The notes under the pieces were generated by a model. The model ran no database searches. It saw nothing but the letters and a program-made list of their open reading frames with translations, and had not been told where the DNA came from. Shown one piece after another: positions 1-64,000 of a stretch of DNA of 64,000 nucleotides. The position numbers and the translations under genes are program-made. Each line of letters opens with the position of its first letter. Within the stretch, counting starts at the first letter, position 1. The DNA is taken from contig NC_045143.1 of assembly GCF_008831285.2 (NCBI RefSeq), positions 17,941,655 through 18,005,654 on the forward strand, read 5' to 3'. Source of the DNA: Nymphaea colorata (lineage: Eukaryota > Streptophyta > Magnoliopsida > Nymphaeales > Nymphaeaceae).

Positions 1-204
1 AAATTTCAGGCTGGTCTATCAAGATCCAAAAATTTTGGATCTTGATTACAAATTTGAATTTCTTTCTCTTTGGAATAGATTTTGGCATCTTCATGCGTTG
101 GAGCATTAGTTGCTTTCCTCTTTTCAACATCAATTGCATTTCTTCTATATTTGGCTAAAGTTGGCAAGAACGTTGGATCGACAACCTTATCTTTAACATG
201 AAGT

Positions 205-395
205 TGTTGACTTTGATAGTGCATGACTATTTTGTGTTTTCCTTTGTTCTTCAGTTGCACTTGTATGATATCTATAATCATTTATTACGTACCCATTATA
301 TCGCCTTGCAACAGCCTGAGGATGTTGTGAGCGAAAAATAAGTTCCTCATTACTGCTTTCAACTGAATCTCGAACACATGTGTCATGGATTTTTT
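205..395 (-). pseudogene. CACTA (En/Spm) TNP2-type transposase, C-terminal fragment
   Basis: Read on the minus strand, about 60 codons are open and include AVARRYNGYVINDYRYHT followed shortly by TQNSHAL. This is the pattern that precedes the DUF4216 region in plant CACTA TNP2 proteins (known family pattern: a GYxxNGYRFHT-like motif, then TQNSG). To the left (1-200) the sequence departs from the A2 copy; a different minus-strand frame is open at 6-281, but I do not recognise its product. To the right the frame is broken. The same fragment is present in A2, where DUF4216 follows. It is a dead remnant, not a gene. Confidence 0.65.
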
Positions 396-1819
396 ATACA
401 CATATATAATAGTTGTTGTTAAAGTAGTGACTCATTATTAATTTATATGCAAAATTGAAATACAATTAGCATGACAAATATTTCATACGCAGTCATAAAA
501 CCATGTGGCAAACTTGTTCTTGTATAGGCACTTTATCTCACAAATAGTCTTCCTTTAGTTATTCCTCTACACAACACTTGTATGCTCTATGCAAGACAAA
601 TTTACCTAAAATTGTAACAATAATAATGACATTATACAATATGACTTTTTTTTTATATATTTTAATTACAATACTCACTGAAAATATGAAGCGCAAATAG
701 AATGGTTGAAGCTTATGAATGTGCGTACTTGTTGCAATATAGCATTATCCGTTGTAACAACTTCATAGGTTCTTACAGAATGTCACTTGTAGACGTGTCG
801 TAGTAGGTTCAACATCATCATTTTTGGGAGAAGGAACAGATGGAGGTGGTGACGTGTTCAAGAAAAGGATATCACAGTTCTAATTGAGGAATAACAAAGA
901 AAACAATAGTAGTATTGAGGAAAATTAACATAAACAACAAAATAAAAAAAAATCTTCAAGTGTCTAATTCTATGTTTGTTCTTTCCCTTCAGACAGTAGG
1001 CAATGTTCCTATATATTAGTAGCTCTCTTATCCAGCAACAGATACGGATGAACAGATAATCTCAACGTACTTTGTCAATTTGGTTAATTTTGACTTCTTT
1101 GTTTCTTTAATATTCAAATAATGCTCGATTTTAGCATCTCTTATAAGATTTAAACATGTTCTTGTAGAAGAGAGTTGCAGGTTACAAACACCCAAATTAT
1201 TAGAGCCTTAACATCTGATCAGGTTCTGCTGTAGTCAGGATGTATTGAGCTGGTGAGCAGCATCTGGTCCCTTTCAATTCGTTACTATTTTTTTATGAAA
1301 TTGGTGTTAACATTAGTTCTTTTTTAACAAAAGGATCAAATATTTGCATACTTGCAGAAGTACGAACGCCTTGCCTTTACCATCTATGGGCCATATGGGT
1401 GGCTGCCTCTAGGACAAAGATAACACGAACACTCAGCGATGGAAATATGGCCTCTTAGAGATGCCAGCTTAGGCCTCAACATGTAGAAGGACCAGTTCAG
1501 AGACGTTCAGGGAATTATCCACCAAGCCAGTGGAAAGATGATCTCATGCAGTAATTTGACGCCTCGTAAATAATTCTTAAACAGAATTAATAAAACTTCA
1601 ACAGATTCTAGATCTGCATCTGCTCGTGGTTCAATTGGTTAAAAACTTGCAATTCTATGTTACTAGTGGTTCCATTTGCTAGTAAATTATCGTATACATC
1701 TTAACACTTAGAGACTTAAGCAATATGTCACCACAGATGAAGAAATGAAGGTTGACTACCATTATCTTCTACTCTCACTTTGCATAGGTCCTGTCCTAAC
1801 CAGCCTTTTTTTGACAGTG

Positions 1820-1874
1820 ATGGCAGCTGTGAACAATTTATTAGATAGTGAAGGTGCATTGAATCAGAAAAATA
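1820..1874 (+). repeat. Dispersed 55-bp repeat R, copy 1
   Basis: A stretch beginning atggcagctgtgaac recurs nearly unchanged at 2858-2913 and at 28831-28884. The third copy is simply the A2 counterpart of this one. The 2858 copy is an independent duplicate in different surroundings. Function unknown. Confidence 0.7.
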
Positions 1875-2857
1875 CGTCGACCAGGACCTGTCAACTGGTC
1901 TCCATCTCATTGCTGCTATGCATTTTCAGTCCTGCCAATCTCTTTTTACCTGCTGCAAGCCGGTCATTCCCTCTCCCTCTCGAACCTCTCCATTCATCCA
2001 TCTGAGGCATGCTGGTAACTGGCAAGTTTTTTTTTTTTTTCTTTTGTGGAAAACGGAGTACGAATATGGTCTCTTTGCACGCCTATGAAACAAATATACA
2101 AATATAATTGCTACTTTTATAAATAGCTTTGAATTTTTTATTCGTTTCATTCTTTTTTTTTTTTTTGTTCCAAACCACTTGTTGGAAATTTTTACCCTCC
2201 ATTTTTGTTCAATTGATTCAAGCCAACTTTTATAGCACTGCATCAAAGTGGTTTTAATTGGCGACTCCTAAAATCTGATTTTGATTGGCCAAGCACTAAT
2301 TTAAGTTCTCCCTTTTTCTTGCAGCTAAGAAGATCATGTCATAAGTTGTGAGCAGCCAAAAAAAGTTTTGAGTTGTCATTTTTCAATATAATTTTCTGGT
2401 TGATAATAAGAGCAAATAAGTTTCCTCACGCTTTTATTTTTTTTTACTTACATTGTTGTTATTTTAATGGTTGTTACTTAATTTTAACATGATTTTTATA
2501 TATATTATACATTTAATGATTTTAGTCCTTTACGCTTCACTTCACCTCGGATTGCTCCACCTCATTTCACAGGCTTAGACACGTTAACAACATTGATTTT
2601 TATACTTTTTTTTTTATTCTTGTAAGGGACTCCCCTTTTACTGACCAGTTCTGATCATTATAGATTTTAGTACGCATGTGCACCTGAAGTGCATGTAATC
2701 GACTTCGGTTAAGGAGCGCAACATGGGAAGGCAGTGGTGCACGCCCTGCTCGTAACAACCTCTCCTTCTAAACATTTCAAGCTCACCGAACATGACTGCC
2801 TGGATGCATTGGAGGACCGGTCAAATAAGCAGCAGCCTATTTGCATTTGGCAAAAGG

Positions 2858-2913
2858 ATGGCAGCTGTGAACAATTTACTAGATCGTGAAAGTGCATTGA
2901 ATCAGAAAAATAA
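2858..2913 (+). repeat. Dispersed 55-bp repeat R, copy 2
   Basis: Nearly identical to 1820-1874 over about 55 bp. It lies inside the 280-bp segment that A1 has and A2 lacks, next to a hAT MITE-like sequence. No gene is supported around it. Confidence 0.65.
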
Positions 2914-2933
2914 GTGCATTTTAACGAGAGGCG

Positions 2934-3056
2934 GAGATAGGAATTTTTTTAGGGGTGGGCCAAATGATCAGTAAGTCGGGTTAAAGTCGGGTTAAGAGGA
3001 GGACGAGTTGGGCCAAACTAAAAAAATTTGATTTTCTCAATCTAATTTTTTTTTTC
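2934..3056 (+). mobile_element. Fragment of a hAT-type MITE (aggcggag family)
   Basis: The start (aggcggagataggaatt, then aggggtgggccaa) resembles the terminal part of the intact MITE at 12400-12594. No matching right end or target duplication is seen. The piece ends where A1 resumes homology with A2. Confidence 0.4.
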
Positions 3057-3600
3057 TTATCTATTGCCAGCATAGCAACACCACACCTTCTTGGCATATT
3101 CCTCCACTTCTTATTAAAGAGCAAATAGAATCTCAGGTCCACTAGGAATTTATATTGCTTTTAAGTAAACTATAATTTGGGGACGTAACTATTACGCTCT
3201 ATCTTAAATAAGCAGAAGGCTGTGATCCTCACTTTCAGTAACATGGGGTCGGTGTCGCTTGAAAAGTGTTGTAACAGAAAAAAGGGAGCAAAAGAAAAAG
3301 AAAGGCACTTATTAGAAAGCTCCAAAGCCAAAACCGACGTCTAAAACATGATGCTTAAAACTAGCTGTGTGCAACAATATCTCGACAATGAGAAGAAATT
3401 GGTAGTCAATTTTGGTAACTTCTTTTTCAAAGTATCAAAAGCTGGCACATAGATTTGTAGCGGACAAGGCTGATTGAACTGCACACCATTTTTTAGTTAG
3501 GGCAAGCAGTGGACCCAACAAATTAATGGATTCTTCCTATCTTCAAGACTCGCCGCCGTTGTTGAAACTTCCACTCGTTCTCAGCAGCTACCGCTGCCCA
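3057..3600. other. PGIP1 upstream region
   Basis: Non-coding sequence conserved at 32227-32770 upstream of PGIP2. No ORF is supported. It probably contains the PGIP promoter, but apart from a TATA-like motif near the start codon I see no certain element. Confidence 0.5.
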
Positions 3601-3607
3601 GAACTAG

Positions 3608-3614
3608 TATAAAG
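3608..3614 (+). promoter_or_regulatory. TATA-like motif of PGIP1
   Basis: Tataaag lies 48 bp upstream of the PGIP1 start codon. The matching position in PGIP2 (32781-32787) reads cataaag. The spacing would leave a very short 5' leader, so the assignment is tentative. Confidence 0.3.
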
Positions 3615-3661
3615 ATGACTCTAGTAAAGATCCAGACTCATCGATACCTTGGCCGATCGAA

Positions 3662-4657
3662 ATGTTTCCCTTCATTGAGCTCATCTTCACCTTCTTCCTC
3701 TTCCTTACACTCTCCTCCAGTACAACCGCCTACCGGTGGCGGTGCGTCCCGGAGGACCGGCAAATCCTGCAGGATATCAACAAGGAGTTGAACAACACGA
3801 TGTCGAATGCATGGTTACCGGACGAGGATTGCTGTCAGCACTATATTGGTGTTTATTGCGATTCTGACACCAGCAGGGTGAACGCGATTGCTTTTAACGG
3901 CGTACCCATTTCCCGGATTCCGCCGTCCCTTGCCCGTGTCCCCTACCTGAGACAGATCTTCATACATAAAATACCAGGCCTCACCGGCGAGATCCCGGAG
4001 TTCCTGTCCAACCTGACGGGGCTCACCTCGCTGGAAATCAGCTGGACAAACGTCACCGGTCCCATCCCCCGTTGGCTTCACCGGCTCCCTAACCTGGCCT
4101 TCCTCGTTCTCAGCTACAACCGACTCACCGGCACGATACCACCCTACCTCTTTGACTTGCCCAACTTAAACTGGCTGCGGCTTGACCGGAACCAGCTCAC
4201 CGGTTCAATACCCGAGGCATTCGGCCGGTTCAAGGGCAACTCCATTTTCCTCTCACACAACATGCTCACCGGTCCCGTGCCCAAGTCCCTCGCACACATT
4301 GACTGGAGTCAGATCGAACTGCAATGGAACCGTCTCATTGGCGACCCGTCTCCCCTGTTCAACAATCGGTCCAAAACACTATGGCAGCTCGATCTGTCCC
4401 GGAATCTGTTCGATTTCGATCTCACCGCCGTTCAGATTCCGGTGGACAAGCTGTATAGGTTCGATCTCTCGCACAACATGATACGCGGCAGCATCCCCAA
4501 GGAAATGGTGAACGCGACCAGCTTGGGGATCTTCAACGTGAGCTACAACAGGCTCTGTGGGGGGATTCCTTATGCAGGTCAACTCCTGCAATTCGACAAC
4601 ACCACCTTCTTCCACAACCGCTGCCTCTGTGGCCCTCCTCTCTCTGTGGCGTGTTAG
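3662..4657 (+). CDS. PGIP: Polygalacturonase-inhibiting protein (PGIP1), secreted LRR protein
   Basis: A single-exon gene of 331 codons, the usual PGIP size. Residues 1-23 form a hydrophobic signal peptide (ending SSSTTA). The N-terminal cap has cysteines at 28, 57, 58 and 66. About ten extracellular-type LRRs follow (LxxLxLxxNxLTGxIPxx; for example GLTGEIPEFLSNL and RLTGTIPPYLFDLPNL). The C-terminal cap reads RCLCGPPLSVAC, with cysteines at 321, 323 and 331. Family knowledge: PGIPs sit in the cell wall and inhibit fungal and insect endo-polygalacturonases. Several N-glycosylation sites are visible (NNT, NLT, NVT, NRS, NAT, NTT). The start is chosen because the signal peptide begins there. 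The gene lies in block A1; its paralogue PGIP2 in A2 is disrupted. Inhibitory activity and target are inferred only. A related LRR cell-wall protein remains possible. Confidence 0.92.
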   Translation: MFPFIELIFTFFLFLTLSSSTTAYRWRCVPEDRQILQDINKELNNTMSNAWLPDEDCCQHYIGVYCDSDTSRVNAIAFNGVPISRIPPSLARVPYLRQIFIHKIPGLTGEIPEFLSNLTGLTSLEISWTNVTGPIPRWLHRLPNLAFLVLSYNRLTGTIPPYLFDLPNLNWLRLDRNQLTGSIPEAFGRFKGNSIFLSHNMLTGPVPKSLAHIDWSQIELQWNRLIGDPSPLFNNRSKTLWQLDLSRNLFDFDLTAVQIPVDKLYRFDLSHNMIRGSIPKEMVNATSLGIFNVSYNRLCGGIPYAGQLLQFDNTTFFHNRCLCGPPLSVAC

Positions 4658-5459
4658 AAGAAGGCCCACACTCACTCTCCTAGCTCTATGCCTCTGTGCT
4701 GGCCAACTAGTTATACATATCCACTTCATTTTCTTGTTTCTTTCGCTCTTATCTGCTTTCTTTTTTCCCTCGCTTTCCACTCCTCCTCTAGGCAGCTTAC
4801 TTCTTTATCTTAAGATGCTTCTTAAGCTGCCGAAAGTAATAAGTTGAGGAGGAGTGTACTAATGAATTCTGATGAATAAGTGTAATGTCATCGACCGTAT
4901 ATTTACTTCACAGCAGGTTTCAGTAATATGATCTGAAATTAATGGTGATCCCGAAGTGGAAAGCTACTTATAAATTTCTAGTAGTCACTCTCATAAGGAT
5001 AAAGCCGCATGGGAGACTTTTGTCCTTTTGTGAAGCTCGTCTTTTCGTGCAAACTATTTGATTTGTGTGGGTTAACCAAGGGCTAGACCACCGGTTGCTC
5101 AACGGAAAATTAAGAGAGAATTAGTCCTCAAATAAACAATATCTAGAAATTTTCAAATTGCTGCCCAACTGTTGATATGTTTATTATGAATAACTGCCCA
5201 TGTTTGCAAAGCACTTCATGAATGTACTTAAGGAGATGCTAGTTTACCTGTAATAAACAAGAACATTGATTGAAAAGGAAATTTCTCAAGCCACGTATGT
5301 TCATTCCTCTCTCTCTCTCTCTTTCTCTACCTAAAAAGTCGCACGGAAATGAAAATTCCCTTGCCCTCCCATCTAGTTTCTAGCTCTTCACCTCAGCCTC
5401 CAAACTAGCTCTTCTCCTCAGCCTCCGAACTCTTCTCCACAATTTTGGCAATCTTGATG
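4658..5459. other. PGIP1 3' flank and end of block A1
   Basis: The sequence after the stop matches 39903-40604 up to about 5322. An aataag motif at 4875-4880 could serve as a polyadenylation signal, which is weak evidence. From 5322 to about 5459 nothing is recognised. Confidence 0.45.
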
Positions 5460-5769
5460 TTCGTAATTGATAAAATTAAAGTGACGTTGAGAGGTCGATT
5501 ACCTTATTCATTGATTGAATGAATAAGGAATGTGCTTCAATTAGTTTTGAACATTGAACTAACGTTCTATTCTCTTTTAGGCAATTGCTGTATACGCCTT
5601 GGCCTTTGCTGTATAAAGAAGAGAACAGATTGTAATTCAAAAATGACAAGCAAGAAAGATCGACCTCCCTATTTGTGGATGTAGGCTCCCATTAGCCGAA
5701 CCACGTAAAATTGTCTGCTCTCTTTCTCACCTCATTCTATTCATACTATGTTTTTTGCACAATTGATCA

Positions 5770-5781
5770 TGGTATCAGAGC
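5770..5781 (+). other. Copia primer binding site (tRNA-iMet type)
   Basis: Tggtatcagagc is the classic Copia primer binding site, complementary to the 3' end of initiator-Met tRNA. It marks the end of a 5' LTR just upstream. Confidence 0.85.
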
Positions 5782-5855
5782 AGCACTCATTCATCCTGAG
5801 GCAGTAAATCCATTCTAAGTAGCTGAAACTTATGGAGTAGGAGGGGGAGCAAGAC

Positions 5856-7524
5856 ATGACAATGAACATCACTCCATTATACAAGGCAGCGATGGATCTT
5901 TGCACAGACTTGTTGTATACGAGCAAGGTAACCCTAATCTTAAGATTACCAACACCTTGCTTGATGGCCTCAATTATTTATCTTGGTTTAAGGCAGTCAC
6001 CTGATTCCTTAGTGGAAAATCCAAACTCAGATACATTGATGTTACCACAAAGAGACCACCACATAATGATCTAAAAATATAGTGAGTGACAATCTACCAA
6101 TGACACTGTTGCATCTTGGCTCATCAATTCTATGGAGCCCAAGATAGCATCATATTTTAATTTTTTAGACACCGGAGAGGAGGTATGGTAACCTACCAAA
6201 GATCTTTCGCATGTACCAATTATCTCAAATAAAAGGAAGCCTAAAGAAAGAGATTGTTCCTATTAGTGAATATATTGTACCTTCAAAGGAATTTTGGATG
6301 AGATGGATGTTCATGCTCCATTAACTACTGATCTTTCTAAAGAGAAGAAGCAATGTGAGCAAGCGTGTTTTTGAAATTCTAGCTGGGCTACCAAATGACT
6401 ATGAGAACCTTCGTGATCAAATTCTCATGGCGCATGAGCTGCCTTCACTAAGTTCTGTTTGTGCTCTTCTCATGCGAGAAGAGTCAAGAAGAAAAGCAAT
6501 GGGCACTCTCAACTACAGCAGTCAAGAAGTATCCAATGATGAAAAAGCTACCTTTGCTATGAACTTTCAAGACGGCTGAAACTTCAGGGCCAAATGTGAT
6601 GAGGGAAGAAAACCTAAATGCACTCATTGTAAGAAAATTGGTCACTCTCGTGAAAATTGTTGGTTTTTACATGGAAAACCAGACAGAGGGACAAATCATG
6701 TGTCCAAGACCACTTCAAAAGGGACAGTTAAAAAGGAGGATGATCAGACCAGTCTCATGGCTTCTTCATCAAACACTCCTATCACCTTGGAGACTCTTAC
6801 TGAAACGATAAAGGGACTTATAAAGGGACTTCAAGTGAAAAGAAACGCTGGTATCTCTGTCAACACTTCTGATCAAGCTAAAGGTATGGCTTACGCTACT
6901 TTTAATTCCTGTACTCATCGAATTGTGGACTCAGGAGCCCCTAATCATATGGATCACGGTGCTCCCATTTTTGTTAAAGGAAAAGGAAGATTAGATTTCT
7001 TTAATAAAAATTATACTAGTGTGGTCCTCATAATGCTTGAACTTAAGTCTAACTTGTTGTCAGTAGCAAAAATTACAAAAGAATTGGACTGCAATGTGGT
7101 TTTTTCTACTACTAATGTTGTATTTCAAGATCGAAAGACTCAGATGATGATTGGTGAGGGACGCCTAGTTAATGGACTCTACCAAATTACAGCTCTTGAT
7201 CAAGCATTGAATGAGTCTACTTTAAATGAGGGAGAAATCTGGCATCAACGGATGGGTCATCCATCGTCTCGGTTTTTAAATTATTTATTTCCCAAGCATT
7301 ATTCTGATAATCATACATGTGATATTTGCAAATGTGCTAGAATAACTAGACCTAAGTTCTCTTTATCAGATTCTATTAGTCAACAACCTTTTGATCTCAT
7401 TCACTCTGATGTTTGGGGCTCTGCGCCTATGGATTCTTTAGATGGTTTTAAATACTATGTTATGTTCATTGACTATTACTCTAGATCCACTTGGGTTTAT
7501 TATAAAAATGAAGACGCATTTTAA
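5856..7524 (+). pseudogene. Copia 1 gag, protease and integrase start
   Basis: The gag part is of UBN2 type (KRVFEILAGLPNDYENLRDQI around 6360) and has several stops and frame changes between 5900 and 6350. A CCHC zinc knuckle (CTHCKKIGHSRENC) lies near 6620-6660. The protease motif IVDSGAPNHM lies near 6920. The pre-integrase motif IWHQRMGHPSSR and CDICKCARITRPKF follow near 7240-7350. The first part of the integrase core (SDVWGSAP, then MFIDYYSRSTWVY) ends at 7503. The frame stops where the Tat LTR remnant begins. It encodes retrotransposon proteins for reverse transcription in particles and is non-functional here. Confidence 0.85.
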
Positions 7525-8865
7525 CATTTACATATTCATGAAGGGCTTTCTCACGTTGGATAAATCTCAACCTCAAAAATCTATATAAAAATGAAGAAAT
7601 CCCAACCCAAACACTCATTTTCACTGTGCATTTGCATATTATTTAAAGAAAATTAATACACCATGTATGAGCATCATCTTAAAAATAAATAATGAATAAA
7701 GCAATATGACAAGCATTCTTTTCAAAATAAATGAAGAAATAAAATTTATTTTGCGTTGTTCATACTCCCAGTGCTCTCAAGGGTATCTCTTGTCTCAAAA
7801 TAGGAAGTTCTTAAAGCCTTCTTGCATGGCCATGGAGAGGTAGCAAGGATAAACAAAAAATGAAAATAAGATAAGGGCTACATATCTCTAATATCTTATC
7901 ATGCTCTCTTGAAGAGTTGTAACTTCGAAAAAAAAAAGAAGAAAAGAAGATAAAAATGGAGAAGAATAGTCAAATAAAACTCTAAAATTCTTCAAGTGAA
8001 GAATCATTTGAAATTCTTCAATAGTTAGTTCATGCTTAAAAGAAATGATTGTAGGGGTATTTATAGGAAGTTTTGTAGCCAAAATTCAAAATTTGAATTT
8101 TTTTAAATTTAACAAGATTTTCATACCAATTTCAAGTATTTTTGAATAATTTTAAATTTGTTTTTAAAATTTGGTTCACACAAGGTTAATGCCCACCCAA
8201 TAGTACCAAAACTGCCCCTCAAGGGGCGGTCTTTTGCATGAAAAAGGGCTTGTAAGATGTGCAAACCCTGGCTTGGCGCAACTGCAGAGAGTGTCGTGCA
8301 TCACGCAATGCACGATGACGCGCACCAGTGTAAGTGAAACAAAATAAAATAAAATAAGGCTATTTATTTAAAAGGCATAAAACTTTTTTTCATTTAAAAT
8401 GGGTAAAAAAATAGTTTATTACAAATGTGTGGCTGGCTTTGTTTTGAGCGACTTCAGGCTCATTTTAAATTCAGATTGGGTTCAATTGGTCACTGGCATG
8501 TTCTATTGAGTGATTTAGTCTCAAAAACATGTCTTGGCACGAGAACAAATCAAATTTTGTTGTTTTGATCTCGGCTTTAGATTTTGAGTTTGAATTCTAG
8601 ATTTAGATCTAATTCAGATATGAAAGTTGGATTTTGGGTTTGAATCTCACGTCTAAAGTTGGATTTGAATTTGAACCTTGGGTTTGGACTTGGACATGGG
8701 TCTAGAGATTCGCTTTAGATCGCGTAGTCATGCATTGGACTTAGGTATGGATTTAATATTTAGTTTTGGGTTTAGTATTTTTTTTTGTGAAAAATCCAAA
8801 TAACTGAGAATTTTATTTAGGTGAAAATAAAATACATTCTTTTTGAAAAATTTGGGGTGAAAACA
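7525..8865 (-). mobile_element. Tat-type Gypsy LTR remnant inside Copia 1
   Basis: Read in reverse, this matches the LTR at 51275-55110. It begins tgttttcaccccaaat at 8865, has a TATA box (reverse of 8059-8066) and CT-rich leader sequence near 7900-7960. A stretch near 7740-7800 matches the LTR's 'ctcaagag...gagcatgag' part. At about 1.3 kb it is much shorter than the full LTR and so is internally deleted and truncated. Right edge firm, left edge approximate. Confidence 0.75.
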
Positions 8866-9990
8866 CTTTCCAACTAGACATGAAAAATGCATTCTTGAAC
8901 GATACCTTAGAAGAAGAAGTATATGTGGATCCCCCACCAGGCATTTACAATAAAAAAGGCTTTGTTTGCAAGCTGAAAATATCTGTTTATGGCCTCAAAC
9001 AATCTCCTCGGGCATTGTTCTCTAAGTTTAGTTTTCTCACCAACATTGGTTTCAAGCACAGCAGTTTTGACTATACCATGTTTACTTCTCATACTAGCCA
9101 AGGAACCACTATTTTGTTCATGTACATAAATGACATCATTATCACTAGAGACAGCAAAGATCAAATGAAGAAAGTTAATATATAATCCATGACAAATTTG
9201 ACATCAAAGACTTGAAAAGCTGAGAACATCAAAGACTTGAAAAGCTGAGATATTTTTTGGCGATCCAGGTTGCTCACTAAGAGGGATCTAAACCAAGTTT
9301 GACGCCACTAGAATTGAATTGCAAGCTGAGAAAGGACGATCATGAGACCCTTCAAGATGTTTAAAGTTTTCAACGTCTAATTGGAAATTGATCTATTTGA
9401 TAGTGACTAGACTAGACATCATTTTCAATGTCAACTTGATAAGCTAGTTTATGCACGACCCTACATCATTCCATCTAGAAGCTACTCATCATATTTTAAG
9501 GTACTTGAAGATGAATCCAGAAAAAGGCATTCTAATGAAAAGAAATAACAATTTTGACGTAATTGGATATACAAGCACAAACGGGGTAGGCTATGTATAT
9601 TTGTTGGAGGAAACTTTGTTACATGAAGAGCAAAAAACAAGTTGTGGTGTCCAGATCCAGCGCAGATGTAAAATACAGGGCAATGGCTGCATGTGCAAGT
9701 GAACTCATTTGGGTAAAGGTTCCCCTTCAAGATATGAGAGTAAAAATTGAACAACCAATCAATTTCTTTTGTGATAATATGATAGCAATTTACACCGGTG
9801 CAAACCTTGTCTTTTATGAATGAACAAAACATATTTAAGTTGATTGTTAATTTATTCATGAAAAGATTCAGAATAAAGTCATATGCACTCCTCATGTTCA
9901 CACTCAAGAACAATTGGCAGATGTATTTACAAAGGCAATGGTGAAGGCAGATGTATTTACAAAGGCAATGGTGAAGGACCGTCATTAGTG
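8866..9990 (+). pseudogene. Copia 1 reverse transcriptase C-part and RNase H
   Basis: The sequence resumes in RT with FQLDMKNAFLN, followed by VYGLKQSPRALF. The catalytic motif reads MYINDIII, where YVDD is expected, so an active-site Asp appears lost. RNase H sequence follows at 9451-9985 (ATHHILRYLK; SRSSADVKYRAMA; DVFTKAM) in several frames. A 30-bp tandem duplication near the end repeats DVFTKAMVKA. Non-functional. Confidence 0.82.
9917..9976 (+). repeat. 30-bp tandem duplication in Copia RNase H tail
   Basis: Two perfect 30-bp units (9917-9946 and 9947-9976). They duplicate ten codons of the RNase H tail in frame. Confidence 0.95.
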
Positions 9991-9994
9991 GATT

Positions 9995-10285
9995 AGTACC
10001 AATTTGGGACTGACCGATATCAGCTCACCAAATTAATGCAACGGGGCTAGTTCACTTTGTATAAAAGGAAAGGGATAAAGGCCTTTCCTATAGTAAGGAA
10101 GAAAGGTGGTGGTTTCATTCACCCAAGATTGCAGGTGATTAAGTTTCCTTGTTGACTTTACTATTGGCAGTTGCTGCTTTATAGTGATGTAAAACGAGCG
10201 GAAAAATTAATGAAAAATCTAAACATGAATTTTCTACCGTGGATGTAGGCAAGAAGCCGAACCTTGTAAACCTACCGTGTCACAT
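9995..10285 (+). mobile_element. Copia 1 3' LTR (partial)
   Basis: It shares long stretches with 48040-48260, including 'aggaagaaaggtgg', 'tttcattcacccaag' and 'gtggatgtaggcaagaag'. The latter is an LTR end directly before a primer binding site. By position and similarity this is an LTR. The start is approximate. Confidence 0.6.
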
Positions 10286-10572
10286 TTTTTCTGATATACA
10301 TAACCCTGTTCGTTGTAGAAGGACAATTGACAGATGACTACTCGCTTGGGTGTACTTCCATTATAACGGTTCACTAATGATCAGACGTTTAAATATAGCG
10401 GACCGTATCTTACCTTCTTTCAAAATCTGTATTGAAGGTATATTTGTTAGGGGACGGATTCAAACTACCATGTGTTGGATGTTGTTGGATAGTTAAAATT
10501 AAATAAATTGTCTGAAAAAAATAGTCGCTAAATTCATATTAGCCACTGTTTTTATGTGGCGACGGTTTATAA

Positions 10573-10612
10573 CAGTAGCAGAGCGAGAAATGTTGAAGTG
10601 AGGGGCACTACA
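10573..10612 (+). mobile_element. hAT-like terminal fragment
   Basis: It begins cagtagcagagcgagaaat and continues to aggggcacta, as in plant elements that start CAGTGGCGGAGCCAG. A similar end in reverse lies at 11716-11770. The bases flanking the pair do not form a convincing 8-bp duplication, so they may or may not belong to one element. Confidence 0.4.
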
Positions 10613-11105
10613 TATAAAACCTGCACCTGTATATAAATGAACATAATTTTTAATTTTTAATTTTAACGATAACTTATGATTTTTTTTTTTAAATTGAAGT
10701 TTAGTCATCCAGCAAATATAGGACACACAGTAGGATCCATTATCCTTGCTGGGGTATGTCGATATACCTATAACACAATGTAATTTAAATCAGTTTATGA
10801 AGCAATGCAGTGTAATTAAAATCAGTCAATGAAGCAACTAGTGTGGCCGCTTCACCGACTCAGGCGTGAACAAGTTGTGAATTATGCCAAAATCACCAGC
10901 TAGCTACAAAGTTGTTTTTCTGAAAAATAAACCAACAATTAGTAATAACAATTAAAAATAAAAAGTTAAATACATTGATAAGAACTTGACAAGTGGTGTT
11001 TCTTAAATCTGCTGCCAAATTGAGATTCTATCTGCATTGGTCGATGAGTATCTGTTCAATCTTGTTTCAGAAAATTCAAAAGTAATGCCGATTTTAGTTG
11101 GTCTG

Positions 11106-11191
11106 AAACCACGCGGGTTAGTGTCTATTTATTTTATTCGATTCCTCTAAACCACGCGGGTTAGTGTCTATTTATTTTATTCGATTCCTCT
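11106..11191 (+). repeat. Perfect tandem duplication, 2 x 43 bp
   Basis: Units 11106-11148 and 11149-11191 appear identical. No coding frame is supported across them. Confidence 0.95.
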
Positions 11192-11715
11192 ATGTCCATG
11201 GTTTTTCGTTTCCTCGAGAAGGAACCAAAAGACCAGGGGTGACGTGGCAACAGCAGCAGCCACGAAAACAGAAGTAATCTGAAAGGTCCCATCCATGGAC
11301 AAAGTGGAGGCAAAAAGACAAGGACCTTTGTTTGCAATATGAAAAAAGAAACAATGTCTATTGCCATGTAAAATTTTTTGGTGCCTGGTAAAATATATTG
11401 TTAAAATATAATGTTATCATCTAATCAGATGGTTATAGGATTGATGAGTACACAGGCCATACATTGTTAATTCAATTTTCCACGGATATTATTCCTCCAA
11501 GTCTTGCAAGATGGACATCCTATCTAGTTACAAGTGTACTATCTCTATACCCAATAGAGGCAATAGAGGAGTGGGCGTGTGGGCTGGTGCTGCCCACGCC
11601 AACACAAGTCCTTCAAGAAGTTTATTACGAGGGAACTGGACCTGGTTCTACCTAGAAGTAGTGCCCACAACCAGACTTACATCAATGTCCCATAAGCACT
11701 CAACCTACTAAAGTT

Positions 11716-11770
11716 AGTGCCCCTTTAATAAAATTTTCATAAAATTTTCTGTTTTCTGGCTCTGCCACTG
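11716..11770 (-). mobile_element. hAT-like terminal fragment (reverse)
   Basis: In reverse it reads cagtggcagagccagaaaac and ends in aggggcact. It is the same terminal family as 10573-10612. Confidence 0.45.
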
Positions 11771-12399
11771 CCTATACATAAACCTCAACATAGTCCTGGA
11801 ATCTGGAGGCAAAGGGCGAGGAGTATTTGCAACATGCAGCTAACGGAAAAGGGTAAATAATTAAACAATTGACCTGTAGGGACTTGAGACTCGAAGAAAG
11901 GCTTTAGCTAAGCGGTTAAAGAGAGATACTAGTTTCATTTTTGCCACATGTAGGCCCATTTAATCAAATATAATGTGGTTTATGGATGGATTGATTTAAT
12001 GAAAATCAGTCATTGCAATATAACAGGTTTTTGTTACATTTCCCAAAAAAAAAAAGGCGTCTGGTAGTACTATGTTTTGGACAACAATGCATGTTCATAT
12101 GAGGAAGACACCATCCAAAGGGTTGAACATCCTCTTCATTCTTTATTGCAATTTAAAGAAGAAATAGAACATTGTGTAAGTCCATCCGACAAGGTGGGTC
12201 CATGCCAATGTTTAATTATTATTTTTTGCATTATGTCTTGATGGGACTCATTTATCAAAGAAGTGTCAAGTGTTCTTCACTAGGGAAGGACTATGTTTCT
12301 TTGAACTTCTTTTGTCTTTTTTTTTTGCACACCTCTACATGGAAAGGGTTATCCTTCTTTTATTTTTTCTTTCATCTGATTAGAGGAGACCGTCTTAAG

Positions 12400-12594
12400 C
12401 AGGGCGGAGCCAGGATTTTCCTTAGGGACGGGCCGACAGTCCAACCTCTGGATCTGGGTAGGGCCAAATTGAATTCAACTCTAAAAAATACATTACACAC
12501 TTAAAAAATTATATTTTTTTTAATGTAAAATATTTTTTTTCATTTTGCAGGGTGGGGCCATGGCCTAGGCGGGCCCCCCTTCCCTCTGCCCCTG
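12400..12594. mobile_element. hAT-type MITE, 195 bp
   Basis: The ends are cagggcggag and, in reverse, caggggcagag. They are flanked by the perfect 8-bp direct repeat gtcttaag at 12392-12399 and 12595-12602, as expected for hAT transposition. It is non-coding and mobile only with an outside transposase. Confidence 0.88.
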
Positions 12595-12602
12595 GTCTTA
12601 AG

Positions 12603-15539
12603 TGTGGAACCATCAACCCCATACCCTTATGCCTTCATGGCTCTGACTTACTTTAGAGTTTGTGTGTCAAAAGGGTAATCCTTCCAAGAGTGCAAGGGAT
12701 ACATAAGAAAAAAAAAAAAGAAAGAATGTGGTATGTTCATATCACAAAGAAAGTACGTCCCCTTATTCAAAGGGATTATTCTTCCATCTCTTGTTGCAAA
12801 TTATACTAATAGTGCAAATTATGCAAATTATTATTCTTCTTCTTTTTCTTTAGGTCGAAGAACTCTAATGGAGGATAAAGTTTCTTAATTGACCTCCCAT
12901 GTACAATAAAGCCCCAAGCAACGCTATGTCATATCATAATTACCTGTTATATAGAGCATATAATTAAGCTGCCTTGCTATATTTCAACAAAAAATCCAGT
13001 CATGTGGATAACTTCAACGTAGCTGGTCTCCCGTGTTATTCTTCCTCAAAATATCCTTTACTTTATTCAAATGTGTGGTTTTTTATTTTTGAAATCACAT
13101 TAATTATTTCTTTCATGTTCATGTGGAAGCATGCATGTGGTTGGATTCTAGTGATTTTGAATAGTAGAGACTCTCTACTAAACGACGCTTCATTTGATTG
13201 GAACAACAATGCAAGTATGAATTACTTAATGCGTGGCAGTGTCTGTACATGAGGATATTAGGATTAAGGGATTGGCTGAAAAGGCCAACAATCCTTTGCG
13301 TGAACGATCTATTCCATACTCAGTTTTAGTTGAAAGAAGCCATAGACCTAGCCGGTTGATTTCAAAGAAATCGATCTTGAATCATCTTAGATGTAGGCAT
13401 CTACTGCCTAAGGCTTTCACAGCCATGTTCTTCCAGGCTGACTACACCACGAAAGAAATTGTTGGGTGAACGGAAGGCTCCCGAAAGAAGCCCTAAGCCT
13501 CCTCCATTTTCCACAGGGTCTAGAGCTGCTTTTGGTACCTCGAAGTGATGCATTCACTACACAAGAATCTATTGACAAACAAGAATCTCTCAACAAAACC
13601 ATGCCCATCCACCCCCAAAAGTGGGATGATACTAGAACCTAAGCTCAAGAATCCTAACTTAATGAAAGAGATGTTCATGGAAAACCACGTGTGGGGTTAA
13701 AACTTAAATCCACGGCTACATACAGACCAATTATCAGTAGAAGTCGGATTCAGGTCCAATATATGATTTCTTTTCAGATAACAAACAAATCCATGTACAA
13801 CAGGATTTGTTAAATTGGACTCTTCGGTTTTCAACATCTTAGTTCCCTTTACACCATTGACCGCCACAATTACTGTAAGAGGTTATAATTCACTTTACGG
13901 TGTGCTAAAGCTCAACGAAAGAGAGGCTTGTAACAATCACAGCCGCAGATAGGCATGAGGTTCCTATTCGGCCACCTGCTATGTCACATATCATTCAAAT
14001 TCCATATGGTTCAGAATACAAGTGTCATCTACTGAGTATTGGCAGTAAATAGCCTCTCTTGAAATCATCTCTGACCAAGTAAATGGAATGTCACCTTACC
14101 AAAAACACTTGCAGAAAGTAATTGTACAGAGAACAACAAAGGTGAAAATACTGCATGAAGTCATTTGCAGCTTTGATGGACCTTTAAGTCTCAAAAGTTG
14201 GTTTAATTCTTCCTCCCTCCACTGAGTACAATTATGTCACATTCTTCACGAAGATCCTGACGAAGATGAATGCAGACCATGCCGCTTGAAAAACTCTCAG
14301 AAGCCATATGCACTCACATCATAATTGAACTGAACAAGAAGGGGGAAATGGATGCATGACTATAACCTCCAAAGGGTAAACAGATACCTCACTTTCTGGA
14401 GATTATATAACATATGCGTGTGTTTTCAAGTTACCATCGAGGAGGTTGATGGTATCTACTATAATTGAATTAAAAAAGTATCTACAAATGTGATCATAAT
14501 CAGAATGGGTCGTGCATTAGACATTTTTGATGCAGGTTGAAAAGATGACAGAAAATGCAAGGGTTGGAGAAATAATATCTATTATGTTATCAAATATTCA
14601 TAAGTTATAAATTGTTAAGTAGAAATACCAAAAAAAAAATTGCCAAATCTAGACCGATGCACATCTGTGTGACATGCATATGTTTTCAATGTTTCCAATA
14701 CGACATGAAACTGCCATATACAGTATCACCCACTACAATGGCTTAGGATACTATGCTCAATGTTGAATTTGTTTTTACTAGAAAATGTGCTGGTTTCCCC
14801 CGCACAAACTCCACACCGAATTTTAAACTTGTAAAATACCAGGCAGGCTTGCAGAAGAAATCACCAGTTTTCAACATGTTCTTGAAGCTTACTTCAGATC
14901 AGAGCCTGCACATATGATCTTGATGTTGGTACATTTAATAAGACATGGTTACGTTAAAATGCTGCATGTGTAGAGTTTCTAAGACTAAGAGCTTCAAACA
15001 TCATAGGTCCAAAATACAGATACTTGAAGGAAACCATTGGAGACGGACTTGTTTACCAAGGAGCTAACATTTTGGATTTCTTTTCCATCTACCATTCTTA
15101 AAATGTTTAACTAGATTCTATTGTTTTCAGAACTGATTATACAATTCATCAAAAGTTACCAAGCAATATGTTTTCTGCCATCTCTTTACCATAAAGAAAT
15201 TTTGAATATTTTCACATGCTCCATTGATTCAATACCACCATTTTATTGAGACTCATTCAGCATTCTACCAAACTTTGAAGCAATGTAAAAATAGTGGCAG
15301 ACCTTCTAGTATCCAGACTAGAATCTCTTCGTGTAGCAGATTGAGTTCTTATCGGATTCAAGACAAAGGTATGTCAATGAATAAACTTTTTTCCATACAT
15401 CCAATTATGTGTTTTTATTTTATTTGTATCTTCAAATGTACGATTTATTCCATGAGTTATACTAGGGGTGCCAAAGAAAATTGTTCTCTTCAAGAAACAA
15501 GATAATTGGCTGTATTCTCAATAATTATTTGAATATATT
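12603..15539. other. About 2.9 kb without a recognised gene
   Basis: One open stretch at 13233-13469 (78 codons, plus strand) is followed by a stop and matches no family I know. The rest is AT-rich and non-coding by eye. No LTR, terminal repeat or RNA gene is recognised. Confidence 0.4.
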
Positions 15540-15849
15540 GTTAGAAGACTATATTTCTCTTCAATTAACTTGATATTATAGGTTTATCATGTACTAGGTT
15601 AGATTCACTTCTTTCATTATTTTCCTTTTTTCTTTATTTTAATTTTATTTTTCAGCCAAAGATATGGCTGACGTTATCAAGCTGTTGGCCTCTCCAACGG
15701 CTAGATTTCTAGCCATTGGAGACTCCAAGGGCTCTTTTCCTCTTCTATTTATTGTATCTTTTCTTCCTCTTTAAGGAAGCTCTTGAAGAGCAGTGTTTGG
15801 TTCATCAATGAGAGAATATTTTTCTTAACTCTAATGAGTAAAGTTTACA
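15540..15849 (+). mobile_element. Copia 5' LTR end (remnant 2)
   Basis: This T-rich sequence ends directly before a Copia primer binding site at 15850. No gag follows in good frame; other Copia pieces begin within 700 bp. The left edge is unknown. Confidence 0.45.
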
Positions 15850-15860
15850 TGGTATCAGCC
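15850..15860 (+). other. Copia primer binding site (remnant 2)
   Basis: Tggtatcagcc matches the first nine bases of the iMet-type site and then departs from it. Confidence 0.55.
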
Positions 15861-16140
15861 CTTGGCCCTACTTGGGTGCTTCTCTTAGTTAGAAGTTGTT
15901 TGACTGCTTCTTTTAGTAAGAAGCTAAAGACTGTTGATCAAAAAGTGCTCCTTTTCAGTAACAAGCTAAAGACTATTGATCAAAGACTGGCACGTCTGCT
16001 GGAGTGAATGCTGAAGTGCTGTTCAAAGCTTGAAGATTCAAAGTACAACATGCTAACTAAGATCTGTTGATGTTGTATAGTGTAGCTGGAAGTGCTGATT
16101 AAGTAGAGCTTGTTGGATAGTGGCCTTGAGCCTATCCTTC

Positions 16141-16180
16141 ATCTCGTAACTGCAAGAGGGCCCTCTTGCAGTTACGAGAT
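16141..16180. repeat. Perfect 40-bp palindrome without loop
   Basis: Two 20-bp arms (16141-16160 and 16161-16180) are exact reverse complements with no spacer, centred on gggccc. The symmetry stops immediately outside. It lies between two Copia LTR-like segments. As RNA it would fold into one uninterrupted stem. Confidence 0.95.
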
Positions 16181-16199
16181 TAAATTGTAAAGAAACTGA

Positions 16200-16534
16200 T
16201 TTACAAATGAAAAGATTTCATTAAAGGTTTAATAAGTCACCATGTACGAGCTTGCCAAGAATTCTCCCTGCAATAACCATTTGCTCAGATTTAGGAAATA
16301 CTGGGAGGTGGACTATAAAGGCCCATCATATGTTCTTCTATAGGTTGATCATTGATTGACCTAGCTGCCTCTCCCAGAAGCAAACCCATGAATCTAACCT
16401 GTCTCTATTTTTCTTCTTCTTTCTCTGTTCTAGTTGTTGTTGAAGTCTGTCGCTTGGTAGTCGCTGCTGGGGATCATGCTGCACTGAAGACTAGCTAATC
16501 GAAGGTGCCGTTTCGCCGCTTGAATATCCATCAT
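16200..16534 (+). mobile_element. Copia 5' LTR end (remnant 3)
   Basis: The segment ends just before a primer binding site at 16535 and contains a CT-rich leader near 16400-16440, as in many plant Copia LTRs. The start is not determined. No gag is readable afterwards; a minisatellite and a Tat LTR piece follow. Confidence 0.45.
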
Positions 16535-16544
16535 TGGTATCAGA
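16535..16544 (+). other. Copia primer binding site (remnant 3)
   Basis: Tggtatcaga is the core of the iMet-type primer binding site. Confidence 0.6.
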
Positions 16545-16678
16545 TTGCCACGGTTTTACGAATCCAAGTAAGTCTGTTCAGACTTCGATGGTGCCTGTGA
16601 TCCTTCTCATAAATGCTACCTGTGCACATACACATACCGGTACCTTATCATGTTGTTCTAGATGGTATCACTGAATAT

Positions 16679-16774
16679 GAAGCATGCTAGACAATATTAA
16701 ACATGCTAGACAATTTACATGAAGCATGCTAGACAATATTAAACATGCTAGATAGTTTACATGAAGCATGCTAG
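16679..16774 (+). repeat. 42-bp minisatellite, 2.3 units
   Basis: Units at 16679-16720 and 16721-16762 plus a partial third. Each unit contains two 'catgctaga' cores, so there is also a half-unit repeat of about 21 bp. Confidence 0.9.
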
Positions 16775-16969
16775 AAGGAACAAATGTATTTTTTTTCTTT
16801 TTCGAATTTGATATATCTCGTTGCGCTCTGTTTTCTGTATCCCTGAGTAACAGAGAACAGAGTTCAACCCTAGGTGCCTATCAAGGCATCTGATATTAGA
16901 TCCCTAAAGGAAAACACTAAGAACAATGAGAAATCTGAAAGAGTACACATGCAGGACAGAGAGATAGGA

Positions 16970-17712
16970 TTACCTGTTGCCATTTTTTTCTGTCCATCGG
17001 TAAAACCACCGCTGCTTCTTTTTCGCGCGTGATTGCACTGCACGGTCATGTCGCGCGATCTCGCGCATGTTTGCACTGCGTGGTCACGTTGCGCGATCGC
17101 ACGCTCGACTATGCGAGCGATGATTTTTTTTTTTGAACAAAATGAATAATAATAATAAGAAGGAGGTTGTTTATATAAGAAGCATGAAACCATTTTTTAT
17201 TTAAAATGTGTAAAAAAATGGTTTTTGTTACAAATGGGTGGCCAACTCTGTTTTGAGTGACTTCGGGCTAGTTTTAAATCCTGGTTGGGTTTAATTGGTC
17301 ACCGACACATTCTAGTGAGTGATTTAGGCACAAAAACACATCTTGGCGTGAGGACGAAACATAAAACAAAGAGAAGGTCTGTGCGTGCATGTGTGGTGCT
17401 TATAGCATCAAGTTTTGTCGTGTTGATATTGGCTTTGGATTTTGAAATTCTCGATTTAGACCTCAACTTGGGTATTAGATCTAATTCGAATCTGAGAGTT
17501 GGATTTCAGATTTGAATCTCACATTTGAATTTGAATCTTGCGTTTCGACTCGGACAAGGGTTTAAAAAATCATTTTGGATTGAATAGTTACAAATTTGAC
17601 TTAGGTCTAACATTTGGCTTAGGATAAAAAAAATTTAAGTTCAAATAACTTAGAATATTGTTTGGGCGAAAATAAAATAGTCTTTTGGAAAAAAAATTGG
17701 GGTGATAATAAT
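16970..17712 (-). mobile_element. Tat-type Gypsy LTR remnant 2
   Basis: It matches 8380-8865 over several hundred bases, including the 'gtgatttag' region and the run of 'gaatttgaat/ggatttg' phrases. In reverse it therefore matches the start of the LTR at 51275. It also shares the segment with 'gcgcgac' phrases. Right edge near 17712, left edge approximate. Confidence 0.7.
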
Positions 17713-18294
17713 AGGTTACTCTCAAATTCTCTTAAAGAGCGTTGGAATGCTCTGAAATGGATTTTGGAATATTTTCGAGGCACTAGTAATATGAGTCTAT
17801 GTTATGGTGGATAGCAACCTACTTTGATAGGTTACACAGATTCATATGTGGTAGGTGATGTTGATTCTAGAAAGTCAACATCTAGTTACTTTATCACTTT
17901 AGCAAGTGGTGCAGTGTCATGGCAGTGAATACTTCAAATGTGTGTGGTAATTTCTTTTATGAATGCAGAGTTTATTGCAGTGGCAGAGGCTAAAGAATTG
18001 TTATGGATGAAAAAGTTTTTTGTAGGAACTTGGTTTTGCTCAATAGAAGTATATTTTGTTTTATGACAGTCAAAATGTGATTTATCTTGACAAGAATTCT
18101 ACCTTTCATACAAGATCAAAACATATTGATGTGAGTTATCATTGGATATGTGACGTGTTGAAAGCAAAACAGCTTGAACTTTAGAAAACTCATACAGATG
18201 ACAATGGTATTAATATGATGACTACAGAATTGCCTTGTTCAAAGCTCGAAGTGTATTGTTCGATGGTCGGTTTGGCAAGATCCTCTACATAGTC
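17713..18294 (+). pseudogene. Copia remnant 4: end of RT and RNase H
   Basis: The translation shows ERWNALKWILEYFRGTSN, then LIGYTDSYVVGDVDSRKS and AEFIAVAEAKELLWMKKF. These are standard landmarks of Copia RNase H. Stops and a frameshift interrupt it (for example after LCYGG and AVSWQ). It ends in a polypurine tract followed by a 3' LTR. The upstream part was replaced by the Tat LTR remnant. Confidence 0.82.
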
Positions 18295-18309
18295 GGTGAG
18301 GGGGAAATG
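18295..18309 (+). other. Polypurine tract of Copia remnant 4
   Basis: Gtgagggggaaatg lies directly before an LTR start tgttggg. It is the priming site for plus-strand synthesis. Confidence 0.65.
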
Positions 18310-19138
18310 TGTTGGGTTGGATATTCTTTATGTGGAGGATCCATATTTAGGATAAAAGAAAAAAAAAATGAAAAAAAAAAGAAAACATTCATACTTGACA
18401 AAAATGAAGAGGAGCATTTTTAATAAATTTGGTGGACTAAATCTAAAATTTTTAAAGAGAGGGCTGAAAGAGAAGGACACCCGATTTTTTGTGCAGGTTG
18501 GACTTTTGGGTTTTCTTCTCCTATTTGTGAGTTATTCTTGAGGAGAGATAAGAAAAGAAAGGAGCTCTTGTTCTCCATTGGTTTTTGAAGCCTTTAGAAA
18601 GATTTAAAAGAGAGAGGAAGAAAGATTGAGAAGGGGAAATATTCCATTACAGTTTGGGCATTTCTTCCATTCTTCTTCTCTTTGTTTATTGAAGAATAGG
18701 GCAAGAGAAAGAGAGTTTCTTGTTGTGGGAAGATCATCGCTCTTAATCAAATGATATTCTTCCACTTCCTTCTTTTCATTTGCTTCATCTTTTCTCTATT
18801 TTGGAGATTCCTGGGCTTTTGGAATGTAGGCATTATATATTGTCCTCTTGTAGCCATTTCCATATTTCATAGTGCATTTGTTTTGGGGTTGCTTTCAACC
18901 GTGTGGTTTTTATATTTTATTTTGAGAGGGTTTTCCACGTTAAAATTAGTGTCACTTTTATTTTGCTTGAGATTATGATTTGTGCGATTCCATAGATGAT
19001 AAGGGTTTTATTTTGGAGCTCTGGTGGAAAAAGTATTTTGTTTATTTTATGCACGAGATAGAAGTGCCTGTTTACAGGTTGTTGTGAGTCATTGTCTTCA
19101 ATTATGAAGTACAATCGTTCCGTTTGTGTCTGTTTTTC
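18310..19138 (+). mobile_element. 3' LTR of Copia remnant 4
   Basis: It starts tgttgggttgg right after the polypurine tract. It ends by about 19138, where PGIP-like sequence begins. No 5' partner is present in the window. Confidence 0.55.
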
Positions 19139-19392
19139 TCACTACCTACAATAGTTCTGACGGCGTCGTCCAGGTGCATTCCCACCACCATTGCCTTGCT
19201 TACTGCCCTCGAGCATCTCCTCATTCAGTACGTCCCTAACTCCATCCCCTCTTCCTTGGCCTCGTGCACCTCAACTACCTACGCCAACATTTCAGGTCCC
19301 ATTCCAAGTTGGATCGGCTGGGTCACCAGATTAATCATTAATAGTCCATCCTACCCTTGCTCACTAACCTGCCAAATACCATGGCTATCATT
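19139..19392 (+). pseudogene. Decayed PGIP-like LRR fragment
   Basis: The plus-strand translation contains IPTTIALLTALEHLLIQYVP, then SIPSSLAS, then NISGPIPSWIG. These align in order with PGIP1 residues around IPPSLARVPYLRQIFIHKIP, GEIPEFLSNLT and NVTGPIPRWLH, with a few codons missing. The sequence is more GC-rich than its surroundings. The left side is cut by a Copia LTR and the right side by a Tat LTR at 19393. It represents a third, older PGIP copy or a close LRR relative. Confidence 0.62.
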
Positions 19393-22200
19393 TGTTAATA
19401 CCCCAAATTTTTCAAAAATCTATATTTAACATTTTTCAAACATTTTACAACATCTTTCAAGGAATTTTGACTTCAAACACTTCAATTTCTCTTAATTTTG
19501 ATTAATTTTTTCTTTTATTTGATTATCAACTATATTTAGGATTTATTTGGATTTAGTATTAGACTTTGGACACAAAGCCCATTCTCAATTTAGACTTATT
19601 TCACAATTCAAACTACGATCTGATCCAAAAAACTCAAACAAATCATTAGATCTAAATCTGGATCCAACTCCCAATTCTAGGTCCAAAATACATCATTATA
19701 TCCAAATTGAGATCCAAATTACCAACCCCATATCCAAACCACATCTAAGTTACAGCCTCTGATACAAAATGGATCCATACCCAAATCTAATTTATAAAAA
19801 TAGATCCAAACAACAGAACATTTGATCCAGACGTTGATCCAAATCTCAATTTTAGACTCATTTGATCCTAATTTGTGCCTTTGATCCAATGTGGACCAAT
19901 CCAGACCCAAGATCTAAAATCTAGATCTTTTTCCTGTTCAGTTCCAAATTTTTAATCTATATCCAAATTTAGGTCCAATTCCATGTTTTTGTCTCATCTA
20001 GATCTAAATCTGATATCCATATCCAAAATCTGAATCTTAAATCCAAATGCAAGTTCCAAATCCAAATATATTTTTTATCCATTCTAAGCTCCTGATCTAG
20101 ATCCAGATCTAAATCTGAGACCTAGATCCATTTTTTGATCCAAATCCAAGTCAGAATCATTCATAGGCCCAAGTATCGAGACATTAAGATTTTTTTTAAA
20201 TATCAATCATTTCTAATCCAAAATTATCAAAATACCATTGCTTTTTTGAAAATATCAATGAATTTTTCAAAATTCCCTTGATTTTCTAAAAATATCATTG
20301 AATTTTCCAAAATGCCAATTTTTTGTCAAAATTCACTTCATGGGGTCCACAGCCGACTTGGCAAGCTGGCCAGGCACACCTTAGCTTGGCCAACCGTGGC
20401 CCTCACCTGCTTGGCCCGTCGATCACAGCCATGTCTAGCCAGTGTCCAATCCAGGCCCGAGCTAGCCTAGCCTGGCCAATATCGGCCTGGCACACCCCTG
20501 GCCGGCCAATCCCGACCTAGGCTGCAGCTTGCCATACCCAGCCAGCGATAAGCCAAAATAGGCCTATGGCTGGGCAGAGTGGCCTTTTTAGGCCTGCATT
20601 TGGGGCAGGACTGGTCCCCTGGGATGGTCAACTCTCCAGTCAACCTATTTTTGGATGGATTTGACCCTCTTAGTGTTTTTAAACTATTTTTAAGTCAGTA
20701 ATGACTAATTTCATTTTGTACAATGATCACGCCTGTGAGCCTCCCTCATCTATAAATGCTGCATCATTGATTCATTTCCCTTATTTATGATTAATCCATC
20801 ACTTTTTGAAGCCTTTGAGTCTTCTCTCCTCTTTTATATTTCTTCTTGTCCTCCTCTTTCTCTTATTCTTCTTCAATTTTTCTTGTTTGGCTCTCTTCAT
20901 CATCAACTTCAAGCATTCATTTCCAACAAGAGGAGACCTTGGAGGAGCTTGTGATCGACTCTTGAGTTGCATATCCAAACCGTTCAAGCCTTCACAAAGA
21001 AATTCTCTTTGCCTGGAAGAGCTTAGGAACTACCTCTACACTAAATCCTTTTTTTAAGGTATTTATAACTTCTCTTTCTACCATTTTCTTCTCTCATTTC
21101 TTCATAACAAGCCGATAATGGTTTAGAGTCTCTTCAGAGCTAAAGATTGTCATTAAAGCTCCAAAAGCATGACCAAGGCAAACTGTTTCCTTATTCTCTA
21201 TTTTGATTATGATCATTTTCTTTGTATTTTAACTTATTTATCTATTTCTTTTAACTAGTTTCTCTCATTTTAAATTCTCTCTAAATTTAACTTTTTTTTT
21301 CTTTCATTCTTTACTCCTCTCTTTTTCATTTTAACATTTATTTCTCTCATTCTTAACTTTGTTCTATCATTTTTACTTATGTTTCCCTCATGTTTATTTC
21401 TCTCTCATTTTCATTCTTCATCTTTCAAGTCTCTCTCTCCCTTATCTTTATTTATCTGATATTTATTTTTATTTTTCTCTTTCTCTCTTTTAATTCTCTC
21501 TAACTATTCTCGCTTTCTCTTCATATAGTTATCTTTTCATTTCTCTATTTATTAATCTCTCTATTTTGATGGCTTGATTACTTGTGGAGGTATATTACTA
21601 TGTGATGTGAGGATTTGAGGTGTGCTATTTTTGTATTTTCATTATTTTGAGGTTGGGACATGTCCAAACCCCCAAAACACCCTTGATGCACATGTTAGTA
21701 TGTATTTTCATTTTTTCGAATTGGAAATCCATCTTTCATATTTTTCCAAACATTCATTTCTTTTTAGCTTTCCTTTGGCCTACTTATATTTTCAATACAT
21801 CTTGAGTGACTCGCTAGATGATATCTTACTTCTATTAATTTTTAGCAAATGTTTCTTTTCGGTTGCTTTATAAATGTATGTTATGGTATGAATGGTTGAT
21901 TTCTTTCTTAAGCATATAAATTTTATGTAATCATGTATGCATGATCACTTATGAAATTCACCAATGCTCACAAGCACATTTCTAAGATGCTTAAGTAACA
22001 CAAGATTAAGTCCTAATGAGATGATAATTAAATTAAGGCAAAAGCTTAAAACTTACTTAAAATTCAAGAAAAACACCCCTACAAATTCTAATATTTTATT
22101 GTCTCAAATATCAAATCTTTTTTTTCAACATATTACTTTGATTTCAAATTTTTGTATAAGGAGAACCGACCTGAGAAAAGTAGTGGTCATTACTTCTTTT
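19393..22200 (+). mobile_element. Tat-type Gypsy LTR, plus strand, right end missing
   Basis: It starts tgttaataccccaaattttt, as does the LTR at 51275. It has many 'gatccaaatc' phrases, a TATA box at 20751-20757, a CT-rich leader, 'gaggttgggac' near 21650 as at 53602, and 'ttatgttatggtaggaatg'-like sequence near 21880 as at 54550. Homology fades near 22200 before the LTR end. No internal region follows, so this is a truncated or solo LTR. Confidence 0.75.
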
Positions 22201-22741
22201 TTTTGTCCTTTTTGTCTTTCAAAGGGTTTTATATTTCCTTCTCTCTTTGTCGGAATATGCAGTGAAGACCACTGTCATTCTTTGGCAAGGTACTGCACCT
22301 ATGAACTTAGGAAAAGATGCAAACAATAGCAGTCCTTCTAGGCCAAAATCAAACAGCATATTGCTTTATATGGTACTGCAACAAATATTTGAACCAGCCA
22401 GCCTGCTTTTGTGTCAAAGATAAATAGCTCCGATGTGAAAAACACAGTGCAAATGGAATCGTGAAGGTCTCATCGCTGATTTAGCTTCAACAATTGTTCC
22501 TGTGTTAGTGCTAGCAGCAACAATTTTGTATCCCATCGATGATACAAGTGACTATTTTGTTTTCTGTTGATGATAGTAGGACACTTTTGTCTAAGATTGG
22601 AACTTTAAAAGCTCCAACAAGCCCTATCACATTAGTAATAGTTTAAACAATACTATTATTTGTGTCTTAACAAAAACAATGAGGATTGTGCAATATCGCT
22701 ACTTCAATTTCGGTGAATTGTCTAGTATCGGCGAAATGTAT

Positions 22742-22776
<35 letters not shown>

Positions 22777-24009
22777 AAGAGAGATAGTAATATAAACACA
22801 ATTTATTTTTATTATAAAAATAGGATAGTCTACAAAATGAAAAATTGCAACTTATTATATGATAATTGTATTATAAAAAAAGCCTAAATTAGCAGTTGCA
22901 TTGTGGAGAATCATCTTAATTAAGTTGTGAAAATGCAAAACTAGCAGTTGCTGCATCTCATAACTTCTCAATGACAATAACCCTAGAATCCCAAGGAGCA
23001 CTATAATGACAACAACGTCTGTTGTGAAAGCTTTTTCATTGTCAACAGCAACTGCAAGTCCATGATAATTCCAAGAGATTTGTGTAAACTTGAAAATTGA
23101 CAAGCATAAGAACCACATTCTAAACCATATATAATATGGAATGGTTGCATGAAAATAAGAATCCGAAAGAAATTTGAATTGAGAAACAGATATCATATCG
23201 GCAGCATCCATCCCCATCTGGGTAACTTTACCAAGGTCACTTTGACGGTTCTAGGTGCTAGGCTTCAATGACAAGGTCACCCTATAAAACTTGGTGATAT
23301 GAAATCAATTCAAAATTCAAACTTAAATATGGTTTTGTTATAGCACCAATATGTTGGTCCACCAAAATTTCTTTCAACTAAAAGTTCTTTGGGTTACTGA
23401 AAATATTAGAACTCATATTGAGCTGCCCACTTAATTTAGTTGGACGACCAATAACTTTTTCACATCAAAAGTTACATAAATATAATTTTGATTTTACAAA
23501 ATGATTATTGAGATGCATAACATATGAGCCATCAAATCATATTTGGGATCTAAGACACCTTGTGCCTTGACTCACATGCCTTTGAATCTCTTAACAAAAA
23601 GAAAATGCTAGTCTTTTGTGCTTGTTGGAGTCGGTATCAAGACATTCTCTCAAATTAATGGGACAATTAGTATTAGCAAGAGGATTAATGTCTCTATTGA
23701 ATGTAGTTATGACTAGTGCATGTCTCTATTGGCACAACTTGGTAAGGGTTCAGTGTCTACCTAGTCTTGTCTCTGAGAGAAAAAAAAAAAAAGCAAGATA
23801 GTTACAAATTCACCAAATTAGAGAACAAATTCACTACCATGATAGTTAGCACAACTGAATAGCTAAAGATTGCAATGGCAACTTGTAATCAAAATGCATT
23901 AATATGCACAAATGAAGTTCAGGTGACACAGATGGTGCAGATTCCTCTTTATTATGCCAATGACATTATCAGTGTGACAACAACAAACATTGCATGCATA
24001 CATAGTACT
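22201..24009. other. Stretch without a supported gene
   Basis: AT-rich. It contains a (TG)n(TA)n microsatellite at about 22744-22780. A minus-strand ORF at 22855-23217 (120 codons, hydrophobic) has no recognisable family and is not called. Confidence 0.4.
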
Positions 24010-24235
24010 GGTGGTGTTATACTTACTATCCAGTTATGTCATGCTATAGTAGACAACAAGTCAGCATACTCATATCCCAACAGTAGCTTGCTCCACATAA
24101 CCTTCTGACACAACAATGATAGGTGGTGCTATACTTACTATCCCGTTATGTCATGCTATAGTAGACAACAAGTCAGCATACTCATACCCCAACAGCAGAT
24201 TGCTCCACATAGCCTTGTGACACAATAATGATAGG
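24010..24235 (+). repeat. Tandem duplication, 2 x 112 bp
   Basis: The second unit starts at 24122. The two units differ at a handful of positions, so this is an older local duplication. No coding sense is seen. Confidence 0.9.
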
Positions 24236-25079
24236 ACAAACCTCCTCTTGGTAAACTGCTGTTCTTGCTATTAACAGTATCACTAAAATTATATGTTAGC
24301 ACCAAAAACAAAGATTAATGTAGCTAAAGATTGATCTACTGCACAAGTTTAGTATGTATTGACGGCTATCAACTTCGTTCTAAAAGGGATGCCACATTCC
24401 TCTAGTCACCTCCAACAAACAAAAGAAGAAACAACACTTATGATGAACAGCACAAGCTATAACCAATGAGAAGCCAAAAGTAGTGATCTTTAATAAAAAA
24501 CAATGGCAACTTTATAATACAAAACTGAATTTGAAAGACTTATGAGCATGTGATCTAAACTACAAGTCAAAAGATAAACTTACATTCAAGTTAATATGAG
24601 CAGAAAAGTTAATTTTGAGGTTGAATGTCCCCATAGGATCTTACTCCAAAAGCTTTTGAGGTAAAACAATGTAAAAGAAAAAACAAATGTAAAAAAAAGA
24701 TTGCTCTCTTGGCTAATTGAAGGACATGGATAGAAAGAGGTAGGAGCAAAAGTGATCATGCACAAATGAACAAGAAACTACTAAATTGTCATACAAGAAA
24801 AAAAACAATCAGTTGTTTTATTGTACCAACAAATTAACTATATAAAGTCAAACCAAAACATATGACATAAAGTTTGAAATAAAAAAAAAGTGTTGTTCCA
24901 CTATGTCCTATGCTTCCACAGTCACCCCTTTCTCGTTAGTCAATACATATCATGAGGCCTACATGCAACATTAAAATCATTAATCTAACAAGTTTGGTGC
25001 AATGAAATTACGTTGCAAAACAATATTAAAATGTTAAAAATAATTATTACTAGTTGGCTGTCAGTACAAATACCAAAGT
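24236..25079. other. Stretch without a supported gene
   Basis: A-rich on the plus strand. No ORF with family resemblance, no terminal repeats. Confidence 0.4.
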
Positions 25080-26640
25080 AGGTTGTAATATGTTCATCTA
25101 ATTCGATTAACTTTGCAATGTGTTCCTTCAATTAAGCAACCTCTGCTTAACCACTTTGGCTTCCAATGCTGTATTTCATGCTATGAGTTCATCATGACTA
25201 GGTATTTTTCCACTAAATATGGTAGAAGCTTTGACACCAATACCAAAGGTACAAATATGTCCATTCTCATTAGCACCAATAGCTTGAAATGGATGTCATT
25301 GCATGCTGCATGGTCCACATGTCCCGCTGGGGGTTAAGCTAATATATTTTTTATTTTGACCTATAAATAGTGACAATCTCTAAGAATAGTAAATACAATA
25401 AAAAAAAATGTATATAAATGTTACTTTGATGCAAGCAATCTTCTTACTTATGAAACCACAAATAAATTTTTAATGAATAAGCCTTACAATCATTACTAAT
25501 GTTTCTATACTATGGCTGCAGACATGCTTGAAGGTCCTAGTCTTCACCCAAAATCATGCACGAGATGGGTTTGTTTCACCAGCTACTTCTTGGAAGTCCA
25601 TAAGGGGTTTCAAATACAAAAGGAAACCATATGTGCAATATCTGAAGGTATAATGTATGAGAGAAGAGTTACCTGTTCATCACCTACATGAGCAAAGCTT
25701 TTTGTGCCCATGGTATGCAAATATTTGATATTTTCTTGATTATTAGAGTTTTGTGCACTAATAGCTTATATAACATAGTATAGTTGGTAATGTTTGAAAG
25801 ATAATAAAAAAAAAGTATCAAATAGAACTATCGGTGTATTTATCCGCAATTTCTCCATGTTAAGGTACCTCATCAAAGCCTCCCAATCTCGAGCATGAAT
25901 ATTATTTGGCTTATGCTTCATGCGCTCTGTGAATGTACCATACATTTTATAGATCTCTTGCAACTTTGGTTGTCAATCTCTTATTGCTCATGTATATTTC
26001 TTCATTACCTAATGTCTTACATTGTCTTCAATGGTATAATATTCATATAAAGTACATACTTGTCAGACGGTTGTTAATTTAATAACTCATATTTGTATAC
26101 ATGGAACTTACTTTAACACATTCTTTGTAGAAATTTGGTAACTTTGTGAATGAGAAGTATGTTACTGGAGTCTTTAATGGGTCTCAAGCGATCGTGCCAA
26201 TATATGATCTCAGCTTTTTAGTTGTTTCCCCAATATGTTGGCCACACGTACTTCTCCTTATGTTCATCTTGTTGCTTGGAGCTTGATTGATGGTGCTAAG
26301 GCACGATTTGCATGCCTTGACCTTCATCATTGAGGAGATGGTGGTGCATCTAATGAATAACAAATTGAAATTTGTTAGCAGATGAACAAAAAAAAATGAG
26401 GTTACATGTGTAAGAATTGAGTTCCTGAATCATAATCAAACTCCTATGTTTCATAATCACTAAATGCACGAACACGAACTCACCTAGTTGACATAGACAT
26501 TTTCAAAGATCATTAATACATAACAAACAAAATATATACAATCAAACATATATTAAGGTATGACAAAGTTAGAATGCATGCAATTATTTATGTAAGACAT
26601 AAATATACTATCTAACAAACAAGTATAGACATTTATTTGA
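25080..26640 (-). pseudogene. Probable CACTA second-protein remnant
   Basis: Minus-strand reading gives scattered pieces such as MQEIYKMYGTFTERMKHKPN and ARDWEALMRYLN (25766-25963), and LKEHIAKLIELDEHI near 25090. These recall the Transposase_24 (PF03004) proteins encoded beside TNP2 in CACTA elements, including a C-terminal coiled coil. The position downstream of a DUF4216 fragment on the same strand supports this. Frames are badly broken. Confidence 0.4.
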
Positions 26641-27400
26641 TTTACCTTTATTACCGACTTTGTGTTCATTCTGTCATTATGCCAGTGTAGTAGCTATAGT
26701 GCCAACTGATGTTCATGGGACATCAATTCTAATAAATTGTAGATCAACATCATATATGTTTGATTCAACCTATACTTGTGCATATAATTCAAGTACAGAC
26801 GGCATGTCATTTATGCCACTTGTTTTCTCATTTTCATCAACTCCAAGTTGTACAAGTACATCATACAAGTCCTTTGGTTTTCTCTTTAAAACAACAAGCC
26901 ATTTTTAGCTTTATTGGATTGTTGACATAAAAGACTTGTTCTGTTGTTCAACTGGGCTAGGAAAAAATAAAATGGTTCCTCTTCTATGCATGAGTATTTG
27001 GTGTTGACCAGAATAAAACTATATTCATCTATTTTAAAACCTTTACCATGACTTACAACATCATACCAATTACAATTAAAAACAACAAATTTTAAACATG
27101 GATGGTACGCAATCTCCAAAATGTTTCTGATGACACCATAGTAAATTACTTCACCAACAGTTGGTGCTCCATCTCATGCACTTGAGTAGCTTGTAGTTGT
27201 CAACTTCGATAGTGCATGACTATTTTGTGTTTGCCTTTGTTCTTCAGTTGCACTTGTATGATATCTATAATCATTTATTTATGTACCCGTTATATTGCCT
27301 TGCAACAGCCTGAGGATGTTGTTAAAGAAAAATAAGTTCCTCATTACTGTTTTCAACTGAATCTCGAACACATGCATCATGGATTTTTTATACACATATA
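26641..27400 (-). pseudogene. CACTA TNP2-type transposase, DUF4216 region
   Basis: Minus-strand reading from about 27400 down gives a YRYHT...TQNSHAL motif, then GEVIYYGVIRNILEI, LKFVVFNCNWYDV, and KGFKIDEYSFILVNTKY, then KDLYDVLVQLGVDENE. This order (YYG, phiFxCDW, VDEYGFxLVN) is the DUF4216 signature found at the C-terminus of CACTA TNP2 transposases. Frame changes and stops are present. The first part lies within block A2 and is shared with A1 (205-395). The DUF4216 part lies left of the block edge and is seen only here. Confidence 0.75.
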
Positions 27401-28830
27401 AAATAGTTGTTGTTAAATTAGTGACTCATTATTAATTTATATGCAAAATTCAAATGCAATTAGCATGACAAATATTTCATACGTGGTCATAAAACCATGT
27501 GGCAAACTTGTTCTTGTATAGGCACTTTATCTCACAAATAGTCTTCCTTTAGTTATTCCTCTACACAACACTTGTATGCTCTATGCAAGACAAATTTACC
27601 TAAAATTGTAACAATAATAATGACATTATACAATATGACTTTTTTTTTATATTTTAATTACAATACTCACTGAAAAAATGAAGCGCAAATAGAATGGTTG
27701 AAGCATATGAATGTGCGTACTTGTTGCAATATAGCATTATCCATTGTAACAACTTCATAGGTTCTTACAGAATGTCACTTGTAGACGATGCTACATATGC
27801 TTGTCGTAGTTGGTTCAACATCACCATTTTTGGAAGAAGGAACAGATGGAGTTGGTGATGTGTTCAAGAAAAGGATATCGCTGTTCTAAATGAAGAATAA
27901 CAAAGAAAACAATAGTATTGAGGAAAATTAACATAAACAGCAAAATAAAAAAAAATCTTCATGTGTCTAATTCTATGTTTGTTCTTTCTCTTCCGACAAT
28001 AGGCAATGTTCCTATATATTAGTAGCTTTCTTGTCCAGCAACAGTTACGGATGAATAGATAATCTCAACGTACTTTGTCAATTTGGTTAATGTTGACTTC
28101 TTTGTTTCTTTAATATTCAAATAATGCTCGATTTTAGCATCTCTTATAAGATTTAAACGTGTTCTTGCATAAGAGAGTTTCAGGTTACAAACACCCAAAT
28201 TATTAGAGCCTTAACATCTGATCAGGTTCTGCTGTAGTCAGGATGTATTGAGCTGGTGAGCAGCATCTGGTCCCTTTGAATTCCTTACTATTTTTTTTAT
28301 GAAATTGGTGTCAACATTAGTTCTTTTTTAACAAAAGGATCAAATATTTGCATACTTGCAGAAATACGAGCGCCTTGCATTTACCATCTATGGGCCATAT
28401 GGGAGGCTGCATCTATGAGAAAGATAACAAGAACACTCAGCGATGGAAATATGGCCTCTTAGAGATGCCAGCTTAGGCCTCAACATGTAGAAGGACCAGT
28501 TCAAAGACGTTCAGGGAATTATCCACCAAGCCAGTGGAAAGATGATCTCATCCAATCATTCAAAACCAGACTCCTGGTAAATCATTCTTAAAGAGAATTA
28601 ATAAAACTTCAACAGATTCTAGATCTGCAGCTGCTCCTGATTCAATTGGTTAAAAACTTTCAATTCTATGTTACTAGTTGTTCCATTTGCTAGTGAATTC
28701 TTGTATACATCTTAACATTAAGAGACTTACGCAATATGTCACCACAGATGAATAAATGAAGGTTGACTACCATTATCTTCTACTCTCACTTTGCATAGGT
28801 CCTGTCCTAACCAGCCCTTCTTTGAGAGTG

Positions 28831-28884
28831 ATGGCAGCTGTGAACAATTTATTAGATAGTGAAGGTGCATTGAATCAGAAAAAT
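28831..28884 (+). repeat. Dispersed 55-bp repeat R, A2 copy
   Basis: Counterpart of 1820-1874 within block A2. Confidence 0.7.
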
Positions 28885-29162
28885 ACGTCGACCAGGACCT
28901 CTCAACTGGTCTCCATCTTATTGTTCTATGCATTTTCCGTCCTGCCAATCTCTTTTTACATGCTGCAAGCCCGTCATTCCCTCTCCCTCTCGAACCTCTC
29001 CGTTCATCCATCCGAGGCTCGTGCTGGTAACTGGTCAGTTTTTTTTTTTTTTTCTTTTGTGGAAAACGGAGTATGAATGTGGTCTCTTTGCACGCCTTTG
29101 AAACAAATATACAAATATAATTGATACTTCTATAAATAGCTTTGAATTTTTTATTTGTTTCA

Positions 29163-29287
<125 letters not shown>

Positions 29288-29837
29288 GTGTGTGTGTGTG
29301 GTGGGGGGGGGGTTAAATTTCCTGCACGTCTTACGCTTCTTTTTTTTTTTGTTCCAAACCACTTGTTGGAAATTTTTACCCTCCATTTTTGTTCAACTGA
29401 TTCAAGCCAACTTTTATAGCACTGCTTCAAAGTGGTTTTGGTTGGCGACTCCTAAAATCTGATTTTGATTGGCCAAGCACTAATTTAAGTTCTCCCTTTT
29501 TCTTGGAGCTAAGAAGATCATGTTATAAGTTGGGAGCAGCCAAAAAAGTTTTGAGTTGTCATTTTTCAATATAATTTTCTGGTTGATAACAAGAGCAAAT
29601 AAGTTTCCTCACGTTTTTTCTTTTTTTACTTACATTGTTGTTATTTTAATAGCTGTTAATTAATTTTAACATGATTTTTATAGATATTATACATTTAATG
29701 ATTTTAGTCCTTTACGCTTCACTTCACCTCGGATTGCTCCACCTCATTTCATAGGCTTAGACACGTTAACAACATTGATTTTTATACTTGTTTTTTTTTT
29801 TTACTTGTAAGGGACTCACCTTTTACTAACCAGTTTG

Positions 29838-31687
29838 AGGTTGTTAGTTCAGCCTGTTACATCTTCATGCTCTGAAAGGAATTGGAGCACCTATTCACAT
29901 ATTCACAACATTAAGAGAAACAAACTTACAAGCAAGCATGCCAAAGATTTAGTCTATGTACATTCAAACCTTCGGTTACTTTCACGAAACAATAATGAAT
30001 ACATGTATCTAACTTTTTTGTATCTATGTTGTTGATTAGTCTATGTAAATTTTTTGTATCTATGTTGTTGATTACTACATAATTCTTATCTTTTTATAGC
30101 GAAGGAAGCAGTAAAAATTGGGATGTGAATGGTGAGGAATTTAACTTCGAAGGAGACGAGGATCTAGTCCATCTTAATTCGGAGTTAAATGAACCATGTG
30201 CACTACAACAGGTAGAGGTAGGGCTGCACACGAGCCGAGTCGAGCTCGAGCTCGCCCAGCTCGAAATCGAGCTCGAGCTCGAACTCAAACTTGAGTCAAG
30301 TTCCCTAACACGAGCTCGAGCTCGACTCAACTATACATAGTCGAGCTCGAGCTCAACTCGACTATACATAGTTGAGCTCGAGCTCGACTCGTTTAACTCG
30401 TTTAGTTTAGGCAAAGAAGAGAAGAACCTGTAGGACGGGAGGGCAAAAGGAGTTTACCGAAAGCGAATGAGATGCCTGAAATGGGACCAGAATAGTCCGA
30501 TCGTTAAACGTTGTAAGGTTCTGTAGAATGTAAGAAAAAGATTGACCGATTGATCGATCGATCACGAAGTGTTGAAATCACGAACAATGAGGGACGGTGA
30601 ACTCTCTCTGAAAACCTCCCTATTGCCCTCGATCTCCGAATGCTCTTCTACGAGTGAGGGCCAAGGCTGATCGAACTCTTTTCGACTTCGTTCCTCTGTC
30701 TCTCGACCTTTTAGATGCCCCCTTCACTTCCAAGCAGTGGACCTTGCGATCGAGCAGCATTGTTCCTGTGTGTCAACCCTAATGAGAGCAGAAAAAACAG
30801 AAAGAGCGAATGGAGAAGGGACGAAACGTAGTCTTACTCTGCCACCAGAGGCAAGTGGAGAATCTGGTCCAACGGAAGGATGATGGATAGGAGCTGCTGC
30901 TTGCAATTCCTAATGATGAACTGCGGCAACTCACGCCCATTCCCAACAAAAAAAGGAAAGGGAAAAAATCATTCGATGGTAGTATGGTATCTCCCATCTA
31001 AACGCTAAAAGAAACATACATTTCAAAAGGTGCCCAAAACAAAACAACGAAAATGTTAGAGAAAACGAAAGTGCAAAACTAGAAAAAACGACATATGTTA
31101 GAAAAAACGAAAATGAAAAAACAGAAAACAAGGAAGAGAGAGAGAGAACTACATGTAGGCAGGAAACTTGTCCTCTTTGCTGCAGGTAGACACGGCCTCG
31201 CCTCCTAAAACCTCTTGAAACCGTGAAGGCTGATGGCTGAAGCCTGAAGCGGAGCTGCCGGCTGCGACGAACTTAGGAGACTTTAGGGTTGCATTTGGGG
31301 GGAGAAACTTTGGAAACGAGAGATAACAAAAGGAAACTAAAAAGCGAAAAGAAAGTTTCCCGCCTGAGACGGAGCGAAAAGAAAGTGTCCCGCCTGAGAC
31401 AGCGTTTGGGAATCCGAGTTTTTCAATTAAAAAACGAATCAGTACATTTTCGAATCGAGTCGAGCTTTAACCGTTCGAGATCAATGAACTCGAACTCGGC
31501 TCGACTAAAAAAACGAGTCGACAAATAAGCTTGAGTTCGGCTCGTTTATTAAAATGGTCGGCTCGAACTCGATTTCGAGTCGAGCTTTAACGAGCCGAGC
31601 TCGAGTTGCTCGGCTCGTTGTGCAGCCCTAGGTAGAGGTGGATAAGGAGGACTTTGCTGAGGTGGAAGAGGAACAGAATTTACAATG
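29838..31687 (+). pseudogene. hAT transposase C-terminal fragment, split by another hAT element
   Basis: The first part contains SERNWSTYSHIHNIKRNKL followed by DLVYVHSNLRLLSR, the hallmark of the C-terminal dimerisation domain (Dimer_Tnp_hAT) of plant hAT transposases. An apparent intron of about 80 bp (containing a 34-bp imperfect tandem repeat) ends at 'ttttttatag' near 30100. The acidic tail then resumes (KNWDVNGEEFNFEGDEDLV) up to 30218. It is cut by the 1412-bp element 30219-31630 and continues VDKEDFAEVEEEQNL to a stop at 31687. Only the C-terminal end is present. It lies in sequence that A1 lacks, so it entered A2 as a fragment. Confidence 0.8.
30219..31630. mobile_element. Non-autonomous hAT element, 1412 bp, inside a hAT transposase
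   Basis: The ends are tagggctgcaca at 30219 and its reverse complement finishing at 31630, with about 20 bp of imperfect terminal inverted repeat in all. The flanks carry the perfect 8-bp direct repeat ggtagagg (30211-30218 and 31631-31638). Both subterminal regions hold arrays of cgagct/agctcg units, which would pair in a stem or serve as transposase sites. The middle (30420-31280) has no transposase; short ORFs there have no family. Confidence 0.92.
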
Positions 31688-32835
31688 AAATATATTAATC
31701 CGATATCTCGGTTTTTTTATGTTTCTTTTTTATGAGATTATATGTAGGAACTATGAAAGAAATATTTGATATGGTATGTAAGGATAATTTTATGTTTCCT
31801 TTATGAGATGGTAGATAAGGATAATTTTATGTTTTCTTTATGAGATGGTATGTTTTCTTTATGAGATCATATCAATATGTTTGTCTTAATGATGTGATGA
31901 TATCATTTGTTTTGTTTTTCTCAAAATTTATAATTTTTTAATTAAAAAATTAACATTATTGCATAAAAAATGCACCGTACTCGTACCATGATTTGCAAAA
32001 ACACCATACATGTACCCATTTTCTCGTACTTGTACCAGCATCTGTACTCGTACCCAGGTGACATAGCTGACCAAGAGTATTAGGCTCGCAATCCCCAAGG
32101 ATCTTCTAAGATCATTATAGATTTTGGTACACTTGTGCACCTGAAGTGCATGTAATCGACTTCGGTTAAGGGGCGTGACATGGGAAGGCAGTGGTGCACC
32201 CCCTGCTCATAACAACCTCTCCTTCTAATATCTATTGCCAACCCAGCAACACCACATCTTCTTGGCATATTTCTCCACTTCTTATTAAAGAGCAAATAGA
32301 ATCTCAGGTCCACTGGAAATTTGCATTGCTTTTGAGAAAGTCATGTTGGGGGACGTAACTATTACGCTCTCTTTTAAATAAGCAGAAGGCTGTGATCCTC
32401 ACTTTCAGTAACATGCGGTCGGTGTCGCTAGAAAAGTGTTGTAACAGAAAAGAGGGAGCAAAAGGAAAAGAAAGGCACTCATGAGAAAGCTCCAAAGCCA
32501 AAACCGACGTCAAAAACATGATGCTTAAAACTAGCTGTGTGCAACAATATCTCGACAATGAGAAGAAATTGATAAGTCAATTTTGGTAACTTCTTTTTCG
32601 AAGTATCAAAAGCTGGCAAATAGATTTGTAGCGGACAAGGCTGATTGAACTACATACCATTTTTTGGTTAGGGCAAGCAGTGGACCCAACAAATTAATGG
32701 ATTCCTCTTATCTTCAAGACTCGCCGCCGTTGTTGAAACTTCCACTCCTTTTCTCAGCAGCTACCGCTGCCCAGAACTAGCATAAAGATGACCCTGGCAA
32801 AGATCCAGACTCACTCGATCCATTGGCCGATTGAA
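31688..32835. other. hAT-derived tail, then PGIP2 upstream region
   Basis: From 31688 to about 32105 the sequence is AT-rich, with 'gtacccgt/gtactcgtacc' phrases, probably the 3' part of the hAT insertion. From 32105 it matches A1 (2655 onward) up to the PGIP2 start, except for the 280 bp missing here. The TATA-like motif of PGIP1 reads cataaag at 32781-32787. Confidence 0.55.
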
Positions 32836-33445
32836 ATGTCTTCCTTCATTGATCTCATCTTCACCTTCTTCCTCTTCCTTACACTCTCCTCCAGTACAAC
32901 CGCCTACCGATGGCGGTGCGTCCCGGAGGACCGGCAAATCCTGCAGGATATCAACAAGGAGTTGAACAACACGATGTCGAACGGATGGTTACTGGACGAG
33001 GATTGCTCTCAGCACTATATTGGTGTTTCTTGCGATTCTGACACCAGTAGGGTGAACGCGATTGGTCTTAGCGGCATACCCATTTCCCGGATTCCGCCGT
33101 CCCTTGCGCGTGTCCCCTACCTGAAACAGCTTTTCATACGGAAAATACCAGGCCTCACCGGCGAGATCCCGAAGTTCCTGTCCAACCTGACGGTGCTCAC
33201 CTGGCTGGAAATCAGCTGGACGAATGTCACCGGTCCCATCCCCCATTGGCTCCACCGGCTCCCTCAGCTGGAATCCCTCGTTCTCAACTATAACCGACTC
33301 TCTGGCACGATACCACCCTACCTCTTCGACTTGCCCAACTTAAACTGGCTGCGGCTTGACCGCAGTCAGCTCACCGGTTCAATACCCGAGGCATTCGGCC
33401 GGTTCAAGGGCAACTCCATTTTCCTCGCACACAACATGCTCACCG

Positions 33446-33913
33446 TGTTGGGATTTCTCCCCATAACGCATATACAAAACCAAACGTATATACTCTAAAC
33501 AGGATCATGCTCTTGCTAAATAATTGAAATAAACGAAACCTTAAACTGAAGCGGAAGCGTACCTGAATCCATCTGATCTGGTGCACGGGAAGATCGCAGC
33601 AGGGTCTTCCAGGGTACGTGCGGTGCGCGTGAGGACTCTCTCAGATGGGGAAGAGAAAACCCTAGAAACCAAAAGCAACTGTACGCACGACCCCAGGGAC
33701 CACTACCATTATATAATGAGGACAATTACGGATTCAACCCATCAAAGAGTCCGTAATTTCGTACTGGTATCTATACATTTCAAAATTACCCCATACCATC
33801 TAAAATGACGTAATATCCCAAAACACAATCACTTAAGCGGATATTTACGTTAAGACAGCCATAATGTCTGAAATTCCCTATGGACATATGTCGGCCCACC
33901 AAATGATCTTACA
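33446..33913 (-). repeat. Copia LTR (3' LTR of the antisense element)
   Basis: 468 bp, with about ten differences by eye from 39044-39511 (roughly 2 percent). Starts tgttggg, ends cttaca on the plus strand. Confidence 0.95.
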
Positions 33914-33927
33914 ATCTCCCACTTGAG
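33914..33927 (-). other. Polypurine tract of the Copia element
   Basis: In reverse it reads ctcaagtgggagat, directly before the 3' LTR. Confidence 0.85.
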
Positions 33928-34367
33928 CCAAATATGTCTTTATACATTCAGACATTACATAAAACCTTAGGAGCTCATAATTGCTATCTTACAAACGTCA
34001 TTTCACCAATCTCGTCCATGATCATATCAACACAGAACCAAAGCGGCTTTCGCTATATCAAAAGTTAGCTAAACCTTCAATGATCACAAATGTTAACATA
34101 ACCAATGACATAGATCTGATATGGATGTATAGCATGAGAATTACATGCAATGTGATTACAACATGTATATTCTCAACTGGTCCAACTTTAAAACCTTATG
34201 GAGATCAAAACATAAACATAGAATGGAACCAAAGAACTTTAAACTTTATTTTGCAGAAAACTGAATATGTGTCTATACATAAGAGCAAACAAAATACAAA
34301 CTCCCACTAAACCAGCACATCATCCAAGGATAACACCCTCATACGAACAACATGTTCGTGAAAGACC

Positions 34368-36997
34368 TTATGTGTTAAACCCTTGGTAAGCGGATCCGCA
34401 AATCATAGAGTTTGTCCCAATATGCTCTAAAGACACCTGACCATTCTGTATCCCCTCTTTAACAGCCCAAAAAAACTTAATGTCGATGTGTTTCGACTTT
34501 GACAAACTGTAGCTATTATAAGAGTACATGACTGCTGAATTATTATCACACAAGAACCTTAGTGGTCTTTCTATACCATACAAAATGCGCAGCCTCGTGA
34601 CAAAATTATGCAATCACAAAACCTGATTGGATGTCATTATCTTGGCACCCAGAAAAGTCAGAATCTGAATACCCAATAATCTCCCACTGGTCTGACTTTC
34701 TGTATGTAAGCATAAAATCTTATGTTTTTTTTAAGTACCTCAAAACTCTTTTGGTTGCTTTCCAATGACCCATACCAGGATCACTTAAGTATCTGTCTAA
34801 CATTCCAATGATAAAAGCAATATCCGGACGAGTACAAACCTGAGCATACATAAGATTTCCCACAACAGATGAATAGGGAATCCTTTCAATTTCCTTAGAT
34901 TCGATTTCACTTTTAGGGCACTGTTTGAGACTAAACTTGTCTTTTTTTTTTAGCAACTGGAGTATCTCCTGCTTTACAATCCTTCATGCTATATCGCTGA
35001 AGCACCTTATCAATGTAGGTCTTTTGTGATAATCCAAGAATACCCCGAGAACGATCTCGAAATATTTGGATTCCTAATACAAAAGATGCACAACCAAGAT
35101 CCTTCATGTCAAACTTTGATGACAAAAATTTCTTAGTTTCATGCAATATGCCCACATCATTACTTGTCAGCAATATATCATTGACATATAAAACCAGAAA
35201 GATAAATTTGCTCCACTGAAGTTTTGGTATACACATTCATCAACCATATTAGTTTCGAAACCAAATGAAACTATAATTTAATGAAATTTTTAATACCATT
35301 GACTGGAAAGCTTGCTTTAGTCCATATATGGACTTTCTTAGTGACATCTCTACTTAATTTTCTTGAGGTTGTTGAGTTTGTTCTTCAGTATGGAGATCGA
35401 CATCATTGCCTTCTTCTGAATAGAGTAGACTCAGGTCCCTCTTCAAAGGCAATGCTTCTAACCTGATCACCTCCCCAAACTCAATATCCTCAAAGAAATG
35501 GGCATTTCCCTTTTAAAGAAAGACTTACTGAATGGATTATAAAATTTATAACCCCTTAATGTTTGTTCATTTTCCCTTTATACATTCAGTGCAGACATTA
35601 AAGTTTACAAAATCAAGGGACTCAAGAATTCCTTTTGACATAAGTCTTTATATTCTCTTTTCAGAGATATGTCATAAGCGCCAATGTCATAACATAGCAG
35701 AATTCTCTTTGGCTAATTTTCTTTTAGTACCACTAAACATAACATGCAAGGTTTCATTATATGAAGCAACCGTATCAAGCAAATAAAGGTTATCACTACT
35801 AGACAAAGAACCAGTGGAATTCAAATTTGAATGCAGAAACTACTTAAATTTATTTCCTCCAAATGAACAATAATAACCAAATTTGTTCAGTAAGGAAATA
35901 ACAACCAAATTCTGTCTAAAAGGCGGTATTACATAAGTTTCTATCAAATTCAAATAACAACCAATCTTTAACAATAACTCAAAAAATCTGCTATGGCTTC
36001 AATCTTCGCCTTCATGTCATCGCCCTCATAGATGAATCTTTCAGCATCAATTGGCGTCCGACAATTTAGGCAGCCCTGCACGGAAACACTTATGTGAGTA
36101 GTAGCAACCGAATCTACCTACAAGTGCCTTGGTACTGAAATTAAATCAACCTCAGAACAAACCAAAGTAAGAATCGTACCTTTCTTTTCACACCATGCGT
36201 GATACTTAGTACAATCCTTCTTCATATGACCTTCATCCTTGCAAAAGAAGCAGCTTGATTTGCCTTCCTTATGCTTCTTCTGTTTCTTAATGGATGCGTG
36301 ATCAACTGCAATTTCCTTAATAGCCTTCCTTTTCTTACTTTTAGGCGTATTAGCCAAGTGAGCACTTTTCTTCTTCCACACAGTGCGAAATGAGCTCATT
36401 AAGAGTCCATTTCTCCTTCTAACAGTTATAACTAACTTTAAACTGTCCAAACTGTGGTGGAAGAGAAAGAAGAACCATATGCACTATAAAGTCTTCGGGT
36501 AACCTCAGACCTAGCGCCTGTAATTTTGAAGCAAGATGAGACATTTCCATAATGTGCTCCTGTATGTTCCCCTTACTTTTATACTTCAGCGTCACAAGTT
36601 TACTCAAAAGAGTGCTTGTTTCAGCCTTTTCATTTTTAGCAAAACGCTTTTCAATCTCTTCAAGGAACGCCTTGGCACCAGCCTTTTCAGTAATAGATCC
36701 TCGAAAATTTTCTGGGATTGATCTCTTCATGATCATTAGACACATGCGGTTTGAGCGTTCCCACCGTTCAAAGTACCGCTTATCCTCATGGGAACTTTGA
36801 TCTGTTGGATGAGGTGGGCACAACTCCCTAAATGCAAGGTCTAGATCCATACAACCCAGAACAATCATAACAGTTTCTTTCCAGTCCTTAAAATTCGAAC
36901 CATTTAACTCAGGAACAGTACTCAAATTTGCAGATATCATAGAAGCAGAACTCACTGTACAGAGAACATCAAAAATACCAAACATGGTCACAATCAA
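34368..36997 (-). pseudogene. Copia gag-pol remains (element in PGIP2)
   Basis: In element order: gag of UBN2 type at 36997-36419 (STVPELNGSNFKDWKE; FIVHMVLLSLPPQF), then a zinc knuckle CFFCKDEGHMKKDC at about 36190-36260. A pre-integrase stretch follows around 35830-35640 (SSDNLYLLDT; LWH). RT picks up again near 35340 (KSIYGLKQA), with the active-site motif LYVNDILL instead of YVDD near 35190, then GIQIFRDRSRGILGLSQ and YAQVCTRPDIAF. RNase H ends near 34400 (DNNSAVMYS; SKHIDIKFF). The integrase catalytic core is absent. Stops and frame changes occur throughout. Confidence 0.88.
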
Positions 36998-37619
36998 TAC
37001 ATGTACAAAGATGAAACAACAAATATAAATGAATTTAAATACAATTGCCTAAATCCCATCACAAGGTACCGGTGCAACGTTAATATCCAATCTTTGGATT
37101 GAAATACTAACTGCAAATGGTATTCTTGGTCAACAATGAATATAAATAATTAACCCTGTCAAACAACGAGCCTATCTTTGGATTGACTCGCTATTCACAT
37201 GGAAACCTGAAAAATTATCACATATTCATTGCCCTGTATACTTAAACCTGACCAAACAACAATCCTCCTTTGGGTTGATTATTGCCCGCTTGGATCAAGT
37301 ATACTATCATCTAATGTTCAAAACAAGCAAATTCGTACAACAGAGGTCACTTTGGTGACATAAAGTACAAACGTACTCATTTCAAACAACAGACATGGCC
37401 AAAGATCAAAATTCATAATCCAAACATTCATCTAAAGTACACCCATAATTTTAATAACATGCAAAACATGATACATGAATTAAAATTTACATACAAAATT
37501 TGTCATTCATTGAATCCAAAACCTGATGCATAAACCAAATTACCATACACGTATGCCCTACATTAAATCCAAAACCAAAATGATTCAATGAAATGGGCCC
37601 AAAAGAGTCCAAAATTTAT
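36998..37619 (-). other. Copia leader, AT-rich part
   Basis: Non-coding sequence between gag and the repeat-rich leader of the antisense Copia element. Phrases such as 'aacaacaatcctcctttggg' and 'aacaacgagcctatctttgg' recur imperfectly near 37160 and 37250. No ORF is supported. Confidence 0.5.
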
Positions 37620-38140
37620 AAACCGGTATCATAATCGTGCTTAAGAGGGTCAAGAACTACTGAATCGGCCTTAAAATGGCCTGTATCGTTCTTAAACCAT
37701 AATTAGAACACCCACATACCCCTACATAGGGCTTAACCAGTCTAAAAATTAGACGTACCAGTCAAAAATAGACTGTATCGGTTCTAAAACCCACTGGACC
37801 GGTTAAAATTGGCCCAAAAACGGTTCTAGAACTCAATGAACCGGTCTGAAAAGCCCTGAATCGGTCTAAATATCAAGTGAACCGGTCTGAAAATGCCCGA
37901 ATCTGTTTAAAAATCAACTTAATCGGTTCTGAAATGCTAGAATCGGTTCCAAAACTGAATGAACCGGTTCTGAAAAGCCCTGAATCGGTCCGAAAATGGT
38001 TCGAATCGGTTCTGAAATGAATGAACCGGTCTCAAAATGGTCCGAATCGGATCTGAAAGGTCCGAACCGGTCCCTAGAAGGTCCGAACCGGTCTGAATCG
38101 GACCGAATCGGTTCTGAATCGTATTGAACCGGTTCGAGTC
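37620..38140 (-). repeat. Degenerate 'gaaccggttctgaaa' array in the Copia leader
   Basis: The motif gaaccggt or gaatcggt followed by ctgaaa recurs about twenty times with spacing of roughly 20-30 bp, densest at 37800-38130. Many cores (accggt) are self-complementary. It lies in the untranslated leader of the element. Confidence 0.85.
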
Positions 38141-38289
38141 TTTTCCAAAAAACGGTTTTTAAAAATGAACCGATTTACATAACTTAAACTGAATGGATAC
38201 GAGTCGAGTCCGACGAGACCAGATCCGGTCCGAAAAATAACACAAACGCGTGCGGGCAAGCAGCGGCAAAAGGATTTTTTTTTTTTTTA

Positions 38290-38935
38290 AATCACGATGG
38301 ATCCGGATCGGGTCTGTCAAGACCCGACCCGGGCCGACCCGCCCGCTCGACCGCGCGAGCGGTCGCGGGCGTCGTCTCCACCGCTCGCCTGCCGAACGGC
38401 AGGCGGGCGGTGGCCTTCCACCGGCAGGCCACCCAACTCCGTGGGTGGCCGCCGGCGGGTGCCGCCAGGACGGCCGGACGTCGGCGGCGGCGATGGCGGG
38501 CCGATGCCAGCCGGAAGCCGGCAGATTCCACCGGTTTTTCTCTGTTTTGAACATCTGCCCCTTTTCTGGTTTTGGGCGGCTGAAACGGTAGCCAGAAAGC
38601 CGCCGGCAAGGGAGTGGGTGGGCATCAGTTCGTCGCACGGCGCCATCCCGCGACGGTGGACTCCCCGGCGAGGCTGGATGTGGCCACACGGAGGTGGGCG
38701 AAGCCCTTTTCTCCCGCCATCGTCCCTCGCTGCCCTTCCTTCAAAACAAAAAACGAAGGTGGGGCGCACAGAAGGCGGCCGGCCGTCGCAGCCCTCCTAC
38801 CCCGCAAGAACGCCTGACTCCAGCCGTTGCGCCCCTCCCTTCTCTCCCTTTCTCCGGTTGCAACGGAAGCCGATGGCTTCCATCGCCCACGCGATGGAGG
38901 CCGTCGCCCCCTGTCCAGTTTTTTTTTTTTTTTTT
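38290..38935 (-). other. GC-rich block in the Copia leader, bounded by a homopolymer
   Basis: A GC-rich island, visibly above its AT-rich surroundings, between the repeat array and the primer binding site. It is bordered by runs of T on the plus strand (38275-38288 and 38919-38939). Long overlapping ORFs exist in all frames, as expected from GC-rich DNA without stops, and none matches a family I know. It may be captured host sequence or a structured leader. Confidence 0.6.
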
Positions 38936-39029
38936 TTTTGAAAACTTGCAGCCCAAGAACAGGGAAGAAACCAATGAGGAGTCGCACAAAATCATTCAAA
39001 AAAATTCAACGATTTAACGAAGAACATAG

Positions 39030-39041
39030 GCTCTGATACAA
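39030..39041 (-). other. Primer binding site of the Copia element in PGIP2
   Basis: In reverse it reads ttgtatcagagc, one mismatch from the iMet-type site, and lies two bases inside the 5' LTR. Confidence 0.9.
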
Positions 39042-39043
39042 AA

Positions 39044-39511
39044 TGTTGGGATTTCTCCCCATAACGCATATACAAAACCAAACGTATATACTCTAAACAG
39101 GATCATGCTCTTGCTAAATCATTGACATGAACGAAACCTTAAACTGAAGCGGAAGCGTACCTGAATCCATCTGATCTGGTGCACGGGAAGATCGCAGCAG
39201 GGTCTTCCAGGGTACGTGCGGTGCGCGTGAGGTCTCTCTCAGATGGGGAAGAGAAAACCCTAGAAACCAAAAGCAACTGTATGCACGACCCCAGGGACCA
39301 CTACCATTATATAATGAGGACAATTACGGATTCAACCCATCAAAGAGTTCGTAATTCCGTACTGGTATCTATACATTTCAAAATTACTCCATACCATCTA
39401 AAATGACGTAATATCCCAAAACGCAATCACTTAAGCGGATATTTACGTTAAGACAGCCATAATGTCTGAAATTCCTTATGGACATATGTCGGCCCACCAA
39501 ATGATCTTACA
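39044..39511 (-). repeat. Copia LTR (5' LTR of the antisense element)
   Basis: 468 bp, partner of 33446-33913. Its promoter would fire leftward, antisense to PGIP2. Confidence 0.95.
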
Positions 39512-40604
39512 CACCAGTCAGGTGCCCAAGTCCCTCGCACACATCGACTGGAGTCAGATCGAACTGCAATGGAACCGTCTCATTGGCGACCCTTCTCCCC
39601 TGTTCAACAATCGGTCCAAAACACTATGGCAGCTCGATCTGTCCCGGAATCTGTTCGATTTCGATCTCACCGCCGTTCAGATTCCGGTGGACAAGCTGTA
39701 TAGGTTCGATCTCTCGCACAACATGGTACGCGGCAGCATCCCCAAGGAAATGGTGAACGCTACCAGCTTGGGGATCTTCAACGTGAGCTTCAACAGGCTC
39801 TGTGGGAGGATTCCTTATGCAGGTCGACTCCTGCAATTCGACAACACCACCTTCTTCCACAACCGCTGCCTCTGTGGCCCTCCTCTCTCTGTGACATGTT
39901 AGACGAAGGCCCACAATCACTCCCCTAGCTCCACGCCTCTGTGCTGGCCAACTAGTTATATATATGTCCACGTCTCTTTCTTGTTTCTTTCGTTTTTACC
40001 TGCTTTCTTTTTCCCTTGCTTTTCACTCCTCTAGGCAGCTTACTTTTTTATTTTAAGATGCTTCTTAAGCTGCCAATCGTCCTTTAGAGTTTGCCTATTG
40101 TATCAAGTAATAAGTTGATGATGAGTGTACTAATGAATTTTGATGAATAAATGTAATGTCATCGACCGTATATTTACCTCACATAAGGTTTCAGTAATAT
40201 GATCTGAAATTAATTTTGATCTCGAAGTGAAAAGCTACTTATAAGTTTCTAGTAGTCACTCTCAAATGGGTCAAGCCGCATGGGAGTCTTTTGTCCTTTC
40301 GTGAAGCTCGGCTTTTCTTGCAAACTATTTGATTCGCGTGGGTTAACCAAGGGCTAGACCACCGGCTGCTCAACGGAAAATCAAGTAAATTAAGAGAGAA
40401 TAGTCCTCAGATAAACAATATATAGAAATTTTCAATTTACTGCCTAACTTTTGATATGTTTATTATGAATAACTGCTCCTGTTTGTAAAGCACTTTATGA
40501 ATGTACTTAAGGAGAGACTGTTTTACCTCTAATAAACAGGAACATTGCTTCAAAAAGTAAATTTCTCAAACCACGTATGTTCATTCCTCTCTTTCTCTCT
40601 GTGT

Positions 40605-42997
40605 GCCTATGGCCCTGTTTCATGTGGAGCTCAGACTTGACTTGCTCTTCTTTTTGGGTGTGAAGCCGTGTCAAACCAATCAACAAGTATTAGCTCTTCT
40701 TAAAATGGAGATAACTAAAATTCTCGTTGGTCACGGAAAAATTCCTTATTTGTCTGGATTTACTGCCCATCGTCAAACATTAAATTTTTTCCCGAGTGCT
40801 CGAGAGCTTGGATTTGGATAAATTTCACCTGGACAAAAAGTCGTACCCTCCAGGGTCCCACTTTTTTTCAAAAATAATTTTTTTCACCGTTACGGCTTTC
40901 TTCAAACGCTCTCTCTCTCTTTCTCTGTGTCAGATGTGCGAGTGCCGGTGTGGTGGATGTGGGTGTCGGTGTGATACATTTCAAAAAATTAGGGTGCGGT
41001 TAGGGTATTTATTATTATTATTAATTATTATTATAATATATTAATAATATCAAATTTGATAAAAAAAATGAGATGTGTTGATGGGATTGGATCGAACGCC
41101 CCTCACCAATGGGAGTCTAACGTTTGTCCTACATCGATTGATCGTGTATTACGATCAACAATCTCCATTGTCATTGCTTGATCGTCCTTATTTGTACGTG
41201 ACGGGGAGAATCGGAGAGGAAATGGGCAGGAGCGAGCGTGAATCAATGATTGGGAGTGATGCTATCAAGCTCTGCTTCTGCATTTGCCAATTGGGGATTA
41301 TCTGATAACTCGCGGGAATCCAACAACCGGAGGACAATCGGCCGACGACGACCAATGGACCATCATCGTCCTTAACCAGGAAACGTTCTGACAAAGTTTG
41401 GGGACATTCCATCCAAGATCAAGGGAAAAACTAGCGCTGGCGATTTTGGGCGAAGATGCTCGCCAGAATCCTCCAACAGGCGGCTGCATCCCCAAATTCG
41501 CTAGAATCTTGGGTTTTACTTTGAATTTGGTGACCTTTTTCTACGATTCTGCTTTCTTTTGAATAATCCGCCGTTTGGAATTGATTTGCTGTTGAATCTA
41601 TGCTATAATGATTGGATCATTGGGAGAAATCGCGCAACGAAGCAAGAATAGCATTTCACAGCAACAGGCGATCGCTAATTCAGCTGGTGTTGATTCTTGG
41701 AGCGTTCTGAGCTGCTGAGCATAGAACGATATCAACGATCATCCTCCTGGATGTCTTGTTACAAATTTTTTGGAGTATAGGTGAAGGCTCGGTGAAATTT
41801 TTCAACTGCCGCAAGTTACTCAGAAGGGGGCGGGTTGGGTGGGAACCTGGGTCGCACTGGCACCCGCATCGCGTCGGTGTACGCGACCAGGGTTGCCGCA
41901 CGTGACATACTCTTTTCTTGCAGCACCTCCCATTGAGTTGAACACCCACAACTGCCCGTCGAGATTTCTTTTTTTCATTCTCCATCTTTTCTTCCTTCTC
42001 GGCAACTTCTGACTTTGGTTCTTGCCAATTTCTGTTTCATTATTGGACTATAGTTAATGCGATCGAGATCATGGTTGGTTGTTGGGGATCTTTTCATTTC
42101 ATGGAGTTCATAATAAATTGAGAGCTGAAGAGGTAGTTTTTGGGGTAGAAGGAGAAGAAGATGCTGACGACTTGTTTTCTTAAGCGTTGGAAGGCGGAGA
42201 AGAGAGGGTTTGAAGTCGAGGCGATGCCAATGAGCAGCACCAATCATTTTCTTTGGTGCTTTCCCTCTGACATTCGGTTTCGTGTTTTTTTTTTTTATGT
42301 AATCAGTCTTATTGGTTTTCTCTTTCTTATCTGTCTATATTCGTTTTCTGCTTGGAATTCTTGTTTAATCCTGTAGGTTTTTCCTTTTGGTTCAGCCTTG
42401 AAAGATACCGTCGACAGGATTGCAGATGAATCTGTGGTTGGAGCTGTACTTGTAGTCAAGTAACTCTGTATATTCATGAGTTTGCTTGTTGATTTTTTCT
42501 TTTACCAAACAACATTGTGCAAGAAACATGTGTATATTGTTTTGCAATGTTTCATGAAACCTCTTTTTTGTACCACTGTTTCCTCGCCAATTGCAAGGGA
42601 TTATCCATGGCAATTTTTTCCTATGCAACAAAACATAAGTTTTTTCTCCAGGCAGCCTGGATTTGAAAAAATCTAAAATATAATCACCGTACACTTTTCT
42701 TGGATTTTTTTTCATAAAAGGTTTACCACTCAAAAATTCACTGTGCCATCAAACGGAGCAAAGGCAAGGGAAAATCATGACAGATTGGCGAAAAAGAAGT
42801 GGGTTTCGGGAAAATTCACTGTGCTCCCTTTCATTACGAGTAAAAAGGTTTTTTTTACAATATATTGTGCTAGCTAGGTTTCTCATTCGTAAAGCGTGCA
42901 TGCTCATGAATGAGTTTATTAGCTTAGTCAGGTAATTACAATTTTTTAAACGTTAAGCTGCTTTTGTAAATACATCAATTGTTGAGTGGCTTTTCTT
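40605..42997. other. Stretch with no confident gene; possible exon near 42375-42453
   Basis: Mixed composition. The part 41060-41560 is less AT-rich and could be the promoter or leader of a gene. Around 42375-42453 a plus-strand stretch reads SALKDTVDRIADESVVGAVL, then VVK and a stop. It is preceded by 'tttaatcctgtag', which looks like a splice acceptor, so it may be a terminal exon or exon remnant. I do not recognise the protein and see no upstream exon. Short microsatellites lie at 40910 and 41007. Confidence 0.35.
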
Positions 42998-43260
42998 TAA
43001 CGGTGGGCGTCAGCCCGGCTGGGCTCGGCCCAGGCTTGGGCCGGGCCCGGGCCGGTAAGCCCGTTTAGGATTAAAAATATATATATTTTTAAAAAATTTT
43101 GTTTTAATAATATATACTTATTATTAACAAATATATTTTATATTTAAAAAAATTATAATTAAAAATTTGTTTTTTATTTTTAAACGGGCCGGGCCCTGGC
43201 AGAGACCCGGGCTATCGGGCCAGCCCTTACCGGGACGGGCCGGCCCGATGCCCACCCCTA
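42998..43260. mobile_element. hAT-type MITE, 263 bp
   Basis: The ends are taacggtgggcgtc and, in reverse, taggggtgggcatc. Flanks are the perfect 8-bp repeat cttttctt (42990-42997 and 43261-43268). Subterminal ggcccggg-rich arms enclose an AT-rich centre that could fold back. It resembles the 702-bp element at 52167-52868 in its gggccgggcc-rich ends. Confidence 0.9.
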
Positions 43261-43883
43261 CTTTTCTTAACTTCATTCATGATCAAGTTAAAATTAAAGG
43301 TATGTCGGATCAATAACTATCCATCATGAACTGAAGTCCCATATTTAAACGGTTAAGGAAAACAAAGAAATTTATCTAGATCTTGGAATAGATTGAGATC
43401 TGAGCTAATAAACAAATCCAAACTAAATAAGAGGTCTCGGCCATGATCACCCCCTTTTTCCTCCTCCTCCATCCACCCATCACGTTGATCACAGATACCG
43501 TGCATGAACTGAGCTTCTTGAGTGCACAGGCTTAAAATTCTCCAAAAAATATCATTTTTGGAAGGTGCTCATGAACTTTAACGTATAGTGACTTTGTACT
43601 TAATTTAATTTCCAAATGATTGAGTATTATCCTCATGAATAACTAATAACTTAAATTTGATTTATTGTTAAAACGGATGGCAAGTTAGTACATTATATTT
43701 TTATTTGTTCAAATTATTCAACCTTGAGTCTGTTGGGGAATATTTAATTAGTTATGTGTGATAATAGCTATATAAGATGCAGATTAAGTTGCTTTGTAAT
43801 GCTCCATTTTGAAAAGTTTAGTTTGTATTTAAAACTGTGAAGGGTTTTAGGGATTTCTAAAATGGCTTTGTTAAGTTACTGTC

Positions 43884-43983
43884 TTGCTTCCTAACTTCTT
43901 TTAGGGTTAAATCTAAAGCTGCAATGGGGCGAGTTGCTTCCTAACTTCTTTTAGGGTTAAAACTAAAGCTGCAAAGGGGCCAG
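43884..43983 (+). repeat. Tandem duplication, 2 x 50 bp
   Basis: Units 43884-43933 and 43934-43983 differ at a few positions. Non-coding. Confidence 0.9.
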
Positions 43984-45366
43984 TTGAGAACCATTAGACT
44001 AGAGGCCTAAAGCTGGTGTAAAAGTGGATGGGGTCATTACCATAGTATTAAAGCCAGTGCATGTAGGCATGTGCTTTAAAAGGGGTATATTGTAACGCAC
44101 TGCTTTTAAAAGTTTAGTCTCGTATATAAGATTGTGAAAAAAATTAGGGAACTTATAAAAGGGGTTGACCAAATGCCAAGTCTGATGTCAAGTGGATCAG
44201 GTCATTACACTCTTTACATCCCTAAAGTTATTGCTTGCTTAAATCTTAATTAAGCTTCTTATTTAGGTTAGATCTAATTACATTAGTGTTACCTTGTATG
44301 ATGGTCTGCCACGAGAGAACATCTAGCTAGTCCAGGATATAACTTAACGAGATATTAGTGGGAATATTGCAGCATGTATTGTTGAGAAACTAATTTATGA
44401 AAATAAAAATATAGATTATCATTGATGAGTCTAAAAGCTTATATCGTCACCAATGAAATTTTCTAACACCATCGCAAGAATTACTTCACGCATAGTTCGA
44501 ATGGAATGTAGGAACACCAAAACCACAGTAAGCATGCGCAATAGTTTAGAGATCCTGGTAACATGCAACAAAGAGAAGAAAAGACGCATAAAGTAATACA
44601 GAGATAAGACATATAATACGTCAGGAGAGATAAAGAAAGAGAAAAAAAAAAATAAGAAACACTAGTCAACTGTTCATCACACGGCCATTAGTTCATCACA
44701 CGGCCATTATGTGAATCTGTCAGATGTAGAAAGTCCATCTGCATCGCATACAATGCAATCATGCAAGGCACATGACAGGGAGGGTCCTTTGGATTTGGTA
44801 CTTGCCAAAAAACCTTTGTATTCAATCTCTTTCAATAGAGCAGAGAGGGGAAGAGGTTGTATGGTTTATGGAAGATGCAGGAAAGAGATTTGAAACAGAG
44901 GATGCCTGTGAGCCTAAGGATGCTCTAGCTTGCTGATGTCGATGCATGCCGATACACCGTGCCTAGCTTGTCACTGATTGTGGAAGTGATGGACTGCATA
45001 TAGAAAATGGAATTGAGTGGACCACGTCACAAAACCTGCAAGGGATGTGCAGAATTCTAATACCATTGGAGCAACGAAAAGGTCCATCCAAAAGATTGGA
45101 TGTGAAGCAAACTGACGATAAAAGAAAGGGGCAATGGAGAGGCAGGCGGAGGAGACAAGCACGAAGTGTTGAAAGATAACCAGACAAGAAGGTAACGAAG
45201 CACATGCAGACTACGGAGACATGTTCGAGGGAGAGCGAAGGGTAGATGATAAATTGTAAATAGATAAAACAAGAGGAAGAATATTAAGCAGCCATTAATG
45301 TGGTTCACCAAAGCTCTGCTACGTGTACGGAGAGAGGACAGTAACTTTCATTAAACCATCTCAAAC
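43984..45366. other. Stretch without a supported gene
   Basis: It contains a perfect 19-bp tandem duplication at 44672-44709 and several overlapping short ORFs on the minus strand at 44963-45311 with no family resemblance. Confidence 0.4.
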
Positions 45367-45600
45367 CACTACAAGAAATTTGACCTCGATTAACGTTGTA
45401 AACACGTAACTGAGAAATTCCGTAACGCCGCCTCAACGTTACCCAGTGTCTTACCGAATATTATGTGATTAATTCCTTTGATAACGAAAAAATGACAACG
45501 TTACTGAATGATACATTCCGTAACATACAAAACAACATTACAAATTATCTGCATTCCCGTTCACATGAAGCTTGATATTTAGTGACGCGCCCACCGCGTT
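45367..45600 (+). mobile_element. Left terminus of a CACTA (En/Spm) element
   Basis: It starts cactacaagaaattt, the standard CACTA terminal inverted repeat. Many cgttac/gtaacg units follow over the next 200 bp in both orientations, as expected for subterminal transposase sites. No matching right terminus (ttgtagtg) was found to the right, so the element is truncated. The right edge given is only the end of the subterminal array. Confidence 0.75.
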
Positions 45601-47685
45601 ACAAAATTAATTATTTAAAAAAAATTAACAATATCAGTACCACCAATTATCCAGAATACATTAAAATACACAAAACATAAATAAGGTAATTGACACTAAT
45701 CAACCCAAAAAATGTTAAAAGCATATAACCACTAGAAAGAGGAAAGTAATAATTGACATGTTAAGTATTGAGTAAATGAAGATAATACAAACCCGACACT
45801 CGAGCCATAAAAGAAGAGAAACCTGAAAAGTAATAGAAACAAGTCTCGTCAGGTCTAAAAAATTAGTAAGAGCACGTAATGAGTAGAAATTGGGAAGAAA
45901 AGAATCTCAAGAGTGCAAGAAGATGCATCTACTTGATAAATGAACAACACATAAGAGGCTAAAGGACTATTATCAGAAAGTAAACCTGGAAAGGGCCGAC
46001 CGTGAGGTTCCCAATGCAACCTTATCAAGCAGGTATTGGATAATTCAACACGTGTGCATAAGCACACCGGAAACAAATGTAATGAGCAGTTTTTCTAACA
46101 ATTGATACGCTTCATTCAGCCCCAAGTGCGTACCAGTACCCGTACCCGGGCCTCACCCAAGTGCTTTAAGTTCTCCGGTGACGTTGTGGCTAGACGTTGG
46201 TTGCCTCTAGCCACATGATCAGTTTTTCTAACAATTGATATGCTTTAAGTTAGGCCTTGTGTTTCTTTTTTTCTTTCAAGCAAAACATAGGACCCTCGAT
46301 TTTGGTTAAGAGCTCTATGTATTACCCACGGCAGCAACACGTGGAGTTCTCCAGTGATGTTGGTTGCTCCATCGACTGGTTTCGGGCTAGAGGCAATGTC
46401 TCCGACAAAGGAGGATGCAGCTGCTATTGTTCAGCGACTTCTCCATCGATTGATTTGGGAATTTTTTGTTGAAGCTTCTTATTTAAGCTTCCTTTTTTTC
46501 CAGTGGTCTCCCGTCATCCAGCAGTCTATTTGTTTTCTTCCAATGGCAGGTTTAAAATCGTTTGCCCTTCTTCTATGACCTGCATCAACTATTCATCTTT
46601 TTCTTCTTCGAAAATCATATCGTCTGCGACCAGTTTTTTTTCAGATAACCATGCGTTCGTGCATGCTCCTATGTTATTTTCTGTAACCCATTTCATTTTA
46701 GCATTTAGCACTTAGACTCCAATTCCACAATGCTGAGTTGTGGTTTGTATTTGACTATCTAAAAGGCTGTTCAGTTGTTTCATAGATGATTTTCCTCATT
46801 CTATTGCAACTTTACAATATATGCAGCAAATGACTTGGAGATTGATATGTATTTTGTCCATACGCTTAATGTTTTCATAGATTTCTTAAACAGATTGCTG
46901 CAAAAGCCATTGGTATATATCTTATGTGTTGTTGACTTGTTTATGTTGATATATGTTTTCTATGTTGTTTACTTATTTAACATTTCTTAATAAGTTTTCT
47001 TTGTTTATATATACACACACACACACCATCCGTGTGAAACCCTTCCAAACATAAGCTCATAACTCATGGTCAGACCACAACGTTCTCGCCAAGCCTTACA
47101 GCCCCAACATCACCTTCCTCATGACAGCTAGGCCCTACGCTACAGGCTTGGAAACCTTTACATTACTTTTGTCTTTATGTACGGTATTTTGGCATTTGAG
47201 TGACATTTTGGGTAGGGCCATAATATACAATCTCGTCTTAATATTATAATTGCTTTTAAAATTGAAGAACAAGTTCTACAAGGTTGTTTTTTCTTCAATG
47301 TATCAAAGGAAACATATATATATATATATATAATGTAGTGAACTCTCTCTCTCTATCTCTAGAGGAATGGTTGGGGTACGTTCCTAAAAGTTATTACATG
47401 AAGTATTATAAACGGTCATTCCAAGCATTCCGATATGGATTTTAAAATATAATTAAAATTTTAGTTTTTAGGAAGAACACATGGAAAAGTGGTCTAATGA
47501 GTATTCATTAGGAACAAGCAATCGGCCCTAAAAGTAATTGGGAATGGTACTTTTAAGAACACTTTAGGAACAGTCACTTTGTTGTTGCTAATTCATTTTA
47601 GGAACAGCCGCTCATACTTTTACAGACGGTTTCCAGCCATTCCTCAAAGTGGTATTTATGGTTGTGTACCCATTATCTCATACAT
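45601..47685. other. Stretch without a supported gene
   Basis: A direct repeat of about 26 bp (cagtttttctaacaattgata core) occurs at about 46086 and 46210 and brackets 100 bp containing 'cgtaccagtacccgtaccc'. A second pair, 'ttctccggtgacgtt' and 'ttctccagtgatgtt', occurs near 46170 and 46347. Microsatellites (TA/CA)n lie at 47004-47027, (TA)n at 47311-47331 and (CT)n at 47343-47356. None of the short ORFs is recognised. Confidence 0.4.
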
Positions 47686-47689
47686 CTGT

Positions 47690-47850
47690 TATTATCTCAA
47701 ATGCTATATATGCAAGATAATGATAGGGATATAAGATAACGACAGAAGTATGAGATAATGTGTATGAGATAATAGGTATGAGATAATGACCGACCTATGA
47801 GATAATGACTTGGGTATGAAATAATGACAGAGCAATGAGATAACGACATG
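47690..47850. repeat. 'tatgagataatgac' minisatellite with inverted units
   Basis: About eight imperfect units of 18-22 bp with the core gagataatga. They are preceded by two units in reverse orientation (attatctca near 47670 and 47692). The inverted arrangement could form a hairpin. Confidence 0.85.
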
Positions 47851-48029
47851 AGGGGGACAAAAAACGAAGACGCTTCTTTGTCTCTTAGAAGGGTATATTG
47901 GTCATAATGACCTGAAAATACAGTCAGACAGTCATTCGGTCTTTATTTTATTGAATATCAAAACCTTTGGTCACCTCATGGCAGCATCTCAAGGCCTGTA
48001 CACAAAATTTTCCTACACAGGCTGGCATA

Positions 48030-48260
48030 CATTGTTGGCAACAACTAGTCCATCTTGTATACAAGGAGAGGGATAAATGTCTTTCTTGTGTTAAGGAAGA
48101 AAGGTGGAAGTTTCATTCACCCAAGATTTTTCCTTACTGTTGCCAGTTTCTATTTTATAATGATGTAAAATGAGCAGAAAAATTAATTAAAAATCTGAAC
48201 ATGAATTTTCAACCGTGGATGTAGGCAAGAAGCCGAACCACATAAACTTGCTGTGTTACA
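48030..48260 (+). mobile_element. 5' LTR end of Copia 5
   Basis: It closely resembles 10045-10280, the 3' LTR piece of Copia 1, and ends seven bases before a primer binding site. Start approximate. Confidence 0.65.
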
Positions 48261-48267
48261 TCTGCGA

Positions 48268-48279
48268 TGGTATCAGAGC
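48268..48279 (+). other. Copia 5 primer binding site
   Basis: Tggtatcagagc, a perfect iMet-type site. Confidence 0.88.
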
Positions 48280-48329
48280 AAAAAACTTGAGGGTGTTCAT
48301 CTTCCCTCGTTCTTTGTGGTCTTCTTCTC

Positions 48330-51274
48330 TTGTTTGTGGTCAAGTTCTCAATGGTGTATCATATATAGCCTCTGACTCCACCCGTTGAAGATGGACCTGC
48401 CTCATCCACGAACACAAAGATCATTGTTCAGGAAAACAATCCGTTGAAGATCACCACCATGCTGTTCATTGGGACAGATTGCATTACTGGGCGAAAGTTA
48501 TCAGATTTTATCTCAGCAGAAAAAGCAAAGATGATTACATCTTAGGTACCATACCTAAACCTGCAGAAAATGATCCCACTTATGATAATTGGGTGTCTGT
48601 GAAAATGATATGATTATGTCTTGGATTCTTAATTCCGTTGAGACACAAATTGGTAAAATTTTCATGTTTATGGACACTGCAAAAGATTTATGGTATGCTA
48701 CTAAAGATGTTTTTGGAGAACAAAGTAATATAGCTAGAGTTTATGAGCTGCAAAATGAAAACGCCAAACTTACTCATGATGAAAAAAAAAAATTATTGTC
48801 TATGTGGGAAATCCCCGTGGTATGTTTGAGGAATTACTTATATGTAGACCACCATCAACTGATCTTTGGGTTCATAATCAAAGATTTGAAGAGGACAAAG
48901 TCTTTAAACTTCTAGCTGGTCTAAGCCATGACTATGAATATCTTCGAAACGAAATTCTCAAGACTGTTTCCTCTCCCATCGTTTAACATTGTTTGTGGTA
49001 TGATTCAACAGGATGAAATCCATCGAAAAGTTATGATCTCATCTTCCTCTGTGGCAATCTCAACACCTGCCGAGTAGCCGGATAAAATTGTGTTTCATGT
49101 CAAAGCACCTTACTCTCAAGCACACGGTAATTTTTCTACATCCCAAAATAAGTCAAAGGCTAGATCTCATTTCAAGTTTATTTATTTTCAAAAACTTGGC
49201 CACACTCATGACCGCTGCTAAGATCTTGCTGGCAAACCACAATGCAACAAAGACTCAAATCAAGCGACCACCAAAAGTGACTCACAGCAAATGCAGCCTC
49301 TTGTGTCACTAGAGATGAGATGATGAAGTTGTTCAATCAAATGGCTAAAATGAACTTGGTAACGTCTCAACCGATCACTCAATCATCTCAGCAACATGTC
49401 AATTCAGGTATGTCTTTTGCCTACATTCTTAACAGTCAAATTCATGATTCGATGATTGATTCCAAAGCCACTAACCACATGACCCATCAACCTTTTTTAT
49501 CAACTGTTATTGACAAAATCAAACCTATTTTCAAAGCTAATGGCTCAATCATGTGGGTTACCAGCACAAGTCACATGAAATTTTTAGATCACAACGAGAA
49601 GTTGCACATCCTTCATGTTCCTAAAATTTCCATAAATTTTTTGTCCAGCAGTAAGATCACACAAACGCATAATTGCATAGTTATTTTTTCATCTAAAAAT
49701 GTTATATTTTAGGATGCAATGACGATGAAGGAGATTCATAAAGGCATTCAACGAGATGGACTATATTTTCAAGATTTTAACAGTTTTGCTTTCTTTAATT
49801 GTTCTTCTTCACATGGATTGTTTACGGCACTCTTGTTTAGGACATGATTCTCAAAATGTTGTTAGAATGTTATTTCTTAAACTTTCTTATTCTACTTATT
49901 CATGTGACGCTTGTGAATTTGCAAAATCTACTCAATTACCGTTCAATAATGGTGCCCATCAGAGTGCCGTCTTGTTTGATCTTGTTCACTCATATGTGTA
50001 AAGACCTGCACCTTTTGAGTCCATTAGTGGTTTCCGATATTATGTTACATTTATTGAAGATAAATCTCATGTCACTTAGGTACATTTCTTGAAATGGTGT
50101 TGCTGAATGCAAAAGCTGCAACTTTCTAAATGTGGTGTGTGCTTATTTGTTCAAATGAATGCTCCGCAAGATTGTTGGTCAGATGCTATCTCCATGGCTT
50201 GTTACATCATCAATCGGTTACCTAGCAGAAAACCTTGGCAAATTGCTTCCATGAATTTTTGACTCAGCATTCTGCTTCAATTAATCATTTTAAAGTTTTT
50301 GGATGCAAATGCTTTGTCCACCTTCAGGAGCATTTTCGGCATAATCTTTAAAAACATGTGATTAAGTACATCTATATTGGCTACTCTATTTCCAAAAAGG
50401 GCTTGAAGTGCTATGATCTAGTTTCCAAACGTCCTTATATTTCCATAGACATTTGATTTTTTGAATATGAACCTTTTTTCTCAAAGTCTACTCATCATGA
50501 GGAGGACATAGGGATGTCATCCACGATGATCCAAATAAACTCTCGAAGAGGATTATTCTACCATGTTTGATGGTTTTCAATCAACCACTAATATTGGTGG
50601 CATTCAATCCACATGTGTTTGAGAACCCTGGTAGCAGTTCTCCAACAAGTCAACCTGATTCCTCATCTCATCATCTCAATACACAAGTCAAGCAACCTTC
50701 TCACCACCAAGGCACTCAAATGGGTCATCAAGTAGTCTTTGACTCAAGATTAAACCCATAACATACATGAAGTTAGGAGATCCACTCGTATCCCTCATCT
50801 ACCGACCCGGTTTAGAGATTTCTACCCTTTTTGTTCCAAGTTAGTGCAGTCCAATACTAAACACTTTGTTGAAAAACAAGTAGATTTTAGCAATTTGTTA
50901 ACCAAATATCAAAACTACTTATCAATACCTAAACTCACTAGGAACCAACAACATTTCAAGAAGCTAGTATGTATTTTCAGTGGAGAAAGGCCATGAATGA
51001 AGAATTGAATGCCCTAGAAAAGAAATCAGACCTGGACAATGGTTCCCCTCCCAGCAGGAAAGCAGCCAGTGGGATGTTGGCAGATATATGAATAAAGTAC
51101 AATACTGATGGATCTATTGACAGATATAAAGACAAACTACTCACAAAAGGGTGCACTCAATGTAAAGCTATTGACTTTATCGAGACATTCGCTCCAGTGG
51201 CCAAAATGAACTCTACTTAGATCTTGCTATCAGTAGCTACAAATAGAAACTGGGATACTTTCCAACTAGACGGG
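48330..51274 (+). pseudogene. Copia 5 gag-pol, decayed and cut by the Tat element
   Basis: The gag part is of UBN2 type (DLWYATKDVFGEQSN; FKLLAGLSHDYEYLRNEIL, 48660-48960). The protease motif reads MIDSKATNHMT near 49455, where DSGA is expected. Pre-integrase sequence (LRHSCLGHDSQNVVRMLF; CDACEFAKSTQLPF) lies near 49820-49950. Integrase survives in fragments (LVHSYV; WCCxxK-like pieces near 50090). The linker with VRRSTRIPHLPTRF lies near 50770. RT begins (FIETFAPVAKM near 51180) and stops at FQLDG, where the Tat LTR starts. Stops and frameshifts are frequent. Confidence 0.85.
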
Positions 51275-51994
51275 TGTAATCACCCCAAATTTTTCAAAAA
51301 TGCTACACTCTTTTACCAAAACACAAAATCCAATTTTTGGATCTAAACTAGATCCAAAACCCAAGTTCAGATCTAAATCAAGCATTTCAAATCCAAAATT
51401 CGAAATTAAAGTGCGAAACTACAAAATTTGAGTGTCGAGTGTGTGCGGACCTTCCCTTTGTTTTAAGCTCTCATTCTCACACCAAAACATGTTTTAAACC
51501 CAAGTTGCATGCTAGAACGAGTCAACAAGCGACTGAACCAAAATCAGATTTGGAGCAAGTTCGGAGCCGCCCATTTTTGACAAAAATTTTTCTTTAACCA
51601 TCTTAAATAAAAATAATAATAATAATAAATATAAACAACATTTTTATTTCAGTTTATCAGATTTTATTTGTTAAAAAAAATTGTTTTTTTGCACTCCCGC
51701 GACATGCAGTTGACGCTTACACACACGAGCGTGTCGCGCAATGCGCGACTGTCACCCGCGACCGCCAAAAAAGTCTACTGGGGCCTGCCTTCTACCCAGG
51801 CCCCATTTTTCTTCAAAACTTGACCTTTAGAGGGCAATTTTGAGCGTTTTAAGTGGCATTAGCCCTACATACACCTCAAAAATGAATTTTCAGGCCTAAT
51901 AGCCAATCATACTTATGCAAAACCTATTCAAAATTATTTGCAAATGTTATAAAAATCTAAAAAATTTGAATTTAAAGTTTTGGCTCCAAAAGTC

Positions 51995-52004
51995 TATATA
52001 AATA
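51995..52004 (+). promoter_or_regulatory. TATA box of the Tat LTR
   Basis: Tatataaata is followed by a C-rich stretch. Equivalent TATA boxes occur at 20751-20757 and, reversed, at 8059-8066 in the related LTRs, so position and motif are conserved. Confidence 0.7.
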
Positions 52005-52166
52005 CCCCCATTTTTCCCCCTCTTGGGCAAGGAGCTAGCCCTTGAAGAAACTCTAGTGCATTTGAAGACTTAGAGTTCTCCCAAGCTCTCTTCCTCCATT
52101 TTCTCTCTTCTTCTCCTCAATCTTCTTCTTCTTCTCCAACTTAGAGAAAGCTACAACAATTTCAAG

Positions 52167-52868
52167 TAAGGCTGGGCATCGGGCCGGGCCAAGCCGGCCC
52201 GATAAAAATGTAAAAATCAAAGCCCGGCATTAGAAATGGGCCGGCCCGAGGCCCGGCCCGTTTCTAAATGGGCCGGGCCGGGCTCATGTAATATCGGGCC
52301 TCGGGCTTCAGTTTATGCCCGACGCCCGGCCCGGCTCAATTGTTAATGGGTCGGGCGGGTTGGGCCGGGCCTTGGGCCGGGCCTTGAGCCGGGCTTTGAG
52401 GCGGGCTGGGCGATGAAGAGGCAGCCGATGGGCGACAGCGATGAAGGGGAAGCCAATGTGCGACGGTGACGACCGGAGGAGGCAGCCGATGGGCAATGAA
52501 GAGGCAGTCGATGGGCAACGGCGATGGCGACGACCGGAGGAGGCAGCCAATGGGCGATGAAGAGGCAGCCGATGGGCGACGAGGAGGCAGTCTCGAGTCT
52601 CGACGGGGAGAAACAGGAAAGTTAAAAGTATCATTAATTCATTATCAACGTTATTAAACCCTAAGTTCATTTTTCAGAAAAAAAAAAAGAAAATAATGTC
52701 CTTCTCGGGCCACCGACGATCACAGCGGCTGGCCCGAGCCCGACCCGTTAATTACTGGGCTGGGCCGAGCCCGGTAATTAATGGCCCAAAAATCAAATTT
52801 GCAAGGCCCATGCCCGGGCCCGAGTCGGGCCAGGTACGGGCGGCGGCCCGGCCCGGTGCCCAGGCTTA
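52167..52868. mobile_element. Non-autonomous hAT element, 702 bp, in the Tat LTR
   Basis: The ends are taaggctgggcatcgggcc and, in reverse, taagcctgggcaccgggcc. The flanks atttcaag (52159-52166) and acttcaag (52869-52876) match at 7 of 8 positions. The interior has an imperfect minisatellite 'gaagaggcagccgatgggc' at about 52405-52590, giving spurious ORFs on both strands. No transposase. Confidence 0.9.
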
Positions 52869-54293
52869 ACTTCAAGGAAGCATGAAGATCTCTTGGAGGC
52901 CTCTTCTTCATCACCTTGGAGCTCTATTCAAGGTGAGTCTAAGATCATTCCAAGCAAGGGTGATCATTTTCTTCTCGAATCATTCTCATAAGAGGTATGT
53001 AACCAACATCTCATTTCATTTTTTGTATTTTCTTCCATTCTTCATCTTCCCATGGTCATACAAGATAGCTCTAAAATCTCTTAGTGTCAAGAGGCTATTC
53101 TTGAGTGCATCGAGAGCATGAGAGGGCAAAGTGACATTTCATTTTATGATTCAGTCATGCTATCTCTTTTTTTAATATAATTTTGTTTTACTTCTCTCAT
53201 TTTCCTCTCCTCTTCATCTCTATTTTAGACTCAAGACACTATGCTCGAGCATACCTGGAGCATGAGAAGAGGAAATGATATTTTATTTTATGATTGCATC
53301 ATGTTCTAGTTGGATGTAGCCTTGTTTTGGTTCCTTTATTTTCTCTCCTCCTCATCTCCCCAGGGCCATATGAGATAGTTCTCAATCTCTATCTTAGAGT
53401 CAAGAGACTATACTCGAGTGTACCGGGAGCATGGGAAGATGAGATGATATTTCATTTTATGGTTGAATCATGCTCTTTCTCTATTCTTAAATATTGCTTT
53501 GATTTTATCCATGCATAGTTGTTTGATTTTTCATTTATATGTGAATCCACGGTGAGAATGGGAGTATGGTTTGGGATTTCCTCCTCATTTAATGTTAAAT
53601 TTTGAGGTTGGGACTTGTGCAGCCCGGGGAGAATCCTCACGAATATGTACATGTTAAAAATGCATCTTCATGTTATTACTTTTAGTTTCCTTCTTAATAA
53701 CCCAATTAAGAACCCTAATGAGTGTCTCGTTATGTTGTTTGTTTGTCTTCCATACCCAACGATGAAAGAAATATATCCCTTGTAGCAAACCAAATAATAA
53801 CATTCTATGTTTATATATAAATCATATTTTACAAAAGGTTTTTGAAAGCAAATTCCCTCTCTAATATGGTTTTGGATACTTAACTTAGGCTCTTACATGA
53901 GTCAAAACTCCCCTCCGGCCTACATTTAACTTGAAGTCGGTTAGTTTTCATTTCTTGATTTCTTCTAATCTCATGAAGATATGTATGTATGTATATGCAT
54001 GTTATATACATATATGTGTGCATGATGATTTTCTTCCTTCTCTCTCTACCTTTTCATATTTTACAAATTTTCATATATACATGAATGCATGTGCATATGT
54101 GTTCTATTTTCTATCTCTTGAATCTTTTATTTCTCTTTTCAAGACAAATATCTTTCCTTACAAATTTTCTTATACATACACATATAAGTATGTATATGTA
54201 TTTCTCTTTTCCTCTAAAAATCTCTCTTCTTATTCAAATCATTATCATTTTTTTACAAATTTTCATATATGTACATATGTGATGGCATGAACA

Positions 54294-54298
<5 letters not shown>

Positions 54299-54357
<59 letters not shown>
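54299..54357. repeat. (CT)n microsatellite, 59 bp
   Basis: Uninterrupted CT run inside the Tat LTR. Confidence 0.98.
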
Positions 54358-54358
<1 letters not shown>

Positions 54359-55112
54359 ATGAGAGTATTTCATTTTTTCCATTCTTTTTAACATTTCCTC
54401 TCATGATCTTTTTACTTACAGACCTCGTCAAGACCAAAAATCAAGCAATGACCCAATATTAGATTCATGTTTGATGGTCTACAACCCCAATCCATTTTCA
54501 AAAATTTTTCCTTCTTATATATGATAATTATCAAAACAAGAATCTTAGATTTATGTTATGGTAGGAATGAATGATGTTCATTTCAAATCATACAGGATCA
54601 ATGCATTTTTGCATTCACACTCACTTGACACCACAAATGATCGCAAGCACCTCTCCAAAAGAATTTTAGCAAGATGAGATGGAACTCTAATTAAGTAGTA
54701 ACCGAATTAGAGCAAAGTCTCAAACCTACTTAAAGTCTTGAGAGAATACTAAAATGACTTCAAAAACGATTTCTTAAGCCTTCCAAATAATATTTCTCAA
54801 TTTTAGTTTTCTCCCAAATGTTTCACATTCTCAAGTAATTCTTCAAGAATCTTTTCAAAAGTTTGAAACATCAAACTTTCAACATTTCTCTCAAACACAA
54901 CATCGCATTTAGAACCACAAGGATGTTCAAGCCAAAATGAAATGCATCAATAATAAACATAGCCCTTGGATTGATAACCCCCAGTAAAGGCGCTGGAATC
55001 GGTCGATCCTCGTACCAATGGGCGAGTCCCTTTCTTACTCATTTTCAAAACAAAACTCATTTTTCTGGAGCACTCCAAAACCAAAAGTAAAAATTTTAGG
55101 GGTGCAAACAGA

Positions 55113-55130
55113 TGGCGCCTGTGATGGGAC
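55113..55130 (+). other. Primer binding site of the Tat element
   Basis: Tggcgcctgtgatgggac lies two bases after the LTR. The tggcgcc start is the usual site of Tat/Athila-type Gypsy elements, which prime from a tRNA other than iMet. Confidence 0.8.
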
Positions 55131-55572
55131 CCGTCATCGTTTGGATATGATTATAATTGATGCATTTCTACTAACTTGAACATTTCACATATTGTCGATG
55201 ATAAAGCATGTCCCCTTATTTTAGCCTTGACCCTATTGGTATTTCATTACATTGCTTGATGATTGTGCTTGCTTGCATATAAGACTAATTGATAATGATC
55301 AATCGTGTTCATTTAGATTTAGTATCAAATACATCCCTCCTCAATTTTAAAGTTGTTTGAAAACAATATTTACTCTTCTATTTATTTTAATCACTATCTT
55401 TAGCAACATTGCATTAGGGACGACTGATTTTGCATGATTTTTCATATTTCAAAATTCCTCATACCTATTTGTCTCAGTCATCATGTTGTCGGGCTTGGTC
55501 TTAGGTGGTAGCATAAGACTAAGCCTTATAACTGGACCATACCTTCGGTGTAAAAACTCCCTCGTTAGTACT

Positions 55573-57079
55573 ATGAGTGGTATATCGATGAGTGATCAAG
55601 AAAAGGTTGTTGAACCCTACCCTTAGTTGCCTAAGGAAGAATTTATGCTAATACTAAGTCATTCGGCTAAAGTATATAAGCGTAACTTGACATTGGATTA
55701 TCGTGACAAAAAATTATCTCAATTAGGTCCCTATATCTATTTTGTCCAAAATTTTTTCGAATGACATATGGATGTGCATAAAACCGTATGTGATGTTTCA
55801 CAACCTCATTATATACCTCTTTAAACTAGTCATCATTTAAACTCTACCCTTCAAAGTCATCATTCAAGATGTATTCTTTCCAATGTGGTGTCATCTTCCC
55901 TTATGATCACATCTTCTTTGGGGAAGGACCCGAATCGTCTACTTACATTTCTCTTGAGTCTAAACCTTTGGCTTCCGAATGGTATCGGTCTTGGCATCCC
56001 ACCTTTTCTCGGATGTTTCCTTCCTACTTTGAAGAATGTGGGCTAGAGATAGTGGCAACCAGAGGAATTCAATCCATGGATGGAAATTTGGTGCATGCAA
56101 TTGTCGAGCGATGGAACCCAAGAACCTCCTCTTTTTGGTTTTCATGGGGAGAAATGACAGTGCTATTAGATGAATTTGCTGAAATACTAGACCTCCCCAC
56201 CCTGACTTGTGACCCAAATGAACCATTAGAGAAATAAATCCTTGTGAACCCGATCAAGGTTAATGCAAATGACCTTATTGCTCACTTTACTGAATGAAAA
56301 ACTTGGCCTTTAGTAGAAAACTATGAAAACCAAACCATTAACTTGAAAACCTTATATGAAGAATTTGGAGTCTATGTTGAATCTTCCATTTTACCTCGAA
56401 AAGCCATAGGAAGAATTAAACATTGTATGATGCTTTGCACAGTGAGAGTGACCCTTTTCACTAATGGAAGTGACCTCCTAAATATTCGTATTGCCCAACT
56501 TTTTTTATATGGGGGCATAGTGGGTCCCGGCATTTTCAATAGCAATGACAACCTTGGCTTTTCTCAATCAAGGACTCACCCGCTTTACTATTGAAGATAC
56601 CGAATTTATAGAAGGATGCACATATGCTTTACAATTGTGGTTCCTTGAGCACGCGGGACCTCAAGCCAGTCTATTCAGAAACACTAATGGAGTATTGACA
56701 ATTTTAGAACAATACCACAGTTTGATCGAGCAGTTGGATGAAGATGAAATCATTTGGGATTATTGTGATCGTCATCAGGGCCCACCTCAATACACTCACC
56801 ATCATCATGGGCGTACCAGGCTCTTATTTCATAGTTGATTATTGTGCTCATAGATGCATGAGGCAGTTTTCTCAAAGGCAGAAGATGGTTTTTATGCATA
56901 CACCAATTGGAGCTATTCCTGAATTCGACCTCAGTTCTCCTCATTGGACAGCATTATTTGCAGTAGCTTGACAAGAATTGAACACGCAGATATCATACAC
57001 TTGGTTCTCAAGCCCAGTGGTAAAGAAAGAATATACCAAGTGGTGGGATGCCAACCGACCACCATCCATCCTTCCTTAA
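55573..57079 (+). pseudogene. Extra ORF upstream of gag, plant-mobile-domain-like
   Basis: Opens with SGISMSDQEKVVEPYP, then a TAG and further frame changes. The central part reads VERWNPRTSSFWFSWGEMTVLLDEFAEILDLP (55,869-56,237 frame, quoted here as two linked motifs: FWFSWGEMTVLLDEFA and ILDLP). This is the signature seen in plant mobile domain (PMD) proteins, where GEMT-like and LGLP-like motifs follow each other. Later parts read YALQLWFLEHAGPQ (about 56,620) and RCMRQFSQRQKM (about 56,855), then KWWDANRP before the stop. Total length would be near 500 residues. Such an ORF before gag is known in Tat/Ogre elements; its role is not established. The PMD assignment rests on motif reading. 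Confidence 0.65.
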
Positions 57080-57264
57080 AAGTTTATGTTGTCAACTTTG
57101 TAATCCTTATGTCATCTTTAGTCATTGTCATTTTTGTTGGTGTTTTCTTTATATGTAACTTTTAAAAACTCTTAATGCAATATGAACCTTCATTTCATCA
57201 TCATTTCCTTCCAATGACTCTTCATTTTCCTATCTCATAAGGTGAATACTTGAAAGCCAACAAG

Positions 57265-59760
57265 ATGGTTGAGACCAAATTACAAGCTAAGCAGGTACCT
57301 CAAAACGAGGCTTCATCTTCCAAGCTTAGGCCATAAACACTTGGCCTCCCCACAATTGAGCCAAAAGGCTACCATATGTTCTGGTTCTTCATGAAGTGAT
57401 TTTTTAAGGAACAAGAAGAACAAAAGACCCTGATGGTTACACCAGAATCGGAAACTGAAAAAGCTGTCAAGTAGAAGAGAAAGAAGAAAATAACAAATCT
57501 GCTCCTACATATCAGGATGAAGACCATATGGGTTCAGATTCAGCAACCAGTAAAGAGGAAAAACCCGAACTACTTCCTCTTAAGAAGAAAAAGACAACAA
57601 AGAGAAGCAAAAAGGGAAAAGAAATTATGGTGGAAAGTATCACACCTAACCCTATCACTACTAGAAGTTCGGAAGAAATATCCAAAAGAAAGAGAAAGCC
57701 TACCAGAAAAGGCAAAAGGACAAAGAGGTACATCCCCAGTAGTAGCTCAGACAGTAAGAGTTCTGCAGAGAAAGTAAAGGAGATCAATGGAAAGAAGAAA
57801 AAGACGAAGCCAGAATTAGTTGAATCAAGTGATGATGAAAGTCCGACTAAGCGTAGGTTTTATGAAATGAAGAAAAGAATGAACAATCTTGAACTCAAGG
57901 GAAAAGGAAAACGTTCATACTTATGTGAGGATTACTACCTTGGTATTCAAGGCGACGAAGACGTGAAAGGCTTGCCCAAGGAATTCATCAGATATGATGG
58001 AACCATGCCCACACGTTCATCTTTCAACCTTCTTTACTGAATGCTACAAAATTCAGACAAACAACAGAGCCTTGTTTCGTTATTTTTCAAGAAGTCTTGA
58101 AGGCATCGCCGCACAATGGTACAAAAAAAATGTCAACCTAATCGAACTGAAGAAATTTGACAAATTGATTAACATGTTTGTCGAACGATTTGAGCAAAAT
58201 GCTCTCATGGCTCCAACCCTCAGTACCATTTGCAGTCTCCATCAGAAACAAGGAGAAAAGGCTTGAGAATTCATCCAAAAATGGAGAATTCAATGCAACA
58301 AGATGAAGGAGCCCATTTTTGAAACACAAGCTCTATCAATCATTAGGAAAAATCTTGCTCAGCCCTTGAAAAGTCTCATATGCAATGCCCCGATCAAGAC
58401 CTTTGCCGAGTTTATTGAACATGCAAATTCAATAGAGGAAGGAATCGATGAAGGTGATTTTGATGGAATCATTGCTCCTAAGTACAAGGAAGATGAAAAG
58501 AAAGGAGGGAGTACACAGTTGCCTCCACACTTTATAGCTAATGTCGGCATTCGAAAGGACAATAGTATCAGCTATAAGCAGGACAAAGAAATCAATCACA
58601 AGAAGAACATACAGTTTTCCAAAGTCAATGATGAAAGGAAAAATAAACACCCAAGTTGGGGTTATGACTGAAAATTTACTCCTCTGAGTCAGTCCCGTGA
58701 GAAGATCCTGGCATACCTCATTGCCAAAGGAACTATCGTCTTGCCAAAAGTATCAGAGCCTTCGAAAATGATGGGAGGAGATAAAGAAAAGCTATGTAAG
58801 TTTCATCGTGCCCCTGGTCATGAAACTGAGGATTGTTTTGTCCTCAAAAACATTATCCAAGACTTCATCAACAAGGTTCTCAAGATTGGTGATGATAGCA
58901 TCCTTGAGGTATTAAGGAATCCATTTCCTGATCGCGGTAAAACGGCAGTAGCCACGATCACCATAGGCACTCCACTTCCATATCATCTGCATGAGCACAT
59001 CCGACCTTGTGATAGAAGCACTTTACACAAAGTCATGGTGACGGATTATGGAAAGAAACCTCTGGATTTTATTGCTATGATGAACGGCAAAACAGAACTT
59101 TCACCTAAAAAACTTCTCATAATCCCAAAGACTTTTATCCTACGAGGCAGTGATAATCAATCATCAGATGACTCTTCATACAAAGATCCATGCTACTTGG
59201 GTGAGGTTCTCCCCTTAGAAGAGCATATGATTGAGGGAGACTAGATTTGACCCTCTAAAGATCAGTCAATTACCTTTTTAGAAAAAGACCTATCAAAATG
59301 GGGATATTACCATGTAGATGCTCTTTATATCATTGTCCAAGTCAATGGGATGACTGGGCCACATGTATTGATTGTTGGAGGAAGTGGCTTAAACATTTGT
59401 CCTGATCTCATAGCCAAAGCTTTGGGATTTGTGGACAAATATCGCTCCGATGATATCAAGATCTACGGATATGATGGCCGAGGCATGAACAATAAAGGTA
59501 CTCTCGACATGAACATGATCATTGAAAACACCAGTCATTGCATTGTATTCCATGTAGTGGATGTGCCACCATCATATAACTTACTTTTGGGACGACCTTG
59601 GATCCACCAAGTACGAGGAATCTCATTCACTCTTCATCAGTGCCTCAAATGGAATTCTAGCCCATCGGTCATCACCATACGTGCTGAGGATCTGGTCGAA
59701 AGGTTGGTGTAACCAATGCTCCCTAGACCAATTGATTTGGTGGATGTACCCAGCAAAAGA
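57265..59760 (+). pseudogene. Tat gag-protease
   Basis: A Lys/Glu/Ser-rich start (57,265-57,900) leads into the gag core (EGIAAQWYKKNV; FDKLINMFVERFEQNA; ALSIIRKNLAQPLKSL). A zinc-knuckle-like CKFHRAPGHETEDC lies near 58,797-58,840, the C-x2-H variant common in this lineage. The protease-like motif reads VLIVGGSGLNIC near 59,370; the expected catalytic Asp (DGGS) is Val. From 57,994 one frame is kept to 59,712 with a few stops, several at positions where Trp (TGG) is expected, for example TGA at 58,264 and 58,669. Confidence 0.85.
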
Positions 59761-60299
59761 ATAGCGAAGGACAGACCTTAGGAACAATTGATGCGAAACA
59801 TGGAGGTAGGTGAATCATCTGAGAGTGCTTATATTGTTTCAAACAATCATGCAAGTTATCAAAAAAAACCCTTATATGTTCATTTCATGAAAAACCCTAA
59901 GGGATTTCAGTTGCTTCTGAAATGTGGCTATCGTCCATTCACTGGTCTCGAGAAGAACAAAGATGACATCTTGCAGCTGATCAGTGTCCCTTTTCAAATG
60001 AACACCAGAGGATTGGGATATCATGAAGAAATTTGAAGAAGATCTTGTGGGTTGATAGTATTCATCTTTGTTTCAAATCCTCTCATGAATTTTGTAATCT
60101 TAAACTTCTTTTTGTGTGGTCTCATGGGAGGACCCCATTTCTATGAACTAAAAACTTTTCTTTTGATACGCAATGCAAGTAATCTTTTGTTGTCAATTTT
60201 AATTTCATCCAATTCTTTCTTTTATCCTCTCTTTACAGGATGTTGGAACCCAATATGTTTCAATTTCTTCTTTTTCCTCGGAAGTCCTCATAAAAAGCA

Positions 60300-63200
60300 T
60301 TTGTCAAACAAGCAGTTGGTGAAACGGAATCTACGATAGTACCCGAGTTAGAATTACCAAGATTCAATCAGATTCAAAAACAAAAACATCCCTCGTCTTT
60401 GGTCAATGATCCAATTGAAGAGATTAACATTAGAACCAGCGAAGATCCTAAAATCCTTCAAATTGGTACCAGTTTGTCAGTAGACAATAAAAAAATATTG
60501 GTGGACTTTCTTATGAGTAACCAAGAAGCTTTCGCATGGACCTATGAAGATATGCCAAGATTAGACCCCCAGTAGGTTGAACATTATTTGCCCCTAAATC
60601 CTAGTTGCAAACTAGTTAAGCAGAAGTTGTGCAAGCTTGATCCTCGACTAGAAGGGCTTGTAAAAGAAGGGTTAGAGGACCTACTAAAGGCAAAAATCAT
60701 TCGTTCTATCAATTACCCCGAATGGTTGGCTAATATCGTGGTTGTCCTCAAGAAAAATGGTAAAGTCAGGTTATGCATCGACTTTCGAGACCTGAACAAA
60801 GTCATGCCGAAAGATGATTATCCACTTTTCAAATATTGATTTGTTGATAGACAGTACGGTAGGCCATGCCATGTTCTCTTTCATGGATGGATATTTGGGA
60901 TATAACCAAATCAAATTAGCAGTCAAGGATCAACCTAAGACCGCTTTTACTACACCCTGGGGTACTTTCTGTTACACGGTGATGTCGTTTGGGTAGAAGA
61001 ATGCTAGAGCGACTTGTCAAAGAGTCATGGCCGCTATCTTCCATGACCAGATGCACAAAATCATGGATGCATATATCGATAACATATTGGTCAAATCCAA
61101 GACAAGAGATGACCACATTGAAACCCTCGCCCAAGTGTTTGAGACACTCTTATTGTACATACTCCGTTTGAATTCTCAAAAATGTGTGTTTGGGGTTGAA
61201 TCAAGTAAACGTCTGGGTTTCATGGTCAGTAAGAGGAGGATCGAGATGGATCTTACCAAAGCTAAAGCAATCATCGATATGCCACCACCTACCAATATCA
61301 AGGAACTGTAAAGTTTGCAAGGAAGAATCCAGTCCATTAGACTATTCATTTCCAATATAGCCATGAGATGTGAACCATTCAACCAGCTGTTGAGGAAAGG
61401 CATCAATTTTGAATGGGGTTTTGAATGTCAATAGTCATTTGAAAAAATCAAGAAATACCTTCTAATTCAACCAATTCTAAAACCCCCGGTGTTGGGTAGA
61501 CCATTGCTGCTTTACATCACAGTGAATGAGTTAGCATGTGGAGGCTTTTTGGCACAATATGAAAAAGGAAGTTGCATCGAGCATGCAATTTATTACATTA
61601 GCAAAACTTTTGTCCAGTACGAGAAGAAGTATTCTCCAATAGAAAAAACTTGTTTAGCATTGGTTTGGATGTGTCAGAAGCTGAGACATTATTTGTTAGC
61701 TTGTGAGGTCAAAATACTCTCCAAACTAAATCCTCTTAAGTACATCTTGGAACATCCCTTCCTTAATAGACGCATCTCCAAATGGCAAGTTTTGCTCATG
61801 CAATATGATCTTGAATATGTGTCCCAGAAGTCAATCAAGGGATAAGCAATTGCGGATCAATTAGCAGTCTTTCCCCAGTACGAAGAAATCAGAACGAACG
61901 ATGAGTTTCCAGACGAACACATACTAAGATTGAAAACAGTTTCGATATGAAAGATGTACTTTGATGGATCCAGAAACGTGATGGGAGCTGGTATAGGCAT
62001 TTTACTCATCATTCCATAAGATGAAATGATTCTGTATTCTTTGAAACTCGACTTTTCATGTACCCATTACATGGCGGCATATGAAGCCCTCATACAAGGA
62101 CTTCGTTATTTACTGAGTTTTCAACTAAAAAGGTTGCATGCCTTCGGCGACCCTCAACTTATAAGAAACCAAGTGAATGGAGAATGGCAAGTCAAAGATG
62201 AAAAGTTGGTGTCATATCAAGAGATCGCTACCTTCTTAATATGTCAGTTTCAAGAAGTACAACTGTCTCAAATAAAGAAATAAGGCAACCCTATTGTGGA
62301 TGGTCTCGCGAGCTTAGGATTCACCATCACCTTTCAAACCGACAAAGCAATCTGCTCTTTTGAGATTGGAAGAATAGAACACTCTGCTTTTGAAGAGGTG
62401 AAGCATGTTCATCATATCCAAGAGGGAAATACGCCTTGGTATCATGACATTAAAAGATACATTGAAAGCGGGGAATTTCCTACTAGAATGCCCAAAAATA
62501 AACAGAATGCAATTCAATGTATGTCAGCAAGGTACTTTATTCTTGCAGGAGTGCTATACAGACGTGGATTTATACTGGATACTCTCAATGTCTTGATGAA
62601 GATGAGGCAAAGGAAGTCATCGAAGAGTCACATCGAGGAGATTATGAGGGCCATGTTGGTTACGAAACCCTTGCCAAACAGATAATTCGAGCATGATGTT
62701 ATTGGCCTACTATGCAAAAAGATTGTTACCAGTTCGTCTAAAGATGTAAAGAATGTCAGCTGCATGCTCTAGTAATCCATGCACCAGCCTCTCACTTGCA
62801 TTTTGTAACATCTTCGTGGCCATTTTCAATGTGGACATTCGATGTAGTCGGACCAATATCCTCTGCAGCTTCCAATGGCCATAAATATTTTCTTGCTGCA
62901 ACAAACTATTTTACCAAGTGGGTAGAAGTCATCACGCTCAGAACAGTGGAAGGGCGTCCTGTAGTGTCCTTCATTCACAAAAGTACTCTTTGCAGATTTG
63001 AAGTCCATCATGATATAGTATCTGACAACAAGACTCGTTTCAAAAATGAAAAGATGAGGTAGTTGTGCAGCAAGTACCGTATCATGCATCATTTTTCAGC
63101 TCCTTATTACCCCCAAGGCAATGGGCAAGCAGAGACCACTAACAATACCTTGATCTGCATCTTGGAACAGACAGTAGAAACTGGAAGAGATTGGCATGAA

Positions 63201-63683
63201 AAGATGCATAACACTTTGTGGGCATATCACACCACTATGAGAACTCCAACAAATGTGACTCTGGTAGAGCTAGTCTATGGAACGAAAGTGGTTTTACTAT
63301 TACATGTGTTGACACCCACTTTGAAGTTTGCTTCTCTTATAGAGCTTCCTCTAATTCAATATCAGCAGAAAAGGCTAATGCAACTCGATCTACTAGATAA
63401 AAAGAGGCTAAAAGCGGCTGAGCATGCTGAAGCTTATCGCCAAAGGGTAGTTAAACAGTTTGCCAAGTCAATTATCGAGATATAGATCAAAGTGAACGAC
63501 TTGGTCCTACGATCTCCTGTGTACCTCAGAGGACGGCCACGTGGTAAGTGGGCACCGAACTGGGAAGGTCCATATGTAATTATGGAAGTCTTGTCTCGCA
63601 ATTCATACCTACTGATTGATGCTAATGGGGTGGAACTTGTTGATCTTGTTAATTCCCTTTACTTCAAGAAATTTTATGCCTAA
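60300..63683 (+). pseudogene. Tat pol: RT, RNase H, second RNase H, integrase
   Basis: RT runs from about 60,588 (GKVRLCIDFRDLNK; FMDGYLGYNQI), with a one-base frameshift near 60,832 and the active site YIDNILV instead of YIDD near 61,072. RNase H (61,489-61,845) shows YYISKTF and YSPIEKTCLAL. A second RNase H at about 61,950-62,290 (MYFDGSRN; GAGIGILLI; AAYEALIQGL) is the Tat-lineage duplicate. After a frameshift near 62,600 come the integrase zinc region (GHVGYETLAKQII; CYWPTMQKDC; CKECQ) and the core (TFDVVGPIS; DIVSDNKTRF; GNGQAETTNNTL). The C-terminal part ends at 63,683 (KWAPNWEGPYVI). Stops interrupt it at several sites (for example TAG after VMSFG at 60,994). Confidence 0.92.
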
Positions 63684-64000
63684 TCCTCTTATATTTATTT
63701 CCAATTAATGTCAAATATTTATGTTTTCATATCTAATCTACCATTCAATCTGGATTCTTCCCATTCGTAAAACATGACAATTACACTGTGGCATTTTTTT
63801 ATTCTCAATCCAAATTTGAAAGCAATCCATGCAGGTAAAGGGTTAAACTTGCAATGTGAGGGCAACCTACATAGGTGAGGGTCAAACCTACAATGCAAGC
63901 CAAAGCAACCCATTTCAAGGGGGTTAAACCTGAATTCAATATTGACAAACCGGTGCAAAAAAGGGGTTAAACTTGCAATTTAAGCTCAAACAACCCATTC
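63684..64000 (+). other. 3' untranslated region of the Tat element with short repeats
   Basis: The phrase 'gggttaaacttgcaat' and variants recur about every 35-60 bp from 63,838 to the window end. Tandem repeats in the 3' region are common in Tat/Ogre elements. The polypurine tract and 3' LTR must lie beyond 64,000. Confidence 0.65.

Follow-up and report, generated by a model that had tools for sequence, protein, structure and literature searches.

A duplicated PGIP-like gene of Nymphaea colorata interrupted by a non-autonomous Copia retrotransposon

In the window, a stretch of 64,000 nucleotides of Nymphaea colorata (NC_045143.1, positions 17,941,655 to 18,005,654), the gene PGIP2 is split by a Copia element which lacks essential parts of its own enzymes. 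PGIP2 is very probably a locally duplicated PGIP-family gene broken by a non-autonomous element that had been moved in trans, an instance of birth-and-death evolution. Local duplication would have given rise to PGIP2, and the Copia element would then have integrated antisense in its LRR-coding region with a 5-bp target duplication, mobilised presumably by proteins supplied in trans. Duplicate genes are commonly lost through retrotransposon insertion, but this is a clean case of a PGIP-like gene lost in this manner which can be dated relative to the gene duplication, in which a sister gene in the same genome preserves the site as it was before insertion and in which the destructive element is itself a defective passenger.

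The interrupted gene and its paralogues

The genes and their duplicated surroundings are arranged in the window as follows.

199..5320, plus strand, segmental duplication copy 1, bearing PGIP1
3662..4657, plus strand, the intact paralogue PGIP1, of 331 aa with eight cysteines
27192..40600, plus strand, segmental duplication copy 2, bearing PGIP2, enlarged by insertions
29836..32109, no strand assigned, hAT-related insertion upstream of PGIP2 (2.27 kb)
32836..33445, plus strand, 5' part of PGIP2 (203 codons plus a further base, 610 bp in all)
33441..33445, plus strand, left copy of the target-site duplication, CACCG, the ancestral sequence shared with PGIP1 and PGIP3
39512..39516, plus strand, right copy of the target-site duplication, CACCA, with one later mutation
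39517..39902, plus strand, 3' part of PGIP2 after the duplication (386 bp)

PGIP1 matched, almost end to end, the antifreeze polypeptide 6w78 (249.6 bits) and bean PGIP 1ogq (219.7 bits); scores above both came from LRR receptor kinases, which are larger and gain from their many repeats. Its N-terminal cap is more similar to bean PGIP, and a profile search found LRR matches in the PGIP proteins. PGIPs are characterised by a signal peptide, about ten LRRs and eight cysteines, four at each end (PMC4115169). The cysteines of PGIP1 lie at positions 28, 57, 58, 66, 299, 321, 323, and 331. Judged by homology PGIP2 would belong to the same family and have had a PGIP function, which is probably defence-related.

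PGIP2 is interrupted after 610 bp and resumes with a right part of 391 bp (39512-39902). As had been predicted, the two parts less one copy of the 5-bp duplication add up to 996 bp, the length of PGIP1, and the joined frame contains neither a frameshift nor a premature stop; the element did enter a full-length reading frame. The 5' frame now continues in frame into the LTR up to a TAA at 33498. From its promoter PGIP2 would now yield no more than this truncated frame, 220 amino acids long, and the 3' half is severed from that promoter. PGIP1 and PGIP3 are still open frames. PGIP2 has presumably lost its function.

PGIP3 (C6:17643230), a third and uninterrupted paralogue with 97-98% identity, was found by a search of the source genome, where the three matches are three paralogues with no allelic copy among them in the single assembly. 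The presence/absence polymorphism within the species that had been suggested is thus far a conjecture. In a tree of 12 distinct cluster proteins, from which identical ones had been removed and which did not include 17566919 and 17603930 (two of the 15 full-length matches), PGIP2 and PGIP3 are sisters with a support of 91/82, just below the 95/80 mark of the tool. Neither the PGIP1 copy nor the PGIP3 copy has the 2.27-kb hAT-related insertion; a target duplication was not established for it.

Target site and timing of the insertion

At the insertion point PGIP3 reads CACCGGTCAGGTGCCC, which is the exact empty site CACCG/GTCAGG. As PGIP3 and PGIP1 both carry CACCG, the A in the right flank of PGIP2 is a later mutation, and the flanks are, as proposed from the window, a 5-bp duplication with one mismatch. 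While a match of at least four out of five flanking bases alone has a chance of 1.6%, the two empty sites together with the paired LTRs settle the target-site duplication. From the exact empty site in PGIP3 it follows that the element arrived after the split of PGIP2 and PGIP3.

The original prediction had put both LTRs at 468 bp with about ten mismatches and suggested an exact alignment for dating. This alignment yielded 10 mismatches (7 transitions, 3 transversions) without any indel and a K2P of 0.0217 +/- 0.0069, and in a tree with 28 other LTRs of the family the two were mutual closest relatives (support 0.93). Compared with the noncoding K2P of 0.0521 between PGIP2 and PGIP3 (1117 sites), the insertion falls at about 0.41 (95% 0.18-0.76) of the divergence of the two genes, a rough relative date since divergence is uneven along the duplicate. 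It ranges from 0.03 to 0.12 by region, the downstream flank differing from the other noncoding flanks with p 3e-7. The entry had been called fairly recent; it is younger than the gene duplication. With substitution rates from 1.5e-9 to 1.3e-8 the LTR age would span 0.8-7.2 My, and no absolute date is claimed. That the left LTR had gained AATAAA as a sense poly(A) signal was considered and rejected: at the two positions involved it agrees with all 28 aligned family LTRs, and the signal was lost by the right LTR.

Was PGIP2 already non-functional when the element came, by C58S and other changes, so that its arrival made no difference to fitness? We regard this as possible but rather unlikely. 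PGIP2 has seven cysteines versus eight in PGIP1. C58S is private to PGIP2 in the alignment of the 12 distinct cluster proteins, with CC at this site also in bean PGIP and 6w78, and together with P53L and nine more amino acid changes it arose since the split from PGIP3, the insertion falling at about 0.41 of that divergence. Against this stands the joined frame free of frameshifts and premature stops; these changes may have come before or after the insertion. Sorted by hand, the PGIP2 branch has 11 nonsynonymous and 5 synonymous changes and the PGIP3 branch 4 and 4, an excess which is not significant (p 0.41), and the PGIP2 branch did not depart from neutrality (p 0.55). Comparison with PGIP3 identifies PGIP2 as the changed copy at codons 77-79, where bean PGIP as the sole polariser of changes proved misleading and was abandoned.

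The Copia element and its relatives

The element occupies 33446-39511 (6,066 bp) on the minus strand, antisense to PGIP2 on the plus strand as had been described, and is composed of the following parts.

33446..33913, minus strand, left LTR, the element's 3' LTR (468 bp)
33914..33924, minus strand, purine-rich tract AAGTGGGAGAT beside the 3' LTR, which we take to be a putative PPT
34931..35236, minus strand, C-terminal half of RT (matching positions 162-243 of the 244 in the RVT_2 profile)
35340 (approximate), minus strand, deletion point of ~530 bp including the RT N-terminal half, by comparison with relatives
35556 (approximate), minus strand, deletion point of 666 bp including the integrase core, by comparison with relatives
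36118..36483, minus strand, zinc knuckle (CCHC) frame
36419..37048, minus strand, Copia-type gag frame (Retrotran_gag_2)
37050..39027, minus strand, long leader
39028..39043, minus strand, primer binding site TTTTGTATCAGAGCCT, presumably for tRNA-Met
39044..39511, minus strand, right LTR, the element's 5' LTR (468 bp)

The predicted Copia class is borne out by paired LTRs with TG...CA ends, the target duplication, a Copia-type gag and an RVT_2-type RT, and in the relatives L055 and L057 integrase is seen upstream of RT. In the window element 0 of 242 integrase residues and 0 of 126 residues of the RT N-terminal half were matched. With integrase and RT incomplete it is not an autonomous Copia, and lacking the integrase core and the RT N-terminal half it is unable to move itself. 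Within the leader, degenerate repeats occupy 37732-38135 and a block rich in GC extends over about 38200-38930; the three ORFs tested gave no Pfam match. The absent integrase core and half RT, like the third intact paralogue and a published precedent from wheat, had been missed in the original prediction.

Relatives were drawn from the 40 of 582 candidates that most resemble the window LTR, so that close kin are over-represented. Ten of twelve further LTR pairs picked by eye were fetched, and all ten have a perfect 5-bp target duplication. Both pol deletions are common to six of the ten, which align collinearly with the window copy over the two deletion points, whereas the ~530 bp with the RT N-terminal half are kept in L055, L057, L058, and L059, and the 666 bp with the integrase core in L055 and L057. 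Since relatives with the same losses and perfect duplications of their own were inserted independently elsewhere, mobilisation in trans is the probable route. That the element was complete at insertion and lost integrase and RT later is scarcely credible: deletion after insertion is common in plants, but LTRs without indel and the deletions shared at other loci speak against it and rule it out unless they were spread by conversion between copies.

All 11 copies have either the gag domain or the RT N-terminal half, never both. The family might tentatively be viewed as a two-part system in which a Gag-keeping and an RT-keeping class complement each other, the complete ancestral lineage surviving only as older copies and the PGIP2 insertion being a product of cooperation, though we consider this improbable as it stands. 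Such a system would have Gag under selection in the class without integrase and half of RT, and an RT class which keeps integrase in part and has lost the gag domain. In the gag survey 106 rows were entered by hand, at least 106 matches existing, and rows of up to 41% identity were taken as other Copia families and removed. A partial integrase row (C3:10017303, 91%) was placed by hand in the lower group; moved to the upper group it would change the counts to 1/24 and 9/16. As 40 of 119 integrase candidates were scored, little weight can be put on a gag row with no integrase nearby. Among 11 pattern matches in a scan of viral contigs for gag there were no relatives. The reciprocal gag-bearing and RT-bearing classes merit a proper survey.

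Known systems

For wheat, a PGIP gene with a Copia element inserted in it has been published, and another plant is added here. Wheat Tapgip3 is interrupted by a Copia retrotransposon, which is reported to inactivate it (Di Giovanni et al. 2008, via the review PMC4367531). An LTR Copia element in a PGIP gene is common to both cases; the plant and the element differ, and in Nymphaea the empty site can be read in an uninterrupted paralogue. Legume PGIP clusters are reported to have duplicated in tandem and to include one possible pseudogene, one remnant, and LTR elements in or beside pgip regions (PMC4115169), which resembles the birth-and-death pattern found here, whereas in Nymphaea the retroelement splits the coding sequence itself. 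Defective copies amplified with partner proteins are described for RLG_Sabrina_SA, RLC_Angela, and BARE2 of wheat and barley, Sabrina_SA retaining GAG and protease and BARE2 having a disrupted GAG with the other genes intact (PMC9744471); in contrast, one Copia family here shows both kinds of loss in separate copy classes. Many non-autonomous copies of Athila of Arabidopsis keep frames under purifying selection (PMC2410132). The window element shares the non-autonomous state with Athila, which is not a Copia. We take Athila to be Gypsy-type.

Possible products of the interrupted locus

To go by its sequence, the PGIP2 locus might make a truncated protein or antisense RNA, or have the element spliced out. 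The 5' LTR, originally named as antisense source, is not positioned for this: it lies at the right end, and its transcript would enter the element and should stop on reaching the left LTR. For antisense RNA to PGIP2 to arise, transcription would have to start in that left (3') LTR or read through it, and only the 5' half would be covered. Such transcripts could form small RNAs damping PGIP1 and PGIP3 and so make PGIP2 a regulatory locus, a very unlikely course. The element is antisense, a TATA-like site in the left LTR near 33715 is directed leftward into the 5' half of PGIP2, and silencing in trans is conceivable because 167 of 590 21-mers of this half are identical in PGIP1, PGIP3 being closer still to PGIP2 in sequence. 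LTRs of high-copy families, however, are usually silenced, and an important antisense effect is presumably absent.

Removal of the element as an intron of 6 kb, with a near-complete PGIP2 protein as the product, is most improbable: the donor CC/GTGTTG matches the consensus poorly and the protein is without one conserved cysteine. In favour of it, splicing from a GT at 33445-33446 to an AG whose last base is 39521 would give an in-frame junction of ACC and GTG at the cost of two codons, and a chickpea PGIP is annotated with an atypical intron of nearly 10 kb (PMC10278945).

Gene conversion is a conceivable candidate for the low divergence of PGIP1 and PGIP2 in the 3' half. The 132-bp identical run there is under the 95% point of shuffles (135), the lowest 386-column divergence window has p 0.02, its place in the alignment not being given, and the longest stretch of identity, 191 bp with p 0.001, is situated upstream at 492-684.

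The interrupted gene and its empty site

The window contains a segmental duplication, with copies at 199-5320 and 27192-40600 which carry one PGIP-like gene each. The features concerned are the following.

3662-4657: PGIP1, a 331-codon open frame
29836-32109: 2.27-kb hAT-related insertion upstream of PGIP2
32836-33445: PGIP2, 5' half
33446-39511 (minus strand): Copia LTR retrotransposon, left LTR 33446-33913, right LTR 39044-39511
39512-39902: PGIP2, 3' half

PGIP2 is interrupted after 610 bp by the 6,066-bp Copia element. The original prediction that the two halves sum to 996 bp is borne out once one 5-bp duplication is removed, and the joined frame has neither frameshift nor premature stop. 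The expected target duplication with one mismatch was found as CACCG on the left and CACCA on the right, and the 468-bp LTRs, thought to have about ten mismatches, differ at 10 sites.

The source genome (407,766,735 bases in 783 contigs, the window being C6:17941655-18005654) was searched with both halves. The 5' half gave three matches, namely itself, PGIP1 (93%), and a locus at C6:17643230 (97%), where the match to the 3' half follows directly (98%). This third paralogue, PGIP3, is a single 331-codon open frame with eight cysteines, and at the insertion point it reads CACCGGTCAGGTGCCC, precisely what joining the PGIP2 flanks gives when the duplication has its left-hand form. In a tree built from 12 distinct proteins of the cluster, PGIP2 groups with PGIP3 (support 91/82, slightly below the tool's 95/80 mark) and PGIP1 falls outside.

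The PGIP2 insertion is genuine, clearly resolved and of a familiar kind, a Copia insertion in wheat Tapgip3 (Di Giovanni et al. 2008, via PMC4367531) being a precedent. Among the titles listed by a literature search on PGIP and retrotransposons, with most subscription papers outside its scope, none was on a water-lily PGIP; one paper calls legume PGIP clusters birth-and-death (PMC4115169).

Orientation, antisense transcription and splicing

Gag, zinc knuckle and part of the reverse transcriptase (RT) are read from right to left on the minus strand, the primer site TTTTGTATCAGAGCCT directly follows the right LTR and a purine tract lies ahead of the left one, so the left LTR is the 3' LTR. The element indeed sits antisense in a full-length PGIP2 frame as predicted; what had to be corrected is the placing of the 5' LTR, which had been proposed as the source of antisense RNA and lies at the right end. 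The PGIP2 3' half, being upstream of this LTR, would not be copied from it. The left LTR has a TATA-like site at 33715, directed into the 5' half. PGIP1 shares 167 of the 590 21-mers of the 5' half and 211 of the 371 of the 3' half. By direct reading, the sequence would also allow the element to be removed from the PGIP2 transcript by an in-frame splice between a GT at 33445 and an AG whose last base is 39521; the candidate donor is weak.

Order of events

Noncoding K2P distance is 0.0654 between PGIP1 and PGIP2 (3826 sites) and 0.0521 between PGIP2 and PGIP3 (1117 sites adjoining the gene), with 0.040 to 0.080 in other aligned blocks of the latter pair. As PGIP1-PGIP2 divergence is uneven along the segment, being lowest in the 3' half of the gene (0.029) and highest downstream (0.119), the clock is rough. 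The exact LTR alignment proposed for dating gave a K2P of 0.0217. On this rough clock the insertion falls at 0.41 of PGIP2-PGIP3 divergence (95% 0.18-0.76) and 0.33 of PGIP1-PGIP2 divergence (0.14-0.57), later than the split of PGIP2 and PGIP3.

The PGIP1 and PGIP2 segments share identical runs of 191 bp (492-684), above chance (p 0.001), and 132 bp (4349-4480), under the 95% point (135); gene conversion is a possible origin of these runs. About 290 bp upstream of PGIP1 (2772-3057) are missing in the PGIP2 copy, and part of them is similar by eye to sequence near 28830.

The hAT-related insertion (29836-32109) has coding sequence for a hAT dimerisation region at its left end (E 7.6e-6) and is private to PGIP2: the PGIP1 segment lacks it and PGIP3 is continuous across the insertion point (16 bp between aligned blocks). 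Nested in it is a 1.4-kb element (30220-31629) which by eye has inverted ends AGGGCTGCACA... and is bordered by a 10-bp direct repeat AGGTAGAGGT; it looks like a non-autonomous hAT.

State of the PGIP2 coding sequence

Since their split PGIP2 has acquired 16 private changes (hand-sorted as 11 amino-acid and 5 silent) and PGIP3 8 (4 and 4), with no significant difference in number (p 0.15) or ratio (p 0.41), and the PGIP2 ratio does not depart from neutrality (p 0.55). The change C58S removed a cysteine present in the other 11 of 12 aligned cluster proteins, in bean PGIP and in the antifreeze protein 6w78. Codons 77-79 (33064-33072) hold three adjacent amino-acid changes private to PGIP2, with no conversion donor among nine other cluster proteins aligned.

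Relatives of the element and its mobilisation

The window copy was compared with ten relatives (L052-L061) taken as LTR pairs, all ten with perfect 5-bp target duplications and with LTR K2P of 0.0065 to 0.0242. It has the gag domain (115/115 residues) and the RT C-half, and neither integrase (0/242 residues) nor RT N-half (0/126). The same domain content was found in L052, L053, L054, L056, L060, and L061. L055 and L057 combine integrase with the RT N-half and lack the gag domain, and L058 and L059 have the RT N-half with neither integrase nor gag domain. In none of the 11 copies do gag domain and RT N-half occur together, and each copy has one of the two. The 666-bp and about 530-bp stretches that the window copy lacks correspond to the integrase core and RT (rve E 2.7e-11 in L055; RVT_2 E 1e-41 in L059). 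From deletions common to copies at independent sites we infer that the element was already defective before insertion and mobilised with foreign proteins. Its leader includes degenerate repeats at 37732-38135 and, at about 38200-38930, a stretch bounded by poly-T runs whose GC content is 60-68%; the relatives align there poorly or piecewise.

In the gag-bearing class (7 copies, 21 non-independent pairs) dN/dS is 0.32 for gag (36419-36997, minus strand) and 0.42 for the zinc-knuckle piece, whereas two RT pieces have 0.58 and 0.85; purifying selection appears to act on gag in this defective class. Values in the other class (4 copies, 6 non-independent pairs each) were 0.39-0.47 for RT pieces, 0.70 for the zinc-knuckle piece, and 0.92 for the sole integrase pair. 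Reciprocal complementation between the gag-bearing and RT-bearing classes is a possible, though less likely, reading.

A genome-wide integrase survey scored 40 of 119 candidates for gag within 4 kb upstream. Among the matches listed, gag was found beside none of 23 close and 10 of 17 more distant integrase copies; these counts become 1/24 and 9/16 if a partial integrase at C3:10017303 (91%), hand-placed as distant, is placed as close. None of 71 listed gag matches of at least 83% identity adjoined a listed integrase. Gag and integrase therefore occur together in some relatives of the distant group, and such copies may be protein suppliers; the gag matches of 8 of these 10 contain stops.

Family name and gene cluster

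The PGIP name of these genes is founded on homology. The best PDB match among proteins of similar length was the antifreeze polypeptide 6w78 (249.6 bits), a carrot protein, followed by bean PGIP 1ogq (219.7). PGIP2 belongs to a cluster at C6:17.29-17.98 Mb with, among the matches listed, 15 full-length open copies, the two PGIP2 halves, and 4 partial copies. A weak LRR-like match to PGIP1 at 19178-19315 (31% over 54 aa, E 0.004) is perhaps a decayed relic. Two more retroelements have left remains in the window, one of them a Copia element at 6580-9185 (GAG-pre-integrase, RVT_2), the other lying at 57459-63485 (RT_RNaseH).
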